This document shows positions 1-64,000 of a stretch of 64,000 nt of DNA, in pieces; position 1 is the stretch's first letter; each line of letters starts with the position of its first letter. A model generated the notes under the pieces. That model made no database searches, was not told the origin of the DNA, and worked only from the letters and a program-made list of their open reading frames with translations. Source of the stretch: Fibrobacterota bacterium (GTDB lineage: Bacteria; Fibrobacterota; Fibrobacteria; UBA11236); contig CANKII010000006.1 of NCBI GenBank assembly GCA_947482115.1, positions 1 through 64,000 of the forward strand, given 5' to 3'. The translations under genes and the position numbers were made by a program.

Positions 1-176
1 GAGATAAGGGGGTCGGGTCAACGGTTTTCTGGATATTTAGATTGATTAGTGTGATTAATATTAAAAACAAATTCAAAATTAATGCTTTATCTAATCGAAA
101 ACAACAGTATTTACTATTTATTTGATATGTAGTACATTTTTGTTTCTAGTGTTTGATTCGGTGTTGGGGGAGAAAA

Positions 177-284
177 ATGATGCGATTCTTGAAGGGATTA
201 AACCAAAAGCAAGGTGACATACTTGGTTTCATCCCATCGGGAAGAAACCAAGCTGGGTTCAACCGGACTGCAAAAAAGAGGTAA
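177..284 (+). CDS. possible 35-residue peptide, unrecognised
   Basis: The frame opens with two consecutive ATG codons (177 and 180). A G-rich ribosome-binding-like stretch, GGGGGAG, lies a few bases upstream at about 166-172. The peptide begins MMRFLKGLNQ and ends with basic residues (TAKKR). It matches no family I know. A 9-base inverted repeat lies inside it, so the segment may be a structured leader rather than a gene. The good Shine-Dalgarno-like spacing is the only argument for translation. Confidence 0.2.
   Translation: MMRFLKGLNQKQGDILGFIPSGRNQAGFNRTAKKR
222..252 (+). other. perfect inverted repeat, possible RNA hairpin
   Basis: CTTGGTTTC (222-230) is mirrored by GAAACCAAG (244-252) around a 13-base loop. 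No T-run follows, so it is not an intrinsic terminator. It lies about 120 bases upstream of the regulator gene and could be a leader hairpin or a protein-binding site. Its function is unknown. Confidence 0.4.
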
Positions 285-350
285 ATTCCAGCTATTCATT
301 AGCCTCCCGACCCATTCCATTAAATTGGGGCAGAGCACACGTTCATCTTT

Positions 351-370
351 ATATCGCGATATGTTGATAT
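351..370 (+). promoter_or_regulatory. candidate ArsR-family operator upstream of the regulator gene
   Basis: ATATCGCGATAT (351-362) is a perfect 12-base palindrome, followed at once by GTTGATAT (363-370), which repeats the GATAT half-site. It ends 11 bases before the ATG at 374, and no Shine-Dalgarno sequence is visible. ArsR-family repressors bind AT-rich palindromes overlapping their own promoters, so autoregulation is the likely role. This rests on position and symmetry only. Confidence 0.45.
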
Positions 371-373
371 ATT

Positions 374-1315
374 ATGCCCATGGCCCACGAACTGGACATT
401 GAAGAGCTGACTGCAGTCTATAAGCTGCTCAGCGACGAAACCCGCCTCCGCGTTCTCGCCCTGCTCCGCGACAATGAACTCGCCGTGGGTGAAATCCAGA
501 AAAGTCTCGGCATGGGACAAAGCACTTTGTCCTCGCAACTCGCACTACTCAAAGAACAATACCTTGTCGCCAGCCGCAAGGAAGGCCAAAAGGTCTATTA
601 CCGCATTCCTGCGGATCCGCAAGGATCACGAAGATTGACTCTCGTACATGGTGCATTGGATAATGTGACTTCCGCCCGATGGCATGCACGCGATCAACGC
701 CATCTCAATAAAATTCTGCTCGAACGCAAAGAAGCCTCGCGTGCTTTTTTCAATACTCAAGCCGTGCAGAACATGACTTCACCGGGTCAAACGTGGAATG
801 CCCTCTCGCTTGGCCTCATGAATCTTGTCTCCGGTAAACGCATTGTGGATTTGGGTTGTGGCAACGGACGATTGACTCGTCTGTTCGCTGAAGCGGGAAA
901 TCAAGTCACCGGTGTGGACAACAGCGAAGAACAAATTAAACTGGCGAAAAAATCGGCGGCAGGGTCTGTTGATTTCCGCATTGGTTCCATGGAAGCCACC
1001 GGATTGCCGGACGCTTCGTTCGATATTGTCGTGCTTTCACAATCCTTGCATCATGCCGCCGATCCACGCGAAGTGATTCGCGAAGCACATCGATTGGTTG
1101 CGCCCAAAGGTCGTATTCTCGTTCTTGATTTGCTGGCACACGAAGAAGACTGGTTGCGCGGCAAGTTCGGCGACTTCTGGCTTGGATTTTCCGAAGCCGA
1201 CCTTCGAGAATGGATCGAATCCGCAGGTTTTAAAATCGTTCATTTCCAAATCACAGAACCGTCCCCGGAATATCCAGACCTCGAAGGCTTACTGATAGTG
1301 GGAGAAAAGAAATGA
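374..1315 (+). CDS. ArsR-family regulator fused to a SAM-dependent methyltransferase
   Basis: Residues 8 to about 90 form an ArsR-type winged helix (LLSDETRLRVLALL, then a recognition helix near MGQSTLSSQLALLKE). Residues from about 140 form a class I methyltransferase fold with the SAM-binding loop VDLGCGNGRL starting at residue 158, then the acidic strand GVDNSEEQ. The protein is 313 residues. It sits 40 bases upstream of metH on the same strand. ArsR regulators of the SAM/SAH cycle (SahR type) are established in Proteobacteria. The fused domain here could sense SAM or S-adenosylhomocysteine, or could be an active methyltransferase. ATG 374 or ATG 380 may be the start; neither has a clear ribosome-binding site. 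Confidence 0.85.
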   Translation: MPMAHELDIEELTAVYKLLSDETRLRVLALLRDNELAVGEIQKSLGMGQSTLSSQLALLKEQYLVASRKEGQKVYYRIPADPQGSRRLTLVHGALDNVTSARWHARDQRHLNKILLERKEASRAFFNTQAVQNMTSPGQTWNALSLGLMNLVSGKRIVDLGCGNGRLTRLFAEAGNQVTGVDNSEEQIKLAKKSAAGSVDFRIGSMEATGLPDASFDIVVLSQSLHHAADPREVIREAHRLVAPKGRILVLDLLAHEEDWLRGKFGDFWLGFSEADLREWIESAGFKIVHFQITEPSPEYPDLEGLLIVGEKK

Positions 1316-1330
1316 CCCGGTGGCTCTTGA

Positions 1331-1352
1331 GCCTTGAGCGGAGTCGAAAGGC
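1331..1352. repeat. REP-like palindrome overlapping the metH ribosome-binding site
   Basis: GCCTT (1331-1335) and AAGGC (1348-1352) form a stem around the 12-base loop gagcggagtcga. The reverse complement of exactly this loop occurs at 49938-49949 inside a different stem. The AAGG of the right arm (1348-1351) is also the best Shine-Dalgarno candidate for metH at 1356, so the hairpin could hide it. Confidence 0.6.
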
Positions 1353-1355
1353 GAA

Positions 1356-4300
1356 ATGACCCAACATCCTATTTATGAACAACTCGCCAAGCGCATTCTG
1401 ATTCTGGACGGCGCCATGGGCACCATGATCCAGAAGCATCCGCTCAGCGAAACCGATTTTCGCGGAAAGCAATTCGATCATCACGGCTGCGATCTAAAGG
1501 GCAACAACGATTTGCTCGCCATCACCCAGCCGCATATCATCGAAGGCATTCACCGCGCTTATCTGGAAGCCGGTGCGGATATTCTCGAAACCAACACCTT
1601 CAATTCCAACTCTATTTCCATGGCCGATTATCACATGGAATCGTCGGTATACGATCTCAATCTGTCCGCGGCACGGCTGGCGCGCAAAGCGGCCGATGAA
1701 TACACTGCAAAAACTCCCGACAAGCCGCGCTTCGTGGCTGGGTCCATCGGGCCGACCAACCGTTTGTTGTCCATGTCTCCTGATGTCAATGATCCGGGAT
1801 ACCGTGCAGTCACTTACCCACAACTCGTGGAAGCGTTTCACGAACAGGTGCGCGGACTGGTGGACGGCGGTGCGGATTTGCTGTTGGTGGAAACAATCAC
1901 CGACACTTTGAATTGCAAAGCAGCGTTGTTCGCCATCGAAAATTATTTCGAAGAGACGGGTAAGCGATTACCGGTAATGGTCAGCATCACCATCGTGGAC
2001 AAAAGTGGCCGAACACTTTCCGGGCAAACCGTGGAAGCCTTCTGGATTTCCATTTCGCATTTTCCCATTCTCAGCGTGGGCATCAACTGCTCGCTGGGTG
2101 CGGAGGATATGCGCCCCTACGTTGAGGAGCTTTCACGCGTCGCCAACTGCCATGTAAGCTGCCATCCCAATGCGGGACTTCCCAACGCCTTCGGTCAATA
2201 CGATCAAACCGCACGGGAGATGGCGCATTTGATCGAAGAGTTCGCCCAAAGTGGATTCCTCAACATTGTGGGCGGCTGCTGCGGATCGACTCCGGAACAC
2301 ATTTCCATGATCGCGGATCTCGTGTCCAAATTTCCTCCACGACAAATTCCTGAAACACCCGCTTACACCATGCTCAGCGGCTTGGAGCCTTTGGTGATTC
2401 GGCCGGACACGAATTTCGTGAACGTAGGAGAGCGGACCAACATCACAGGCTCTCCCAAATTTTCCAAGTCCATTCTCTCCGGGGATTTCGACACCGGCGT
2501 CGCCATTGCATTGCAGCAAGTCGAAGGCGGTGCGCAAATCTTCGACGTGAACATGGACGAGGGCATGCTGGATTCTGAAGCCGCCATGACGCGCTTCCTG
2601 AATCTCGTGGCCGCTGAACCCGACATTATCAAAAGACCCGTAATGATCGATTCCTCCAAGTGGAGTGTGATCGAAAAAGGTTTGCAAAGCGTGCAGGGAA
2701 AATCGGTAGTGAACTCCATCAGCCTTAAGGAAGGCCGCGCAGCTTTCGTCGAACGAGCGCAACTCGTACGCCGCTACGGCGCGGCAGCGGTGGTGATGGC
2801 TTTCGACGAAAAAGGACAAGCCGACAGTTTGGAGCGGCGCAAAGAAATTTGCCGGCGCAGCTATGACATCCTTGTCAATGAAGTCGGCTTTCCACCACAG
2901 GACATTATTTTTGATCCGAATATTCTGACCGTGGCCACGGGCCTGGAAGAACACAACAATTATGCGGTGGACTTCATCGAAGCCACGCGCTGGATCAAAC
3001 AAAATCTGCCGCATGCCAAGGTGAGCGGCGGTATCAGCAACATTTCCTTTTCCTTCCGTGGCAATAACCCCGTTCGCGAAGCCATGCATTCCGCCTTCCT
3101 GTATCATGCCATCCGTGCCGGGCTCGATATGGGCATTGTGAACGCAGGGATGTTGCAGGTGTACGAAGAAATTCCCAGGGACTTGTTGGAGTTGGTTGAA
3201 GATGTTCTGTTAAATCGCCGTCCCGATGCCACCGAGAGACTGGTGAACTTCGCGGACAGTGTGAAGAAAACGGAAAAAGGAAAAGTCGAAGACGAAGCGT
3301 GGCGCAAGGGAACCGTGGAAGAACGGCTCAGCCATGCATTGGTCAAAGGCATTATCGAATTCATCGACGCCGATGTCGAGGAAGCACGGCTCAAATATCC
3401 TTCGCCCCTGGAAGTGATTGAAGGACCTTTGATGGCGGGAATGAGTGTAGTGGGTGATCTCTTCGGATCAGGTCAAATGTTTTTGCCGCAAGTGGTGAAA
3501 AGCGCGCGCGTGATGAAAAAAGGCGTGGCCGTGTTGCTGCCTTACATCGAAGCCGAGCGCCTCGCCAATCCCGGTGGACGTCAGGCAGGCAAGGTTTTGC
3601 TCGCCACGGTGAAAGGCGATGTGCATGACATCGGCAAGAACATCGTGGGCGTAGTGCTGGCCTGCAATAATTATCAGGTCATTGATTTGGGTGTGATGGT
3701 GCCCGCCAATGTCATTTTGCAAAAGGCGAAAGAAGAGAATGTCGACATCCTTGGTCTCTCGGGATTGATCACACCTTCGCTGGATGAGATGGTGCATGTG
3801 GCGAAAGAGATGCAGCGCGAAGGATTCAAGATTCCCCTGCTCATTGGCGGCGCGACCACTTCGGTGGCGCATACAGCTGTGAAAATTTCACAAGCTTACA
3901 ATCATCCTGTAGTGCATGTTCTTGATGCTTCGCGCAGTGTGCCAGTGGTGAGCAGTTTGCTCAATCCTGAAACCCGCGAGGCCTTCATGGCAAAAATCGT
4001 GGAGCGCTATGACGGGGTCCGCACCGACCACAACAACAAGCAGGCGGAACGAAAGCTCTTGTCCATTGCAGAAGCGCGTCGTCATGCACTGGCTTTGAAA
4101 TGGACTACTACAGAAGCGCGAAGCGAAATCACCACACCTTCCTTTTTGGGAACAAAGGCATTGGACTCGTTCCCGCTTGAAGAGATTGTGCCCTTCATCG
4201 ACTGGACACCACTTTTTCAAACGTGGGAATTGGTGGGGCAATATCCGCGAATTCTCAAAGATCCGAAATTCGGCGCAGAAGCCACCAAACTTTTCGCGGA

Positions 4301-5051
4301 TGCCCAAGCTTTGCTCGCAAAAATCGTAAGTGAAAAAAGTCTTACGGCGCAAGCCGTGTTTGGCTTCTTTCCCGCCAATCGAGTGGGCGACGACATCGAT
4401 CTGTACACCGACGAGTCACGCACTCAAGTCATCGGCACGGTTCACACTTTGCGGCAGCAATCGGAAAAACCTGCGGATGAAGCGAACCTCGCACTGGCAG
4501 ATTTCATCGCTCCGCTTGAAAGTGGAACACCGGATTATCTCGGTGGTTTTGCCGTCACTGCCGGAGTGGGTCTCGAAAAGTTGGTGGAAGCTTTTGAAAA
4601 AGATCACGACGACTACAACAGCATCATGGCCAAGGCTCTTGCCGACAGGTTGGCGGAAGCGTTTGCCGAATGCCTCCATCAGAAAGTGCGAAGAGAATTC
4701 TGGGGCTATGCTCCGGATGAAACATTGCCCAATGAAGATTTGATTCGCGAAAAATATCGCGGCATCCGTCCGGCTCCGGGATACCCCGCCTGTCCGGATC
4801 ACACCGAAAAAAGATTCTTGTTCGATCTTCTTGGAGCGGAGAAAAAAACCGCCCTCAAACTCACCGAAAGCTTTGCCATGTGGCCCGGCGCAGCGGTAAG
4901 CGGCTGGTATTTCGCTCATCCAAAATCACGGTATTTTGGCTTGGGCAAAATCACGAAAGACCAGGTTGAGGACTACGCCCGCCGTAAAAAATGGACTTTG
5001 GCCGAAGCGGAAAAATGGCTTTCCCCCAATTTGGGCTATAATCCGGGTTAA
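1356..5051 (+). CDS. metH: cobalamin-dependent methionine synthase
   Basis: The enzyme transfers the methyl group of 5-methyltetrahydrofolate to homocysteine through methylcobalamin. At 1231 residues it has the full four-module length. The homocysteine domain has GAMGTMIQ near residue 20 and zinc ligands Cys245 (GINCSLG) and Cys308-Cys309 (GGCCGSTP). The pterin domain begins near [13 protein letters not shown]. The cobalamin module carries DVHDIGKN with the cobalt-binding His757. The C-terminal activation domain has [15 protein letters not shown]. Start ATG 1356 follows AAAGG. It probably shares a transcript with the upstream ArsR-methyltransferase gene, which would fit control by SAM/SAH level. 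No metE, metF or SAM riboswitch is visible nearby. Confidence 0.97.
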
Positions 5052-5074
5052 TCCAAAAAAACGCCAAAAATGAG

Positions 5075-5106
5075 TGTCCCTTTCTTAGGGAGATATTTCG
5101 TCTAAC
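5075..5106 (+). promoter_or_regulatory. candidate ECF-sigma-type promoter, copy 1
   Basis: TGTCCC (5075-5080) is followed after 18 bases by CGTCTAAC (5099-5106). The same pair, with a 17-base spacer, occurs at 19270-19300. CGTC-type -10 elements and TGTC-type -35 elements are known for some extracytoplasmic-function sigma groups such as ECF41/42. Transcription would start near 5113 and first meet the terminator at 5171-5203, before the gene at 5264. Confidence 0.45.
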
Positions 5107-5170
5107 CTCTGCAATTGTCGACCCCCGATTAGTGCCCGTTACGCGATGAATCAACGGCCTAATCAATATG

Positions 5171-5203
5171 CGGCGGCTTCGAAAGAAGCCGCCGTTCTTC
5201 TTT
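5171..5203 (+). terminator. strong intrinsic terminator between metH and the Lys/His repeat gene
   Basis: CGGCGGCTTC (5171-5180) pairs perfectly with GAAGCCGCCG (5185-5194) across a GAAA tetraloop, followed by TTCTTCTTT. It lies 120 bases after the metH stop and 60 bases before the next start. It may end metH transcripts, or end a short RNA made from the candidate promoter at 5075. Confidence 0.8.
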
Positions 5204-5263
5204 CCCGTTTTTATAATATTTGGCCCCTCCCAATTCTCGGGAAAGGAATAAGAAAGGTCTCCC

Positions 5264-5524
5264 ATGAAAAAATTCACTCTGTTGAGCTCGCTGGTTCTTG
5301 CCGCCTTTGTCGGTCTGGTTTCCGTTGCCCCTGTCCAGGCTGCTGATGCAATGACCAGCGACAGCACCACCACGGTCAAGAAAACACACAAGAAACACAA
5401 GAAAATGATGGCCGATTCCACGGTCACCACCACCACAGCCACGGCGGATACCACCACCACGGTGAAGAAAATGCACAAGAAGCACAAGAAGGCCATGATG
5501 GCCGACTCGACTGCTGCGAAATAA
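5264..5524 (+). CDS. short exported Lys/His/Thr-rich repeat protein
   Basis: The 86-residue protein has a clear Sec signal peptide (MKKFTLLSSLVLAAFVGLV, then a probable AQA-type site at VQAAD). The mature part consists almost only of two copies of a TTTTVKKxHKKHKK...MMADST unit. It has no catalytic motif. The Lys-His pattern recalls acid-shock (Asr-type) and other basic low-complexity periplasmic proteins, but homology cannot be claimed from this. An AAAGG ribosome-binding site precedes ATG 5264. A candidate ECF-type promoter lies 160 bases upstream, but a strong terminator lies between them. Likely role: a stress-related periplasmic or surface polycation (inference). Confidence 0.75.
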   Translation: MKKFTLLSSLVLAAFVGLVSVAPVQAADAMTSDSTTTVKKTHKKHKKMMADSTVTTTTATADTTTTVKKMHKKHKKAMMADSTAAK

Positions 5525-5540
5525 TTTCAATCACGAACAA

Positions 5541-5568
5541 CGGTTAATCCTCCACGATTAACCGAAAT
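5541..5568 (+). terminator. weak hairpin after the Lys/His repeat gene
   Basis: CGGTTAATC (5541-5549) pairs with GATTAACCG (5556-5564) across six bases. The downstream sequence AAATTCTGTTT is only partly T-rich, so this is a weak terminator or a processing hairpin. A stronger terminator follows at 5587. Confidence 0.4.
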
Positions 5569-5586
5569 TCTGTTTGATTACGAAAG

Positions 5587-5616
5587 CCTGGTCTCCGCAA
5601 GGGGATCAGGTTTTTT
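5587..5616 (+). terminator. intrinsic terminator with GCAA tetraloop
   Basis: CCTGGTCTCC (5587-5596) and GGGGATCAGG (5601-5610) pair fully in RNA with two G-U pairs across a GCAA (GNRA) loop. Six T's and further T-rich sequence follow. It should end transcription of the repeat-protein gene, so the HAD gene at 5671 needs a promoter of its own or read-through. Confidence 0.85.
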
Positions 5617-5670
5617 GTTTTGATTTTTTGGTTTCCCGCCTTTAAATCCTTTTGCATTTTGCTTGGAGTC

Positions 5671-6315
5671 ATGCGCACTCCTCTCTGGATTTTTCTCGAC
5701 TTCGATGGCGTCATCATGGACTCCATGGTGCTGAAACTCGATGCTTATTGCTTTGCATTGAAAGAGTATGGGTTTTCGCGTCAAAAAATTCGTGAACAAC
5801 AACTTCTGTATGCCGGACTTTCCCGGTCCCGGGCATTGCCCCTTATGTTTGAGTCCCTGGCTGGAACACAAATGTCGGAAGGAGCCTTAAAACGCGTTCT
5901 TCATTTGTTCGGAGAAGAGGACGATCGGCTGCGATCGCAAATGCAACTCAAACCCGGAACAATTGCTTTTCTCACCGAAGCTCAAAAACACGTTCCATTG
6001 GTCGTGGTTACCGGAACTCCGCAGGAAGCCATCGATGAAACCATTAAAGTTTTCAAGCTGGCCCCTTTCTTTCACGAAGTTTGCGGATATCCTCCCATCA
6101 AGGCGGAACACCTGCAAAATCAACTCACCAAGCACGGTTTGAAACCGGAACAATCGCTGTACGTGGGCGATGCAATACAAGATTACAAGGCGGCCCAAGC
6201 GGTAAGAATGCCTTTCATAGGAATCAATAATGGCGACAATCCCTTTACAGGATTGCCTTTAGACGCCGAATTGAAGGGTTTGAAAGAATTATCGGATTTG
6301 CTGGAATGGACTTGA
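5671..6315 (+). CDS. HAD-superfamily phosphatase
   Basis: A 214-residue haloacid-dehalogenase-type hydrolase. Motif I is FLDFDGVIMDS near the N-terminus, with the nucleophile and acid/base Asp pair. Motif II is VVVTGTP. The C-terminal motif IV is YVGDAIQDYKAA, with a conserved Asp. The cap between motifs I and II is helical, as in phosphoglycolate phosphatase and beta-phosphoglucomutase relatives; the substrate is not predictable. ATG 5671 is preferred over 5620 because GGAG precedes it and the catalytic strand begins right after it. The gene lies 22 bases before moeA and may be cotranscribed with it. Confidence 0.85.
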   Translation: MRTPLWIFLDFDGVIMDSMVLKLDAYCFALKEYGFSRQKIREQQLLYAGLSRSRALPLMFESLAGTQMSEGALKRVLHLFGEEDDRLRSQMQLKPGTIAFLTEAQKHVPLVVVTGTPQEAIDETIKVFKLAPFFHEVCGYPPIKAEHLQNQLTKHGLKPEQSLYVGDAIQDYKAAQAVRMPFIGINNGDNPFTGLPLDAELKGLKELSDLLEWT

Positions 6316-6337
6316 TATTTTTCATGCCCGGGGAAAA

Positions 6338-7552
6338 ATGAACCGCGCTTTCATCGATGTAACTGAAGCCGACGCCCTGCTACGGGGCATGGTTCGGCCA
6401 TTTCCAACCGAACCGATTTCCCTTTGGGAAGCGGAAGGCCGCATCCTGCGTGAGCCTATAAAAGCGGATGCCCTCTATCCTCCCTTTGATCGCGTTTGCA
6501 TGGATGGTTTTGCCTTGCAATATGAAGCGTTTGAAAAAGGGCGGCGCAATTTTTTAGTGTCGGGATATGCCCCCGCCGGCAAGGAACCGTCTCCACTGAA
6601 GGATCCAAACGCCTGCATTGAAATCATGACGGGCGCAGCCTTGCCGCCAGGTTGTGATTGCGTGATTCCCGTGGAACACGTGAAACGTCTGGATGATCAC
6701 ATTGAAATCAAACCCGGCATCGACGCCCGTAAAAAACAACACATCCATGATCGGGGACGGGATTATCAACCGGGCGATATTCTATTGGACGAAGGCGTCT
6801 GTCTTTCGGGTCCACAACTCGCCGTGGCAGCCGCTGTGGGCTGTTCGCATTTGGCGGTGTCGAAACGTCCGCGTTTGATGCTTGTAATTACCGGGGATGA
6901 ACTCGTGCCGGTGGAAGAGCGGCCCTCAGGAGCGCAAATACGCATGACGCATCCGTATGCATTGCAGGGGCTTTTGCGGCCGTGGGCGGATCTCTCCTGG
7001 ACTCATGCGCGTGATGATGCCGGAGAATTGCGCGCGGCCATTGGAAAAGCTTTGCTGGAAGCCGATGTGGTTTTAATTACCGGCGGTGTCTCGGCGGGAA
7101 AATGGGATCTGGTGCCGGAAGCTTTGGCAACACTTGGAGCCAAGCAAACTTTTCACAAGGTGCGTCAACGGCCTGGAAAGCCGCTGTGGGTGGGAGAATC
7201 GAAAGAGGGAAAAGTCGTCTTTGCCTTTCCCGGAAATCCCGTGGCAGCGACAATGTGTACGCGTCGTTATTTGCTGCCATGGCTGTGGCGATGTCTTGGG
7301 ATGAATGAACCCATTGCCTTGAAACTTCCCGTGGCCGAAAGCATAAAGGGTTTGGAAAATTTGACTTTGTTTTCCGCCATGCAACGCCGCGCCCGTTCCG
7401 ATGGAGGCTGGGAACTTCATTCCTGTCGCGTTCAAGGTTCGGGAGATTTTTCCGGGCTTTCCAACTCCAATGGCTTCGTGGAAATTTCCGCAGGTCGTAT
7501 AAGCGTTGAGGCCGGAGAGCTGTTGCCTTATTATGACTGGAGCTTTGCGTGA
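6338..7552 (+). CDS. moeA: molybdopterin molybdenumtransferase MoeA
   Basis: MoeA inserts molybdate into adenylylated molybdopterin in the last step of molybdenum cofactor synthesis. The 404-residue protein has the family length. Landmarks are FDRVCMDGFA near residue 50, GAALPPGCDCVIPVE, ITGDELVP, TGGVSAGKWDLVPEAL in the MPT-binding domain and FAFPGNPVA. It overlaps moaA by four bases, which implies translational coupling. A GGGG stretch precedes ATG 6338. Together with moaC and mobA at 32-33 kb it shows a working molybdopterin pathway. moaB, moaD and moaE are not in the window. Confidence 0.95.
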   Translation: MNRAFIDVTEADALLRGMVRPFPTEPISLWEAEGRILREPIKADALYPPFDRVCMDGFALQYEAFEKGRRNFLVSGYAPAGKEPSPLKDPNACIEIMTGAALPPGCDCVIPVEHVKRLDDHIEIKPGIDARKKQHIHDRGRDYQPGDILLDEGVCLSGPQLAVAAAVGCSHLAVSKRPRLMLVITGDELVPVEERPSGAQIRMTHPYALQGLLRPWADLSWTHARDDAGELRAAIGKALLEADVVLITGGVSAGKWDLVPEALATLGAKQTFHKVRQRPGKPLWVGESKEGKVVFAFPGNPVAATMCTRRYLLPWLWRCLGMNEPIALKLPVAESIKGLENLTLFSAMQRRARSDGGWELHSCRVQGSGDFSGLSNSNGFVEISAGRISVEAGELLPYYDWSFA

Positions 7553-8523
7553 TCGCTCAGGCAAAATCCCAGCTGGTTTCATCGTCGCTTCTCGACGATC
7601 ATGGGCGCATCATGCGCAAACTGCGCGTTTCCCTCACGGATGCCTGCAATTTCCGTTGTTTTTATTGCATGGAGGAAAATCCGGTTTTCACTTCGCCTTC
7701 CAAACTTCTCTCTCCGCTGGAAATCGAAAATATTTGCCGTGAATTGATTTCCATGGGGCTGGAGGAAATTCGCATCACAGGCGGAGAGCCCACCTTGCGG
7801 CCCGAGTTTCTGGAAATCGTGGAGCGGCTTTCCGCTTTGCCCGTCAAAACCCTTGCGGTGACCACGAACGGGCATTACCTGGAAAAATTGTTGCCGCAAC
7901 TTAAGGGCACGAACCTTTCCAAGATCAATATCAGCGTGGACAGTCTTGACGAAGGACGCTTCCACACCATCACACGGGGCGGAGACCTGCGCAAAGTCAT
8001 GAGTGCGCTATTTCGGGCGCGGGACATGGGATTCGAGGCCAAGGTCAACGCCATTATTTTCCGGGGAATCAACGACGACGAAGTGGTCGAGTTCGCACGA
8101 TTTTCCGCAAAAGAAAAGATCGAGGTTCGTTTTCTGGAATACATGAAAATAGGACCTGGAATAAATGACTTTGAAACACGCTTCGTTCCGGCCCGTGAAA
8201 TCCGATCCAAACTTCAGGAAGCATTGGGCATGCTAACGGCTGTTTCCATGCCTCATGATTCCACCGCCAAAGTTTACGCGACTTCGGAGGGCGGACGCAT
8301 TGGAATCATCGCTTCGGAATCGGAACCGTTTTGCGGGGATTGTTCCCGGCTTCGTCTTTCAGCCACAGGCATGTTGCGCCCCTGCATCATGATGAATACG
8401 GGCCTATCGCTGCGGGGCGTCGCAAGCGAAGATTATCCCGCCATCGTATCGAAAATTGTTGCGTTAAAGCCCGAAGGTCGTCTTCCGGAAATCGCGCAGG
8501 GCATGTATCAAATCGGTGGATAA
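7549..8523 (+). CDS. moaA: GTP 3',8-cyclase MoaA (radical SAM)
   Basis: MoaA carries out the first step of molybdopterin synthesis, GTP to 3',8-cyclo-GTP. The radical-SAM cluster motif is CNFRCFYC near residue 32. The second iron-sulfur cluster motif is FCGDCSRLRLSATGMLRPC near the C-terminus, and the chain ends in the conserved double glycine (YQIGG). Length 324. It starts with GTG at 7549 inside the moeA stop (GTGA overlap). A strong bidirectional terminator follows at 8528. The partner MoaC is encoded separately at 32549. Confidence 0.95.
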   Translation: MIAQAKSQLVSSSLLDDHGRIMRKLRVSLTDACNFRCFYCMEENPVFTSPSKLLSPLEIENICRELISMGLEEIRITGGEPTLRPEFLEIVERLSALPVKTLAVTTNGHYLEKLLPQLKGTNLSKINISVDSLDEGRFHTITRGGDLRKVMSALFRARDMGFEAKVNAIIFRGINDDEVVEFARFSAKEKIEVRFLEYMKIGPGINDFETRFVPAREIRSKLQEALGMLTAVSMPHDSTAKVYATSEGGRIGIIASESEPFCGDCSRLRLSATGMLRPCIMMNTGLSLRGVASEDYPAIVSKIVALKPEGRLPEIAQGMYQIGG

Positions 8524-8527
8524 AACA

Positions 8528-8562
8528 AAAAAGGCCGCCGGATATTCCGGCGGCCTTTTTTT
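8528..8562. terminator. bidirectional terminator between moaA and the sugar dehydrogenase-like gene
   Basis: GGCCGCCGG (8533-8541) and CCGGCGGCC (8547-8555) form a perfect nine-pair stem with a 5-base loop. It is flanked by an A-run on the left and TTTTTTT on the right, so it can end transcription from both directions. It sits between two convergent genes. Confidence 0.9.
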
Positions 8563-8580
8563 AGAATCACTTTTATTTAG

Positions 8581-10401
8581 TTAAGGAGTGAAAAACGCGC
8601 GAACGGCCGTTCCCTGTTCGGTCTTAACCTGCAGGAAATACAAGGTGGTACCGAAGAGATTGGAAGGCATGTCATAATCCTTCCAGCCGTTACCCTTCAA
8701 GGAAGTGATTGTCTGTCCCTGTGCATTCAGGATTTGAACTTCGTGCGGACCTGTTGAAAGCACGGAGAACGATTTGCTTCCCACTCTCAGCCAGTTCACG
8801 TCTCCACGCTCCAACGCCTTGGAGATGCCCACCACTGCGCCTCCAGGATGCAAAGCGGTATCCTGACAGGTTCCAGTATAGGTGACGCGAACGATACCGC
8901 CACTTGCAGCCGTGGGGCTGCCGCTGCAACATCCTCCTCCCCAGTCCGTTACGTAAAGGGCGCCATCCGGGCCCTGTTGCATGTCAACAGGGTTAGTGAG
9001 GGTGGGGCGACCGGTTTTAGTCATTGTAAACACATTCACCTGTGAGCCAACTGCGAGTGCCGTCGCGGAGTCGAACTTTACTGCGGTAAAGTTATTGTTG
9101 GTAAAATTCCCGTAAATGACGGTATTATCCAAATGGGGCGGCATCTTGCCAGCATTATTGATTCTGCCATCGTAACGGATAATGGCCCCACCCGCCGCGC
9201 AACCGCCCTGTTCCTGGTAAACGGGCAAGTGCATAGGCGGCAAGGAATCGACTCCCAACGCGGGCGCCCAGTTATTTGCGATAGCCGTTGCAAGATTTGT
9301 GGTGGGATTGAAAGCGGCCCAACCTGCTGTGGTGACGTCATTCGCTTCATCATAGCTGCCGTGTTTTGCGGTCTGACGCGTTGCGGTCCCGGAAAAGAAC
9401 GGCCAGCCGCCCCACGCAGGGTGATTGGCAATATTGCCCTCCTCCTGGCGTTGTGCATCCGGTCCACATTCAGACCATGCAATCCACCCAAGACGGTTTT
9501 TATCAAGGCTCATGCCATAAGGGTTTCTGGACCCTTTCACGTAAATTTCTGGCTTAACTTGAGCAGTGTCACGATAAGCCGCAGCAAGTGCGGTCCGGCC
9601 CTGTTTTGTGAATTCTGCAGCCCAATATTCCCCAAAATTTCCAGCGGGAATGGTATAACCTTTGGTGACGGTGGAATCGGGATGGATACGCATGGTTCCT
9701 CCCCGCAAATCGGCCGTATTGCCGGGACCCATTGCTTCAGCTTCGTTATCGGCAGCTGTTACATACAGATTTCCGAAATTGTCAAATTGCATTGCGCCTC
9801 CCGTGTGCCAACGTGCCGAGGTGCCAGCCGGAATGAAAACCAAAACCTTTTCGGAAGCGAGGTCGATCATCTTGGTCGTCGCATTCAGCTTGAACCGGGA
9901 AGTACGCCATCCGACGGTGGCAGAGCCTTGCGCTTGAACAGCTCCGGTGGAGTACTGGATGTAGATGAAATTATCCGCTGCGAAAGTGTTGGGATTCAAA
10001 GCGATGCCCCACACACCCTGCTCATCCACGCCTCCGCCGCCGTAATTCACATTCGGAATGGTTCCGATAGCGGTGAGAGTGTTGGCAGTGGCGTTATAAT
10101 AAAGCACTCGTGCCTGCGAGGTAGAGCTACCGCCCTTCTCGGTCATGTATATATCCACTTTCCCACCGTTCATGAAGAACGCCATTTTGTTAACACGGTA
10201 GGGCGCGGCGCTTGAAAATAGGGCTTGGCTGATAATGGGTGTGATGGTAAACCCTGTATTCAATGCGGCGGGAAGACCCGCGCAACTGCCAGTTGCAGTG
10301 CCGGATGTATAAGCCGATGTCCACGCTTGTGCATGCGTTTGCTGGACGGTGAGCGTTGCAACAGCAACAGCGATAAGCGAAAATGTTTTCACAAAATTCA
10401 T
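8581..10401 (-). CDS. secreted PQQ-type sugar/sorbosone dehydrogenase-like beta-propeller protein
   Basis: A 606-residue exported protein. The signal peptide ends near QQTHAQA. The body is a six-bladed soluble glucose/sorbosone dehydrogenase-like propeller: GVWGIALNPNTFAADNFIYI, GGAMQFDNFGNLYVTAADNE, GSRNPYGMSLD and QGPDGALYVTDWGGG. The last ~75 residues (QILNAQGQTITSLKG to the end) look like a C-terminal sorting domain of the type IX kind, ending ...VKTEQGTAVRAFFTP. The likely role is oxidation of an extracellular sugar; PQQ binding is not proven here. GAGGGG precedes the start. It is a single gene with its own terminator. Confidence 0.8.
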   Translation of the reverse strand: MNFVKTFSLIAVAVATLTVQQTHAQAWTSAYTSGTATGSCAGLPAALNTGFTITPIISQALFSSAAPYRVNKMAFFMNGGKVDIYMTEKGGSSTSQARVLYYNATANTLTAIGTIPNVNYGGGGVDEQGVWGIALNPNTFAADNFIYIQYSTGAVQAQGSATVGWRTSRFKLNATTKMIDLASEKVLVFIPAGTSARWHTGGAMQFDNFGNLYVTAADNEAEAMGPGNTADLRGGTMRIHPDSTVTKGYTIPAGNFGEYWAAEFTKQGRTALAAAYRDTAQVKPEIYVKGSRNPYGMSLDKNRLGWIAWSECGPDAQRQEEGNIANHPAWGGWPFFSGTATRQTAKHGSYDEANDVTTAGWAAFNPTTNLATAIANNWAPALGVDSLPPMHLPVYQEQGGCAAGGAIIRYDGRINNAGKMPPHLDNTVIYGNFTNNNFTAVKFDSATALAVGSQVNVFTMTKTGRPTLTNPVDMQQGPDGALYVTDWGGGCCSGSPTAASGGIVRVTYTGTCQDTALHPGGAVVGISKALERGDVNWLRVGSKSFSVLSTGPHEVQILNAQGQTITSLKGNGWKDYDMPSNLFGTTLYFLQVKTEQGTAVRAFFTP

Positions 10402-10529
10402 GTACTACCCCTCTGGTTTTGGCCTTACCACATTATGCGGAACTTTTAATATAAGGGTCAAATGAGACTTGAGGTGGCTATTTATGGGAATTTTTTAGGA
10501 TAAAATGCCTATTCGGGTTAAAAATGACA

Positions 10530-11003
10530 CTATTCGCGAGAAAATGCCCCCCTAAACTCCAGAACAGCCTGAATTAGATAACGATCGGCTTGTTTTCCTC
10601 TCGCCAGCTTGCAAAGCGCATACCGGTGTATGGGTTTTAAACGGCTCCACTCCTTAAAGTCCATCTCAGCAGAACATTCCATCCATTTCACTTTAACGTC
10701 ATCGGGAATTGTTCCCGGATCCACCCAACGTTCCAAATCCACAGGTTCGCCAAGACCACAAACTGCCATTGCGCTTTTTAATCGGGCGGCCCAAATAACC
10801 TGTTCATTTTCATTCCCGAAAGACAAACCCAACAACGAGATGCGTTCAGAAAATGGAAGGCTTAGCCAGGAGGCCAGGCCCATCTTAAGTCCACATACAT
10901 CCAACCGATAGCGAAAAGCCAGCGGCATCCAGTTCAAATCCGAAAATTCATCGCGTTCAAATGCAAAGAGGTTCGGGGGAACTGGAGAAGGAATGGGATT
11001 CAA
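10530..11003 (-). CDS. nitrate-reductase-associated protein family (TIGR02664-like)
   Basis: The core FAFERDEFSDLNWMPLAFRY then RLDVCGLKMGLASWLSLPF matches the cyanobacterial family known near nitrate reductase and molybdopterin genes (FEADF...IPMQVRYKLDTCGIKL in that family). Its function is unknown; a chaperone or maturation role is assumed. The open frame runs to a TTG at 11078, but TTG 11003 has CGGAG nine bases upstream and gives 157 residues, close to the family's ~145. It lies 2.0 kb from moaA and is divergent from the cytochrome c gene. No nitrate reductase is in the window. Confidence 0.7.
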   Translation of the reverse strand: MNPIPSPVPPNLFAFERDEFSDLNWMPLAFRYRLDVCGLKMGLASWLSLPFSERISLLGLSFGNENEQVIWAARLKSAMAVCGLGEPVDLERWVDPGTIPDDVKVKWMECSAEMDFKEWSRLKPIHRYALCKLARGKQADRYLIQAVLEFRGAFSRE

Positions 11004-11122
11004 CAAAGCGGCTCCGGTTGAGACGGGATATTTACACAACCATGACGCAGCATGAGCGAAAATATCTAAACTATACAACAGAACAAGGTCATCAGATCGG
11101 CCAAATTAAAGGAGAAAAGGTC

Positions 11123-11554
11123 ATGTTAAAGAGAGTTTTAATTCCAGCCCTCACCATGGGTTTGGTCATGGGGTTTGCGGATGATTCGGCTACCAAGGCA
11201 AAGAAAATAAGTCTGGCCGGAGGCAAAAAAGTTTATCAGACCTTTTGCATTGCCTGTCATGGTGAAAAAGGCAAAGGCGACGGTGCTGCGGGCATGGCTA
11301 TGACCCCCAAACCTCGTAATTTCACGGACACTGCCTTCATCAATAAAGAACCCAAGATGAGGATGTACAGCGTCATCACTGATGGTGGAAAAAAGAATGG
11401 GCTATCTCCAATGATGGCGGCTTGGGGAAAAACCATCAAGCCGGATCAAATCAACGATGTCCTCGCTTATGTGCTGACCTTCGGTGAAGACTCGACCAAG
11501 GCCATTGCACATGTGATGAATAAGGAAAAAGAGAAGGCCGAAGCAAAGAAGTAA
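11123..11554 (+). CDS. exported monoheme cytochrome c
   Basis: A class I c-type cytochrome of 143 residues. An N-terminal signal segment (MLKRVLIPALTMGLVMGFAD) precedes the single heme motif CIACH, with Cys42, Cys45 and His46. A downstream methionine (SPMMAAWG) can serve as sixth ligand. The tail is Lys/Glu/Ala-rich. ATG 11123 has an excellent AAAGGAG ribosome-binding site; the frame further upstream (to 10961) overlaps the opposite gene and is unlikely to be translated. The role is periplasmic electron transfer with unknown partners. The neighbouring nitrate-reductase-associated gene hints at anaerobic respiration, but only by proximity. Confidence 0.9.
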   Translation: MLKRVLIPALTMGLVMGFADDSATKAKKISLAGGKKVYQTFCIACHGEKGKGDGAAGMAMTPKPRNFTDTAFINKEPKMRMYSVITDGGKKNGLSPMMAAWGKTIKPDQINDVLAYVLTFGEDSTKAIAHVMNKEKEKAEAKK

Positions 11555-11580
11555 TTTCTTTTCTCAGTCCCAGAAATACC

Positions 11581-11612
11581 AAACCATGATTCATTCGAAT
11601 CATGGTTTTTTA
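11581..11612. terminator. intrinsic terminator after the cytochrome c gene
   Basis: AAACCATGATTC (11581-11592) and GAATCATGGTTT (11597-11608) form a 12-pair stem with an ATTC loop, followed by a T-run to 11611. It lies between convergent genes and probably also serves the leftward yej operon that ends at 11623. Confidence 0.85.
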
Positions 11613-11622
11613 TTGTCTTTGC

Positions 11623-12654
11623 TTATTCCACACGGGCGTCGGATTTGGGATCAAAAGCCTCGCGAACACCTTCGCCCACAAAAGTAGCCAGCATCAAGGT
11701 GATAAACACCGCAAGGGTTGCAGTGATAGCCAGCCAAGGCGCATGAAGATTCTCCAAACCCTGCCGCAACAATTCTCCCCAAGAAGGCGAAGGCGGTTGC
11801 AAACCAAACCCGAGGAAATCCAGTGAGGTCAATGTGGAAATTCCAGCAATGAGTGAAAAAGGAAGCACCGTCAAAACCGGAGTCAAAGCGTTGGGAAGAA
11901 TATGCCGGAAAAAAATCCGTGTTTCGGAAATACCCAAAGCCCTTGCTGCCTTGACATAAGCCAGATTTTTGAGGCGGTAAAATTCTCCGCGGAGGTAATA
12001 GGACAATCCAATCCACTCGAAAATGGCGACTACGAAAACCAGCAGGGCAAAACTGCGTCCATAAATCGCACCGAGCAAAATGACCACATAAAGAAAAGGC
12101 AAAGCAGACCAGATTTCAATAAAGCGCTGTCCCAAAAGATCCATCAATCCGCCGAGATAACCCTGCAAGCCACCGATGAGAATTCCCAGCAATGCGGAGA
12201 GAAAGGAAATCACCAGCGCAAAACTCATGCACAGGCGAAAGCCGTACAGCAGACGCGACAACACATCCCGCGCTGTATTGTCCGTACCGAGCCAATGCTC
12301 CCGCGAAGGCCGATGCGGCGGATTCCCAGCGAGATCCAAGTGCGCACGATATGGTCCCCAATGAATGATGGGGAACAACATCCAGCCACCCGCCTCTTTA
12401 AAAACCGAATCCTGATTTAGCGCGAGATAATCCGGCTCGGTGGCATGTGGCAAGCCAAAATTTGTTTCCGGATAAAATCGCACCGCTGGAACAAAAAGTT
12501 CTCCATGATAACGCAAGAGCAATGGCTTATCATTGGCGATGAACTCGCTGAACAGGGAAAGAACAAATGCTCCCGCGAGAATTAAAAAAGACCACCATGC
12601 CCGACGAATGGTACGGAAGCGGCGAAAGCGTTCGCGAGTGAGTTCGGAGAACAC
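11623..12654 (-). CDS. yejE: peptide ABC transporter permease, YejE-like
   Basis: Inner-membrane permease of the oligopeptide (OppC/YejE) kind, 343 residues. One N-terminal membrane segment (WWSFLILAGAFVLSLFSEF) is followed by a ~100-residue periplasmic insert typical of YejE and then by the transporter core. The EAA loop is YVKAARALGISETRIFFRHI. Start is GTG 12654, three bases after the yejB stop. It is the third gene of a leftward yejA-yejB-yejE operon. The YejF ATPase that should complete the transporter is not present next to it. Confidence 0.9.
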   Translation of the reverse strand: MFSELTRERFRRFRTIRRAWWSFLILAGAFVLSLFSEFIANDKPLLLRYHGELFVPAVRFYPETNFGLPHATEPDYLALNQDSVFKEAGGWMLFPIIHWGPYRAHLDLAGNPPHRPSREHWLGTDNTARDVLSRLLYGFRLCMSFALVISFLSALLGILIGGLQGYLGGLMDLLGQRFIEIWSALPFLYVVILLGAIYGRSFALLVFVVAIFEWIGLSYYLRGEFYRLKNLAYVKAARALGISETRIFFRHILPNALTPVLTVLPFSLIAGISTLTSLDFLGFGLQPPSPSWGELLRQGLENLHAPWLAITATLAVFITLMLATFVGEGVREAFDPKSDARVE

Positions 12655-12657
12655 TGT

Positions 12658-13671
12658 TTACCTCAACCGAATCCGGGGATCGACCCACACATAAAGGAGA
12701 TCAGAGAATAAACGGCCGAGCATGGCGAGGAAACTGGAGATCAGAATGATTCCCAAGACCACGTTGTAGTCGCGATTCTCAATGGAATTGTAAGCGAGCA
12801 GTCCCATGCCGTCGATGTCGAAAACCTTTTCGATGAGCAAAGCTCCGGCAAACATGAGCGTGAAAACTTCTCCGGCGCGCGTGGCAAGGGGAATGAGTGC
12901 ATTGCGCAAGGCGTGTTTCCATGCAGCCTGTTTAAACGTCATTCCCTGCAATAGTGCCGTGCGCATATAATCCTTGGACATTTCCTCCAGCAAGGCGTTC
13001 TTCATCAGCAAGGTGAGAAACGCAAACTCTGAGGCCATGTAGCAGATGAGGGGCAAGGTCAAATGCCACAGAAAGTCTTTCATCTTTCCGAAAAATGAAA
13101 AGGACTCGAAATCATCGGAGACAATACCGGAGAGCGGAAACCAATCGAAATAATTTCCGCCCGCAAAAAAAGTGAGGAGAAGAACACCGAGAGCAAAACC
13201 CGGAATCACATATCCGGCGAAGATGCCGAGCGTGGTCGCAGTGTCAAAACCGGATCGATGTTTGAGTGCTTTCCACAATCCGAGTGGGATGCAAACAGAA
13301 TAAGAGAGAATGAAGGACGTGAGTCCGAAAAACAAGCTGATCGGAAATTTGGACTTGATGATATCCCATGCCGGTTCGCGGTAGGTATAGGATTCACCGA
13401 AATCGAGTCGCAGGACTTTTCCCATCCAGCGGTAATACCGGACGTGAATGGGTTGATCGAAGCCGTAATAATGTTTGATGTTCTCCACTTCCTCCGGTGT
13501 GATCACCTTGGAGGCGTCGCGTCCTTTATCGCTCGACGCATGCTGGATACGGGCAATCATCTGTTCCACCGGTCCACCCGGAACAAATTGCGTCAGTAGA
13601 AAACACACGAGGGAAATACCGAACAACGTCGGCGCCATCAACAACATTCGGCGGAGGAGATAGGACTTCAT
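12658..13671 (-). CDS. yejB: peptide ABC transporter permease, YejB-like
   Basis: Inner-membrane permease of 337 residues (YejB/OppB type). The N-terminus MKSYLLRRMLLMAPTLFG is typical of the family. An insert with HYYGFDQPIHVRYYRWMGKV, and FGESYTYREPAWDIIKSKFP, match YejB. The EAA region is YMRTALLQGMTFKQAAWKHA. The start ATG overlaps the yejA stop by four bases (ATGA) and has GAGGA upstream. It forms the channel with the YejE-like subunit. Confidence 0.9.
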   Translation of the reverse strand: MKSYLLRRMLLMAPTLFGISLVCFLLTQFVPGGPVEQMIARIQHASSDKGRDASKVITPEEVENIKHYYGFDQPIHVRYYRWMGKVLRLDFGESYTYREPAWDIIKSKFPISLFFGLTSFILSYSVCIPLGLWKALKHRSGFDTATTLGIFAGYVIPGFALGVLLLTFFAGGNYFDWFPLSGIVSDDFESFSFFGKMKDFLWHLTLPLICYMASEFAFLTLLMKNALLEEMSKDYMRTALLQGMTFKQAAWKHALRNALIPLATRAGEVFTLMFAGALLIEKVFDIDGMGLLAYNSIENRDYNVVLGIILISSFLAMLGRLFSDLLYVWVDPRIRLR

Positions 13672-15473
13672 TCCTCGTACTTCACATCTCCCGTGTCCAC
13701 CGGCAAAGATTGGTTGCCCGACTTAGCATCTTCCAATGCTTTTTCCTTCGCCGGATCGACATACCAATAGGTGATGATGCAATCTTCACGGCTGAACTTA
13801 TCCAGAACATATTTCGGCGTTCCGAATTTATTCCAGTAAAGCAAACGGCTGTTGTCCGCCTGCCACAGCAGCACATACGGAACAATGGCATTCAATCGCG
13901 CATCGATCTGTTTCAAAATCACATTGCGCTTGCCGAGATCCATCTCCGTCTTCTGCGCTTCGATGAGACTGTCGATGGTTTTATCCTCCACTCCAGCAAA
14001 GTTGTTGGAGGCGATCTCTTTCGCCGCCGAAGAGATCCACGATGCTTCCGGATCGCGTAAACGACCGGCACCGAAGGCCGCCCAGTACAAATCGAAGTCA
14101 TGGTTGTCGATGCGCTTGCTCAAAGTGGATTGCGAAAGCTGTTCGATCTTCGCGGAGATGCCCACCTTTTTCAGATCCTCCAGATAAACATTATAGTGCC
14201 GCAAATCGGTGGAGGATGTGGGGAAATTGATTTCGAAGCGCCGACCATTCTTCACGAGAACTCCGTCCGAGCCCGATTTCCAACCGGCCTCGGCCAAAAG
14301 CTTCCGCGCCTTTTCTGGATTGTATTCAAAGAAGGGCGCGTCCGAATTGCGGTTGTTAGGATACAGATCCGGATAATAGGAATTCAACAGGAAATACTGG
14401 TTGAACATGAGCTTGTCATTCATCAACTCGCGATTGAAGAGATAGCTCAACGCCTGACGCACGCGGGCATCCTGAAAAATCGGCTTGCGCAAATTAATCG
14501 CGAATCCTTGAAAACCCTTCGGCTCGCGGTTATAAACACGATGCTTGGAAACCCAGCCCTTTTTGATTTGATCGAAATCGGTTTGCTGTGCCCACAACGA
14601 AGCGGTATAAACCGGATAGGCGTCGAACTCACCCTTCTGAAAAGATTCCAACGCCTTGTTGCGATCTTCCACAAAGCGGTATTTGATATGGGCGAAATTG
14701 TACTTGTGTTGGTTATAGCGCTTGGCTCGGCCCCACCAATCCGAACGCTGCTTCAACGAAATATATCGATCTTTCTTGATTTCCTCGACCGCATAAGGAC
14801 CGCTGACCACGGGAAAATCGAAATTGATGGAACCGAAATCTTTTCCCTCCCAAACATGTGCTGGAAAAGCGGTCAAACCGGCTGCAGTCCAAAAGTTATT
14901 CCAATGGGCTTTGGTCGCTGTGACTTTTAGAGTTAGGCTGTCCACAATTTCGGGTCGCGCGAAACGTTTGAGGTCGACACGAAAAATGGAAGTCATGTTT
15001 TTCGGATCCATGATTACGTCGTAATAGAATTGCACATCGCGCGCCGTCACCGCCACACCATCGCTCCACTTGGCGCGGGGATCGATATGGAAGGTGAAAA
15101 TCTTGCCGTCTTTGGAGACTTCCCAGCTCTTCGCCAGAATCCCCACCGGTTCATCCTTGGTGGAATGCAAGGACACAAGACTTTCATAGAGATAGGACAT
15201 CACCTCGCCGCAAAAACTGTTGGCGTCCAACCAATAATTGAGGGACTTGGGGAAACTCCCGCCCCAACTTGTATAGGAACCCCCCGCAACCGCAGCGGTA
15301 TTGGCAATAGGATCGAACTCGCCTGTGGAGTCCACAATCACAGGAGTCGAAACTTCGGCGGCCTCGGAGGATTTGGAACCTTGTGCATCCTGCTTTTGAC
15401 ACGATACGAGTCCCAGCCAAAGACTGGCGAGGACAGCGATTTGAAATCCACGGATCGAAAATATTTTGGTCAT
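13668..15473 (-). CDS. yejA: peptide ABC transporter substrate-binding lipoprotein, YejA-like
   Basis: A 601-residue family-5 extracellular solute-binding protein. The lipobox is LGLVSC near residue 24 (MTKIFSIRGFQIAVLASLW). The YejA hallmark GSYTSWGGSFPKSLNYWLD follows, then GILAKSWEVSKDGKIFTFHI and WSDGVAVTARDV. The open frame continues 84 codons upstream to 15725, but that part reads RTPLTPNPFPLLRGKG, the well-known false translation of a dispersed repeat. ATG 15473 has GGGGAC upstream and begins the signal peptide directly. It likely binds oligopeptides (YejA family binds microcin C and peptides) and feeds YejB/YejE. Confidence 0.92.
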   Translation of the reverse strand: MTKIFSIRGFQIAVLASLWLGLVSCQKQDAQGSKSSEAAEVSTPVIVDSTGEFDPIANTAAVAGGSYTSWGGSFPKSLNYWLDANSFCGEVMSYLYESLVSLHSTKDEPVGILAKSWEVSKDGKIFTFHIDPRAKWSDGVAVTARDVQFYYDVIMDPKNMTSIFRVDLKRFARPEIVDSLTLKVTATKAHWNNFWTAAGLTAFPAHVWEGKDFGSINFDFPVVSGPYAVEEIKKDRYISLKQRSDWWGRAKRYNQHKYNFAHIKYRFVEDRNKALESFQKGEFDAYPVYTASLWAQQTDFDQIKKGWVSKHRVYNREPKGFQGFAINLRKPIFQDARVRQALSYLFNRELMNDKLMFNQYFLLNSYYPDLYPNNRNSDAPFFEYNPEKARKLLAEAGWKSGSDGVLVKNGRRFEINFPTSSTDLRHYNVYLEDLKKVGISAKIEQLSQSTLSKRIDNHDFDLYWAAFGAGRLRDPEASWISSAAKEIASNNFAGVEDKTIDSLIEAQKTEMDLGKRNVILKQIDARLNAIVPYVLLWQADNSRLLYWNKFGTPKYVLDKFSREDCIITYWYVDPAKEKALEDAKSGNQSLPVDTGDVKYEE

Positions 15474-15561
15474 GTGGGTCCCCGTTGCAATGGCGAGGCA
15501 ATGTAGAAAAGGCCCTTTATCTACTTTCTCCGTAATGGGTCCACTCATTTTCACCCCACCC

Positions 15562-15621
15562 GTTCGCTTGGCCTCGATACATTCGCCTACGGCGAACGCT
15601 CGGCCATCGCTACTCCGTTGG
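15562..15621. repeat. REP-like repeat in the divergent promoter region
   Basis: The stretch contains nested palindromes: CGTTCGC (15561-15567) with GCGAACG (15592-15598), and TTCGCC (15582-15587) with GGCGAA (15591-15596). Between and after them lie GGCCTCGATAC and CGGCCATCGCTACTCCG. This composition resembles dispersed repeats seen in many environmental bacterial genomes. It lies between the two divergent transporter operons and has been read as protein in both directions. Confidence 0.55.
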
Positions 15622-15641
15622 AAAAATCTTCTTTTTCCTCT

Positions 15642-15682
15642 CCCCTTTCCCCTCAAGAGGGGGAAGGGGTTGGGGGTAAGGG
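15642..15682. repeat. C-rich/G-rich dispersed palindrome at the start of the OppA-like gene
   Basis: CCCCTTTCCCC (15642-15652) pairs with GGGGGAAGGGG (15659-15669) with one wobble, followed by TTGGGGGTAAGGGG. This is the form of a widespread intergenic repeat whose translation gives TPNPFPLL-like peptides. It runs directly into the signal sequence of the lipoprotein gene on the plus strand and blurs its start. Confidence 0.6.
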
Positions 15683-17415
15683 GTGTTCTTCTCGCCCTTG
15701 TTGCCACTCTTTTCTTCGCCTGCACTCCGCATCAACATCAGAAAAACGTGTATCGCGGCGCGTTGGGGGCAAACCTCAAAACCTTCGATCCGGCGCAAGC
15801 CTCCGATTCCTATTCCAATCAATGCCAGTTCCAGGTTTACGAATGCCTGTTTGAATACAAATACCTCACGCGACCTTATGATGTGGAACCTTGTCTCGCT
15901 TCAGCCATGCCGGAGATTAGCGATTCGGGAAAAGTTTACACCATCCACTTGCGGTCGGATGTGGAGTTTCAGGACGATGCCTGTTTTCCAAACGGCAAGG
16001 GACGGCGCGTCACAGCCGATGATTTTGTTTACAGCATCAAACGCATGACGGATGTGCGCACACAAACTTTCGGCTGGTGGATTTTCGACGGCAAAGTCAA
16101 AGGGCTAGACGCCTTCCGCAAGGAATCGGAAAATCTTCCGCCGTTTCCCGATTCCATCCATCCCGCATTATATGACCGCGAAGTCGAAGGGCTGCGCACG
16201 TTGAATGACTCGACCGTGCAAATGACATTGACCAAGCCTTATCCTTATTTCAAATACATCCTTGCGATGCCGTATGCCGCCATCATTCCGCACGAAGCGG
16301 TGGAACATTATGGCGAAGAATTTTTGAATCACGCGGTGGGCACCGGACCGTTTGTACTCAAGGAATGGCGGCGCGGCTTGCGATTGGTGTTTGAACGTAA
16401 TCCCAAATACCATCATGGATTTTATCCCACGCAGGGCGAACCCGGAGATAGTGCGGCAGGATTGCTGGCCGATGCCGGAAAACCCGTACCCTTCATCGAT
16501 CGCGCCGAGATTTACATCTATCAGGAAACCCAGCCCATGTGGTTGAACTTCCTGCGCGGCAACCTCGATCGTGGCGGCATTCCCAAAGACAATTATTCGC
16601 AGGCTATCACGTCCGAGCATGTGCTGCGGCCCGAACTGGCGCAAAAGGGTATTCAACTGAATCGCTTGCAACAACTCGATATCAGCTACATCTGCTTCAA
16701 CACCGACAATCCGTTGCTTGGCGGAAACAAAAAATTGCGGCAGGCCATGCAACTGGGTTATGATGTGGAAACCGTCATCGATCGGTTTTATAATGGCCGC
16801 GGCATTCGTGCGCAAAGTCTTGTTCCGCCGGGATTATTCGGATACGACTCGACTTTTCGCAATCCCTACGCTCATTATGATGTTGAGGCAGCACGCAAGT
16901 TACTGGCGGACGCGGGATATCTCAACGGAGCGGGTTTACCCGAACTGAGTTATCTCACCTTGGCCAATACCGATGCGCGTCAACGCGGAGAACATTTCGC
17001 GCAAAACATGGCGGCCCTCGGCATTCATATCAAGGTGGAATCTTGTACATGGCCGGAATATCTGGAGCGTTTACGGCGGAAAAAATTCGAGTTGGTGGGT
17101 GCCTCGTGGCAGGCCGATTATCCGGACCCGGAGAATTTTCTACAACTGCTTTATGGACCCAACGCTCCGCCGGGAGAGAACAATGCCAGTTACCACAATC
17201 CCGAATACGATGCCCTGTATCAGCGCATGTCCGTCATGCCGGACAGTCCGGAACGCATGGTGATTATTCAGCGCATGAAAACCATTTTGAGTGAAGACTG
17301 TCCGTGGATTCTGATGTCGCATCGCACCACGGAATTGCTGACCTATGATCGTGTGCGCAACGTCAAACCCCATCCGGTGCTGGAAGCGCCGCTGAAATAT
17401 TACCGGGTGGATTGA
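15670..17415 (+). CDS. peptide ABC transporter substrate-binding lipoprotein (OppA/DppA-like)
   Basis: A family-5 solute-binding protein. A lipobox LFFAC follows a short hydrophobic stretch (VLLALVATLFFAC), and the binding domain starts ANLKTFDPAQASDSY. Further landmarks are VTADDFVYSIKRM, VGTGPFVLKEWRRG, LRQAMQLGYDVETV and the C-terminal NPEYDALYQRM. The start is uncertain: TTG 15670 is the only start codon between the repeat and the signal peptide, while ATG 15538 or 15466 would give an N-terminus made of repeat translation. It is followed by two permease genes. It is only distantly similar to the divergent YejA-like protein, so the two systems probably import different peptides. Confidence 0.85.
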   Translation: MGVRGVLLALVATLFFACTPHQHQKNVYRGALGANLKTFDPAQASDSYSNQCQFQVYECLFEYKYLTRPYDVEPCLASAMPEISDSGKVYTIHLRSDVEFQDDACFPNGKGRRVTADDFVYSIKRMTDVRTQTFGWWIFDGKVKGLDAFRKESENLPPFPDSIHPALYDREVEGLRTLNDSTVQMTLTKPYPYFKYILAMPYAAIIPHEAVEHYGEEFLNHAVGTGPFVLKEWRRGLRLVFERNPKYHHGFYPTQGEPGDSAAGLLADAGKPVPFIDRAEIYIYQETQPMWLNFLRGNLDRGGIPKDNYSQAITSEHVLRPELAQKGIQLNRLQQLDISYICFNTDNPLLGGNKKLRQAMQLGYDVETVIDRFYNGRGIRAQSLVPPGLFGYDSTFRNPYAHYDVEAARKLLADAGYLNGAGLPELSYLTLANTDARQRGEHFAQNMAALGIHIKVESCTWPEYLERLRRKKFELVGASWQADYPDPENFLQLLYGPNAPPGENNASYHNPEYDALYQRMSVMPDSPERMVIIQRMKTILSEDCPWILMSHRTTELLTYDRVRNVKPHPVLEAPLKYYRVD

Positions 17416-18347
17416 TGTCGTCCTTTTTGATTCGCCGCCTGTTGCAGGCCATCCCCACTTTGCTGGGCATTACCTTGCTGCTCTTCATCCTGTTCAATTT
17501 GGTGGGTGGCAATCCGGTTTATCACATGCTTGGCAAAAACGCGAGTCCCGCAGAAATCGTTCGCATGACACATCAACTGGGATTGGATAAACCGCTTTGG
17601 CATCAATATCTGGATTATGTGGGAAGCCTGGCGCGCTGGGATTTCGGACGTTCATGGGAAACCAAGCAGCGCGTCACAGAAATGATTACCGACGGACTAT
17701 GGCCTTCCATGTCACTGGCCATTCCAGCGTTCATCGCATCCACCTTGGTCGCATTGATCATCGCGCTCACCGCCGCATTGTATCGCGACCGCTGGATCGA
17801 TCGCCTGCTGGTGGTGATTTCAGTCTGCGGCATGAGTCTCAGCATGCTGGCCCTCATCATCGCGGCTCAATACCTCTTCGCCTTCCGGGCGGGATGGTTT
17901 CCCATTTCCGGTTGGGAAGCGGGGTTCACGGGTGTGCCTTTTCTGATCCTGCCCATCCTGATCTGGATCGCTGCCTCACTGGGATCGAGTGTGCGTTTTT
18001 ATCGCGCCGTATTCATCGAGGAAATGCACCGCGAGTATGTGGTCACCGCGCGCGCCAAAGGCTTGGCTTGGCCTCGGGTTTTAGTCCATCATGTATTGCC
18101 CAATGCCATGATTCCCATTCTGACCTTGGTTGTGATGGAATTGCCCATGTTGTTCACCGGTTCCCTGTTGCTGGAAAACTTTTTTGGAATTCCGGGATTG
18201 GGAAACATGAGTGTGAATGCCATCAACGCTTCAGATTTTCCGGTGATTAAAGCCATGACCTTTATCGGCGCAGTGTTGTACATCACTGCGAACGTTGTGG
18301 GTGATGCACTGTATGCATGGTTTGATCCCAGAGTGAGGGTTTCCTGA
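17415..18347 (+). CDS. peptide ABC transporter permease (DppB/OppB-like)
   Basis: Inner-membrane permease of 310 residues. The N-terminus MSSFLIRRLLQAIPTLLG is the standard start of DppB/OppB proteins. The motif DYVGSLARWDFGRSW lies in the first periplasmic loop, and the EAA loop is YVVTARAKGLAWPRVLVHHV. ATG 17415 shares one base with the preceding stop; TTG 17412 is an alternative with a four-base overlap. It pairs with the permease that follows. Confidence 0.92.
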   Translation: MSSFLIRRLLQAIPTLLGITLLLFILFNLVGGNPVYHMLGKNASPAEIVRMTHQLGLDKPLWHQYLDYVGSLARWDFGRSWETKQRVTEMITDGLWPSMSLAIPAFIASTLVALIIALTAALYRDRWIDRLLVVISVCGMSLSMLALIIAAQYLFAFRAGWFPISGWEAGFTGVPFLILPILIWIAASLGSSVRFYRAVFIEEMHREYVVTARAKGLAWPRVLVHHVLPNAMIPILTLVVMELPMLFTGSLLLENFFGIPGLGNMSVNAINASDFPVIKAMTFIGAVLYITANVVGDALYAWFDPRVRVS

Positions 18348-19195
18348 TGCGCGATCTTTGGGAAAAGATCCGGAAACGTTTTCGGCGCGACAAACTGGCG
18401 ATGATCGCGGTAGTCATCATCACGGGGTATATTCTCGCGGGATTGCTGGCGCTTGTTGGAATTTTGTCGCCGGATTATAAAGTGTCCATCGGCGATGCCT
18501 ACTCTCCACCTTCGTGGGCTCATCCGTTTGGACTCGATGTTCTCGGTCGCTCCGTTTGGTCGCGACTCGTACAGGGAACTCGTGTCGCGCTCATCGTCGG
18601 ATTCAGTTCCACCTTCATCGCCATTCCACTCGGCACAACACTCGGTTTGATTTCGGGATATTTTCGCGGCGCCGTGGATGCCTTTGTGGTTTGGCTTTAT
18701 TCCACACTGGATGCCATTCCCACCATCTTGCTTTTGTTGGCATTAGCATTAGTGTTGCCTACCGGCAAAGGATTAGCCACCGTATGCATTGCCCTGGGTG
18801 TCACGTCATGGGTCAGCACCTGCCGGTTGATTCGCGGCGAAGTGATTCGGCAAAAAGAACTGGACTATGTGCGCGCAGCGCGTTCGCTCGGCGCCACGGA
18901 CTTGCGCATTCTATTTGTGCATTTGCTTCCCAATGTGGTGCATCTCATTCTCGTCCAAGCATCATTAGTATTTGTGTACTCCATCAAGAGTGAAGTGATT
19001 TTGTCCTACTTGGGGGTGGGAGTGCAAAACTTTCCCAGTTGGGGAATCATGATCGATGATGCGCGACTGGAATTAGTGGGCCGCGGAGTGTGGTGGCAAT
19101 TCACGGCAGCTACGGCTGCACTTTTTCTGTTGGTACTCGCCTTCAACCTTTTCAACGACGCCCTGAAAGACGTTTTGGACGCAAAACAACGGTGA
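18347..19195 (+). CDS. peptide ABC transporter permease (DppC/OppC-like)
   Basis: Inner-membrane permease of 282 residues. The N-terminal helix MIAVVIITGYILAGLLAL is followed by the family signature HPFGLDVLGRSVWSRLVQGT. The EAA loop is YVRAARSLGATDLRILFVHL, and the SYLGVGVQNFPSWGIMI region lies near the end. It starts one base inside the preceding stop. The operon ends here without an ATPase subunit, so ATP-hydrolysing components must be encoded elsewhere, perhaps shared with the divergent Yej system. Confidence 0.92.
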   Translation: MRDLWEKIRKRFRRDKLAMIAVVIITGYILAGLLALVGILSPDYKVSIGDAYSPPSWAHPFGLDVLGRSVWSRLVQGTRVALIVGFSSTFIAIPLGTTLGLISGYFRGAVDAFVVWLYSTLDAIPTILLLLALALVLPTGKGLATVCIALGVTSWVSTCRLIRGEVIRQKELDYVRAARSLGATDLRILFVHLLPNVVHLILVQASLVFVYSIKSEVILSYLGVGVQNFPSWGIMIDDARLELVGRGVWWQFTAATAALFLLVLAFNLFNDALKDVLDAKQR

Positions 19196-19269
19196 AAAAA
19201 TCTCACTGAGTGCCCAAATCATTCGAATAATCGCGTTTTTGTCCATTTCATAAAAAATTTCCCATATTT

Positions 19270-19300
19270 TGTCCCCAGATAACCCACAAATTCGTCTAAC
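19270..19300 (+). promoter_or_regulatory. candidate ECF-sigma-type promoter, copy 2
   Basis: TGTCCC (19270-19275), a 17-base spacer and CGTCTAAC (19293-19300). The -10 part agrees over ten bases (TTCGTCTAAC) with the copy at 5097-5106. It lies 120 bases upstream of the exported S74 protein. The motif pair occurs in intergenic regions in front of exported-protein genes in both cases. Confidence 0.45.
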
Positions 19301-19319
19301 TGAGACTGGATTGTGGGTT
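19281..19319. repeat. inverted repeat around the -10 element of the candidate promoter
   Basis: AACCCACAA (19281-19289) is mirrored exactly by TTGTGGGTT (19311-19319). The 21 bases between contain the CGTCTAAC element. No T-run follows. A repressor or activator site overlapping the promoter fits better than a terminator. Confidence 0.5.
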
Positions 19320-19420
19320 GGGAAGTGGGTTAAAAAATTCTCAAATCTGACCCTGAGAAATTGCGACAACTTAAACATCAGGAAGAAAAAATCCGGCTAA
19401 AACCGGAAAAGGAGTTCGTC

Positions 19421-20227
19421 ATGCGGCTTTCCACCATCACTTTCCTCACCGTTGGAGCCGCCCTTTGCTGGGGTCAAGATGTTATTGTCAACGGAAATAG
19501 CACACAATCTTCAGTGCTTAAATCCACGAATACATCTACTGCCAGTGCAGATAGACCGGGACTTTGGGGCGTTTCCAAGCCCGTAGCAAATTATGGCATA
19601 GGCGTAAAAGGCGAGGGCGGTTATGTCGGGCTTTATGGAATAGGTTCGTATTCTGGAACGGGCACTAGAATGGGCGTGTACGGATCGGGCAGTGGCGGTA
19701 CAAACAATTACGGGGTTTACGGAATAGCCCAGTCAACAGGCTCTTACTCTTTCGGAGGATATTTTTCAGCCGGTGGCGCAACAAATAACTGGGCCGGATA
19801 TTTTTCCGGAAATGTTTACGTCTCTGGTACGGTCACGCAAGCTTCGGATGAACAATTAAAAACCAACATTCAGGCTTTGGATGCTACCACTTTAGACAAG
19901 CTTCTCAGTCTGAATCCCAAAACCTACAACATGGCCGCAGACAAGTTTCCAGCCATGAATTTTTCTACTGGAACACAATACGGATTGCTCGCGCAGGACG
20001 TTCAAAAGGCTTTTCCGGACTTGGTATCGGAAGTGCCGGCCCCTGACAACAATTCGGACGGAAACAGGTCCCAGCCCAACAAAACCTACAAGAGCGTTAA
20101 TTACACCGGTCTCATTCCCGTGCTGATCAAGGCGATGCAGCAACAACAGGATCAAATCGATGAATTGAAAGATCAAGTAAGAAAGTTGAAAGCTGGCGGC
20201 AATAATGGCAACGGCAATGGCAAATAA
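19421..20227 (+). CDS. exported protein with C-terminal peptidase-S74 intramolecular chaperone domain
   Basis: A 268-residue protein. The signal peptide (MRLSTITFLTVGAALCWG, cleavage near GQD) is followed by a Gly/Tyr-rich region with repeats such as YGIGVKGEGGYVGLYGIG, likely a beta-helix or fibre. The last ~125 residues are a chaperone-of-endosialidase (peptidase S74) domain: ASDEQLKTNIQALD carries the Ser-Asp...Lys arrangement used for self-cleavage, then YGLLAQDVQKAFPDLV and YTGLIPVLIKAMQQQQDQI. Such domains trimerise phage tailspikes and bacterial surface fibres. AAAAGGAG precedes ATG 19421. The next gene starts 27 bases later, so they form a pair. Confidence 0.85.
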   Translation: MRLSTITFLTVGAALCWGQDVIVNGNSTQSSVLKSTNTSTASADRPGLWGVSKPVANYGIGVKGEGGYVGLYGIGSYSGTGTRMGVYGSGSGGTNNYGVYGIAQSTGSYSFGGYFSAGGATNNWAGYFSGNVYVSGTVTQASDEQLKTNIQALDATTLDKLLSLNPKTYNMAADKFPAMNFSTGTQYGLLAQDVQKAFPDLVSEVPAPDNNSDGNRSQPNKTYKSVNYTGLIPVLIKAMQQQQDQIDELKDQVRKLKAGGNNGNGNGK

Positions 20228-20254
20228 AAGCTACTCCTGCTTGGAGAATGTTTT

Positions 20255-21565
20255 ATGAAGAAGAGGCTTATTTGTCTGATGCTGTTTCCGTGTCTTGCTT
20301 TCTCGCAGGGTATCCGGAAAAATTTCACGGAGATGACTACTGTGGAAAAAAACGCCTACGTGGGCGCCTTGAACAATCTGGCCAACGGATCCGATCCGGA
20401 TATCGTGCTTGATCTTGCATCCAACATGGGTAACTACTACTACGACTTGACTTATAGCAGCTGTACACAAAGTCCGTTTCTCCCTTTTCACCGCATGATG
20501 TTGTGGGAAATGGAAAACGCCCTGCAAAGAAAAAATCCGAAACTAACCATTCCTTACTGGGATTGGACGGTAAATAACTCTCCTGATGACACGCTTTTCA
20601 CATCATTTTTAAGTCTGGACCGCTTGCCTTCACAATGGTATCTGTCGCGTGACATTGGAAGCAGTGGCTATCTCCTCGGGTCTTGGGAGGTATACAACCT
20701 TCAGATATCCTCGCAGTTTTGCGATGATGTGGATTACAACAACAGTTATAACGATCTCGCGCAATACAATTTTACCCTGCCTGCGGATTGGTGGGTGGGT
20801 GGGAACATGGCAAACCAGGATCCTACCGATCCGCTGTATTTTTTAAGCCGCGCCATGACGGACAAGCTTTGGCAGGATTGGCAAATGACCACCGGCGCAA
20901 CTGCGACTGATCTTACCAACATGCCTCGTTACGATGGAGGAACCTATGGAGTATTCGTCGGACCTTTGCCAGCCACCGACCCACATGACATTCTTGACAG
21001 CAGATCCATGGGCATATTTTATGCGAACAATGGCGTTGCCAATCTAAATGGTGGCTACCAAGTCAAGAACAACTACAACTATCCTGAGTATTTCTCGTAT
21101 CCCAATCAAATCATCGCCAGCCAGTTCGGTGTTCCCACGGGAAAAAGCGCGGTTATAGTTTCCAAAACGAATGTGACCCTTACTGCCGGTTTTTCAGTCA
21201 CTGGCGGGCATCTGGAAATCGACGTCGGATCGGGCTACTATGACAATTTCCCGCTGGCTAAAGCGGGGGCACAGGAAAAAAAGCCTTTCGATTCGAAAAG
21301 CCATCCAATGGTGCACGAGGATAAGGTCTCCATTATTCGCTCTTCCGATGGATTCACCGCCCGCCTGTGGCTTCAAAATTCCTCGGACGTTCAGGGGATC
21401 ATCATGGGCATGGACGGAAGAGTGGTTTCACGACTCAACCAAAATGGACAGATGGAATCCGGCTACCATGAAATCCAGTTGGATGTTCCGCGGGGCAGCA
21501 GTCTGTATTATTCTTCGTTCCGGATCGGCAATCAGACTTACAAGCAGTTGCTGCCGAAATTTTAA
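20255..21565 (+). CDS. secreted tyrosinase-fold protein with lost copper ligands
   Basis: A 436-residue exported protein (signal peptide KKRLICLMLFPCLAFSQG). Tyrosinase/hemocyanin landmarks are clear: SPFLPFHRMMLWEMENAL, TIPYWDWT, WWVGGNM and DPTDPLYFLSRAMTDKLWQDW. The ligands are mostly missing. Of CuA only His79 (FHR) remains, with Cys70 where the second His should be. The CuB pair normally written FFLHH is FLSR (Ser198-Arg199), and the VH before the WVGG region is replaced (Asp178). Phenol oxidation is therefore unlikely; a structural or binding role is more likely. A C-terminal domain of about 100 residues resembles a sorting tail. It follows the S74 fibre-like gene. Confidence 0.75.
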   Translation: MKKRLICLMLFPCLAFSQGIRKNFTEMTTVEKNAYVGALNNLANGSDPDIVLDLASNMGNYYYDLTYSSCTQSPFLPFHRMMLWEMENALQRKNPKLTIPYWDWTVNNSPDDTLFTSFLSLDRLPSQWYLSRDIGSSGYLLGSWEVYNLQISSQFCDDVDYNNSYNDLAQYNFTLPADWWVGGNMANQDPTDPLYFLSRAMTDKLWQDWQMTTGATATDLTNMPRYDGGTYGVFVGPLPATDPHDILDSRSMGIFYANNGVANLNGGYQVKNNYNYPEYFSYPNQIIASQFGVPTGKSAVIVSKTNVTLTAGFSVTGGHLEIDVGSGYYDNFPLAKAGAQEKKPFDSKSHPMVHEDKVSIIRSSDGFTARLWLQNSSDVQGIIMGMDGRVVSRLNQNGQMESGYHEIQLDVPRGSSLYYSSFRIGNQTYKQLLPKF

Positions 21566-21589
21566 AACCCCAAAATCGTTTTTAGAAAA

Positions 21590-22912
21590 TCAAGCCGTCC
21601 GAATCATCTCTGTGTAGAGTGAACGGATGGCTTTTTCGTAGTCGCTGTTGGCAACCCCCACAATGATGTTTAATTCCGATGCGCCCTGATCGATGATGCG
21701 CACATTCACCTTGGATTCGGCCAGGGCTTTGAATACGCGTGACGCCATTCCCACCTGACGGGCCATGCCTTCGCCCACCACGGCAATGAGGCTCAGTTCG
21801 TGTTCCACTTCCAGATTGTCGGGCTGAAGAACGCGTTGAATCTCCTCCCGGATGGCTTCGGCCTTGTCGCCCATTTCCTCGGAAGCCACCACCACGCTCA
21901 TGCTGTCAATGCTGCTGGGACAATGCTCGATGCTGACACGGTTGTTTTCGAAAACTTCCAGAAAGCGGCGCGCAAAACCCACCTCCTTGTTCATCATGGA
22001 TTTTTCCAGGCTGAACATGGAGAAGTTCTTCTTGCCGGCAACACCGGCGATATCGTATTGCGTCACCTCGGGAAGCTTCGATACGATGTTCGTACCTTCG
22101 TCACCGGGCTTGTTGGTATTTCGAATGTTGATGGGAATCCCCGCCTCGCGCACGGGCGCAATGGCTTCGTCGTGAAACACGCTGGCACCCATATAGGTCA
22201 ACTCGCGGATTTCCCGATAGCTCACGATATCCAAAGGATGGGGATTCTCCACGATTCGCGGATCGGCCATGAGCAAACCGCTTACATCCGTCCAGTTCTC
22301 GTACACTTCCGCTTTGGCGGCACGGGCGGCAATGGCACCGGAAATATCGGAACCACCGCGTGAGAATGTTTTAATGTCCCCATGGACATCCGCTCCATAA
22401 AAGCCGGGCACAACATAGCGTTTCGACTTTTCGTCGACCAATAACCGGCCCAGTGTTTCATAGGATTTGGGATCGAGCCGGCCTGCCGCATCAAAGAAAA
22501 TTCCGTCCTTGGGATCGATGAATTCTGCCTTGAGAAATTTGGCCATCAATCTTCCGGAGAAATATTCTCCGCGCGAAGCGATAAAATCCCGGGTCACACC
22601 CTTTAAAATCTGCTGTCGAAAAGCCTCCAGCTCCTCCGCCAAAGTCGCTCCGAGATCCAACTCCCTTTCGATTTCCAGAAAACGATCGCGAATGAGGGAA
22701 AACGACGAGTCGATGGACATGCCTTTTCTGGAAAGGTCATAGCAGAGGTATAACAGATCCGTCAGCTTGGCTTCACTGGAATGGCGCTTGCCGGGGGCGG
22801 AAACCACAACAATACTGCGCCGGGAATCCTTTTCCAGAATATCGCGGACCTTCAGGAATTGACGGGAATCCGCAAGGCTGGATCCTCCGAATTTACAGGC
22901 GATTCGACTCAT
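21590..22912 (-). CDS. lysC: aspartate kinase (monofunctional)
   Basis: LysC phosphorylates aspartate as the entry to Lys, Thr, Met and diaminopimelate synthesis. The 440-residue protein opens with CKFGGSSLADS (kinase motif), then VVSAPGK, FSRGGSDISGAI, ENWTDVSGLLMADPR and MGASVFHDEAI. Two C-terminal ACT domains (SMVVAS and IAVVGEGMARQVGMASRVF regions) indicate allosteric feedback. asd, the next enzyme, lies separately at 41583. It is a single gene, convergent with the tyrosinase-like gene and 30 bases from the DHH gene upstream, with which it may be cotranscribed. Confidence 0.95.
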   Translation of the reverse strand: MSRIACKFGGSSLADSRQFLKVRDILEKDSRRSIVVVSAPGKRHSSEAKLTDLLYLCYDLSRKGMSIDSSFSLIRDRFLEIERELDLGATLAEELEAFRQQILKGVTRDFIASRGEYFSGRLMAKFLKAEFIDPKDGIFFDAAGRLDPKSYETLGRLLVDEKSKRYVVPGFYGADVHGDIKTFSRGGSDISGAIAARAAKAEVYENWTDVSGLLMADPRIVENPHPLDIVSYREIRELTYMGASVFHDEAIAPVREAGIPINIRNTNKPGDEGTNIVSKLPEVTQYDIAGVAGKKNFSMFSLEKSMMNKEVGFARRFLEVFENNRVSIEHCPSSIDSMSVVVASEEMGDKAEAIREEIQRVLQPDNLEVEHELSLIAVVGEGMARQVGMASRVFKALAESKVNVRIIDQGASELNIIVGVANSDYEKAIRSLYTEMIRTA

Positions 22913-22942
22913 GCGGGGGAATATTAAAAATTGCGAGAAAGG

Positions 22943-23926
22943 CTACGAGTAAAGATCGAAGAACCTTTGATGAAATAACGGTATCGATTCGGGCGGAAGA
23001 CGGTTGATACCGGCCGCCAAAGCCCGTCCTCCACCGGTGGAAAATTCCTGCGCCAAATCCGATGCAAATGGAGCGCTGGGAATGCGTCCCCGGGGAGAGC
23101 GAATGGAAACCTGATACGATCCATCCTGCAAAGGATGAAGGATCGCAACAGCCATTTTCGGATTTTCCCTCGCCATTCGATTCACATAGGAAGCTCCCAA
23201 CCGCCGCGCCCAAGGTTTCGCAGGAAGGTGATAAATCCTGGCCAAACCCTTTTCTTCATGCGGTAAAAGATTTTGAACCTCGCGCTCGTCCTCTCGAAAT
23301 TGATTTCGCAGAGGTTTGAAAATTCCGCTCTCATGAATAAACGCCAAGGGGTCCCGAAAAGGAGAAAGGAGTTCCGCAATCTTTATCGGTTGGAAGAGAA
23401 CATCTTCTTCCGTTTCACCGTAAGCATTGTAATTCAACAGTTCGCCTGCTTCGCGCAGCAAGGCCGTTTCAGATTCGGAAATTCTTTTCGGACGCAACAG
23501 GGCTTCGGCCGCTTCAGGAACATTGTCTCCGAATGCCGCCATTGCAGCCCAACGCCGATCGGAACCCGGCACTTCTCCATGAACAATTAAAGCGCTGCAC
23601 GTTCCGCGCGTATTGAAAATGTGTGTCTTCAATCGTGGAGAGACCGGCAAATTTCCTGATTCATGGTGGTCGAACCAGGTGATTCGAATTTCAGGGTTTT
23701 CCAACAAACGCAATAAGCCGCTTCGATTGGATTCGAGACTAATGTCGAAGACATAAATGTTGGCAGTTTTTAGGGGGGGAATTCGCTCCAAAAGTACAAT
23801 TTCCCGCTTTAGGCCCGTTATGCGCAAAGAAGGGCTGATTCCGGATAACCCCATCAAATGCTGGCTGATCAGACCATCGGCGTCCCCATTGAAGACAAAA
23901 CATGCAGGAGTTGAAGATTGATTCAT
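22943..23926 (-). CDS. DHH/DHHA1-family phosphoesterase
   Basis: A 327-residue member of the DHH superfamily (RecJ, NrnA, DHH nucleases). Motif I is FNGDADGLIS, the DHH motif is WFDHHESG and the C-terminal DHHA1 motif is TGGGRALAAGINRLP. The substrate could be short oligonucleotides, cyclic dinucleotide products or inorganic phosphate esters. The frame continues to 24019, but ATG 23926 begins at the first conserved strand and avoids overlap with the divergent hppA start. No clear ribosome-binding site precedes either start. Confidence 0.8.
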   Translation of the reverse strand: MNQSSTPACFVFNGDADGLISQHLMGLSGISPSLRITGLKREIVLLERIPPLKTANIYVFDISLESNRSGLLRLLENPEIRITWFDHHESGNLPVSPRLKTHIFNTRGTCSALIVHGEVPGSDRRWAAMAAFGDNVPEAAEALLRPKRISESETALLREAGELLNYNAYGETEEDVLFQPIKIAELLSPFRDPLAFIHESGIFKPLRNQFREDEREVQNLLPHEEKGLARIYHLPAKPWARRLGASYVNRMARENPKMAVAILHPLQDGSYQVSIRSPRGRIPSAPFASDLAQEFSTGGGRALAAGINRLPPESIPLFHQRFFDLYS

Positions 23927-24008
23927 GGGTTGTTTGTAATTTTTCCGCTCTCTTCGATAATAATAACGCCAGTTTCCGGAAGATACCGGATTAGGGCGAA
24001 AGGATTCC

Positions 24009-26084
24009 ATGGATGTCAATATTGAGCTCCCCTTATTCCTAGGACTTGCCGGAGGAGTTTTGGCCCTGATTTATGCGGTATGGAAGTCCCGCTGGATTCT
24101 CGCCTTGGATGTTCCGGATGAAAAGTTGAAGCGCATCGGAGGTTATGTCGCCAAGGGTGCGATGGCTTTTTTGGCACGGGAATACAAAGTGTTATTGCCT
24201 TTCGCGCTTTCAGCCGCATTGCTTTTGTTTTTTGGAAATCACGGTGTTCTCAAATGGGAAGCGTTGACTTTTCTGATCGGTGCTTTCTGTTCAGCCTTGG
24301 CCGGATACTTTGGAATGAAAGTGGCGACGCAAGCCAATATGCGCACCACTTGGGCTGCGCGCACCAGTTTGAACGAAGCACTGCGGGTTTCCTTTGCAGG
24401 TGGCTCGGTGATGGGTATGAGTGTGATTGGTCTTGCCTTGGTTGGAATCTCCGGCATTCTATTCACCACCATTCATGTTTTTGGACGCGATGCGGGAAGC
24501 TTGACCGATAAGGTTCTGCCTGTCCTTTCCGGCTTTGCATTGGGAGCCTCCTGCATCGCCTTGTTTGCGCGTGTGGGTGGCGGCATTTACACCAAAGCCG
24601 CCGACGTAGGTGCGGACTTGGTGGGAAAAGTTGAAGCCGGAATTCCGGAAGACGATCCCCGCAACCCTGCCACCATCGCAGACAATGTGGGGGACAACGT
24701 CGGAGACGTGGCTGGAATGGGCGCGGATCTTTATGAATCCTTCGTGGCTGCCGTGTTGGGTTGCATGATTTTGGGTTTGGCTGTGAATGCTTCCGAAACC
24801 TTAAAACTACGCCTCTGTTTGCTGCCGCTGGTTCTGGCGGCGGGTGGTGTCATCGCTTCCGCCATCGGCATGTGGTTTGTCAAGGTGCGTGAAGGCGGTT
24901 CGCCGCAAGCGGCGTTGAACAAGGGCTCCTTCATTGCGGCCGGACTTGCGGCGCTGTTCAGTTACCCCATATTTCATTTCTGTTTGAATGGAGAAACCTT
25001 TAACGATGGCGCCGGAGCCAGCAATCTCTTTTGGTGCACGGTAATTGGCGTTATGGGTGGAACCATCATCGGCTTGTTGACCGAACATTTTACCGGCACG
25101 GGACGGGGTCCGGTAAATTCGATTGTCAAAGCCTGTGATACCGGAGCAGCGACCGCTTTGATTACCGGAATGGGTGTGGGAATGGTTTCCACCGCGCTTC
25201 CCGTCATCACCATGGCCGTGGCCATTTTCCTGAGTTATTGGCAAGCCGGACTTTTTGGTGTGGCCATCGCGACTGTCGGGTTACAACTCACCTTGGGAAT
25301 TCAATTGGCAGTGGATGCATTTGGTCCTGTTGCGGATAATGCGGGAGGTTTGGCGGAGATGGCGGAAATGCCGCCGGCCACACGCATCAATACGGATAAA
25401 CTCGATGCGGTCGGCAATACCACGGCGGCTATCGGTAAAGGTTTTGCCATTGCATCTGCAGCTTTGACATCGGTGGTTCTCTTCTCCGCTTTCAAAGCCG
25501 AAACCGGAATCCAGTCGGTGGAAATCACCAATCCCATGGTCTTGATCGGTTTATTGCTCGGCGGCGCAATGCCGTATCTCTTTTCTTCCATGTGCATGAT
25601 GGCCGTGGGTCGCGCGGCTTTCGCCATGGTGGAAGAAGTTCGTCGTCAGTTCCGTACCATTGCCGGAATTATGGAGGGCACCGTAGAACCGGATTATGGT
25701 CGCTGTGTGGATATTTCCACACAAGCAGCTTTGCGTGAAATGCTGTTACCGGGACTGCTTGCAATCCTCTCACCTGTTGCCATCGGGTTTCTGGGTGGCG
25801 TTCCCATGCTCATGGGTTTTCTCACCGGCGTGACCGCATCGGGAGTGGCGCTGGCCATCTTCATGTCCAATGCCGGCGGAGCCTGGGACAATGCCAAGAA
25901 AACCATTGAAACCGGTGTGAGCGGCGGAAAAGGATCGGATGCGCACAAGGCTTCAGTGGTGGGGGATACTGTCGGCGATCCCTTCAAGGACACGGCGGGC
26001 CCTTCTTTGAATATTTTGATCAAACTGATGGGTGTCATGTCGGTGGTAATAGCCCCGATGCTGCGTCGATTCTGGGGGTATTGA
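24009..26084 (+). CDS. hppA: membrane-bound proton/sodium-pumping pyrophosphatase
   Basis: HppA couples pyrophosphate hydrolysis to ion export across the inner membrane. The 691-residue protein has the usual length with about 16 hydrophobic segments. The active-site regions are [40 protein letters not shown] and, near the C-terminus, [17 protein letters not shown]. At residues 469-473 it reads GNTTA; K+-independent enzymes have Lys at this last position, so this one is probably K+-dependent. Proton versus sodium specificity cannot be decided by eye. ATG 24009 follows AAAGGA. The next gene starts three bases after its stop. Confidence 0.95.
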
Positions 26085-26087
26085 AAA

Positions 26088-26873
26088 ATGTCTTACGCAA
26101 ACCGGCTTTATCAAATCCTGTATCCCAATCAGGCGTTGATCGCCTCCCATTTGAAACCGGATGAATTCGCGCGGCATTATTTGATCGGATCCATCCGTCA
26201 TTACAGCGGCAAACTGGTGTTTGCGGAAATAGACGCCGGGTTTCGCCATCCTTATTTCAACATCGAAGAATGTTTGTCGGGAATGAAGCCTCATGCGGAT
26301 GGAAGCCCCAAGCGCACTAAATTCATCTGCTCATACCGTGTCATGGAACACATGGATTTCAACGCCATCCAGAAATTGTATCTGGCCACTTCGGAAGCCC
26401 AGGTGTTGGAACTTTCACCGGGTACTTATGACAAATCACATCAGCAGGGGTTTCTGCGCACCTATGCGGAAATCGCGCCGTTGAGCATGTTGGTAATGTC
26501 GCCGCTGAATTTTCCAGATTTCGGGCGTTTCATCACCGAGACGGGAAACCCCAAAGGCGCGCCAAAAATCTTCTACACACAAATCGATCTGAACGTGGAA
26601 GATTTCCTTTCGTCCTTTGAAAACAATCCCTTTGCCCAGGCGCCCTTTGCATTCCTGCACCCCTCAAAATTACGGGATGCCATTCAAAGCATGAAAGTAG
26701 CGCCCGAGAAAAAAACCAAGGGGCTTTCGCTGTTCTGCCCGCTGGATCAGATATCCTTCAAGCGCATCCGCCACGGTTTCATGTTCACCTCGCAGGATGG
26801 ATTCAAATTCTTCCCCATGCCTTCGTTGCATGAGATCGAAGAGAAGAATTTCAAGTTCTGGCAGGGGATGTAG
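26088..26873 (+). CDS. unrecognised cytoplasmic protein cotranscribed with hppA
   Basis: A soluble-looking 261-residue protein with no signal peptide or membrane segment. It starts [20 protein letters not shown]. It has no catalytic motif I can name; the most distinctive stretches are [20 protein letters not shown] near residue 30 and [19 protein letters not shown] at the end. The three-base gap after hppA implies one transcript. It may be a lineage-specific conserved protein. It has normal length and coding character, so it is a real gene of unknown function. Confidence 0.8.
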
Positions 26874-27025
26874 GCCAAAAACCGAGGGTGTGACTTTTCG
26901 GCAAAAAAAAATGCACCCAATCGTTACATATTTTCCATTACGGTATGCTCGAATTTGGAGGGAATGTTAGGTTAACTGAATGTCAGGGTAATACTTGTTT
27001 CAAAAATCCTTCTGGGAGGATCCTC

Positions 27026-29131
27026 ATGAAACCCTTTTTTGCCATTGGAATACGTTTCACTCTTGCATTGGCTGCAGCCAGTACGATCTCCTGCATCACC
27101 GGAAGTAAAGGCGGCAGCGTCGAGCCAAAAGACACCAACATAGGGACGCTTACGGGCACGCTGCATGAAATGACCGTTTCCACGACCGCAAACGACACCT
27201 TGCATCTCACCATTGCGGCCGGAGTCGAGGTTAGCGATTCCAGCGTGAAGGTGGTGCGCGTGGATGCCAACGGCAAAATAATCGGCGAACTGGGCATCTT
27301 ATATGATGACGGTAAATTATATCACGGGGACGATATCCTCGGTGATAAGGTATATAGCGGCATTTTCACTGTGACGGAAAACACGATAGGTAGCACCAAG
27401 TTGCGCGTGGATGCCTCCGTCAAGTCGGGAAGCTCTTCGGCAAGCTCCAATGTGGTATCCATTTCCGTAATTTCTGATTTCACGCCGCTGGAAGCCAAGA
27501 AATTGTACAGCGTTCAGGACTCCTTGGCCGTCAAATTAAACACTTTGGTCGCTGGAAATCCGACCAACCTGCCCGTGGCCATGAATCAATTGAATACGTG
27601 GCTGAAATCCAATCCGGAAGTGGACTCGGTGATCCAAGGGGAAGGAAGTTTCGACATTCTTTATAAATCAGGCGTATGGGGGGGACTCATTATTTCCCAA
27701 GAGGACGCAAACGGCGCGACATTGACCAAAGGCGGCATGGTTACGGCAGCCGCATCACGCAGACTCGATAATCAGGTGCCTATAAGTCAGCAGACCAGGG
27801 GAACGCCACCTCCCGCCTCTTTTGTTTCGGAGGAGTTTTCCGTCCTGTCCAAAACATCGGCCACGCACGCAGATTTGCCCGATGACATTATCGGGAACCG
27901 CAGGGTCATTGTTTATTCACCTTTCGAGGCGTATTTCAAAAGCCAGGAAGGAAAGTCCGTGGCGAATATTTTCCAGTCGGATACCAGCTTCACGGTAACC
28001 TATCTTGAAAACACGGCAGCAAATGTCGCCTCATTTGCCAACATGACGGATTACGGCTATGTGATGATAGATACGCATGGTTCGCGAGGAAGGGAGTTCG
28101 GGACGGGCGAAGTCGCCGATACCACATCCATCCTTTATAAAACCATCTATAAGTCCATGCTGAAGGTTAGAAAACTCGCCATTTGGAAAAATGTCACCAT
28201 CACCAGTGTCGGTGCCGTAAAAACAAAATCCAATGTGTACGCGATCCGCTGGCCGTTCATCGACGCTCTGCCGGGGAAATTCCCCAACAGCGTTATCATG
28301 AACAGCTCCTGTGAAAGCAGCATGAACCCTGATTTGAAGGACGCCTTCATAGAAAAGGGCGCGCACAGTTATTACGGATATAGCAAGGTAGTGAATACCC
28401 CTTTCAGCAAAAAGAACTCTGACAGCGTCGCGAATCGGTTGGCCATCGTTGGTAAAACCACGCAGCAGTCCTTTTCCGGGGGCTCGGACCCCACGGCGCC
28501 AAATGCAGTTTTTGAGCTGTATGGAACGGGGGGTCTTCATTACCCCGACTCACTTATCAACGGCGATTTTGAATTCGGGAATTTGAACGGATGGACTAAA
28601 GTCGGCGACGGCCGGGTTATCAGCCAGTTGGTGACGGAAGATCCCACCGGCGGAAAATCCATGGGGATCATTTCCACCGGCCTGGGTTTCACCACCTCCA
28701 CCGGGATCATCCACCAGACCTTCAAACTGACCGCAGGCAAAAAAACGTTGACCGTGAAGTGGAATTTCCTGTCCGAGGAATTCCTGGAATATATAGGATC
28801 CTCCTATCAGGATTACTTCCAGGTGATCATCACAAAATCGGACGGCTCGCAATCTGTGTTGTTGAATAAGACCATAGATGGGTTGGCGGCGGAAAACGGC
28901 GCCAGCTACGATAAAGGTCCGCCTGTAGTGGCAATACCGGGTAGTTTGATTAGCGTCTCTCCCGCCATCTCATTTGACCAAGGAGGGGTGTTTGAAACAG
29001 GTTGGAAAACTTCCACCTTTGACATCAGCGCCTATGCCGGTCAGAAAATCACCTTGACTCTCCGCGCCTTGGACGCTGGCGACAGCATTTATGACACCGT
29101 GATACTGTTGGATGACATAACAATCCAATGA
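27026..29131 (+). CDS. lipoprotein with caspase-like cysteine-protease domain and C-terminal binding domain
   Basis: A 701-residue lipoprotein (lipobox AASTISC, Cys23). Residues ~40-150 form an Ig-like domain (LYDDGKLYHGDDILGDKVYSG). A caspase/gingipain-like core follows: strand-His VMIDTHGSRG with His351, and strand-Cys NSSCESSM with Cys429, then KGAHSYYGYSKVV. From about residue 510 there is a carbohydrate-binding-like jelly-roll domain (NGDFEFGNLNGWTKVGDG). The His-Gly/Cys order suggests a clan CD peptidase; the identification rests on motif order only. GGGAGG precedes ATG 27026. The next gene overlaps its stop by four bases. Confidence 0.7.
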   Translation: MKPFFAIGIRFTLALAAASTISCITGSKGGSVEPKDTNIGTLTGTLHEMTVSTTANDTLHLTIAAGVEVSDSSVKVVRVDANGKIIGELGILYDDGKLYHGDDILGDKVYSGIFTVTENTIGSTKLRVDASVKSGSSSASSNVVSISVISDFTPLEAKKLYSVQDSLAVKLNTLVAGNPTNLPVAMNQLNTWLKSNPEVDSVIQGEGSFDILYKSGVWGGLIISQEDANGATLTKGGMVTAAASRRLDNQVPISQQTRGTPPPASFVSEEFSVLSKTSATHADLPDDIIGNRRVIVYSPFEAYFKSQEGKSVANIFQSDTSFTVTYLENTAANVASFANMTDYGYVMIDTHGSRGREFGTGEVADTTSILYKTIYKSMLKVRKLAIWKNVTITSVGAVKTKSNVYAIRWPFIDALPGKFPNSVIMNSSCESSMNPDLKDAFIEKGAHSYYGYSKVVNTPFSKKNSDSVANRLAIVGKTTQQSFSGGSDPTAPNAVFELYGTGGLHYPDSLINGDFEFGNLNGWTKVGDGRVISQLVTEDPTGGKSMGIISTGLGFTTSTGIIHQTFKLTAGKKTLTVKWNFLSEEFLEYIGSSYQDYFQVIITKSDGSQSVLLNKTIDGLAAENGASYDKGPPVVAIPGSLISVSPAISFDQGGVFETGWKTSTFDISAYAGQKITLTLRALDAGDSIYDTVILLDDITIQ

Positions 29132-29742
29132 TGGGTTCATGGGTTTTTGCGTGGATACGGCAGCACCGGCCTATCTATCTGGGACTGCTAGGCGGTTTAG
29201 TCCCGGTAAAATTTACCATTTTGGGGCTCGTCGGCATGCTTTTTCTGATTTTGCCCGGCGCCGCTTGCGGGAAACGCGAACACGCAAAACCGGCAGGCAG
29301 GGAGTCTTCGCTAACTTTGCCGACGAAGAATTCCTTGCGGGTCTTGTATTATAAGGCCGGGGAAAAAACGGAAATCACCATGGACTCGTTGCTTTATGCA
29401 CGAGTGCGCCGGTTTGTGGACACGCTTTTCCTCGACGCCTCCGAGACATTGAAACTGCTCGTCGATGACGAAAGAATTGAGGAATTAAAAATGCACGAAA
29501 CCGTGTTGGAAATTGTTTTCGATAAAACCGATTCGCTCCGTTCTGAGCGGCTCGGCATTTTTCCGTCCCGCAAGGTTTTGGTACCCTTTTCCGGGGATTT
29601 CGTCGGAGATGTGGAAAGCCCCATTATCACTATTTTTGCCGGAGATACTGACGGATACTCCTCGGGCCCCTTGCGGAATCCAAAAGGTTATCCCACGTTG
29701 ATGGAATTAAAGTCCCTTGTGGAAAGGGCCTTTCATAAATAG
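29128..29742 (+). CDS. membrane-anchored or lipoprotein of unknown function, coupled to the protease gene
   Basis: A 204-residue protein translated from ATG 29128 inside the preceding stop (ATGA). The N-terminus has a hydrophobic stretch (FTILGLVGMLFLILPGAACG), either a membrane anchor or a poor lipobox; a shorter start at the internal Met of GMLFLIL would give a typical lipoprotein signal. The soluble part has KNSLRVLYYKAGEKTEITMD and a C-terminal GYPTLMELKSLVERAF. No family is recognised. Coupling to a putative protease makes an inhibitor, pro-peptide-like partner or substrate a reasonable guess, nothing more. Confidence 0.7.
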   Translation: MMGSWVFAWIRQHRPIYLGLLGGLVPVKFTILGLVGMLFLILPGAACGKREHAKPAGRESSLTLPTKNSLRVLYYKAGEKTEITMDSLLYARVRRFVDTLFLDASETLKLLVDDERIEELKMHETVLEIVFDKTDSLRSERLGIFPSRKVLVPFSGDFVGDVESPIITIFAGDTDGYSSGPLRNPKGYPTLMELKSLVERAFHK

Positions 29743-29776
29743 CAACCCGCCCTTGAGAATGAACCAAAGCTGCGTT

Positions 29777-30379
29777 TTAAAAACTGTAACGCGCTCCGAC
29801 GCTGCTGGTAAGAGTCTGGGGCCAGCCGGGGATGTTGCTGAAGATCAGGCTTACGTTGGGACGGATTTTCCATTCAAATTCCATGTTGCCTGCATACCAC
29901 AGAAACTTGGACTGAAAATCGTCGTTCGTGGGCGTTCTTCCATAGAACCGATCTCCGTGATAGGTGCTGACCACGCCATTCCAGTTCTGACGCCAAATCA
30001 AAGTGGGACCGATGCCGATTCGAAAAGCGAATTTCTCGCCGATGGGCAGGTTAAAATGCGGGCCCAGATGAAAGAACCCGCCCCAAACATCCGCGCAATC
30101 CCTGTTTAAAGCAATCGATCCCCGAACCAGAAGATACCGATAGGCGTACCAGTCGAAATCCCCTTCTGCGCCCAGGAGGAGCACCCAATATCCGCCTTTA
30201 TCAAACTTGCGGGGATAATCCTCGGGATGATCCGCTCCACCCGGATGATAGGTGAGTCCGGTGAACAGGAGGTTGGCCCCGAAACGATTGGTGGCCTCGG
30301 AACCGGCGTGTAACGGCTTTATGCACAAGACAGCCAGGGGCAGAAACAGCATCAACGATTTAAATTGATTGGTGTTCAA
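29777..30379 (-). CDS. outer-membrane beta-barrel-like protein
   Basis: About 200 residues with a signal peptide (SLMLFLPLAVLCIKPLHAG). Alternating aromatic/polar strands follow (YWVLLLGAEGDFDWYAYRY, FAFRIGIGPTLIWRQ), and the chain ends in the outer-membrane signature SVGARYSF with C-terminal Phe. This fits a small outer-membrane barrel of unknown function. TTG 30379 is chosen because AAGGGG lies eight bases upstream; the frame extends to 30430 without better signals. It is convergent with the gene before it and divergent from the DUF4203-like gene. Confidence 0.65.
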   Translation of the reverse strand: MNTNQFKSLMLFLPLAVLCIKPLHAGSEATNRFGANLLFTGLTYHPGGADHPEDYPRKFDKGGYWVLLLGAEGDFDWYAYRYLLVRGSIALNRDCADVWGGFFHLGPHFNLPIGEKFAFRIGIGPTLIWRQNWNGVVSTYHGDRFYGRTPTNDDFQSKFLWYAGNMEFEWKIRPNVSLIFSNIPGWPQTLTSSVGARYSF

Positions 30380-30440
30380 GATGATCCCCTTTTTAGCAGC
30401 CGATGAAACAGACAGAAGATAAAACAACAAGAGGTAAAAC

Positions 30441-31109
30441 GTGAATACATCCTCCAGTGCTCAGAATGCTTTCGCGCTGATGATGGGCCTGAATATTTTA
30501 CTTGGTTTGACCTTGTGTTTCTTCGGGTATTTCATTTCCAAAGTCCGGATTTTACTCGGGGCCATTCTGGGTTGCGTCCTGGCATCGAACATTGGATTCT
30601 CGGCTTCCCAACATATATGGGTGGCTCTTTTGTCCGGCATCATTGGGGGTGTTGTGGGAGCAGTGGTTTCCACTGTTTTTTATCTCATGGGACTTTTCAT
30701 GATTGGCGCCTTGCTGGGTGGCTTTCTCGCCGGAGCAATCTCCACAGCCATTACTCATCTTGAGCCCAATCCCGCCATTCTCTTTGTCGCTTGCGTGGCC
30801 GGAGGCACGGTGGTTCTTCTTTTCAAGAAGCTCCGAATATTGGTCATGCTTATCGCCACGGCCATGGGTGGTGCGGGACTCGTGGTATTTGGTCTTCTCT
30901 GTGTCGCCATGGTAACCGCAGGAGGCGCGGCATCGTTACCCGACGCGCTCGCAAACCATGGAAAATTTTTCGGCTACGCCGTTCTGTTCGGATGGCTTGT
31001 GTTGTCCGTAAGCGGCTTTACGGTTCAATATCGGCTTTTGCCGGATCCGGATAAAAAACGGTTGGAGGAAAAAATGGACTCGGCCGCAACCTCATGGGAT
31101 GGAGAATAG
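30441..31109 (+). CDS. DUF4203-like polytopic membrane protein
   Basis: A 222-residue inner-membrane protein with six to seven glycine-rich hydrophobic segments (MGLNILLGLTLCFFGYFIS, GIIGGVVGAVVSTVFYLMG, LLGGFLAGAISTAI, ILVMLIATAMGGAGLVVFG). The arrangement matches DUF4203/TM198-type proteins. The C-terminus is short and charged (DPDKKRLEEKMD). The start is GTG 30441 with AGAGGT upstream. The function is unknown. The gene stands alone. Confidence 0.7.
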   Translation: MNTSSSAQNAFALMMGLNILLGLTLCFFGYFISKVRILLGAILGCVLASNIGFSASQHIWVALLSGIIGGVVGAVVSTVFYLMGLFMIGALLGGFLAGAISTAITHLEPNPAILFVACVAGGTVVLLFKKLRILVMLIATAMGGAGLVVFGLLCVAMVTAGGAASLPDALANHGKFFGYAVLFGWLVLSVSGFTVQYRLLPDPDKKRLEEKMDSAATSWDGE

Positions 31110-31122
31110 CGGTGCTTGGAAC

Positions 31123-31152
31123 TTTACGACATAAAGCAAGGCATGTTATACT
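31123..31152 (+). promoter_or_regulatory. possible sigma-70 promoter upstream of the nuclease-like gene
   Basis: TTTACG (31123-31128) and TATACT (31147-31152) stand 18 bases apart, 60 bases before the ATG at 31216. The match is 4/6 and 5/6 to consensus. Support is limited to this similarity and the position in an AT-rich gap. Confidence 0.3.
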
Positions 31153-31215
31153 GCCTATCGTCCTGATATACGGATTTTTTCAATAATATTTTAGCCGGAC
31201 AAGAAACGAGTACAT

Positions 31216-31974
31216 ATGGCTACAACAACAACCAAAAGAGACCGCATCACTCAAGAGGCTAAAGAATTGCTTGCGAAACAGGAAGCAGGTATTCGCTTCT
31301 CCGAACTGGTATCACGTTTGCGCAGCGCCTTTCCCGATGACCCTTACGGAACGGTCACGGGAACCGTCTGGAACTTAGATACGCGATTTCCGGATGAGAT
31401 CTATAAACCATCGCGTGGCCTTTTCCGCTTGATCAAATTTCGTGACACCGCGCCATCACAGCTACTGCAACCCGCACCTTCACTAGAGAAGCCTACTGCG
31501 ATTCGCGAATCTGATTTCTATGAGCCTTTCGCCGATTATTTGGTGAATGAACTTGAGGAATGTACCGTGGCTGTCCCTCTCGGTGGCAACCGCTTTGGTG
31601 GGAAATGGGGTACGCCCGATGTCTTCGGAATCTTCAAATCTCGTGAGAGTGATATCGTCAAGAGTCCACTTGAAGTTGTAGTTGCCGAGATAAAGTTAGA
31701 CGCTGGGCAACTCATCACAGCGTTCGGCCAAGCGTGCGCCTACAAATTATTCTCGCATCGCTCGTATCTTGTTGTTCCGCGTAATGCTCCACCTGAAGAC
31801 ATCGACCGACTCGACGCGCTATGTCTCATATTTGGAATCGGTCTTATTCTCTACGATGCAACTAAACCTGATGACCCCGCGTTTCAAATTCGGGTTCGCG
31901 CTACCAAGCACGAACCTGATAGTTTCTACGTGAATCAGAATATCAAGGTAATCGCGGACGATCTAAAACTATAG
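31216..31974 (+). CDS. orphan protein with HTH-like N-terminus and PD-(D/E)XK nuclease-like domain
   Basis: A 252-residue protein. The N-terminal ~75 residues (RFSELVSRLRSAFPDDPYGT...GLFRLIKF) look like a winged-helix/HARE-type segment. The C-terminal part has WGTPDVFGIF followed by VVVAEIKLDAG, the D...ExK spacing of PD-(D/E)XK nucleases, then ITAFGQACAYKLFSH. This layout resembles restriction-related proteins often found outside complete systems. No methylase or other defence gene is adjacent. It overlaps the end of the opposite mobA by six bases. It may be an acquired gene. Confidence 0.6.
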   Translation: MATTTTKRDRITQEAKELLAKQEAGIRFSELVSRLRSAFPDDPYGTVTGTVWNLDTRFPDEIYKPSRGLFRLIKFRDTAPSQLLQPAPSLEKPTAIRESDFYEPFADYLVNELEECTVAVPLGGNRFGGKWGTPDVFGIFKSRESDIVKSPLEVVVAEIKLDAGQLITAFGQACAYKLFSHRSYLVVPRNAPPEDIDRLDALCLIFGIGLILYDATKPDDPAFQIRVRATKHEPDSFYVNQNIKVIADDLKL

Positions 31975-32556
31975 ACGTAAAGCCTCCAACGCTGCTTCGT
32001 ATTCCTCCGGCCGATTGATATTCGCCAGCACATGTACATTCTGCGGAGCAATTCCGTGAATGTCGGATCGGATCAACGCCTTGCGCGGACAATGCAGTCC
32101 TTGTCCCACAAAACCCAATAATTCAGAATAAGCCGAAGGCTCGTAGATCGCACACAAGGGTTCGGGCAATCCTTCCGGACTCAAATAAGCCGTTGAGATT
32201 TTTGATGTGTCCCTCGCGGCAATCAACGCCGAAAGCGACTCGGCATCGAGAAAAGGAAGATCGCAGGCCAACACCAGAAAAGCGGAGTCACGATGAGTGA
32301 GCAAGGCCGAAAGAATTCCACCCATGGGACCAAAACCCAAAAAACGATCGTGGATTTGCGGCAAACCCCGAAACCCTTCGGCCTCCGATTGATCTGCGCG
32401 GCAAGAGACGAAGGCTTCTATTCCCACATCGCGCAGCAATTCCCACGTGTAAAGGATTTGCGGCTTGCCGTGATAGACGAGCGCAGATTTATCGCGACCC
32501 ATGCGCCGACTTTGGCCACCGCCTAAAACCAATCCAAGCAAAGGCGCGTCAGACAT
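31969..32556 (-). CDS. mobA: molybdenum cofactor guanylyltransferase MobA
   Basis: MobA attaches GMP to molybdopterin to form the guanine dinucleotide cofactor of bacterial oxidoreductases. The 195-residue protein starts MSDAPLLGLVLGGGQSRRMG, the nucleotide-binding motif of the family, followed by DKSALVYHGKPQIL and VLACDLPFLD. ATG 32556 overlaps the moaC stop by eight bases; the frame upstream of it is out of character. Its presence suggests DMSO-reductase-type molybdoenzymes such as nitrate reductase, consistent with the associated protein at 10530. Confidence 0.92.
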   Translation of the reverse strand: MSDAPLLGLVLGGGQSRRMGRDKSALVYHGKPQILYTWELLRDVGIEAFVSCRADQSEAEGFRGLPQIHDRFLGFGPMGGILSALLTHRDSAFLVLACDLPFLDAESLSALIAARDTSKISTAYLSPEGLPEPLCAIYEPSAYSELLGFVGQGLHCPRKALIRSDIHGIAPQNVHVLANINRPEEYEAALEALRL

Positions 32557-33034
32557 TTTTTGTTTCCCCGGCGCGATAATCGGATTTGCCGCCCGTCTTT
32601 TCCAGCAGCCGAACCTCGCTGATGACAATGTCATGCGACAGGGCTTTGCACATGTCGTAAATGGTGAGAGCGGCCACCGAAGCGGCGGTTAAGGCTTCCA
32701 TCTCCACACCTGTTTTATGATGGCAAGCCACATGCACATTCACTATCGCCGTGTTCCCGTCCAAATGAATCTCTACTGAGCATTTCTCCAAGGCAATGGG
32801 ATGGCAAAGCGGAATGAGATCCCAGGTTTTCTTGGCCGCCATGGTTCCGGCAATGATAGCGGTTTGGAACACCGGCCCCTTGGGGGCAAGAATATCTCCG
32901 CCTTGGGCCAAGGTCAAAACCGTTTCCGGCAGAAGAACCACCGCTTGGGCCACGGCCTCGCGCCAAGTGACGGTTTTGCCGCCCACATCCACCATTCCGG
33001 GCTGACCTTGCGGATTTACGTGAGAAAAGGACAC
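32549..33034 (-). CDS. moaC: cyclic pyranopterin monophosphate synthase MoaC
   Basis: MoaC converts the MoaA product to cyclic pyranopterin monophosphate. The 161-residue protein shows MVDVGGKTVTWREAVA, KKTWDLIPLCHPIALEKC and HHKTGVEMEALTAASVAALT, IYDMCKA, all family signatures with the catalytic Lys/His region. The start is GTG 33034 with TAAGG upstream. It is followed by mobA with an eight-base overlap and is divergent from the thioredoxin-like gene. It works with moaA at 7549. Confidence 0.95.
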   Translation of the reverse strand: MSFSHVNPQGQPGMVDVGGKTVTWREAVAQAVVLLPETVLTLAQGGDILAPKGPVFQTAIIAGTMAAKKTWDLIPLCHPIALEKCSVEIHLDGNTAIVNVHVACHHKTGVEMEALTAASVAALTIYDMCKALSHDIVISEVRLLEKTGGKSDYRAGETKNV

Positions 33035-33096
33035 GCCTTAAAAATGCATTTCCGAAACGGCGGGTATTGTCCGGACCTCGGCAATACATTAAACCC

Positions 33097-33615
33097 ATGA
33101 TTTTACCCAAAAGACCCGTTCTGTGTTGGATTTTGGTGTGCGCCCTCTTTGGATCTGTTTATGCCGCAAAACCATCTTCTTTGGGGAAACCCGCTCCGGA
33201 TTTTGCCGCTTCGAGTCTAAACTCGGCAGACACGGTGAAGTTGTCCGCTTTTAAGGGCAAGGTGGTATTGCTGGATTTTTGGGCAAGCTGGTGTCTGCCC
33301 TGCAAACGGCTCATGCCTTTGCTCGGGGAAATGAAGGATCGCATTCCCGAACTGGAAATGCTGGCGCTCAGCGTGGATGTGGACCGGAACAAGGCCCTTT
33401 CCTTTCAGCGCAGTGTGGAGCCCGGTTTGAAGGCGGGTTATGATGCGAACCAAAAAATCTCCGAAATCTATGGCGTGTCGCGCATGCCCACCTGTTTTCT
33501 AATCGACAAAAAGGGACGTTTGCGTTTCCGGCATGAGGGCTACACCGAACAAGACCTGAAAAAGCTTGAACGTGAGGCCAAACTGCTGCTGGCGGAGCCG
33601 GACGTTCAACCTTAG
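33097..33615 (+). CDS. TlpA/ResA-like exported thioredoxin
   Basis: A 172-residue periplasmic thiol-disulfide protein. The signal segment is PVLCWILVCALFGSVYA. The redl/AhpC-type fold follows: LGKPAPDFAASSLN, then KVVLLDFWASWCLPCKRLMP with the WCxxC active site, and VSRMPTCFLIDKKG with the cis-proline loop. It is likely involved in cytochrome c maturation or envelope disulfide control. ATG 33097 is chosen because the signal peptide begins there; the frame opens at TTG 33067. It is not cotranscribed with moaC, which runs the other way. Confidence 0.88.
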   Translation: MILPKRPVLCWILVCALFGSVYAAKPSSLGKPAPDFAASSLNSADTVKLSAFKGKVVLLDFWASWCLPCKRLMPLLGEMKDRIPELEMLALSVDVDRNKALSFQRSVEPGLKAGYDANQKISEIYGVSRMPTCFLIDKKGRLRFRHEGYTEQDLKKLEREAKLLLAEPDVQP

Positions 33616-33635
33616 TCCGTCAACGGATTCGACAA

Positions 33636-33656
33636 AGCACCGTTCAACACGGTGCT
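33636..33656 (+). terminator. hairpin between the thioredoxin-like gene and murG
   Basis: AGCACCGT (33636-33643) pairs with ACGGTGCT (33649-33656) across TCAAC. The following ATCTTCTCC is only weakly T-rich, so termination efficiency is doubtful. It is placed 20 bases after one stop and 18 before the next start. Confidence 0.4.
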
Positions 33657-33674
33657 ATCTTCTCCAAAATCCTC

Positions 33675-34730
33675 ATGCCAGAAAAAATCCTTGTTTTCAC
33701 GGGCGGCGGTACGGCCGGACATGTGATGCCCAATCTCGCCCTTGCACCACATTTGCGCCAGCGGGGATGGGAGCTTCATTATCTCGGCTCCGTGGAAGGC
33801 CCGGAACGAAATCTGGCTGAAGGTGCGGGAATTCCATTTCACGGCATTGCCACGGGAAAATTTCGCCGCTATTTCTCCTGGAAAAATTTCACCGATCCTT
33901 TTCGCGTATTGCTGGGAGCCTTTCAGGCATTTTCATTGCTCGGAAAAATTCGACCCGATGTGGTGTTTTCAAAAGGCGGGTTTGTTTCCGTACCCGTTGT
34001 GTACGCCGCCTTCCTGCGTCGCATTCCCGTAATCCTGCACGAATCCGATCTGACTCCCGGTTTGGCAAATCGTTTATGCCTGCCCTTTTGCAAACGCATT
34101 TGCGCCAGCTTTCCCGAGACTTTGGAACATCTGCCGAAAGGCAAAGCTGTTTTGACGGGAACACCGGTGCGCGAAGATTTGCTGAAAGGCAACCGGGAAG
34201 CGGGATTAAAATATCTGGGATTCTCCTCCGCAAAGCCCGTGCTGTTAATCATGGGCGGAAGCCAGGGTGCAACCGCGTTGAATCAATACGTTCGATTGTC
34301 CTTATCGAATCTCAAAGAGCATTACCAAATCGTTCATCTTTGCGGCCCCGGAAGATTGGACCCGTATTTGAAAAATGCGGAAGGCTACAGGCAATTCGAA
34401 TTTCTCCGAGGAGAACTGGCCGATGTTTTGGCGGCGGCGGGTTTAATCGTGTCGCGGGCCGGCGCCAATTCCCTGTTTGAGCTACTCGCCTTGCATAAAC
34501 CTGCTTTGCTCATCCCCTTGCCGCTGGCCACATCACGCGGAGATCAAATCTTGAATGCACAATCTTTCGAAAAGCGCGGGTTCTCGAAAATGTTGCGTCA
34601 GGAAGAATTGACGGAACAATCCCTGATGGAAAATCTGGAACTGCTGGAACGGGAAGCCGAAACCTTGCGGGGCAACATGGAAAAATCCGGATTAACAAAT
34701 GGTATTGAAAATGTGATTGCGGTTCTGTAG
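33675..34730 (+). CDS. murG: UDP-GlcNAc:lipid I N-acetylglucosaminyltransferase
   Basis: MurG makes lipid II for peptidoglycan at the inner face of the cytoplasmic membrane. The 351-residue GT28 protein begins KILVFTGGGTAGHVMPNLAL with the lipid-linked acceptor loop. Further on are VFSKGGFVSVPVVYAA, LHESDLTPGLANR, TGTPVRED, LIMGGSQGATALN and, near the end, SRAGANSLFELLALHKPALLIPLP for nucleotide binding. It is unusual in standing outside a division/cell-wall cluster. Its stop codon lies inside a large palindrome. Confidence 0.95.
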   Translation: MPEKILVFTGGGTAGHVMPNLALAPHLRQRGWELHYLGSVEGPERNLAEGAGIPFHGIATGKFRRYFSWKNFTDPFRVLLGAFQAFSLLGKIRPDVVFSKGGFVSVPVVYAAFLRRIPVILHESDLTPGLANRLCLPFCKRICASFPETLEHLPKGKAVLTGTPVREDLLKGNREAGLKYLGFSSAKPVLLIMGGSQGATALNQYVRLSLSNLKEHYQIVHLCGPGRLDPYLKNAEGYRQFEFLRGELADVLAAAGLIVSRAGANSLFELLALHKPALLIPLPLATSRGDQILNAQSFEKRGFSKMLRQEELTEQSLMENLELLEREAETLRGNMEKSGLTNGIENVIAVL

Positions 34731-34761
34731 GGGCAACCCGCCGGGTTGCCCCTACAGAACC
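34721..34761. repeat. 41-base perfect palindrome spanning the murG stop
   Basis: The 20-base left arm (34721-34740) and right arm (34742-34761) are exact reverse complements around a single C. The core reads GTAGGGGCAACCCG / CGGGTTGCCCCTAC, a form also known from dispersed repeats in other bacteria. The murG stop (34728-34730) lies in the left arm. It could act as a terminator-like structure or a REP-type mobile repeat. Confidence 0.85.
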
Positions 34762-34784
34762 ATCGCATAACTACCTTGACCCCC

Positions 34785-35408
34785 ATGCATTTCATCATCG
34801 ATCTTTTCCTCCACCTCGACGTTCATCTGACCGAAGCCATCGCACAATATGGCGTTTGGACTTATGTCCTTTTATTTGTCATCGTGTATTGTGAAACCGG
34901 ATTGATCGTCACACCTTTTTTACCCGGAGACTCCCTGTTGTTTGCAGCAGGTTCGCTGGCGGCCTTGGGAGCTTTCGGACTCGGACCTTTGGCTATCACC
35001 TTGATTGCCGCAGCTTTCCTCGGAGACGTCACCAATTATAACGTAGGACGGTTTCTGGGGCGGCGCTTGTTTCGGGACGGCTCGCGATTTTTAAAACCTG
35101 AAAACCTCGACAGGACCCGCCTCTTTTATGAAAAACATGGCAGCAAGGCTTTGATTATGGCGCGATTCGTGCCCATCGTTCGCACCTTTGCCCCTTTTGT
35201 GGCCGGAATTGGTCGCATGCGCTATGCGCGCTTTCTCTCCTTTAGCGTGCTGGCCTCTTTGCTCTGGGTATTGGTTTGCGTGGGATCCGGATTCCTGTTC
35301 GGAAACATCCCGGTGGTCAAACGGAATTTTTCCGTCGTCATCCTCGCCATTATCGCGATTTCCCTCATTCCAACCGCTCTAGCCATGTTGCAATCCCGGC
35401 GCACCTGA
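34785..35408 (+). CDS. DedA-family membrane protein
   Basis: A 207-residue polytopic inner-membrane protein of the DedA/VTT family, proposed flippases for undecaprenyl phosphate and other lipids. Signatures are FLPGDSLLFAAGSLA, AAFLGDVTNYNVGRFLG, KHGSKALIMARFVPIVRTFA with the conserved R/P region, and PFVAGIGRMRYARF. ATG 34785 begins the hydrophobic N-terminus; the frame also opens at 34746 within the palindrome. Its place after murG fits a role in lipid carrier recycling. Confidence 0.9.
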   Translation: MHFIIDLFLHLDVHLTEAIAQYGVWTYVLLFVIVYCETGLIVTPFLPGDSLLFAAGSLAALGAFGLGPLAITLIAAAFLGDVTNYNVGRFLGRRLFRDGSRFLKPENLDRTRLFYEKHGSKALIMARFVPIVRTFAPFVAGIGRMRYARFLSFSVLASLLWVLVCVGSGFLFGNIPVVKRNFSVVILAIIAISLIPTALAMLQSRRT

Positions 35409-35445
35409 GAAAGCATTAGTTTTTAAGGCTCTGGAGGTAAGAACC

Positions 35446-36492
35446 ATGGGTAAATACGGGCTTTTTTTTATCGGACTTGTTTCGCTGGTTTCGGCGCAAA
35501 ATATCATTCAACTTCCGGATTCCCTCCGGGCACCTGCCGACACGCTCCAGTGGGTTAAACGGGTTCCGCAGTACTGTGAAGGACCGGTATGGGAACCATC
35601 AACGGGTGCCGTATATTTCACGGATCAACGAACCGGCAATATATGGCCGATTTGGAAAATCCGCCCGGGTATCGACACCGGAGGGATTTTCTTCAACTCT
35701 CAGAAAAACAATGGTCTGGAATTGGATCCCCAAGGGCGTTTGATCTCCTGTCAAAATGGCCAGATCGGACGCATCAAAAGCGACGCTACATTGGATTCGG
35801 TGCTTACCTTATCCGGAGGTGGCATTACCATCGGCCAAGCTAACGATCTCTCTATCGGTTCAAATGGGGCCATTTATTTCACGGATCTGGCGACAAGCGT
35901 TTTTTACCTGAGTCCGAATCGCCAGCTTTCGAGGGCCACGACCAACATCTCCTCAGCCAACGGCATCGAATGGATGGAATCGGAAAACATGGTGTACGTA
36001 AATTCAACATCGGGCAATGCAGTTTACAAGTTCGCCATTGGAACCCCAGGTGTATTGGGAACCCGCACAACTTATGTCGCCTCCCCCGGCCCGGATGGGG
36101 GAACTTATGATTCACATGGCAACCGATACATTGCCAGTTACACTCAAGGTGAAGTGCGCGTTTTCAATGCCCGTGGCGATTCCATCGGTCGCATCGCCTT
36201 GCGCACGGCCACCGGAACCTACGATAATCGCGCCGGCAATCAGGGCAACGTCGACAACTGCGTGTTCGGCGGGTCGGATTTGAAAACCCTATACATCACC
36301 GGCGATGGCGGACTTTATTCCATCCAGCTCAAGATTGCGGGACAGCCGCGATATGCGACATCTGCGATTCACGGGATTTCGTTTTCAAAACAGCAGGGCT
36401 TGGTGAGCAAAAACACATATCTGGACGCTCTGGGAAGGCCTCTCGTTTTAAAATCGAATCGCCGCAATATTCCCTCACTTCACTGGAAGTAA
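35446..36492 (+). CDS. secreted SMP-30/gluconolactonase-like protein
   Basis: A 348-residue exported beta-propeller. The signal peptide is YGLFFIGLVSLVSAQ. The family pattern is visible: CEGPVWEPSTGAVYFTDQ (metal-ligand Glu), NGLELDPQGRLISC, ANDLSIGSNGAIYFTD (ligand Asn), NGIEWMESENMVYVNS and PDGGTYDSHGNRYIA (ligand Asp). It is probably a lactonase for sugar lactones. It may pair functionally with the exported sugar dehydrogenase-like protein at 8581, whose products would be lactones (inference). GGAGGT precedes ATG 35446. The short C-terminal tail (YLDALGRPLVLKS) resembles a sorting tail. Confidence 0.82.
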   Translation: MGKYGLFFIGLVSLVSAQNIIQLPDSLRAPADTLQWVKRVPQYCEGPVWEPSTGAVYFTDQRTGNIWPIWKIRPGIDTGGIFFNSQKNNGLELDPQGRLISCQNGQIGRIKSDATLDSVLTLSGGGITIGQANDLSIGSNGAIYFTDLATSVFYLSPNRQLSRATTNISSANGIEWMESENMVYVNSTSGNAVYKFAIGTPGVLGTRTTYVASPGPDGGTYDSHGNRYIASYTQGEVRVFNARGDSIGRIALRTATGTYDNRAGNQGNVDNCVFGGSDLKTLYITGDGGLYSIQLKIAGQPRYATSAIHGISFSKQQGLVSKNTYLDALGRPLVLKSNRRNIPSLHWK

Positions 36493-36534
36493 ATAAGGGC
36501 GGCAGGGGGCTTATCCTGCCTATATTTACCCCTC

Positions 36535-37719
36535 ATGCCCCAATCCCTGAGATATGAAGACCGCGGCGCTTCTGCGGATAAAAAAGAGGTCCACGCGGCC
36601 ATTCGCGGGGAAGACCCCGGTCTATTTCCCGGTGCTTTTTGCAAGGTTCTTCCCGATTCCCTGACCAACGATCCAAATCACTGTCTCCTCATCCATGCCG
36701 ATGGCGCAGGAACGAAATCCGTAGCCGCTTATTTGTGGTGGAAAGAAACGGGCGATGCCTCCGTGTTTCGCGGTTTGGCACAGGACAGTTTGGTGATGAA
36801 TCTCGACGACTTGTTGTGTGTAGGAGCCGAAGGACCTTTTCTGCTTTCCAACACCATTGGCCGTAATGCCAAGTTGATTCCCGGCCAAGTGATTGCGGAG
36901 ATCATCGCGGGCTATCGCGACTGCATTGATATGCTGGGAAAGCACGGAGTTGAAATCATCAGCGGTGGCGGAGAAACAGCGGATCTTGGCGACGCGGTGC
37001 GAACCTTGGTGGTGGATTCCACATTGGTGGCCCGCATGGAACGCAAACGGGTGATTACGGGAGAAAAACTCCGGCCCGGTTTGGTCTTGGTGGGATTTTC
37101 ATCCTCGGGAAAAACCAGCTACGAATCCAAAGAAAACTCCGGCATCGGCAGCAATGGTTTGACTTCCGCACGACACGAACTGCTTTCGTCTCATTATCGC
37201 GAACATTATGCCGAAGCCTTTGCACCTGAAATCAAAGAGTTGGCTTACACCGGATCGTTTCGTCTCAAGGATGTTCTTCCGGGATCCCAAATCACCGCAG
37301 GTGAAGCGCTGCTTTCTCCCACGCGCACTTATGCTCCTGTGCTGGCAAAAGTTTTTGCGGAAGCCCGCGATTCCATTGCGGCTGTTTTCCACAATACCGG
37401 TGGGGGCCAAACCAAATGCCTTCGCTTTGGAAAAGGCCTGACCTATATCAAGGATAATCTTTTTGATCCGCCTCCTCTTTTCCGCGTGCTGCGGGACAAG
37501 TCGCGACTGGGATTGAGCGAGCTGTATCGCTCTTTGAACATGGGGCATCGCCTTGAAATCGCCTGTGAACCCGGAGTCGCACAAGCATTGATTTCCATTG
37601 CGAAGGGTTTCAACATGGAAGCCAAAGTGGTGGGCCACATCGAAGCTGGGCCCGTAGGAAACCATTTGAAGATTATGGCCGAAGGGCAAACGCTGGAATA
37701 CAGCCTGGAGAATTCATGA
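36535..37719 (+). CDS. purM: phosphoribosylformylglycinamidine cyclo-ligase
   Basis: PurM closes the imidazole ring (FGAM to AIR) in purine synthesis. The 394-residue form is longer than the ~345 residues of E. coli and resembles the variant of the Bacteroidetes group. Signatures are [62 protein letters not shown] and [14 protein letters not shown]. It overlaps the moxR start by four bases. No other purine gene is nearby. Confidence 0.9.
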
Positions 37720-38681
37720 ATACGCTGGATGGCAAAGATCTGCTGGTGCGCGTCAAGCGCGAGATCTCGAAAATCATTGTGGGACAGGAAGCTTTGGTGG
37801 AGCACATTCTCACGGCGCTGTTGTGCCGCGGGCACATTCTTCTGATCGGTCCGCCGGGCATGGCGAAAACAACTTTGGTGCACAGCTTCTCCCAATCCCT
37901 GAATCTGCCCTTCAACCGCATTCAGTTCACACCCGACTTGATGCCTTCGGATATTCTGGGAACGGAAATTCTGCAGGACAACAAATCCAGCGGACAGCGT
38001 GAATTGATGTTCATCAAGGGCCCTATCTTCACCCAGGTTTTATTGGCGGACGAAATCAACCGCACGCCTCCCAAAACCCAAGCGGCACTGCTGCAGGCAA
38101 TGCAGGAAAAAACCGTCACCATTTTCGGCCGCACCGAAAAATTGGCCGAGCCTTTCATGGTGTTGGCCACGCAAAATCCGATCGAACAGGAAGGCACCTA
38201 TCCTTTGCCCGAAGCGCAACTCGATCGCTTTCTGTTCTCGTTGTATCTCGACTATCCCTCCTTCAAGGAGGAAATGGAAATCGTGAAAAAGCATTCCGGA
38301 AAAATGGGCGCGGCAATCGAAGCTGTGATTTCCCAGGAGCAAATTCTGGCGCTGCAGGATCAGGTTTATTCCATGACCGTTTCGGAACATGTTTTTGAAA
38401 GGGCCGTGAAGCTCACTCGCGCCACACGTCCTTCTCCGGAAAATCCGGTTGCCGAAACGCGCCAATTCGTGAAATGGGGGGCGGGTCCGCGCGCCGCCCA
38501 ATTTTTGGTGCTGGCAGCCAAAGCCCGGGCCCTCTTGCGCGGTCGTCCCACACCGATTGAAGAGGATGTGGTCACCCTTTTTAAACCGGCCATGAACCAC
38601 CGTGTTCAGCTCAATTTTCAGGCGGAAGCCGAGGGAATCACCGTGGATTCCCTGCTCGACACCATTTTGCAAAAGGCATAG
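37716..38681 (+). CDS. MoxR-family AAA+ ATPase
   Basis: A 321-residue ATPase. Walker A is [14 protein letters not shown] near residue 45, Walker [21 protein letters not shown], and sensor 1 [20 protein letters not shown] with the arginine-finger region [13 protein letters not shown]. MoxR proteins act with von Willebrand factor A partners (DUF58, BatA/BatB) as chaperones for metal or complex assembly. No such partner follows here; the next gene encodes an OmpA protein. It is translationally coupled to purM by a four-base overlap, which is unusual. Confidence 0.93.
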
Positions 38682-38751
38682 ACACCCCGGGAAAATCCGG
38701 TATACATTAGACAACAGGCAACGGCGGATGTTTGTAAAAAAGGACGGCTTT

Positions 38752-40323
38752 ATGTCTTCGGCAACTCTCTTCGGTAAACCCCGGATTTTTGTCCTTCCTC
38801 TAGTCCTGTTCTCCTTTCTGATTGCACAGGCCCAAAACCAAATCGATGGTATGGAACCGGCCGCAAGTCCTTATGGAACTCTGGGAATGTCCAGCATTGT
38901 TTCCGCCGAACCCATGGGAAGCGGACGGCTGACGCTTCAGCTGCGTGGAAACGCGTATCCACAGGAAAGAACCTTTCCCGGCGCACCCAAAAAAAATGCC
39001 CAGATCATCAGCTCCACGGGCGCAGTCGCCTTTGGCATGAACCCGTATATGGACGCGTTCGCCACTTTGGCCGCCTATAATATTCGTAACTCCCCGGTGG
39101 CTGAGAACGGGTCCGGCTTGGGCGCCTCGGCATTGGGGCTCCAAGGCAGTATTCCCATTTCAAAAACCCTGCCGGCGTATCTGGGCATTCAGCTGGCGAC
39201 CCTGTTGGGAACTTCCAAAAGAGAAATCGACTCGAATGGCGTAGATGGCTATGACTACATGGAATCGCGCACCTTCACGGATGTCATGGCGAGGCTTACC
39301 CAATCCTTTATTTTCATGGACGATCAAGGTTTGGGAATAAAGGTTCATTTTAACGAAGGTTTACTCTCCTCTTTTCAACCTGGAAAAGACATCAGCATCC
39401 TGAGTGGAGTTGGATTCGAACTTCATCCTTTTTCCATTGCTATTTTCGGCGTGGAATTAAATTCGCGCACCTTGAGCAAAAAACCCGGTGCAGGTGATCC
39501 CTTTTGGATCACACCCTCCTTTACGCTTCTGACGCCGTTTCATTTAAATGTGGCCACCGGTGCGGATTTTTCCCTTTCCAAAGATCGTTCAGGACCAACA
39601 ACCACACGCGCTTTAGAACCTTGGCGCGCTTTTGGATCCATTACCTTCTCGTATGACTTGCTTGCACAAAAACGCCGGGATGCAGCGGAAAAAGCAAGAC
39701 TGGATTCTCTTGAAAAAGTTGCCTTATTGGATAAAATAAAATCCGCCCAAATAAAGGCGGAGGAATTGGCAAGAATGGATTCGTTGGACAGGGAACAACG
39801 GAAAATTACTGCGGATTCCATCGCGGCTGCTAATGCCGCAGCCATGGCCGCCAAAGCCTATCAGGATTCTTTGAATTTGGCTGAGGCAAAACGCTTATTG
39901 GATGAAGAACGATCCAAACGTTCGGATGCGGAGAAACAACTTCTTTCCACCGGCGAAATCCTTCTCGACGCTGTTTACTTTGAAACCGGTAAAACGGATG
40001 TTTCCATAAACTCCCAAAGTTATCTCAATGTCATCGCAAAAATGTTGATGAAATATCCCAAGCTTCAAGTTGAAATTTCCGGACATACGGATAATGTGGG
40101 TTCTGTGGCCTCCAATATGAGGTTAAGCCAGGGCCGTGCGGAATCTGTCGTTCGATATATAGTTGGAGCCTTCCCGAGCCTGCAAGGCATGCTCACCGCC
40201 AAAGGCTACGGTTTCTCCCAACCCAAGGGTGACAATAAAACGGCAGCGGGTAAAAAATTGAACAGGCGCACTGAATTGAAGGTTTTAAACAAGGATGCCT
40301 TGATTCAATACAATCCGGATTAA
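38752..40323 (+). CDS. OmpA-family outer-membrane protein with coiled-coil linker
   Basis: A 523-residue protein. The signal peptide is SATLFGKPRIFVLPLVLF to AQAQ. Residues ~30-310 form a beta-rich porin-like part. A long Lys/Ala/Asp-rich coiled-coil linker (KARLDSLEKVALLDKIKSAQ, ITADSIAAANAAAMAAKAYQ) follows. The C-terminal ~110 residues are an OmpA peptidoglycan-binding domain: YFETGKTDVSINSQSYLNVI, VEISGHTDNVGS, NMRLSQGRAESVVRYIV and LNRRTELKVLN. It anchors the outer membrane to peptidoglycan. AAGGA stands seven bases before ATG 38752; ATG 38728 is an alternative start. The D-S-rich linker style is common in Fibrobacter-like bacteria. Confidence 0.88.
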   Translation: MSSATLFGKPRIFVLPLVLFSFLIAQAQNQIDGMEPAASPYGTLGMSSIVSAEPMGSGRLTLQLRGNAYPQERTFPGAPKKNAQIISSTGAVAFGMNPYMDAFATLAAYNIRNSPVAENGSGLGASALGLQGSIPISKTLPAYLGIQLATLLGTSKREIDSNGVDGYDYMESRTFTDVMARLTQSFIFMDDQGLGIKVHFNEGLLSSFQPGKDISILSGVGFELHPFSIAIFGVELNSRTLSKKPGAGDPFWITPSFTLLTPFHLNVATGADFSLSKDRSGPTTTRALEPWRAFGSITFSYDLLAQKRRDAAEKARLDSLEKVALLDKIKSAQIKAEELARMDSLDREQRKITADSIAAANAAAMAAKAYQDSLNLAEAKRLLDEERSKRSDAEKQLLSTGEILLDAVYFETGKTDVSINSQSYLNVIAKMLMKYPKLQVEISGHTDNVGSVASNMRLSQGRAESVVRYIVGAFPSLQGMLTAKGYGFSQPKGDNKTAAGKKLNRRTELKVLNKDALIQYNPD

Positions 40324-40674
40324 AACATCTTTTTATAATCACATCTTTCCTTTAAGGATCTTGAATAAAGATTTAATAGGGATAGGGAATAGGTGAGTTA
40401 GGAGAAGTTGAAAAGGGGTGGTTTTCAGGGATAAGTGTATTGATTAAAGTTGGTTATAAGAGAAAAATAAACGGGAACCTAGCAGGGAAAAGTTTTCAAA
40501 TTATCCATGCAGGGAAAGGTGGATAAGGGTTGAAAACAATCTTTCCACCTTTGAAAACAGACTGTTAAAAATCGCAGGGATGAAAAAATCTTTTCAACAT
40601 CCTAAGAACAGAATAAGGGGTTGAAAACGACCGTTTTTTGCCAACTACTGATTCAAGAACCTAAGTTCTTCCGG
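40324..40674. other. AT-rich region with DnaA-box-like and TTGAAAAC repeats, candidate replication-origin-like site
   Basis: This gene-free stretch holds clustered short motifs. TTATCCATG (40501-40509) faces GGTGGATAA (40518-40526, reverse TTATCCACC), the latter one base from the DnaA box TTATCCACA. A further weak TTATCCCTG lies in reverse near 40427. TTGAAAAC or its reverse recurs: GTTGAAAA at 40407, GTTTTCAAA at 40492, GGTTGAAAAC at 40529, TTTGAAAAC at 40550, TTTTCAAC at 40591 and GGTTGAAAAC at 40619. The last is part of ATAAGGGGTTGAAAAC, close to the copy ATAAGGGTTGAAAAC at 40523. Such texture is typical of oriC or DnaA-titration sites. dnaA, dnaN and gidA are not adjacent. Confidence 0.4.
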
Positions 40675-41565
40675 ATGTCATTTTCCATAAAGTCGCTATT
40701 TGTAATTCTCTTGACGGTATGGATTGGGGCCTCATGGTCCGCGCCAGCCGATTCCATTCCGACCATTCCCAAAACAGAATCCTTCCACGTTGTCGACACC
40801 GACAGGCAAAATCCCCATTATTACGACAGCGCCACACTCGTTGCCGAGCAACAAATGGCAACGGTATTCCGTTATGAAGCCTGGTTCAGTGGAATCGCTT
40901 TAATTTTGAGCATCATCGCCCTGTTTCTGGGCATCTGGCAGTTCTTCAAATCGCTGACGCAATCCCAGCAGGAACGCCGGGCGCACGTTTACATTGAAAA
41001 AGTGAAGGTGAACGGGGTTCACGATTTCGGCCCGTTCTCCATCGACTCCTCTGACGCGGGTTTGAATGTCATTCTGCCTTCATTCGAAATCACCTTCAAA
41101 AACTCCGGCCAAAGCCCTGCTGTGAATGTGCGGCATGAAGGCTTTGCCTTTCCCAAGGAAACGGCGTACGCTACCGAAAAGAAAACCCAATACTGGGCGG
41201 ATCTGGCGCAGACCATGACCAGCATTACGCAAGTTCCTCCGGGCGGAACCATCAGCACCTTAATCGAAGTACGCGGCCTTTCTGAAAACTCGGTCGCTAA
41301 TCTGAAAAACGGGTCGGATATTATTTACGTGGAAGGGTTCGTGAAGTATGAAACTTTGGGAATCAAGTCGATCATGAAATACAGGTTGATGCGGGAGAAC
41401 ACCTATAAGTCGACGCGCAAGGCCGGGGTGATTGGTTTTCCCGGAGCGCATGGGCTTTTGACCTGTCAATTCGGGAATGGGACGGAGGAGCGGAAAAGCG
41501 CGTCGTTCTTGAGGAAATTGTTTTACTCGAAGAAAAAGACGGATCAGTCTTCGACTAAAACGTAG
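40675..41565 (+). CDS. membrane protein of unknown function
   Basis: A 296-residue protein. A cleavable or uncleaved N-terminal segment (SIKSLFVILLTVWIGASWSA) is followed by a short periplasmic part and a second membrane segment (FSGIALILSIIALFLGIW) near residue 70. A ~200-residue domain then follows with ITFKNSGQSPAVNVRHEGFA and YVEGFVKYETLGIKSIMKY. This layout (two helices and a beta-rich soluble domain) is common in uncharacterised proteins. No catalytic motif is seen. The frame opens at TTG 40621 within the repeat region; ATG 40675 directly precedes the hydrophobic segment and is preferred. Confidence 0.65.
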   Translation: MSFSIKSLFVILLTVWIGASWSAPADSIPTIPKTESFHVVDTDRQNPHYYDSATLVAEQQMATVFRYEAWFSGIALILSIIALFLGIWQFFKSLTQSQQERRAHVYIEKVKVNGVHDFGPFSIDSSDAGLNVILPSFEITFKNSGQSPAVNVRHEGFAFPKETAYATEKKTQYWADLAQTMTSITQVPPGGTISTLIEVRGLSENSVANLKNGSDIIYVEGFVKYETLGIKSIMKYRLMRENTYKSTRKAGVIGFPGAHGLLTCQFGNGTEERKSASFLRKLFYSKKKTDQSSTKT

Positions 41566-41582
41566 CCGAAACGATCGATTTT

Positions 41583-42590
41583 TTACCTCGGAAACAAAAG
41601 TTCCGAGATCTGCACGGCGTTGAGCGCTGCGCCCTTGCGAATCTGATCACCAACCACCCATAGATCCAAAGTCTTGGGTTGGCTTAAGTCTTTCCGCAAA
41701 CGACCCACCAAAACAGGATCTTTGCCCGAAGCATCCAACGGCATCGGCCAGCGATTATTGGCGCGATCTTCCATCACTTGAACACCCGGAGTCTTGGACA
41801 AAATGTCATAGGCCTCGGCAATGTCCGGTTCGTTTTCAAATTCAATGTTCAACGCTTCTGAGTGGGCGCGCAGTACCGGCACACGAACACAGGTCGCCGT
41901 GAGGCGAATCGCCTCATCGTGAAAAATCTTCTTCGTTTCCTTCACCATCTTGATCTCTTCTTCGCAATATCCATTCTCCGTCATCGGAGAATTGTGCGGA
42001 AAAAGATTGAAGGCATAAGGATGCGGGATCACTGTGTTCTTGTATTCCCGGTGTTCCAAACGCGCCAAGGTTTCATCTTCCAATTCCTTCATGGCCACGG
42101 CACCCGCGCCGCTGGCAGCCTGATAGGTCGCCGCGACCACGCGCTTGACCTTGTACCGCTTGTGCAGCGGCCATAGGGGAAGGCACATGATGATGGTGGA
42201 GCAATTCGGATTGGCGATGATGCCCTTGTGCTTGAAAATATCCTCGGGGTTGATCTCGGGAATGACAAGCGGAACGCCTTCGGTCATGCGGAAATGGGAG
42301 GTGTTGTCCACCACCACGGCTCCGGCCTTCACGGCAGAGGGTGCGAAGTCCCTGCTGATTTTTCCGCCGGCGGAAGCCAGCACCAAATCGAGTCCTTCGA
42401 AGGAGTTATGCGTCAACTCCTGCACCGGAATATCCTGGCCCTTGAAGCGCATGGTTTTTCCGGCGGAACGGGCCGAGGCCAAGAGGCGCAGCTCGGACAT
42501 GGCGAAGTTGCGCTCTTCCAGAAGGTTCAAAAATTCCTGGCCCACCGCTCCGGTGGCACCCATGATGGCGACGCGAATTCCGTTACTCAT
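41583..42590 (-). CDS. asd: aspartate-semialdehyde dehydrogenase
   Basis: Asd reduces aspartyl phosphate to aspartate semialdehyde, the branch point to Lys, diaminopimelate, Thr and Met. The 335-residue protein has the NADP-binding start VAIMGATGAVGQEFL, LASARSAGKTMRF, the catalytic Cys in IIANPNCSTIIM, the substrate region ATYQAASGAGAVAM and the C-terminal RVPVLRAHSEA with catalytic His. It acts after LysC (21590). It is a single gene, divergent from gcvP. Confidence 0.95.
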   Translation of the reverse strand: MSNGIRVAIMGATGAVGQEFLNLLEERNFAMSELRLLASARSAGKTMRFKGQDIPVQELTHNSFEGLDLVLASAGGKISRDFAPSAVKAGAVVVDNTSHFRMTEGVPLVIPEINPEDIFKHKGIIANPNCSTIIMCLPLWPLHKRYKVKRVVAATYQAASGAGAVAMKELEDETLARLEHREYKNTVIPHPYAFNLFPHNSPMTENGYCEEEIKMVKETKKIFHDEAIRLTATCVRVPVLRAHSEALNIEFENEPDIAEAYDILSKTPGVQVMEDRANNRWPMPLDASGKDPVLVGRLRKDLSQPKTLDLWVVGDQIRKGAALNAVQISELLFPR

Positions 42591-42592
42591 AG

Positions 42593-42640
42593 GGGCAAAA
42601 AATTAGCAAAGGCCGCGCGCGCCAAAAGCTATTTTTGCCC
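42593..42640. repeat. imperfect inverted repeat in the asd/gcvP divergent region
   Basis: GGGCAAAAAATTAGC (42593-42607) and GCTATTTTTGCCC (42628-42640) can pair over 13 bases with a two-base bulge, with a GC-rich loop between. It lies between two divergent starts and so is more likely an operator or control element than a terminator. Confidence 0.4.
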
Positions 42641-42681
42641 TTTCATTCCAGTCGACCCCAACTTTCACGGGAATTTTCAGC

Positions 42682-45606
42682 ATGTCCAGCATGTCCAGTA
42701 TGTCTAATTCGCTTGCGTCCTCTTTGGAATCCGTGGACTTCTTTCCGTCGCGCCATATCGGGCCGGATGAAGCGGAAATTCAAGCCATGTTAAAGGCTGC
42801 GGGCGCTCCAAATCTGGAAACCTTGATCGATCGCGCGGTTCCTTCATCCATCCGTCTTTCCAAAGAGCTGGAGCTTCCCTCGGTTGCGGATGAATCCGCT
42901 TTTCTGCGCATGGCCCGCGAAGTGGCGGACAAAAATCAACGCTGGCGTTCCTGCATCGGCATGGGATATTATGGCTGCGTTGTCCCGCCGGTGATTCAGC
43001 GCAATGTGTTGGAAAATCCCGGATGGTATACGCAGTACACTCCGTATCAAGCGGAGATCGCACAGGGAAGACTTGAAGCGCTTCTCAATTTTCAGACTTT
43101 GGTGCTCGATCTCACGGGCATGGAAATCACCAACGCTTCGTTGTTGGATGAATCCACTGCGGCTGCCGAAGCCATGTCCTTGTTGTTCGCTTTGCGAGAG
43201 AACGAAAGCCACAAAACTTTTTTCGCGTCCAGCCGCTGTCATCCACAAACGTTGTCCGTGTTGCAAACGCGCGCCGAACCGTTGGGCATCGACATTCAAA
43301 TCGGCGACATTTCCGGTACATTGCCTTCCGGCACTTTCGGAATCGTCTTGCAATATCCGGACACCTATGGCGCGGTGGACAACATCGAGTCGATCATTGC
43401 CAAAGCGAAGGCGGCGAAGATTTCCGTGGCCATTGCTGCGGATTTGTTGTCGTTGGTGTTGCTCAAATCTCCCGGTGAACTCGGAGCCGATGTAGTATTC
43501 GGGTCGTCGCAGCGTTTCGGTGTGCCGATGGGATATGGCGGTCCGCATGCCGCCTTCCTCGCTGCGCGCGATCTTTACAAGCGCAACATGCCGGGCCGCA
43601 TCATCGGCGTGTCCATCGATCGACATGGCAACCGGGCTTTGCGCATGGCACTGCAAACGCGCGAGCAGCATATCCGCCGCGAAAAAGCCACGAGCAACAT
43701 TTGCACGGCACAGGTTCTACTCGCGGTAATGGCGGGATTTTATGCCGTCTATCATGGACCGAAAGGGCTGCGCCGTATCGCGAACCGGATTCACGGTTTG
43801 GCAAGATTATTGGATTTGGCGTTAACGGAGATGGGTTGTCAGCAAAAAAATGCCGCTTATTTTGATACGCTGCGCATTGGGCTTCCCGGTGGAACCTCTG
43901 CGCTTCCGGCCTTGCGCGCTGAAATCGCCTTGGCGAAAATCAATTTCCGGTATATCGAAGATGGATCGCTCGGCATCAGCGTGGATGAAACCTGGAATCT
44001 GGATACCGTGGCTGAAGTGGCGCAGGTGTTCGCAAAGGCGCTTGATCGCAAGATTCCGGGTCGCTCGGGTTTGACCCAAACGGCGGAAGGTTTGCAGGAT
44101 AATATTCCCGAAGCTTTGCAACGCAAAAGCTCCTTCCTGACGCATGAAGTTTTCAATGCGCATCACAGCGAACATGAAATGCTGCGCTACATCCGCGGGT
44201 TGGAGAAAAAGGATTTGTCGCTGACTTCGTCCATGATCCCGCTGGGTTCCTGCACGATGAAACTCAATGCGACTGCGGAGATGATGCCTTTGTCTTGGCC
44301 GGGTTTTGCGGAGTTGCATCCGTTTGTTCCCAAGGATCAGGCGCAGGGTTATCAGCGTGTATTCACTGAATTGGAGCGCGATCTTTCTGCCATTACCGAT
44401 CTTCCCGGCGTGTCGCTGCAACCCAATGCGGGATCACAGGGGGAGTATACGGGCTTGCTCGTCATTCGCGCATGGCATATAAGCCGTGGACAGGATCATC
44501 GCAAGGTGTGTTTGATTCCCTCTTCGGCGCATGGCACGAATCCCGCGAGTGCGGCCATGGTCGGATTAAAAGTGGTCGTGGTGCGCTGCGACGACAACGG
44601 CAACATTGACATCGAAGATCTCCGCCGTCGCGTGGAAGAACACAAGAACGATCTCTGCTGCGCGATGATCACCTATCCTTCAACGCATGGCGTTTTCGAA
44701 AACGGCATCGTTGAAATCTGCAGTATCGTGCATGCCGCCGAAGGCCAAGTGTATATGGACGGTGCGAATCTCAATGCGCAAGTCGGATTGACCAGTCCGG
44801 GCCGCATCGGCGCGGATGTGTGTCATATCAACCTGCACAAAACCTTTTGCATTCCGCATGGCGGCGGCGGTCCGGGCATGGGCCCTATTTGCGTGGCCGC
44901 CCATCTCACGCCGTTTTTGCCCGGACATCCGGTGGTGAAAATCGGCAGCGACCAAGCCATTCACGCGGTATCGGCAGCGCCGTGGGGCAGCGCCAGTATT
45001 CTCACCATTTCCTGGGCGTACATCCGCTTGATGGGTGGAAAGCAATTGAAGCGGGCCACGGAGATTGCGATTCTTAACGCGAATTATATGAAGGCTTGTT
45101 TGGAGCCGCATTATCCAGTGTTGTATCAGGGTGAAAATGGAACCGTGGCCCACGAAATGATTCTGGACTGCCGCGCTTTCAAACAAACCTCCGGTGTGGA
45201 AGTTGAAGACATTGCCAAGCGATTGATGGACTACGGTTTTCATGCGCCGACGGTTTCATTCCCGGTGGCGGGAACATTGATGATCGAACCGACGGAATCG
45301 GAAGGCAAGGCGGAGCTGGATCGCTTCTGCGCCGCATTGATTTCCATCCGCGAAGAAATTCACGCGGTTGAAACCGGCAAGGCGGATCGCGCGGATAATG
45401 TTTTGAAAATGGCGCCGCATACGGTGGAGGAAGTTTCAGCGGACTCGTGGTCGCATGCTTACACGCGCGAGCAGGCGGCGTTTCCGCTGGCGTGGATGCG
45501 CAAGCACAAGTTCTGGCCTTCGGTGGGACGGCTCAACAATGCCTATGGCGACAAGAATCTTTTCTGTGTCTGTCCGCCGATGGAGGATTACGAGGTCGGG
45601 AAGTAA
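42682..45606 (+). CDS. gcvP: glycine dehydrogenase (decarboxylating), P protein
   Basis: GcvP decarboxylates glycine and passes the aminomethyl group to the lipoyl H protein of the glycine cleavage system. The 974-residue chain is the fused single-polypeptide form. The N-terminal half has [33 protein letters not shown] and [20 protein letters not shown]. The C-terminal half has [31 protein letters not shown] and the PLP-lysine region [18 protein letters not shown]. Three in-frame ATGs nine bases apart stand at the start (from 42682). gcvT and gcvH are not in the window. Confidence 0.96.
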
Positions 45607-45678
45607 TCTGTATTTATTAAGGTCTAGTTGAGAATGCGAAGGTATTCCATTACTCTTACGGATGGTTAAACGGCGTCG

Positions 45679-46176
45679 TTATCTCGTCACTACTACTTTA
45701 ACCGCCTCACCTACTCCAACCTTTACAGTACCGTAGGCAACTCCACCTGTTTGCTGTAATCCATACTGGCTCGGTACTTCCCAAGTAATAGAACAGGCGA
45801 GGTAATATTCTCCTGCCGGGAGGTTGTGGAACTCAAAATTCCCATTGCCGTCGGCAACAGTTGTGCGGCGATATTTTTGGATGCGCGGGTCAACTGGGCC
45901 AACACGCTCTCCTTCGAGAGTGACGCGCGTGCGTAACTCTGTCGTGTAGCTTGTGACTGGAATCAACTGTACTGTATTTCCAGCCCCCAGCCGCACCTCT
46001 CCACCTCGAGTCTTGAGAAATGCCTGACCAGTAACTGAGCTAGTGCCAGTGTCTGCGAAATGTGTAAACTCGGCCTCATCAAAGCTGGTCTGCATGGGCT
46101 TCATGGGTGTCTGAGGTGCGACACATGAACAGAGAAGGAGTGGCAGTACGAGTAGTGAGAATAGGATCTTGTGCAT
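45679..46176 (-). CDS. lipoprotein with a carboxypeptidase-regulatory-like (SpaA-type) domain
   Basis: A 165-residue lipoprotein. The signal is MHKILFSLLVLPLLLCSC, with a lipobox ending at Cys18. The C-terminal half is a beta-sandwich of the carboxypeptidase-regulatory type: TTVADGNGNFEFHNLPAGEY then YLACSITWEVP. The N-terminal half of the mature protein has SSVTGQAFLKTRGGEVRLGAG. The function is unknown, possibly envelope-associated. It lies alone between gcvP and the polysaccharide locus, in opposite orientation. Confidence 0.75.
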   Translation of the reverse strand: MHKILFSLLVLPLLLCSCVAPQTPMKPMQTSFDEAEFTHFADTGTSSVTGQAFLKTRGGEVRLGAGNTVQLIPVTSYTTELRTRVTLEGERVGPVDPRIQKYRRTTVADGNGNFEFHNLPAGEYYLACSITWEVPSQYGLQQTGGVAYGTVKVGVGEAVKVVVTR

Positions 46177-46300
46177 TTTATGTTCGATTGGTTGCAGTGT
46201 GGCCTAACAACATTATTATCCTCATCTGTTTATTAAAACTCACAGTCCTGATACCACTGGAAAAACTATGAAATCCGATACGGTTTCACCAAACTTCTCC

Positions 46301-46441
46301 AATATGTGGTCACGATTTGTGACCACATATTTAGACCTGTCTTTAAAGGACCAAACGAACTGGTCGCAATTTGCGACCACATCCGGCCAGCGTCGGCGGT
46401 TCACCCATCGGCCCTAGGTTTTCACAAAGAGGCGGGATAAA
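46301..46441 (+). pseudogene. remnant of an ORF6N/KilA-N-like gene with two nested operator-like palindromes
   Basis: In one frame the sequence reads NMWSRFVTTY, then NWSQFATTSGQRRRFTHRP, a stop, then VFTKRRDKK. ORF6N-type proteins (phage-related DNA-binding family) have a segment like SQFATSS...RRxPYVFTEQG, so the stop may replace the Tyr of PYVFTE. No start or downstream part of the gene remains. Two palindromes encode the SQFAT-like parts. One is perfect with 13-base arms (46301-46313 and 46319-46331); the other has seven-base arms (46361-46367 and 46373-46379). They share the pattern GGTCxCxATTTGxGACCACAT. The family assignment is from memory of its motif style. The gene-free stretch 46177-46300 before it shows nothing. 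Confidence 0.45.
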
Positions 46442-46480
46442 AAGTGAAGCAATCCCGGTGGAAAACCTATTTTCCCATCC

Positions 46481-48430
46481 ATGTGCGGCATAGCGGGCAT
46501 CCATAATCGGAGCGGCAGACCGGTGGATTCCACCGTGCTTCGGAACATGGCCCGTATCCAACGCCATCGCGGCCCCGACGAAGACGGATTTTATCGTAAT
46601 GAAAATCAAGGCGGAAACGTAGGCTTGGGCCAGATGCGGCTTAGCATCATCGATCTTTCCGGCGGCAAACAGCCGATTCATAACGAAGAGAAAAACATCT
46701 GGGTGGTGTTCAACGGGGAGATTTTCAATTACCCGGAATTGCGCGAGGCTTTGGAAAAAAAGGGCCATCGCTTTTACACCCACACCGACACAGAAACCAT
46801 AGTCCACGCCTACGAAGAATATGGCCTTGATTTTGTCGATCATCTCAACGGACAGTTTGCCATTGCGCTTTGGGATGAAAAACGAAATCGATTGATCCTG
46901 GCCCGTGATCGCGTTGGCATCTGTCCGCTGTTTTATGCGCGGTTGCCGGGAGAAGACTTGATCTTCTCTTCGGAGATGAAAGGTTTGTTCCAACATCCCG
47001 GAATCAAACCGGAAATGGATCCCAAAGGCATCGGACAGATCTTTACCTTCTGGGCCAATGTTCCCCCGCGCACGGTATTCAAGGATGTGTTGGAACTTCC
47101 GGCGGGACACATTCTGGTTTCCACGCCGGATCGGATGGATGTTCGCCGCTATTGGGAAATGGAATTTCCGGATGCGGGGGATTACGAAGATCGTCCGTTG
47201 GAATATTATGCGTCGGGAGTTCGGGAGTTATTGCACGACGCGACCACATTGCGGTTGCGCGCCGATGTGCCAGTGGCAACTTATCTCAGCGGTGGAATCG
47301 ATTCGAGCATCATTTCCGCTTTAGTCAAGAAGTATCATAATCCGGGTCTCATCACTTTTTCCGTGGCTTTCGCCGATGCGGCGTATGATGAGAAATCCTA
47401 TCAAATGGAAATGGTTCGGCATTTGGGAACCGATCATCGCAGCATTGAAGCAAACTATGCAGACATCGGAAAATGTTTCCCCGAAGTCGTGTGGCATGCC
47501 GAAAAACCGATGACGCGCACCGCACCCGCACCTCTGTATTTATTGGCTGGATTGGTACGGCAGAACGGCATCAAGGTGGTGCTGACCGGCGAAGGGTCAG
47601 ATGAAATTTTCGGCGGGTACAATATTTTTCTGGAAGACAAGATTCGCCGGTTCTGGGCCAAGCAACCGGATTCCAAGATACGTCCCGGATTGCTATCGCG
47701 ACTTTATCCTGAGTTCAACAAGAACGCCGCGTCGCAAAGTTTCTGGCGGCAATTCTTCCGTAAGGGCCTGACAGAAACAAGCGATCCGTATTATTCGCAT
47801 CGCATTCGCTGGCAGAACACGGCGCAAATCCAGAATCTTTTTGATTCAAATTTCCGAAAAGAAATGGGCGACGAAGCAGAGCGCTATGCGGAACTGGAAG
47901 CGTACGTCAGTCCGGATTTGATGCGGTGGGACCCACTTTGCCGTTCGCAATATCTGGAAACCACTTTGTTCATGTCCGGATGTTTGCTGTCCTCGCAAGG
48001 CGATCGCATGTTGTTGGGACAATCAGTGGAAGGCCGTTTCCCTTTTCTGGATCATCGTCTCATCGAATTCGCCGCGAAGATTCCACCGAAGTACAAGATT
48101 CATCAATTGCGCGAAAAGCATATACTCAAAGAGGCCTTTCGCGATTTGGTTCCTGCGAATATTGTGCAACGCGCCAAGCAGCCGTATCGTGCGCCTATCA
48201 GCCCGTGTTTTCTGGATGCGAATGTGGGACAGGCGCATGCGATGTTGAGCGCGGATGCGGCGAAGAGCTGCGGTTATTTTGATCCAGTGGGAGTGGAACA
48301 GTTGGTTGCCAAGTTGAAGAAAAGCGAAGGCATGGCGGCTAGCGCACGAGAAGATATGGCTGCAGTGGGCATTGTTTCTTTGCATTTGCTCCACAATCAA
48401 TTCATCAATCAATTTCCCGTCGCATGCTGA
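46481..48430 (+). CDS. asnB: asparagine synthase-type glutamine amidotransferase
   Basis: A 649-residue AsnB-type enzyme: an N-terminal class II glutaminase (catalytic Cys2 in MCGIAGIHNR, RGPDEDGFY, LGQMRLSIIDLSGGKQPI) and an ATP-pyrophosphatase synthase domain (PVATYLSGGIDSSIISALV). It may make asparagine, but it is the first gene of the polysaccharide locus and overlaps the acyl-AMP ligase gene by seven bases. Such enzymes in sugar clusters (for example exosortase-A-associated amidotransferases) modify a carboxylate or aminosugar precursor. The C-terminal region (PFLDHRLIEFAAKIPPKYKI) is standard. Confidence 0.9.
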   Translation: MCGIAGIHNRSGRPVDSTVLRNMARIQRHRGPDEDGFYRNENQGGNVGLGQMRLSIIDLSGGKQPIHNEEKNIWVVFNGEIFNYPELREALEKKGHRFYTHTDTETIVHAYEEYGLDFVDHLNGQFAIALWDEKRNRLILARDRVGICPLFYARLPGEDLIFSSEMKGLFQHPGIKPEMDPKGIGQIFTFWANVPPRTVFKDVLELPAGHILVSTPDRMDVRRYWEMEFPDAGDYEDRPLEYYASGVRELLHDATTLRLRADVPVATYLSGGIDSSIISALVKKYHNPGLITFSVAFADAAYDEKSYQMEMVRHLGTDHRSIEANYADIGKCFPEVVWHAEKPMTRTAPAPLYLLAGLVRQNGIKVVLTGEGSDEIFGGYNIFLEDKIRRFWAKQPDSKIRPGLLSRLYPEFNKNAASQSFWRQFFRKGLTETSDPYYSHRIRWQNTAQIQNLFDSNFRKEMGDEAERYAELEAYVSPDLMRWDPLCRSQYLETTLFMSGCLLSSQGDRMLLGQSVEGRFPFLDHRLIEFAAKIPPKYKIHQLREKHILKEAFRDLVPANIVQRAKQPYRAPISPCFLDANVGQAHAMLSADAAKSCGYFDPVGVEQLVAKLKKSEGMAASAREDMAAVGIVSLHLLHNQFINQFPVAC

Positions 48431-49926
48431 TTCAGAACTTTTTGGAATCCGCCGCTGCCCGCTTTCCCGACAAAGATGCGGTATGGCATAAAAAAGAATG
48501 GATGACCTATGCGCAACTGGAGGCGCAGGCCAATCGCTTTGCCCACGGTCTTCAAAAGCTGGGGATTCAACGCGGCGATCGCGTGGCCTTGTTGTATGAA
48601 AACTCGTTTCATTATGTGATTTCCCATTTCGCGATTTTAAAATCCGGCGCGGTAAATGTTTCCCTAAACACCGAAACTTCGGCGCAACCGCTGGAATATT
48701 TGCTTCGGGATTGCGAAGTCAAAGCCATTATTGCGGCCGGAAAGTATTTGCCGATGTTATTGCAAATGGAATCTGCGCTGCCGGATTTGAAAGCGGTCAT
48801 TGCCGAACGCGAAATTCTGGCATCTTCTCCGGCATTCTCCCACGTTCGTACGGTTGCTTTGGAAGATTTGTATTCCCAGGGTTCGGAGCATCCGCCTGTT
48901 TGCGAAACACAAGAAACGGATTTGGCATCCCTAGTCTATACTTCGGGTAGCACGGCCAAACCCAAAGGGGTGATGCTGTCGCATCGCAATCTCGTCAGCA
49001 ATGCGCTGGCCGTTGTACAATACATGACCTTGACGCCGGACGATCGTATTCTCTGCGTATTGCCTTTTCATTATATCTACGGAACGTCTTTGCTGTACAC
49101 GCACATTGCCGCCGGTGGTTCGGTGGTCATTGAAAACCGTTTCGCCTATCCCAATGTGGCGTTGGACACTTTGCAGGAAACCGAAGCCACGGGTTTTGCA
49201 GGCGTTCCTTCCACTTTCGCCATTCTGTTGGCCAAATCCACGGTGAGGAAAAGAGTGTTTCCCCATCTCCGTTATGTGGCCCAAGCGGGCGGAGCCATGG
49301 TTCCGTCATTGCAAAAAGAAGTGGCCGAGGCGTTTCATCCCGTGAAACTTTTCATCATGTACGGTTGCACCGAAGCTGCGCCTCGTCTGACGTATTTGGA
49401 CCCTGATGCGTTGCCAAGCAAATGGGGCTCCATCGGCAAGCCGATTCCGGGCGTTGAGATTATGCTTGCCGGAGAAACAGGTGAGATTATGGCACGTGGT
49501 CCGAACATTATGATGGGTTATTGGAAGGATCCACAAGGCACGGCCGAGGCGATACGGGATGGCTGGTATTTTACGGGAGACTTGGGTCGCATGGACGAGG
49601 AGGGTTTTCTCTTCGTGGTCGGTCGCAGCAAAGACATCATCAAAGCGGGCGGAAACCGCGTCAGCGCGCAGGAAATTGAAGAAGCATTGATGGAATTCGA
49701 AAACGTATCCGAGGCTGCAGTGATAGGTGTTCCGGATGACATTTTGGGTGAGGCCATCAAGGCTTTCGTTGTTATCAAGCCGGGTCAATCGTTGAATTTG
49801 GAAGCGATGAAAACCCGGTTGAAATTGCGATTGTCGGTGTTCAAACAACCGAAGTGGATTGAGATTCGGGACAACCTTCCCAAGAGCGCGGCGGGGAAGA
49901 TTTTGAAAAATGAATTGAAGGCTTAG
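48424..49926 (+). CDS. acyl-AMP ligase (acyl-CoA synthetase-like)
   Basis: A 500-residue ANL-superfamily adenylating enzyme. The P-loop-like motif is LVYTSGSTAKPKGVMLSHRN near residue 165. Others are MYGCTEAAPRLTYLDP, GWYFTGDLGRMDEEGF with the hinge Asp, and the catalytic Lys in NLPKSAAGKILKN at the end. It activates a carboxylic acid as AMP ester, probably for transfer to the acyl carrier protein encoded 135 bases downstream. The substrate is unknown. It starts ATG 48424 inside the asnB end. Two REP-like palindromes separate it from the carrier gene. Confidence 0.9.
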   Translation: MLIQNFLESAAARFPDKDAVWHKKEWMTYAQLEAQANRFAHGLQKLGIQRGDRVALLYENSFHYVISHFAILKSGAVNVSLNTETSAQPLEYLLRDCEVKAIIAAGKYLPMLLQMESALPDLKAVIAEREILASSPAFSHVRTVALEDLYSQGSEHPPVCETQETDLASLVYTSGSTAKPKGVMLSHRNLVSNALAVVQYMTLTPDDRILCVLPFHYIYGTSLLYTHIAAGGSVVIENRFAYPNVALDTLQETEATGFAGVPSTFAILLAKSTVRKRVFPHLRYVAQAGGAMVPSLQKEVAEAFHPVKLFIMYGCTEAAPRLTYLDPDALPSKWGSIGKPIPGVEIMLAGETGEIMARGPNIMMGYWKDPQGTAEAIRDGWYFTGDLGRMDEEGFLFVVGRSKDIIKAGGNRVSAQEIEEALMEFENVSEAAVIGVPDDILGEAIKAFVVIKPGQSLNLEAMKTRLKLRLSVFKQPKWIEIRDNLPKSAAGKILKNELKA

Positions 49927-49929
49927 GGA

Positions 49930-49957
49930 CGTACCCTTCGACTCCGCTCAGGGTACG
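49930..49957. repeat. REP-like palindrome between ligase and carrier genes
   Basis: CGTACCCT (49930-49937) and AGGGTACG (49950-49957) form an eight-pair stem around the loop tcgactccgctc. The loop is the exact reverse complement of the one at 1336-1347, while the stem differs, as expected for a family with compensating stem changes. Confidence 0.65.
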
Positions 49958-49997
49958 AAACACAGTTTAATATTCAGAGATGGCCAACAAATGACCG

Positions 49998-50020
49998 GTG
50001 GCTGAGCCTGTCGAAGCCAC
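49998..50020. repeat. second REP-like palindrome upstream of the acyl carrier gene
   Basis: GTGGCT (49998-50003) and AGCCAC (50015-50020) enclose gagcctgtcga. The sequence belongs to a very widespread dispersed element whose translation reads AEPVEATG; the same peptide appears as a false N-terminus of the carrier-protein frame starting at 49998. Confidence 0.6.
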
Positions 50021-50060
50021 AGGAATTACTTTTCCTTTATTCACATCACCGGAATCCCAC

Positions 50061-50321
50061 ATGACCCTTATTGAATCCGAAGTCAAGGCCAAACTCAAGA
50101 CGTTCATTGCCAAAAATTTCCTGCTCGGAAAAGATCCCGGCAGTTTGAAAGATGGTGATTCCTTTTTGGACACCGGCATTGTGGACTCGACCGGCGTGTT
50201 GGAGTTCGTTGCCTTTCTTCAGGAAACTTGGTCCGTTGAAACGGCCGATGACGAATTGACCATGGAGAATTTCGATTCCATCAACAATCTCGCCGGATTT
50301 GTTTTGAAAAAGGCGGCCTGA
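50061..50321 (+). CDS. acyl carrier protein
   Basis: An 86-residue phosphopantetheine carrier. The attachment site is Ser43 in GIVDSTGVLEF (usual form DSL, here DST). The four-helix ACP pattern is kept: EVKAKLKTFIAKNFL, then ELTMENFDSINNLAGFVLK. It probably carries the acid activated by the ligase at 48424. ATG 50061 is preferred over 49998, which would add 21 residues of repeat translation. Its stop abuts the start of the NAD-synthase-like gene. Confidence 0.9.
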   Translation: MTLIESEVKAKLKTFIAKNFLLGKDPGSLKDGDSFLDTGIVDSTGVLEFVAFLQETWSVETADDELTMENFDSINNLAGFVLKKAA

Positions 50322-51314
50322 ATGGCGTCAGCGGTTTTTTCCAAAGACGTGTTGAAGCTGGATTGTGCCGCCGAAGTGGCGAAGATCTCCGGCATCATGC
50401 AGGAGTACGCACAGAAATGCCGCAAGCGCGGTGTCGTGGTGGCCCTGTCCGGCGGCATCGATAGCTCAGTCACTGCGGCGTTGAGTGTCGTCGCTTTGGG
50501 ATCGGAACGGGTATTCGGCCTGCACATGCCGGAGCGGGATTCTTCCGGTGAAACTTTGGGGTTGAGTCAATCCATTTCCACGCATTTCGGATTTGCATCC
50601 ATCGTCGAGGAATTGACCCCGATTCTGGAATCCGTGGGATGTTATGCGCGCCGGGACGAGGCCATTCGTTCCGCCATTCCGGAGTACGGACCCGGATGGA
50701 AAAGCAAAATCGTGCTGCCCAATGTCATCGAGCATGTGGGTTTCAATTTTTACTCGGTCGTGGCGCAATCTCCAAATGGTGAACAGATCAAAAAACGGTT
50801 GCCATTGGAAGCCTATCTCCAAATCGTGGCCGCCACCAATTTCAAACAGCGCGTCCGCAAAATGCTGGAATATTATCACGCCGACCGGTTGAATCATCTG
50901 ACCACCGGAACGCCCAACCGTCTCGAATACGATCAGGGGTTCTTCGTCAAACTCGGAGATGGCGCGGCGGACATCAAGCCCATCGCCCATCTTTACAAGT
51001 CGCAGGTCTATCAACTTGCCGAACATCTGGGAGTGCCGGTGGAAGTTCGAAAGCGTCCTCCAACAACGGACACCTATTCGTTATCCCAAGGTCAGGACGA
51101 GTTTTATTTCTCCCTGCCTTACGATCAAATGGACCTGTGCCTGTATGGCAAAAACCATGGAGTTGCAACGGGTGTGGTGGCCGAAGCCATCGGTCTGACG
51201 GCGGAACAGGTGGGGCGGGTATACAAGGACATCGACGTCAAACGGCGGTCCACCCAGTATTTGCATTTGAAGCCCAAGCTCATGGAAGACGTGAGCGAGC
51301 TTACGGGTGTATAA
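50322..51314 (+). CDS. NAD-synthase-like ATP-dependent amidotransferase
   Basis: A 330-residue member of the NadE family of N-type ATP pyrophosphatases. The P-loop is VVALSGGIDSSVTAALS near residue 40, and GTPNRLEYDQGFFVKLGDG with AADIKPIAHLYKSQVYQLAE are the family core. NadE normally amidates nicotinic acid adenine dinucleotide. The usual GTxNxxE motif is altered (GTPNRLEYDQ) and the gene sits in the ligase-carrier module of a polysaccharide locus. It may therefore be a specialised paralogue that amidates or ligates another carboxylate. A true NadE cannot be excluded. It has no glutaminase domain, so it would use free ammonia. Confidence 0.75.
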   Translation: MASAVFSKDVLKLDCAAEVAKISGIMQEYAQKCRKRGVVVALSGGIDSSVTAALSVVALGSERVFGLHMPERDSSGETLGLSQSISTHFGFASIVEELTPILESVGCYARRDEAIRSAIPEYGPGWKSKIVLPNVIEHVGFNFYSVVAQSPNGEQIKKRLPLEAYLQIVAATNFKQRVRKMLEYYHADRLNHLTTGTPNRLEYDQGFFVKLGDGAADIKPIAHLYKSQVYQLAEHLGVPVEVRKRPPTTDTYSLSQGQDEFYFSLPYDQMDLCLYGKNHGVATGVVAEAIGLTAEQVGRVYKDIDVKRRSTQYLHLKPKLMEDVSELTGV

Positions 51315-51342
51315 TCACCCTCCTTGCGGTTAAATTTAGGGA

Positions 51343-52170
51343 ATGAAAGCCCTGTCAATCCGATGGTTGTGCCTTCCGAGTCTCCTGACTTTTTGGGCCT
51401 GCCATGAACCGGTTGACGTGAAAAAAACCATGCCGGATAATGCCGCGTTTCAGGAACAAATTTCCGAAGTTGGAAAAGCCCGGATTTTTTTCGGCCACCA
51501 GTCCGTGGGCGGGAATGTGCTCGATGGCTTGAATAGCCTAATGGATTCTTCGCAGCCGCAGGTAAATGTCGTCAAGGCCGGTAAAGATGCGGCACTTCCT
51601 CCGGGTCCCTGTTTTGTTCACTCCTATCTCGGGGAGAACGCCAATCCCGCCGCCAAGATCCGGGATTTCGCTGAATTTGTGAATCAGCCCCAATCACAGG
51701 ATTGGAATGCGGTGTTGTTGAAGTTCTGCTTTTTGGACATTACCCGCAACACCGATGTGCCGTCTCTTTTCAAGCTTTATCAGGACACAGTGGCGTCCCT
51801 CAAGCAGCAGCATCCTGGCGTGATTTTCATTCACGCCACCGCACCATTGACCCGGGCTGACGGACTCAAGGCTTTTGTGAAAAAGCTTCTCGGCAAACGC
51901 ACCGCTGAGGAGGACAATATCCGACGTCTGGAATACAACAGCCTGCTGATGTCGGCCTTCGGCAATGAACCCGTTTTCGACATCAGTCGCATTGAGTCCA
52001 CGCGTCCGGACGGAAGCCGTGAAAGCTTCGCCCGTTCTGGAAAGAAGTATTATCAACTGGCCCCGGAATACACGACCGATGGCGGACATTTGAACGCCGA
52101 GGGGAGCCGCGTACTGGCCGTGGATTTGATACATGTGATTGCGGAAGCGTTGAAGCGGAGGCCGTCCTGA
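51343..52170 (+). CDS. SGNH-hydrolase-like lipoprotein
   Basis: A 275-residue lipoprotein (LPSLLTFWAC lipobox). The mature protein shows an SGNH/GDSL-like layout: block I is altered to IFFGHQSVGGNVLDGL with the Ser after HQ, then VLLKFCFLDITRN (block III-like region), IFIHATAPLTRADGL and the C-terminal block V TTDGGHLNAEGSRVLA with Asp and His. It may deacylate or acylate surface polysaccharide. Similar GHQSVG proteins occur in polysaccharide clusters (recollection, not checked). It precedes three acyltransferase genes. Confidence 0.7.
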   Translation: MKALSIRWLCLPSLLTFWACHEPVDVKKTMPDNAAFQEQISEVGKARIFFGHQSVGGNVLDGLNSLMDSSQPQVNVVKAGKDAALPPGPCFVHSYLGENANPAAKIRDFAEFVNQPQSQDWNAVLLKFCFLDITRNTDVPSLFKLYQDTVASLKQQHPGVIFIHATAPLTRADGLKAFVKKLLGKRTAEEDNIRRLEYNSLLMSAFGNEPVFDISRIESTRPDGSRESFARSGKKYYQLAPEYTTDGGHLNAEGSRVLAVDLIHVIAEALKRRPS

Positions 52171-52217
52171 AAGAAGTTTCCTCGTTTCGATCCGCGTTTG
52201 CGGATCCCGGTCTGGCC

Positions 52218-52778
52218 TTGCGCGTATCCCTCGCGGTGGGGCGGGGTTTTCTGTTTCGTTTGAAATTGATCCTGTGGGATCCGGGGAACGTTTCCATTGG
52301 GAAAGGTCTTCGCATTTACAGCAGCTTGTACATACGGGGTCCGGGCAAAGTGATCATTGGGAATAATTTCAGCACCAACCGCAACATTTTCAAGGAAACC
52401 ACCATCCTGACTCATCATCCGGATGCGGTGGTTCGCATCGGTGATGGAAATTATTTCGGCGGTGTTCACATCAGCTGCGTCCGGAAGATCGAGATAGGGG
52501 ACAACAACCTGCTTGGCAACACCGTGATTCTGGACAGCGACATCATTCCGCATCCCAATATGAAAGTGGATCGGGACTGGATGGAAAAATGGTCCCGCGC
52601 GGTCGTCATCGGAAACAACACCTGGCTGGCCGTCAATACCGTGGTCTTGAAGGGCGTGACCTTGGGCGATGAATGCGTCCTGAGTGCGGGTTCTGTTGCG
52701 GCAGCGGATGCCGAACCGCGTTCCCTGTTGTTGGGTGTTCCTGCGCGCAAGATCAAATCGACGCGGGAGGACGCGTGA
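52218..52778 (+). CDS. left-handed beta-helix acyltransferase, first of three
   Basis: About 186 residues of hexapeptide-repeat (LbH) acetyltransferase fold: VSIGKGLRIYSSLYIRGPGK, IGDGNYFGGVHISC, EIGDNNLLGNTVILDSDI and a C-terminal VVIGNNTWLAVNTVVLKGV and GVPARKIKS. Such enzymes O- or N-acetylate sugars. Start TTG 52218 is the conventional choice. However, CTG 52167 is preceded by GGAGG at 52157-52161 and overlaps the upstream stop exactly like the following genes, so the protein may be 17 residues longer. It is followed with a four-base overlap by a second LbH gene. Confidence 0.8.
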   Translation: MRVSLAVGRGFLFRLKLILWDPGNVSIGKGLRIYSSLYIRGPGKVIIGNNFSTNRNIFKETTILTHHPDAVVRIGDGNYFGGVHISCVRKIEIGDNNLLGNTVILDSDIIPHPNMKVDRDWMEKWSRAVVIGNNTWLAVNTVVLKGVTLGDECVLSAGSVAAADAEPRSLLLGVPARKIKSTREDA

Positions 52779-53320
52779 AGGGGGATTTCTTCGCGCGCTG
52801 TCGCGGCCTTTGGTACACGTTCAAATACCAATACATTTTCGGCAATGCTGTTGTGGAAGGCCCCTTGTACGCCTACGCCAGATTGGAAATCAAGGGGCCG
52901 GGCAAAGTCGTTTTTGGATCCAATGTGCGAATCCTGCCCACAGCTTTTGGCGGGGATTATGTCTCTTTGTATTTGAATCATCGCGAATCCATCATTCGAA
53001 TCGGAAACAACGCGGTTCTCAGGGGCACGCGTGTGGGCTGTGAATCCAGCATTGAAATCGGGGACGGCGCCGTGGTGGAATCCGCTTCGCTGTTCGACAC
53101 CGATTTTCATCACATAGACGCTTCGCGACGCGATGAAGTGGATGAGAAGGCCGTCAAGCCGCTGGTCATCGGCGCGGGAGCCTACGTGGGTTGGGAATGT
53201 TGCGTGGGCAAGGGAGCCCATCTCGGTGCGGACTCGGTGATGCTGCCCAATACTTTGCTCACATGGAAAACCACCGGGCCGGATGCGGTTCTGATCGGGG
53301 TTCCGGGAAGGGTGTTATGA
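52775..53320 (+). CDS. left-handed beta-helix acyltransferase, second of three
   Basis: A 181-residue hexapeptide-repeat protein: RLEIKGPGKVVFGSNVRILP, IIRIGNNAVLRGTRVGC, SSIEIGDGAVVESASLFDTD and LVIGAGAYVGWECCVGKGAH, ending IGVPGRVL. It starts at GTG 52775 in the stop of the previous gene, with GGGAGG four bases upstream. The next start overlaps its stop by four bases. Its repeat pattern differs from both neighbours, so it is not a recent duplicate. The acceptor sugar is unknown. Confidence 0.85.
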   Translation: MKGDFFARCRGLWYTFKYQYIFGNAVVEGPLYAYARLEIKGPGKVVFGSNVRILPTAFGGDYVSLYLNHRESIIRIGNNAVLRGTRVGCESSIEIGDGAVVESASLFDTDFHHIDASRRDEVDEKAVKPLVIGAGAYVGWECCVGKGAHLGADSVMLPNTLLTWKTTGPDAVLIGVPGRVL

Positions 53321-53916
53321 GTATTGCCGGCATGATTCGTGAAAAACTCGATGTCTGGCGTTTGCGGCGCAGGTGGGAAAATCTCCGCGCTCTTGGAATG
53401 CACATCGGGAAAGAGGTCAATCTTCCCTTGTCCACTTGGATCGACACGGCGCATTGTCATTTGATTTCCATCGGCGATCGCTGCGGCTTCGGCAGCTCGT
53501 GCGCCATTCTCACCCATGACGCCATGCCGAATGAATATCTCGACGCCACTCGTGTGGGCAAAGTGACCATTCATGAATCCTGTCATTTCGGAATGAACAC
53601 TGTGATTCTTCCTGGCGTCACCATCGGGCCGCGCGTTGTGGTGGGCGCGGGATCGGTGGTGCACAAGGACATTCCCGCCGATTCCGTGGCTGCGGGAAAT
53701 CCCGCCAAGGTGATTTGCACCTTGCAGGAGTATTTGGACAGGCACAAAGAGGCGATGAAAACCGCGCCGCTTTTTCCCTTCTACGAATATTCCCAGGAAT
53801 ATCTCACGCCGGAAAAAATCCGATTCATGCAGGACGAACTGGCAAAAAGTTCGGGTTACATCACGGGTGGATACACGGCGATGCAACAAGGCAAAAGTCT
53901 GGTGCGCACAAAATGA
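53317..53916 (+). CDS. serine/maltose O-acetyltransferase-like LbH protein, third of three
   Basis: A 199-residue acetyltransferase of the NodL/LacA/WbbJ type: LISIGDRCGFGSSCAILTHD, VTIHESCHFGMNTVILPGVT and IGPRVVVGAGSVVHKDIPAD, VAAGNPAKVICT. The His in ILTHD is the usual catalytic position. ATG 53317 overlaps the previous stop (ATGA). It has a C-terminal extension of about 50 residues (FYEYSQEYLTPEKIRFMQDE) beyond the beta-helix. Confidence 0.88.
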   Translation: MSIAGMIREKLDVWRLRRRWENLRALGMHIGKEVNLPLSTWIDTAHCHLISIGDRCGFGSSCAILTHDAMPNEYLDATRVGKVTIHESCHFGMNTVILPGVTIGPRVVVGAGSVVHKDIPADSVAAGNPAKVICTLQEYLDRHKEAMKTAPLFPFYEYSQEYLTPEKIRFMQDELAKSSGYITGGYTAMQQGKSLVRTK

Positions 53917-54911
53917 AAAGGACCCTTCTCAAAACGCTCGACGCTTTGGGAGGATTTTCCATGTTCAACCCGTTTACGAAAAATTCGGCCACGATTTTCA
54001 TGTTGCATTCCGTTGCCGCCGTGAACGATGGTCGCGATGTCACTTCTCCGGCGCTTTTGGAGGAATGCTTCTCCTACTTGAAGCGGAATGGCTACAGGGT
54101 GTTGTCGTTGAGGAATTATGTGCAGGCGCTTGAGAATCGCGAGAGCACTTATAAATCCGTGGTGTTCACCGTGGACGATGGCTACCGTGATTTTTACGAG
54201 CACGCGTATGCCGTATTCAAAAAATACGGATACTCCGCCACGATTTTTCTGACGAGTGATTTTATCAACAGGCGGATTTTCCTGTGGTGGGACCAAATCG
54301 AATTCTCCATTCAGAACACATTGAAAACGGAAGTGGATGTGGATGGGTTGGGGAAGGTTGCCATCGGAACTGCTTCGGAAAAATCGGAAGCCATTTTCAG
54401 AATCATCCACCGCTTCAAAAAAATTCCCAATGCGCAAATGCGGCGGAACGTGTCCCAATTGGTGGAACAATTGGGCGTGGATGTTTCCGGTCAACCTTCC
54501 GGAAAATATTCCCCGTTGAGTTGGGCCGAAATTCTGGAAATGCAGGCGAACGGGATCGAGTTTCATCCGCACACACAAAACCATCCCATTCTGACCCGGC
54601 TGAATGCGGAAGATTATGACGCTGAATTAAGGGAGAGCAAGGATCAAATTGAAAGTCATTTGGGAATTTCAGCCGACATTTTGTGCTATCCCAACGGCGG
54701 CCCGGAGGATTTCAGCGACGGCGTGATTGAAGAGGCGAAGAAAGCGGGATACCGTGCTGCGGTGACGGGAATACCGGGCTTCAACAATACACAGGCAAAT
54801 ACCGACATGTACCGTTTGGGCCGGTTCGGACTTCCCACCGATTCCCTGCTTTTCAAGGAGTACGTTTGCGGCATGGAGGCGCTCAAGTTCCGGTTGCGAC
54901 CGGTCGCTTGA
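53913..54911 (+). CDS. NodB-type polysaccharide deacetylase, first of two
   Basis: A 332-residue CE4-family protein. The metal/catalytic motif is VVFTVDDGYRDFYEHAYAVF (Asp-Asp), and the zinc motif is HPHTQNHPIL (H-x3-H). C-terminal landmarks are ILCYPNGGPEDFSDGVI and AVTGIPGFNN. It has an ~70-residue insert (EIQFSIQNTL-like region after the DD motif) as in glycan-modifying members. It probably removes N- or O-acetyl groups from a sugar intermediate. ATG 53913 overlaps the upstream stop by four bases; longer frames upstream lie inside the LbH gene. Confidence 0.88.
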   Translation: MKRTLLKTLDALGGFSMFNPFTKNSATIFMLHSVAAVNDGRDVTSPALLEECFSYLKRNGYRVLSLRNYVQALENRESTYKSVVFTVDDGYRDFYEHAYAVFKKYGYSATIFLTSDFINRRIFLWWDQIEFSIQNTLKTEVDVDGLGKVAIGTASEKSEAIFRIIHRFKKIPNAQMRRNVSQLVEQLGVDVSGQPSGKYSPLSWAEILEMQANGIEFHPHTQNHPILTRLNAEDYDAELRESKDQIESHLGISADILCYPNGGPEDFSDGVIEEAKKAGYRAAVTGIPGFNNTQANTDMYRLGRFGLPTDSLLFKEYVCGMEALKFRLRPVA

Positions 54912-55910
54912 ATGTTTGTCCGGAGGATGAAGAGGGTGTGGATCGCATGGGAAACCCAGAGACGGACGTTGAATCTCTCCGTGAAGGTGAATGCGAGGCT
55001 CGCCATTTTTGACGATGAAGACAAGGGCCTCATTCGTTATCCGTTGTCCGCCGCGAAAACTTTTTTTGTGTTGTGGAAGCACCGCGGCGATTTGGTGTTT
55101 GTCCAGTTTCCCTCGTTGTTGCTCACGGCAATGGCCTGCTTTCTGAAGCCTTTGTTGCGCTATACTTTGGTGGTGGACCGGCACACCGATTTTTCACTGG
55201 AGCTCAAGCCGCCGTATTCGTGGAAGGAGCGGATCATTCTGTCCCTTGCGGCTTATACCGTTCGCAAGGCGGATTTGACGATTGTGACCAATGCGGAGAT
55301 GGCCGCAGGCATTGATGCAATCGGCGGCAGAAGTTTCGTGCTTCCCGATCCGTATCTCGATCTTGCCGTCGCGCCTCTGATTCCGCATGAAGGGCCTGTG
55401 GAAATTCTGTTTGTTTCCACCTGGGCTGAGGACGAACCCATTTTGGAAACCCTCGAAGCCTGTCGCGCCCTCGAAGGTCGTGCAAAGGTTTATATCTCGG
55501 GAAGGATGAAAAAGTCTTTTGAAAAGGCGGTGGCATCCGCCCCTTCCAATTTCATTCCCACGGGTTTTCTCAGCGACGAAAAATATTTTGAATTGATGGC
55601 CCGTGTGGATTGCGTCATGGCGGTGACCACGCGGCCTTCGACTTTGGTTTGCGGAGGCTATGAAGCGGTGAGCATGGGCAAGCCGATGATACTGGGGAAC
55701 TCGAAAGTTTTGCGCGAATATTTCCATCAGGGCGCTTTGTATACCAATGGGTCGGCAACGGACTTGATCCGTGTATTTCAGGAGTTACGGGTCAGGCTTC
55801 CCAGCCTTCGCGAAGAGATACTGCAATTTCATGAACAGAGCAGTGCGGATTGGGAGCGGCGTCTTGCCACCTTGAACACCGTTCTCGAAAAAGAAAGCGC
55901 TCCTCGATGA
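54912..55910 (+). CDS. glycosyltransferase (GT-B, GT4-like)
   Basis: A 332-residue protein with a Rossmann-like layout. The N-terminal domain has GDLVFVQFPSLLLTAMACFL and TLVVDRHTDF. The C-terminal nucleotide-sugar domain is marked by PVEILFVSTWAEDEPI, NFIPTGFLSDEKYFELMA and RPSTLVCGGYEAVSMGKPMI. The E-x7-E signature is not clear. It starts directly after the preceding stop. It is probably one of the sugar-adding enzymes of the repeat-unit assembly. Confidence 0.8.
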   Translation: MFVRRMKRVWIAWETQRRTLNLSVKVNARLAIFDDEDKGLIRYPLSAAKTFFVLWKHRGDLVFVQFPSLLLTAMACFLKPLLRYTLVVDRHTDFSLELKPPYSWKERIILSLAAYTVRKADLTIVTNAEMAAGIDAIGGRSFVLPDPYLDLAVAPLIPHEGPVEILFVSTWAEDEPILETLEACRALEGRAKVYISGRMKKSFEKAVASAPSNFIPTGFLSDEKYFELMARVDCVMAVTTRPSTLVCGGYEAVSMGKPMILGNSKVLREYFHQGALYTNGSATDLIRVFQELRVRLPSLREEILQFHEQSSADWERRLATLNTVLEKESAPR

Positions 55911-57202
55911 GTCCCCGCAGAATCGGTTTTTGGGCCGCGCTGATTTTCATGCTGGTCAGCGTGGGGCAGATTCATGAAATGATCCCCGGCCTGAGATATT
56001 TCAAATTGGGCAGCATCACCACCATTCTCCTGTATGTACTGGTGATTATGGAACTCCGCACTTTGAAGTGGAGCCCCATGGTGATTTGGCGGCTGGTGTT
56101 TTTTACCGCCATGCTACCGGGTTTGATGTTCGGATTCAACCGGGGCATGATTTTTGTCACCGTGAAGAACGAATTCGCGCTGGTGTTCGCCTTTTTTCTG
56201 GGCGCCATTCTTTTTTTCCGAACCATGGATGATTTGCGCAAGGTGCAGTCGGCCCTGATCGCATTAGCCGGGGCACTCTCCTTGTGGGCCATCACGCATT
56301 CCGGACGTGGTCCGGGCTTGCTCGGGGATGAGAATGACGTTGCCATATTCATGGTGATGCTGCTGCCGTTTCCCTTTTTCAAGTTGCTGGAGAAATTGAG
56401 TCCGAGAAGTTTCATCATGTACCTGATGATCTTTTTTTCCACCTTGGCCGGCATTGCCTCCACCATTTCCCGGGGTGGTATGGTGGGAACCGTGGTGGTT
56501 CTGTCGGCATGCTGGCTTAAAACGCGATACAAGATTTCCACCATTGTGGTGGTGATACTCATGTTGGCCGCAGTGTTGGCCATCGGTCCGCCCAAATTAA
56601 TGTCAGAATTTGAATCCATCTCCGATACGCATGAAACCACGGCAGACGAAAGAATTTTCTACTGGGGTTTGTCGTGGAAAATGTTTCTGGCACGGCCGAT
56701 TTTCGGAGTGGGTGCGCGCGCTTGGGGCGACGCGGTGTGGTCTGGCATCGTGAGTACCGGAGGACGCCATTTCGGAAATATGACCCCGCATTCCGTTTAC
56801 TTTCAGTTGATTTCCGAGTTGGGGATCGCCGGGGTGATTCCGTGGGTCGCGCTGGTCATCAGTTGCTTTTTCTGTTTTAAATACCTGCTGCCCTCCAATC
56901 TTAAAAGGCAGATGGGTGCGGAAATACGAAGCAATGCGAACCCTCTGTTCGTCAAGGAGCTCGACGAAAGGCAAAAGTTTTTCTCCAACTTTGGCATGGC
57001 TGTGGGCATAGGCCTGCTGGGCTTCATGGCATCGGGGGCGTTTTTATCGGTTCTGTTCTATCCCATGTTCACAACGTTCGCCTGCATCATTCAGGCGACG
57101 CGGGATACGTGGGATCGGGATCTGCATATTTTGAAAATCGTCAAGCCGCAGAAAGATTCCGTACCAGTCCCAGTTCCCGTCACCGCAGATTTGCCTGGAT
57201 GA
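55907..57202 (+). CDS. O-antigen ligase/polymerase-type membrane protein
   Basis: A 431-residue polytopic inner-membrane protein with about ten hydrophobic segments and the Wzy/WaaL pattern. Landmarks are the short motif SGRGPGLLGDENDVAIFMV, STISRGGMVG, and the large periplasmic loop between hydrophobic segments with IFGVGARAWGD and GNMTPHSVYFQLISELGIAG. The NxHSxYFQLxxELGxxG motif is the signature of O-antigen ligases and polymerases. It either joins repeat units or transfers the chain to its acceptor. ATG 55907 overlaps the previous stop (ATGA). Confidence 0.88.
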   Translation: MSPRRIGFWAALIFMLVSVGQIHEMIPGLRYFKLGSITTILLYVLVIMELRTLKWSPMVIWRLVFFTAMLPGLMFGFNRGMIFVTVKNEFALVFAFFLGAILFFRTMDDLRKVQSALIALAGALSLWAITHSGRGPGLLGDENDVAIFMVMLLPFPFFKLLEKLSPRSFIMYLMIFFSTLAGIASTISRGGMVGTVVVLSACWLKTRYKISTIVVVILMLAAVLAIGPPKLMSEFESISDTHETTADERIFYWGLSWKMFLARPIFGVGARAWGDAVWSGIVSTGGRHFGNMTPHSVYFQLISELGIAGVIPWVALVISCFFCFKYLLPSNLKRQMGAEIRSNANPLFVKELDERQKFFSNFGMAVGIGLLGFMASGAFLSVLFYPMFTTFACIIQATRDTWDRDLHILKIVKPQKDSVPVPVPVTADLPG

Positions 57203-58155
57203 TCGGATTGATTTTGATCGCGATAAAACAAGTCGCGGCTTTTTTGCTGTATCGATCGGGTTTGCTTCATCTTTGGATTCGATGGAAGTTTGGCAATCGC
57301 GCGCTGGTCGTCATGTATCACCGCGTTCTGGATTCCGGAACAGATTTGTCCCAGTCGGGAATTGTGGTGCAGACAAACACCTTTGAAAAACAGCTGCTTC
57401 AATTGCGTGGTATGTTTTCCATGGTTCCGCTGAGTGATGCCATCCATCATGAAGGTGGGGGATTTCGCTGCGCCATCACTTTTGATGACGGCTGGGCCGA
57501 CAATCATCGCTTCGCCTTTCCCGTTCTCAAACGTCTCGGGCTTCCCGCCACCTTGTTCATCACCACCGGTTATATCGGAACGCAAAGACTTTTTTGGCCG
57601 GAATGTCTGGCTTATATCCTTCAGCGTCATGACGAACAGGTTGACGCCCTGATCGAATCTCTCAAGAATGTCCCGGAACAAACCCGCGAAGATTTTTTGG
57701 ATCAACAAGCAAGGCTTCACAACCGACCGCTCCTTCCATCCGAAACCCGCATGCTCTCCTGGGATCAGGTGCGCGACTTGAAAAAGCAGGGCTTTGATAT
57801 CGGCAGTCACACGGTCAATCATGTTTTGTTGAATCATGCGACCCCCGAACTCGTGGAGAAAGAGCTTGGCGAAAGTCGCGATCAAATCACCACGCAGCTT
57901 TGGGAACCGCCGCAAAGTTTCGCCTATCCCAATGGAAATTGGAATCCCGTTTTGGCGGAGTCCGTGCGCAAGGCGGGTTACAGTTACGCTGTCACCACCG
58001 AATCGCCTTGGAAAATTCCTGAAAACACAAACCCGGTTTTTGCGATACCCCGGAAAAATTTGTGTGAAGGCAGCTCGAACGGATTGTTCGGATTTTCCGC
58101 TTCCATTTTTGCCTGTGAAGCCGTAGGATTTTTCGATTGGTGCCGCCGACCATGA
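57199..58155 (+). CDS. NodB-type polysaccharide deacetylase, second of two
   Basis: A 318-residue protein with an N-terminal hydrophobic segment (IGLILIAIKQVAAFLLY) that may anchor it. CE4 motifs are CAITFDDGWADNHRFAFPVL (Asp-Asp) and DIGSHTVNHVLLN (H-x3-H), then QSFAYPNGNWNP. It acts on a second site or substrate compared with the protein at 53913. ATG 57199 lies in the previous stop. Anchoring suggests action at the inner membrane on the polyprenol-linked or exported glycan. Confidence 0.88.
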   Translation: MIGLILIAIKQVAAFLLYRSGLLHLWIRWKFGNRALVVMYHRVLDSGTDLSQSGIVVQTNTFEKQLLQLRGMFSMVPLSDAIHHEGGGFRCAITFDDGWADNHRFAFPVLKRLGLPATLFITTGYIGTQRLFWPECLAYILQRHDEQVDALIESLKNVPEQTREDFLDQQARLHNRPLLPSETRMLSWDQVRDLKKQGFDIGSHTVNHVLLNHATPELVEKELGESRDQITTQLWEPPQSFAYPNGNWNPVLAESVRKAGYSYAVTTESPWKIPENTNPVFAIPRKNLCEGSSNGLFGFSASIFACEAVGFFDWCRRP

Positions 58156-59339
58156 TTAAGTTCGCCGAAGCCCTTGTGATAGGCGAAGGTCGCGCAGCCT
58201 TGGCTGTGGTTCGTTCGCTGGGGCGTCAGGGAATTCCAGTGACGGTGGCGGGTTATTCTTCCAAAACGCTGGCCGGGTCTTCGCGTTACGCAGCAAAAAG
58301 AATCGTGATTCCCCATCCATTTTTGGATCCCGACGGAATGGCGCGGGCATTGCGCGAAGAGGCGCAAAAAAATCCCGGCAGGGTGTGGATTCCCGTAACG
58401 GATGAAACACTGGCTGTTGTGGACGGCTTGCGGGACTCCTTGTCCGGCATTCGCCTTCCCTTTCCGCCTTCCTCCGTATTGGAACTGGCATGGGACAAGG
58501 CGAAGCTGGCGGAGTTTGCCACGGTATGCGGCTTGCATGTGCCGCGCACGTTGCGGCCGCGCCATGCGCGCGAGGCGGTGGAGCAAGCTGTGTCATTGGG
58601 TTTTCCCGTAATCCTGAAACCCGCCCGATCCAAATTGCGGACGAAGAATGGGTTTCGTGAAGGAGCCGTTCGGATCATCAAGGATCAAAAGGATTTGATC
58701 TCCGCATGGAATCGTGAGAACGACAACATTCCTTTCCCCCTGCTTCAAGAGAATATTCCCGGACACGGTGAGGGCGTGTTCATTCTCGCCGATCGCGGTC
58801 GTGTTGTGGCGCGGTTCGCACATCGCCGCCTCCGGGAAAAACCTCCTTCGGGCGGTGTCAGCGTGCTTCGCGAATCGGTGCCCGTTCCGCAGATTTTGAT
58901 CGAACCCGTCGATCGCCTCATTCAGGCCTTGGGATGGCATGGCGCCTGCATGATTGAATTTCGAATCGATGCCCGCGACGGGAAACCTTATCTGATGGAA
59001 ATCAATCCGCGTTTTTGGGGTTCGCTGCAACTTGCTGTGGACTCGGGCGTGGATTTCCCCTTTCTGCTCTATCGTCTCGCATTGGGGGAAAACCCCGAAT
59101 CTGTTTTGGATTATCAAATGGGAATTCGATCGCGCTGGTTGCTGGGGGATTTGGATCATCTCATCATCCGGCTCAAGCGCCATAGTGGACATTCCGATCT
59201 GTCTTCCAAACGTGTTGGAAAGCTACACGCCGTGTTGAAATTTTTAAATCCTTTCGCAGGCAAACAGGAAGTGTTCCGTTGGAATGACATGAAACCTGCA
59301 TGGGTGGAACTCATGAAATATTTCGGCGGGCCGAAATGA
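58152..59339 (+). CDS. ATP-grasp carboxylate-amine ligase
   Basis: A 395-residue ATP-grasp protein. The N-terminal preATP-grasp part (ALVIGEGRAALAVVRSLGRQ) is followed by the ATP-binding core: LGFPVILKPARSKLR, LQENIPGHGEGVFILADRGR and the metal motif CMIEFRIDARDGKPYLMEIN plus PRFWGSLQLAVDSG. It joins an acid to an amine or other nucleophile using ATP; the substrate is unknown. ATP-grasp genes of this style occur in polysaccharide and peptide-modification loci. It overlaps the PHP gene by four bases, suggesting a shared pathway. Confidence 0.88.
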   Translation: MIKFAEALVIGEGRAALAVVRSLGRQGIPVTVAGYSSKTLAGSSRYAAKRIVIPHPFLDPDGMARALREEAQKNPGRVWIPVTDETLAVVDGLRDSLSGIRLPFPPSSVLELAWDKAKLAEFATVCGLHVPRTLRPRHAREAVEQAVSLGFPVILKPARSKLRTKNGFREGAVRIIKDQKDLISAWNRENDNIPFPLLQENIPGHGEGVFILADRGRVVARFAHRRLREKPPSGGVSVLRESVPVPQILIEPVDRLIQALGWHGACMIEFRIDARDGKPYLMEINPRFWGSLQLAVDSGVDFPFLLYRLALGENPESVLDYQMGIRSRWLLGDLDHLIIRLKRHSGHSDLSSKRVGKLHAVLKFLNPFAGKQEVFRWNDMKPAWVELMKYFGGPK

Positions 59340-60076
59340 AACTGCGCGGTGTGGTGCATGTGCATTCCCGCATTTCCTACGACGGACATGAAAGCATTGC
59401 GCGTCTGGCGGAATTTTTCCGTGCGCAGGGTTATGCCTTCATGTGCATCACCGAGCATTCCGACGGATTGACCCGGGAAAACATGCAACGCATTGTCGAC
59501 GAATGCGCGCAAGCCACGACCGGTGATTTTCTTGCGGTTCCCGGCGTGGAGTTTTCCTGTCGTCATCGTTTGCACATTCTTGGAATCGGTGTGACGGAGC
59601 CGGTGGATTCCCACGATCCCGTTCCCGTGGCGAAACACATTCGTTCCCACGGAGGCGCGGTGATTCTGGCGCATCCCTGCGCTTACGGTGCGGAAAATCC
59701 GGACGAGCTGGCCGTGTGTCTGGATGGAATTGAAATCTGGAATCAACCCAAGGATGGAAAACTCGGACCCGGATCGAAGCCACTGAGACTGTGGAAGCGA
59801 TGGCGGGTGTTGAATCCAAAATTGCGGGCGATTGGAGCAATCGATCTCCATCGTTTGGACAGTCCGTCGTCATTGGGTGTGGAGCTTCATGTGTCGGAGC
59901 GAAGTCCTGCAGCCATCATTACCGCCTTGAAGAACGGTCCCGTGCGCATCGTGGGCCCCTGGAGCTCGCTTTCGGGGGAAAGCTTTCCCGGAGTATTGGG
60001 AGAGATGAAGTTCAATGTCATGAGCCGGATTTACAACGGGCTGCGTTCGATGCGGGATATGTGGGTCCGCAAATGA
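59336..60076 (+). CDS. PHP-domain phosphoesterase
   Basis: A 246-residue PHP metal-dependent phosphatase: motif I GVVHVHSRISYDG, motif II CITEHSDGLT, VPGVEFSCRHRLHILGIG, LAHPCAYG and the last motif AIGAIDLHRLD supply the His/Asp metal ligands. It is probably a phosphatase for a sugar or cyclic phosphate. Its pairing with an ATP-grasp gene in this locus suggests a precursor-processing step. ATG 59336 overlaps the preceding stop. Confidence 0.85.
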   Translation: MKLRGVVHVHSRISYDGHESIARLAEFFRAQGYAFMCITEHSDGLTRENMQRIVDECAQATTGDFLAVPGVEFSCRHRLHILGIGVTEPVDSHDPVPVAKHIRSHGGAVILAHPCAYGAENPDELAVCLDGIEIWNQPKDGKLGPGSKPLRLWKRWRVLNPKLRAIGAIDLHRLDSPSSLGVELHVSERSPAAIITALKNGPVRIVGPWSSLSGESFPGVLGEMKFNVMSRIYNGLRSMRDMWVRK

Positions 60077-61176
60077 AACATATTCTCCAGCTCATTGAAA
60101 CCGACGGACCGGGCGGAGCGGAGCGTGTGCTTATCAATCTGACGCAGCGATTGAATCGCTCCGGAAATTTCCGGGTGTCAGTGGGTATTCTCAAGGAAGG
60201 CTGGTTGCACGATCGATTGATCGAGTCCGACGTTCCCGTTCACATGCTTCCCTCGAAACACTCCATCGATTTTCCTTTTCTTTTTGCATTGATGCGATTG
60301 ATTAAAACCCAAAAAGTCGATCTCATCCACAGTCATGAATTCACCATGAATTTTTACGGAAGTCTTGCGGGAAAACTTCTGGGCATTCCGGTCGTGGCCA
60401 CTGTTCACGGCAAAAACTATTACTCCACCGTCAAGCGTCGCATTTATGCCATGCGCCTGTTGCGGCGAATGGGCACCGCCGTGGTGGCCGTGTCTTCCGA
60501 CATCCGCGATTTTCTCCAAAAGGATTTGGGATTGCACGGGGTGCGTGTCATTCCCAATGGAATCGACATTCAGGCATACCGCAATGCGGATCGAAATGAA
60601 GCGCGACGGATGCTGGGATTCAGCGGGCAGGATAAAGTGATCGGAGCCGTCGGAAATCTTTATCCCGTAAAGGGACACGCCGTTTTGCTGGAGGCATTGG
60701 CCCGTCTTGGCAATTCCAACACTCATGTCGTGATTGCAGGCCGTGGTGAAGAGGAAAACCGATTGCGTCTATTGATAGAGAGCCTTTCCTTGCAAGGCCG
60801 TGTTCATTTGCTCGGTTTTCGTGAAGATGTGCCCCGTCTGCTTTCCGCATTGGATGTTTACGCCATGCCTTCTTTTTCCGAAGGGCAATCCCTTGCGCTC
60901 ATGGAAGCCATGGCGGCGGGTCTTCCCATTGTCGCCAGTCGTGTCGGCGGCAACCCGGAATTGCTGCGGGAAAATGAAACGGGATTGTTGTTCGAAACCG
61001 GGAATGCGGAGGATTTGGCGGCGAAGATTAAGATTTTGCTGGAGCAACCCGAAACGGCAGGACGCGTGGGTGCGAATGCACAGGAAAGAGCTGCGAAGGA
61101 ATTCAGTCTGGATGCGATGATGGAACGATATCTTGCGCTTTATTCGGAATCGGGTTTGGAGATTCCGCATGGCTGA
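60073..61176 (+). CDS. GT4-family glycosyltransferase
   Basis: A 367-residue GT-B transferase. The N-terminal region is HILQLIETDGPGGAERVLIN, with the GGAE motif. The acceptor part has LIHSHEFTMNFYGSLAG and ATVHGKNYY. The nucleotide-sugar domain has VIGAVGNLYPVKGHAVLLEA, VHLLGFREDVPRLL and the GT4 signature MPSFSEGQSLALMEAMAAG with Glu pair. It starts in the stop of the PHP gene. It likely adds one sugar to the lipid-linked repeat unit on the cytoplasmic side. Confidence 0.92.
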   Translation: MKHILQLIETDGPGGAERVLINLTQRLNRSGNFRVSVGILKEGWLHDRLIESDVPVHMLPSKHSIDFPFLFALMRLIKTQKVDLIHSHEFTMNFYGSLAGKLLGIPVVATVHGKNYYSTVKRRIYAMRLLRRMGTAVVAVSSDIRDFLQKDLGLHGVRVIPNGIDIQAYRNADRNEARRMLGFSGQDKVIGAVGNLYPVKGHAVLLEALARLGNSNTHVVIAGRGEEENRLRLLIESLSLQGRVHLLGFREDVPRLLSALDVYAMPSFSEGQSLALMEAMAAGLPIVASRVGGNPELLRENETGLLFETGNAEDLAAKIKILLEQPETAGRVGANAQERAAKEFSLDAMMERYLALYSESGLEIPHG

Positions 61177-62314
61177 AAACGTCCACGACTCGCGTCCGCT
61201 GGTTCTGCACGTGCGCTCTTCCGGAGGGTTGTTCGGCGCGGAACGCGTTGTGCTGGATCTTTGCGAAACCCTGCCCTCCTTCGGTTATCGCTGCCTCCTT
61301 GTCCCGTTGATCGAATCCGATGGTTCCGGCACGGTATTGATGGAAGCGGCGGAAGCGCGCGGCATCAGGGTGTCCCCGCTTCATTTGCGAAGTCCATGGG
61401 ATATCAGTGCGCTTTTCAGTCTTCGAAAAATCGCCCGGGAAACGGGAGCCGCGATTTTGCACGGGCATGATTATAAAAGCAATGCGGCTTTGTGGATGGC
61501 CGGAAGCAAAGCGCCCCGTTTGGCAACTTTGCATGGCCGCGTGGGAATAAGTCCGGGTTTGCGGATCAAGGAATCGCTGGATCGTTTCGCGTTGAACGGA
61601 TTCAACCGGGTGATTTGCGTGTCCGAGGGACAGGCAACGTTGGAAAGACGAAGAGGCATCCGGAATATCACCGTGGTGCGAAACGGAATTGATCCCAAAC
61701 CCTTTCGACAAAAATCCGATCTGCCATTCTCCGACGTGCGCGAGTTCAAAAAATCCCTTGGCATCGATCCCGCAGAGTTGGTGGTTGGAGCCATTGGTCG
61801 TCTGGGCGAGGAAAAGGGATACGACTTGCTGCTTCGCGCCTGTGCGCGTTTGAATCGCGGGGAAATCAACTTCAAAATTTTGCTGGTGGGAGAAGGCCCC
61901 CAAGCGGAAGCTCTGCGCGAGTTGGCAAACAGTCTCGGCATTGGGGACAAACTTCTGTTGCCCGGATTTCGAAACGATCCCGCATCGTTTTATCCCGTAC
62001 TGGATGTGTTTTGCATGCCTTCACATCGCGAGGGCCTGCCGCTCGCATTGCTCGAGGCCATGGCCGCAGGTCGCGCCGTGATCGCCAATACAGTGGGTGG
62101 CATTCCCGAAGTTTTGGGCGGCAATGGAGTTTGCGGTCTGCTATTATCCGATAATGAGGAACAGTGGGTTGCGGCCCTTGAAGATCTTCTGCGCAATCCT
62201 GCGCGCAGAATGGAATTGGGTGATGCGGCGGCGAAACGGGTGGAATCCTCGTTTTCACGTGAGGGCACAGCGCGGGATTTGGCGTATGTTTACAAATCAT
62301 TGTTGAACGATTGA
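61169..62314 (+). CDS. GT4-family glycosyltransferase
   Basis: A 381-residue transferase related to the one before it: VLHVRSSGGLFGAERVVLDL, HGHDYKSNAALWMAG, VVGAIGRLGEEKGYDLLLRA, LLLPGFRNDPASFYPVLDVF and the signature MPSHREGLPLALLEAMAAGR. ATG 61169 overlaps the previous stop by eight bases. The two transferases are paralogues but differ in the acceptor half, so they probably add different sugars. Confidence 0.92.
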   Translation: MAENVHDSRPLVLHVRSSGGLFGAERVVLDLCETLPSFGYRCLLVPLIESDGSGTVLMEAAEARGIRVSPLHLRSPWDISALFSLRKIARETGAAILHGHDYKSNAALWMAGSKAPRLATLHGRVGISPGLRIKESLDRFALNGFNRVICVSEGQATLERRRGIRNITVVRNGIDPKPFRQKSDLPFSDVREFKKSLGIDPAELVVGAIGRLGEEKGYDLLLRACARLNRGEINFKILLVGEGPQAEALRELANSLGIGDKLLLPGFRNDPASFYPVLDVFCMPSHREGLPLALLEAMAAGRAVIANTVGGIPEVLGGNGVCGLLLSDNEEQWVAALEDLLRNPARRMELGDAAAKRVESSFSREGTARDLAYVYKSLLND

Positions 62315-62320
62315 ACTTTC

Positions 62321-63487
62321 ATGGGCGGAAACACAGATTTTAAAGATATGCGGGCGCTTCTTCTGGGTTATTACGGCAGCCACAACCTGGGGGACGACAT
62401 GATGATGGCGTGTCTGTTGGACGGCATGCAGTCACAGGGCGCCCGTGTCACGGTGATTTCCGAGGATCCGGCCGAAACGCGCGCACGATTTGGAATTCCC
62501 GCCTTGCAAAACACGCCCTTGTCGGGTCAATGGGATTTTCCCGGCAATTGGTTGCGTGGCGATCCCTTCCGGCTCCTGCGTGCGATTTGGAACACGGATA
62601 TTCTCGTGGTGGGCGGCGGAGACTTGATTCGCGACGACATCGGACCGCAAATCTTTCTTTATACGGTGGAAAAAATCCTGGTCGCTTTGCTTTTGGGGCG
62701 TCCGGTGTATCTCGCGAATGTGGGTTTGCCCGAGCCCAAAACCTGGTACGGCGGTTTTTGCCTGCGTTGGATTCTACGCTGTTGCAAAGGCGTGATCGTG
62801 CGCGATTCGCGATCGGTGGCCTTGCAGAAAAAATTTGCGCCGGAAAATCCTTGTGTTCATGTTCACGATGTGGTCATGCATTTGCCGGAAATGGTTTACG
62901 GTTCGTCGACCGCCATTCCTGTTTTCGCGCCGCCCTCCCAATCCGGATCCATCGCGGTTTGTCTTCGCGGCCAGCCCAACGCCTATGGCCGTTATGTTCT
63001 GGAGCAGAAACACATTCAGGGTCTTGCGGCCGGCTTCGATCATCTGGTGGAAAAGCACGGAGTCCGCATTGTATTCCTTCCCTTTCAACAAGGGGATGAA
63101 TGGGGCGATAATCCGTTGCATCGTCAGGTGTTTGCCGCCATGAAAATGCAAGACAGCGCCACCGTCCGGGAATGGACGGGGAATTTCAAAGAAGTAATGG
63201 AGTGCATCGGTGCGGCACGCTGCGTAATCGCCATGCGCCTTCACTCCGCGATTCTGGCGCTTGCCTTGCGCCGTCCCTGCATCCTCATGCCCTATGATCA
63301 GAAGCTGGATGAACTCGGGGAGCACTTTGCATTGAGGCCCGCGATTCGTTCTGTGGATCTGGAAAATCCCGAACATCTCAATCTCATGCTGGATGCGTTT
63401 CTCGCCACGGTTGATTCACATGTCGTGGCGAACAGCGGACCGCTATGGGAAAATTCCATCTACCGCCATTTTCTGGAATCCCGATGA
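62321..63487 (+). CDS. polysaccharide pyruvyl transferase (CsaB/WcaK family)
   Basis: A 388-residue protein of the PF04230 family, which forms pyruvate ketals on sugars from phosphoenolpyruvate. Signatures are LLLGYYGSHNLGDDMMMACL, DILVVGGGDLIRDD, GVIVRDSRSVALQKKF, SIAVCLRGQPNAYGR and the C-terminal CVIAMRLHSAILALALRRPC. A shorter start at ATG 62348 is possible. Pyruvylation gives negative charge and can serve as attachment site for S-layer-homology proteins in other bacteria. It overlaps the next gene by four bases. Confidence 0.9.
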   Translation: MGGNTDFKDMRALLLGYYGSHNLGDDMMMACLLDGMQSQGARVTVISEDPAETRARFGIPALQNTPLSGQWDFPGNWLRGDPFRLLRAIWNTDILVVGGGDLIRDDIGPQIFLYTVEKILVALLLGRPVYLANVGLPEPKTWYGGFCLRWILRCCKGVIVRDSRSVALQKKFAPENPCVHVHDVVMHLPEMVYGSSTAIPVFAPPSQSGSIAVCLRGQPNAYGRYVLEQKHIQGLAAGFDHLVEKHGVRIVFLPFQQGDEWGDNPLHRQVFAAMKMQDSATVREWTGNFKEVMECIGAARCVIAMRLHSAILALALRRPCILMPYDQKLDELGEHFALRPAIRSVDLENPEHLNLMLDAFLATVDSHVVANSGPLWENSIYRHFLESR

Positions 63488-64000
63488 GAATCCTGGTCAT
63501 TTCCAATGAACTTCCGGCCCCGGTTCACCGTCCGGGAAGTCCGCGCCCGTATTATTTCTGCGAAGAGATGGCGAAGAATCATGAGCTTTTTCTCGGGTTG
63601 TTTTGCGATGACCGGGAACAAATTCAATGGCTTTCGGACGACCCAGCCTATAGGCGCATTTTCCGAGGGGTGGAAACGTTCCCGCTTCCCTCCGGCAAAG
63701 TGAAATGGTGGAATCGACAGAAGCACCGCCTTTCCTTCTGCCCTTATTTCATCACACGTCATCATCATCCGGAATACCACACGCGGATGATTGCGAATCT
63801 GGAACGACTGGTGCGGGAAAAAAACATCGATTTGGTTTATTTCAACGCCATGCAAATGACGCAGTATGCGCCGGTATCATCTGGGATCCCCATCATATCT
63901 GACGTATGCGACTGCCTCTCCCTGCTTTTCCGCAGGATGGCGTACACGGAAAAAAACCGGAAACAAAAAGTCCAGTATTTTCTCGAATCTTTGAGCATGA
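63484..64000 (+). CDS. glycosyltransferase, N-terminal part (cut by the window edge)
   Basis: An open frame runs from ATG 63484 (ATGA overlap with the previous stop) to the window end without a stop. The N-terminus RILVISNELPAPVHRPGSPR with PYYFCEEMAKNHELFLGLF is typical of GT4 transferases, followed by LVYFNAMQMTQYAPVSSG and IPIISDVCDCLSLLFRRM. The C-terminal half with the nucleotide-sugar site lies beyond the edge. It continues the polysaccharide locus. Confidence 0.8.
   Translation, partial: MRILVISNELPAPVHRPGSPRPYYFCEEMAKNHELFLGLFCDDREQIQWLSDDPAYRRIFRGVETFPLPSGKVKWWNRQKHRLSFCPYFITRHHHPEYHTRMIANLERLVREKNIDLVYFNAMQMTQYAPVSSGIPIISDVCDCLSLLFRRMAYTEKNRKQKVQYFLESLSM

Follow-up and report, generated by a model that had tools for sequence, protein, structure and literature searches.

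The window, that is, the whole 64,000-nucleotide stretch of DNA analysed here, corresponds to C6:1-64000 of a 2.7-Mb genome that is 99% complete. The ORF list placed four genes on the + strand between positions 46481 and 51314, and Pfam and NCBIfam searches confirmed the order and families given in the initial annotation, namely AsnB, acyl-AMP ligase, carrier and a NadE-like enzyme in one co-directional stretch. The first gene (46481..48430) encodes an AsnB-family glutamine amidotransferase (PF00733, 293 bits; TIGR01536, 519.6 bits) with the Cys2 nucleophile in MCGI and the PP-loop SGGIDSS, and its catalytic motifs were kept in 84 homologues. It overlaps by 7 bases the gene of an acyl-AMP ligase (48424..49926; PF00501, 292 bits; PF13193, 61 bits) carrying the YTSGST..PKG motif. 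The longest frame of the acyl carrier protein runs from a GTG at 49998 to 50321, with the likely start at the ATG in 50061 (50061..50321); the protein presented a weak PF00550 match (20.6 bits), an NF052616 match of 47 bits, and a DST serine motif in which the phosphopantetheine serine lies (GIVDSTG). The stop of the carrier gene abuts the start of an NAD-synthetase paralogue, hereafter NadE-L (50322..51314; PF02540, 156 bits), characterized by the PP-loop SGGIDS at residues 43-48 and by the sequence GTPNRLEYDQ.

Only 28 bases after NadE-L, the + strand continues with p275 (51343..52170), a likely lipoprotein with a predicted SGNH-hydrolase/acyltransferase fold. This protein had no Pfam or NCBIfam match, and its AlphaFold (AF2) model, with a pLDDT of 89, found its best PDB match in the PatB peptidoglycan O-acetyltransferase (E 4e-7). 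Besides the GHQSVG motif and the D246/H249 pair, residues F50, H52, S54 and N99 are also found in p275, and all six of these positions were invariant in 28 homologues. Three hexapeptide transferase-like ORFs follow on the same strand: the acyl/acetyltransferase Hex1 (52218..52778; PF00132), the transferase-like Hex2 (52673..53320; weak PF00132) and the acetyltransferase Hex3 (53191..53916; PF00132), the true starts of the last two probably lying later. The genes after the module form a polysaccharide cluster, opened by a + strand polysaccharide deacetylase (53715..54911; PF01522, 84 bits) and comprising further deacetylases, glycosyltransferases, a pyruvyl transferase and an O-antigen ligase/polymerase-type membrane protein, Wzy_C (55850..57202, + strand; PF04932, 61 bits), only distantly related to TIGR03097 (94 bits, cut-off 188).

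The amidotransferase, ligase and carrier resemble the XrtA/PEP-CTERM set (TIGR03098, TIGR03108 and TIGR03099) in being encoded near exopolysaccharide genes, and some module loci were in fact placed inside exosortase clusters. The window proteins nevertheless scored below the curated cut-offs, with 431.7 bits for AsnB against TIGR03108 (cut-off 816.9) and, for the ligase, 431 bits against NF004837 and 395.7 bits against TIGR03098 (cut-off 592.35), both below cut-off; moreover, NadE-L is present and the decarboxylase is absent from the window genome. The initial annotation had noted that exosortase-A loci usually include a decarboxylase, and the present module is indeed without one of the XrtA type: TIGR03099 exceeded its cut-off in none of 26 module genomes, the best match in the window genome reaching 127 bits. 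A strict replacement of this decarboxylase was considered and dropped, as decarboxylase-like genes just below the cut-off were found near the module in three genomes.

The comparison with DltA/DltC, also made in the initial annotation, was apt for the ligase-carrier step, and the adjoining SGNH-fold lipoprotein adds to the likeness, since in Dlt (DltA/DltC/DltD) a ligase likewise loads a carrier and an SGNH-fold protein is encoded nearby. The module differs from Dlt by two amidating enzymes and by the type of its ligase, which is amino-acid-type in Dlt and acyl-type here, and no DltB-like protein (MBOAT exporter) was found among the annotated module neighbours. The aminoacyl group suggested earlier as one option was not supported: the ligase and its homologues fitted acyl-CoA ligase models far better than those of amino-acid adenylation domains, which were absent from the best 25 families for the window ligase and far below cut-off for the homologues, so that an aminoacyl group as in Dlt appears unlikely from the sequences. 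The acyl group may instead vary by host, as suggested by the presence, in some module loci, of a methylmalonyl-CoA-epimerase-like VOC protein, a ketoacyl-synthase III and a short-chain reductase, or a B12 radical SAM enzyme. A working phosphopantetheine arm is supported by the presence of an AcpS gene in the cluster in 17 of 17 actinobacterial loci.

NadE-L is a clear full-length member of the NF002048/PRK00876 subfamily, which NCBIfam names NAD(+) synthase (500.5 bits against a cut-off of 313, residues 3-325 of 330), and also exceeds the cut-off of TIGR00552 (146 against 63.65). It is similar to canonical NadE (TIGR00552, PRK13980) in the PP-loop, the Mg and ATP residues and, judged by sequence, the overall fold, with SGGIDS 43-48, N173, R177, R179, N199, E202, G212-D213, K226, D271, K307 and R308 in common. 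The substrate side, in contrast, carries the switches G198P, S201L, T209V, D223H, A249T and L251T and lacks the conserved canonical T of FTK, the D before L.K and the SA.L motif, and an insert of ~45 residues (about 108-166) contains the invariant Y108, P120, K129, R159 and Y165. This pattern of shared ATP/Mg residues and switched substrate-side residues suggests that the ATP chemistry was kept and the acid side changed. The altered motif GTPNRLEYDQ reported initially is real and almost invariant in 104 ORFs of the family, some of which are the same gene in overlapping loci; it is therefore a mark of the subfamily and no local oddity.

In a maximum-likelihood tree, all NadE-L sequences formed one clade apart from canonical NadE, supported at 100/99 and with a stem branch of 1.77 changes per site. 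Branches inside this clade were short, with a median identity across phyla of 61%; divergent copies (L071 7391-8395, L228 and L233) were sister to the main clade, and copies standing alone, e.g. next to a srkA-type kinase, fell inside it. The window genome also carries a further, glutamine-type NadE, in a 673-aa frame at C3:53757-54428, which is the second, canonical nadE that the initial annotation had proposed to look for. A genome without another nadE and a protein nested among canonical NadE sequences, the outcome it had regarded as speaking against a new function, was thus not what was found. Similarly, a further NadE was present, among the matches listed, in 45 of 46 NadE-L genomes from many phyla, G173 being the exception. 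That NadE-L is a paralogue separate from canonical NadE is well supported. A literature search for NadE-like proteins associated with ACP, AsnB or exopolysaccharide clusters returned nothing on the role of NadE-L, and a Frankia NAD synthetase paper was set aside as unrelated, as it treats the glutamine-type enzyme.

To define the distribution of the module, 80 loci were collected by similarity to NadE-L, a sample biased toward nearer relatives, from Desulfobacterota, Actinomycetota, Planctomycetota, Verrucomicrobiota, Acidobacteriota, Myxococcota, Spirochaetota and others; four-gene clusters were found in the first four of these phyla and in rhizobial megaplasmids. Among the 37 loci from several phyla that were flanked on either side by 9 kb or more, NadE-L was accompanied by AsnB in 32, the ligase in 33, the carrier in 34 and all three in 29; hexapeptide transferases were found in 20 loci, and 17 had the SGNH protein. 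NadE-L and the carrier occurred in an identical set of 22 of 168 Fibrobacterota genomes; AsnB was present in 20 of these 22 and one more, and the ligase in 20 and two more (Fisher 5e-28 for NadE-L and carrier to 1e-21, p-values uncorrected for relatedness), an association well beyond a chance one. This linkage to ligase and carrier genes, together with the separate clade, is the outcome that the initial annotation had named as support for a new function. The co-occurrence in Fibrobacterota holds despite the scattering of the genes in one family, f7, in which carrier and NadE-L are paired among unrelated genes, the ligase lies elsewhere, and AsnB sits with polysaccharide export-type genes, as assigned by sequence appearance. 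In a desulfobacterial class of 194 genomes, NadE-L was found in 23, the carrier in 28 and both in 20, leaving 3 of the 23 NadE-L genomes without such a carrier. That the four-gene module is widespread, real and old is well supported. As for physical association, a structure model of the fused carrier-NadE-L, read through stops in L121, reached a pTM of 0.65 without a confident contact, and partner-distance correlation singled out no partner of NadE-L (rho 0.42-0.58).

In six of the eight desulfobacterial genomes with the carrier and without NadE-L, the carrier has a WbuX/WbpG-like PP-loop ATPase as its immediate neighbour, in the order AsnB, WbuX-like protein, carrier and, in some, ligase in L214, L216, L218 and L220, with L215 and L217 being contig-end fragments. 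In L216, homologues of the window Hex1, Hex2 and SGNH proteins surround the module. Against TIGR03573, the model of the WbuX/WbpG/PseA N-acetyl sugar amidotransferases, five of these six proteins scored 141-157 bits and the sixth, a fragment, 46 bits (cut-off 203). NadE-L itself is no member of this family: TIGR03573 was absent among the matches listed for NadE-L, which aligned with the WbuX-like proteins only at the PP-loop. A divergent NadE-L and a WbuX-like enzyme share one locus in L228, and both occur on separate contigs in G239; a strict either/or model was dropped because of L228, and the exchange between the two enzymes is common, not exclusive. The occupation of the slot by this ATPase is the strongest hint that NadE-L acts as an ammonia-dependent ATP pyrophosphatase whose substrate is an intermediate of the carrier pathway.

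NadE-L could also be an additional NAD synthetase, dependent on ammonia, that moves together with the cluster and whose sole contribution is NAD, as its subfamily name, its TIGR00552 score, the retained ATP and several core residues and the existence of stand-alone copies would allow. This explanation is improbable in view of the other NadE listed in nearly all the NadE-L genomes tested, the separate clade, the identical NadE-L and carrier profiles in 168 genomes, and the ability of a non-NadE PP-loop ATPase to fill the same slot. NF002048 was named by family resemblance, and the gene context of NadE-L points to another substrate; a non-NAD function of NadE-L is likely.

WbpG and PseA are involved in amidine formation for acetamidino sugars, and the replacement of NadE-L by their relatives, in addition to the nearby hexapeptide transferases that could make an N-acyl group, raises the possibility that NadE-L likewise makes an amidine from ammonia and the activated N-acyl amide of a sugar. 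The chemistry of NadE, however, converts a carboxylate into an amide, the slot substitutes themselves score below the WbuX cut-off, and NadE-L and a WbuX-like enzyme stand together in one locus, which makes a dedicated amidine role on sugars unlikely.

In the window, as in many other loci, the SGNH protein occurs together with polysaccharide genes and hexapeptide transferases, which suggests acyl decoration of an exported glycan; in many hosts, a surface glycan is the probable final acceptor. The initial proposal that the group is made for the glycan may stand for the many loci that are exopolysaccharide clusters, and does not extend to S. meliloti, one family of Fibrobacterota and Mesorhizobium, whose NadE-L genes are located away from clusters of this type. 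A role of AsnB and NadE-L on sugars only, e.g. in the conversion of NDP-uronates into uronamides, with the ligase and carrier serving a separate acylation of the same polymer, was also weighed. The usual substrate of NadE is a nucleotide pyrophosphate, and NadE-L retains several of the fold's basic residues, both of which would suit such a role. Moreover, the AsnB relatives WbpS and WbqG make uronamides (PMC7468200), so that AsnB may act on a sugar instead. The carrier is, nevertheless, the tightest partner of NadE-L, and carrier-NadE-L pairs were found away from sugar genes, leaving a purely sugar-directed role with little probability.

The involvement of the carrier is best illustrated in Sinorhizobium. 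NadE-L was found on 117 plasmid records, mostly Sinorhizobium pSymB-type megaplasmids, and on pSymB, the symbiosis plasmid, of S. meliloti 1021 the same four-gene module as in the window has the order asnB, carrier (9.4 kDa), ligase and NadE-L (NC_003078.1:1450588-1451556 for NadE-L), with this carrier being the sole such place found on the megaplasmid. The module is located near minCDE and not in a polysaccharide cluster, and the Mesorhizobium ciceri module is similarly away from glycan genes. The tags SMb20650 (ligase) and SMb20651 (carrier) were assigned to this module (L238) on the strength of gene order, tag numbers and uniqueness rather than from an annotated record. According to PMC7232532, SMb20650 is cotranscribed with SMb20651, acylates holo-SMb20651 in E. 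coli, and cannot replace FadD; SMb20651 is listed as of unknown function in PMC5686131. The acylation of SMb20651 by SMb20650, as stated in PMC7232532, provides experimental support for the loading step in a homologous pair. It also makes it very unlikely that NadE-L is itself a PP-loop acyl-ACP ligase passing the acid to the carrier thiol while the AMP ligase acts elsewhere, a possibility raised by the Fibrobacterota family whose carrier and NadE-L pair has no ligase or AsnB nearby, since in E. coli the acylation of the carrier is achieved by the S. meliloti ligase on its own (PMC7232532) and a ligase is still present in the genomes with the isolated pair.

The preferred reading, to which a probability of about 0.5 is assigned, is that the four genes constitute one acyl-carrier-dependent pathway in which NadE-L is not an NAD synthetase, having been neofunctionalised as its ammonia-using amide or amidine former. 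The ligase would adenylate a carboxylic acid and load it onto the holo carrier, as others demonstrated for the S. meliloti pair; the acid is probably not an amino acid. NadE-L, having presumably retained the ATP/Mg pyrophosphatase site with a changed substrate side, would adenylate the carbonyl of a pathway intermediate, from which ammonia would displace AMP to generate an amide or, less likely, an amidine. AsnB could form a second, glutamine-dependent amide or supply ammonia, and the hexapeptide transferases, together with the extracytoplasmic SGNH lipoprotein, might attach the acyl group to the exported polysaccharide or modify it there.

It is tentatively proposed, with somewhat less assurance than the reading of the module itself, that the NAD-synthetase fold has acquired a new role, in which an intermediate of the acyl-carrier pathway is amidated or amidinated with ammonia, so that surface glycans of bacteria in many phyla would be decorated with an acyl group bearing an amide; NadE-L would be exchangeable in this role with an unrelated PP-loop ATPase. 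Across hundreds of genomes, databases give NadE-L the name NAD synthase, a label misleading for metabolic models if this reading is true. The module also offers a concrete hypothesis for the S. meliloti carrier SMb20651, as a component of a conserved pathway in which its partners are defined. If confirmed, it would represent a new tailoring step in carrier-based glycan decoration, one that is testable in a laboratory model strain.

The NAD-synthetase paralogue of the window module (NadE-L, 50322-51314) was closest to a homologue from an acidobacterial metagenome-assembled genome (L006 10001-10993, 79% identity), and the acyl-AMP ligase was likewise closest to that MAG; the nearest relative of the AsnB protein was a Fibrobacterota homologue. 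These differing affinities of its genes indicate that the module is a mosaic.

A second, divergent NadE-L lineage was sister to the main clade (L071, L228). A single L071 cluster contained two NadE-L copies (7391-8395 and 10001-10990), and the divergent L228 protein (10638-11648) presented a PP-loop altered to GGGIDS, with an adjoining gene for a WbuX-like PP-loop ATPase. The archaeon Methanosarcina acetivorans was the sole well-known control genome with a NadE-L above the cut-off. In two desulfobacterial genomes, NadE-L without a carrier gene adjoined an srkA-type kinase gene (NF008738; L230 9028-10008 and 10029-11024, minus strand; L232 7171-9230), and these copies may be relics or have a different role.

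Regarding other neighbours, a B12-binding radical SAM enzyme gene adjoined the carrier gene in the Fibrobacterota family f7 (L122 9528-12357; L205 8983-10685). In Mycobacterium, Fibrobacterota and Desulfobacterota, a methylmalonyl-CoA-epimerase-like VOC protein recurred inside the module or close to it (L055 4402-4815; L206 11977-12453; L229 4244-4660). Elsewhere on the window's contig (72101-78671; L116 8101-14671), two Acyl_transf_3 genes were placed amid three related proteins of 453-514 aa sharing a VDY..TVPHSSHI-like motif; the 514-aa protein, the one member scanned, had no Pfam match.

The putative SGNH-fold lipoprotein encoded directly after NadE-L (p275, 51343-52170) belongs to a family with no Pfam or NCBIfam model, marked by a GHQSVG motif across 28 aligned members. 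This family appears to consist of SGNH lipoproteins that are widely distributed in polysaccharide clusters.
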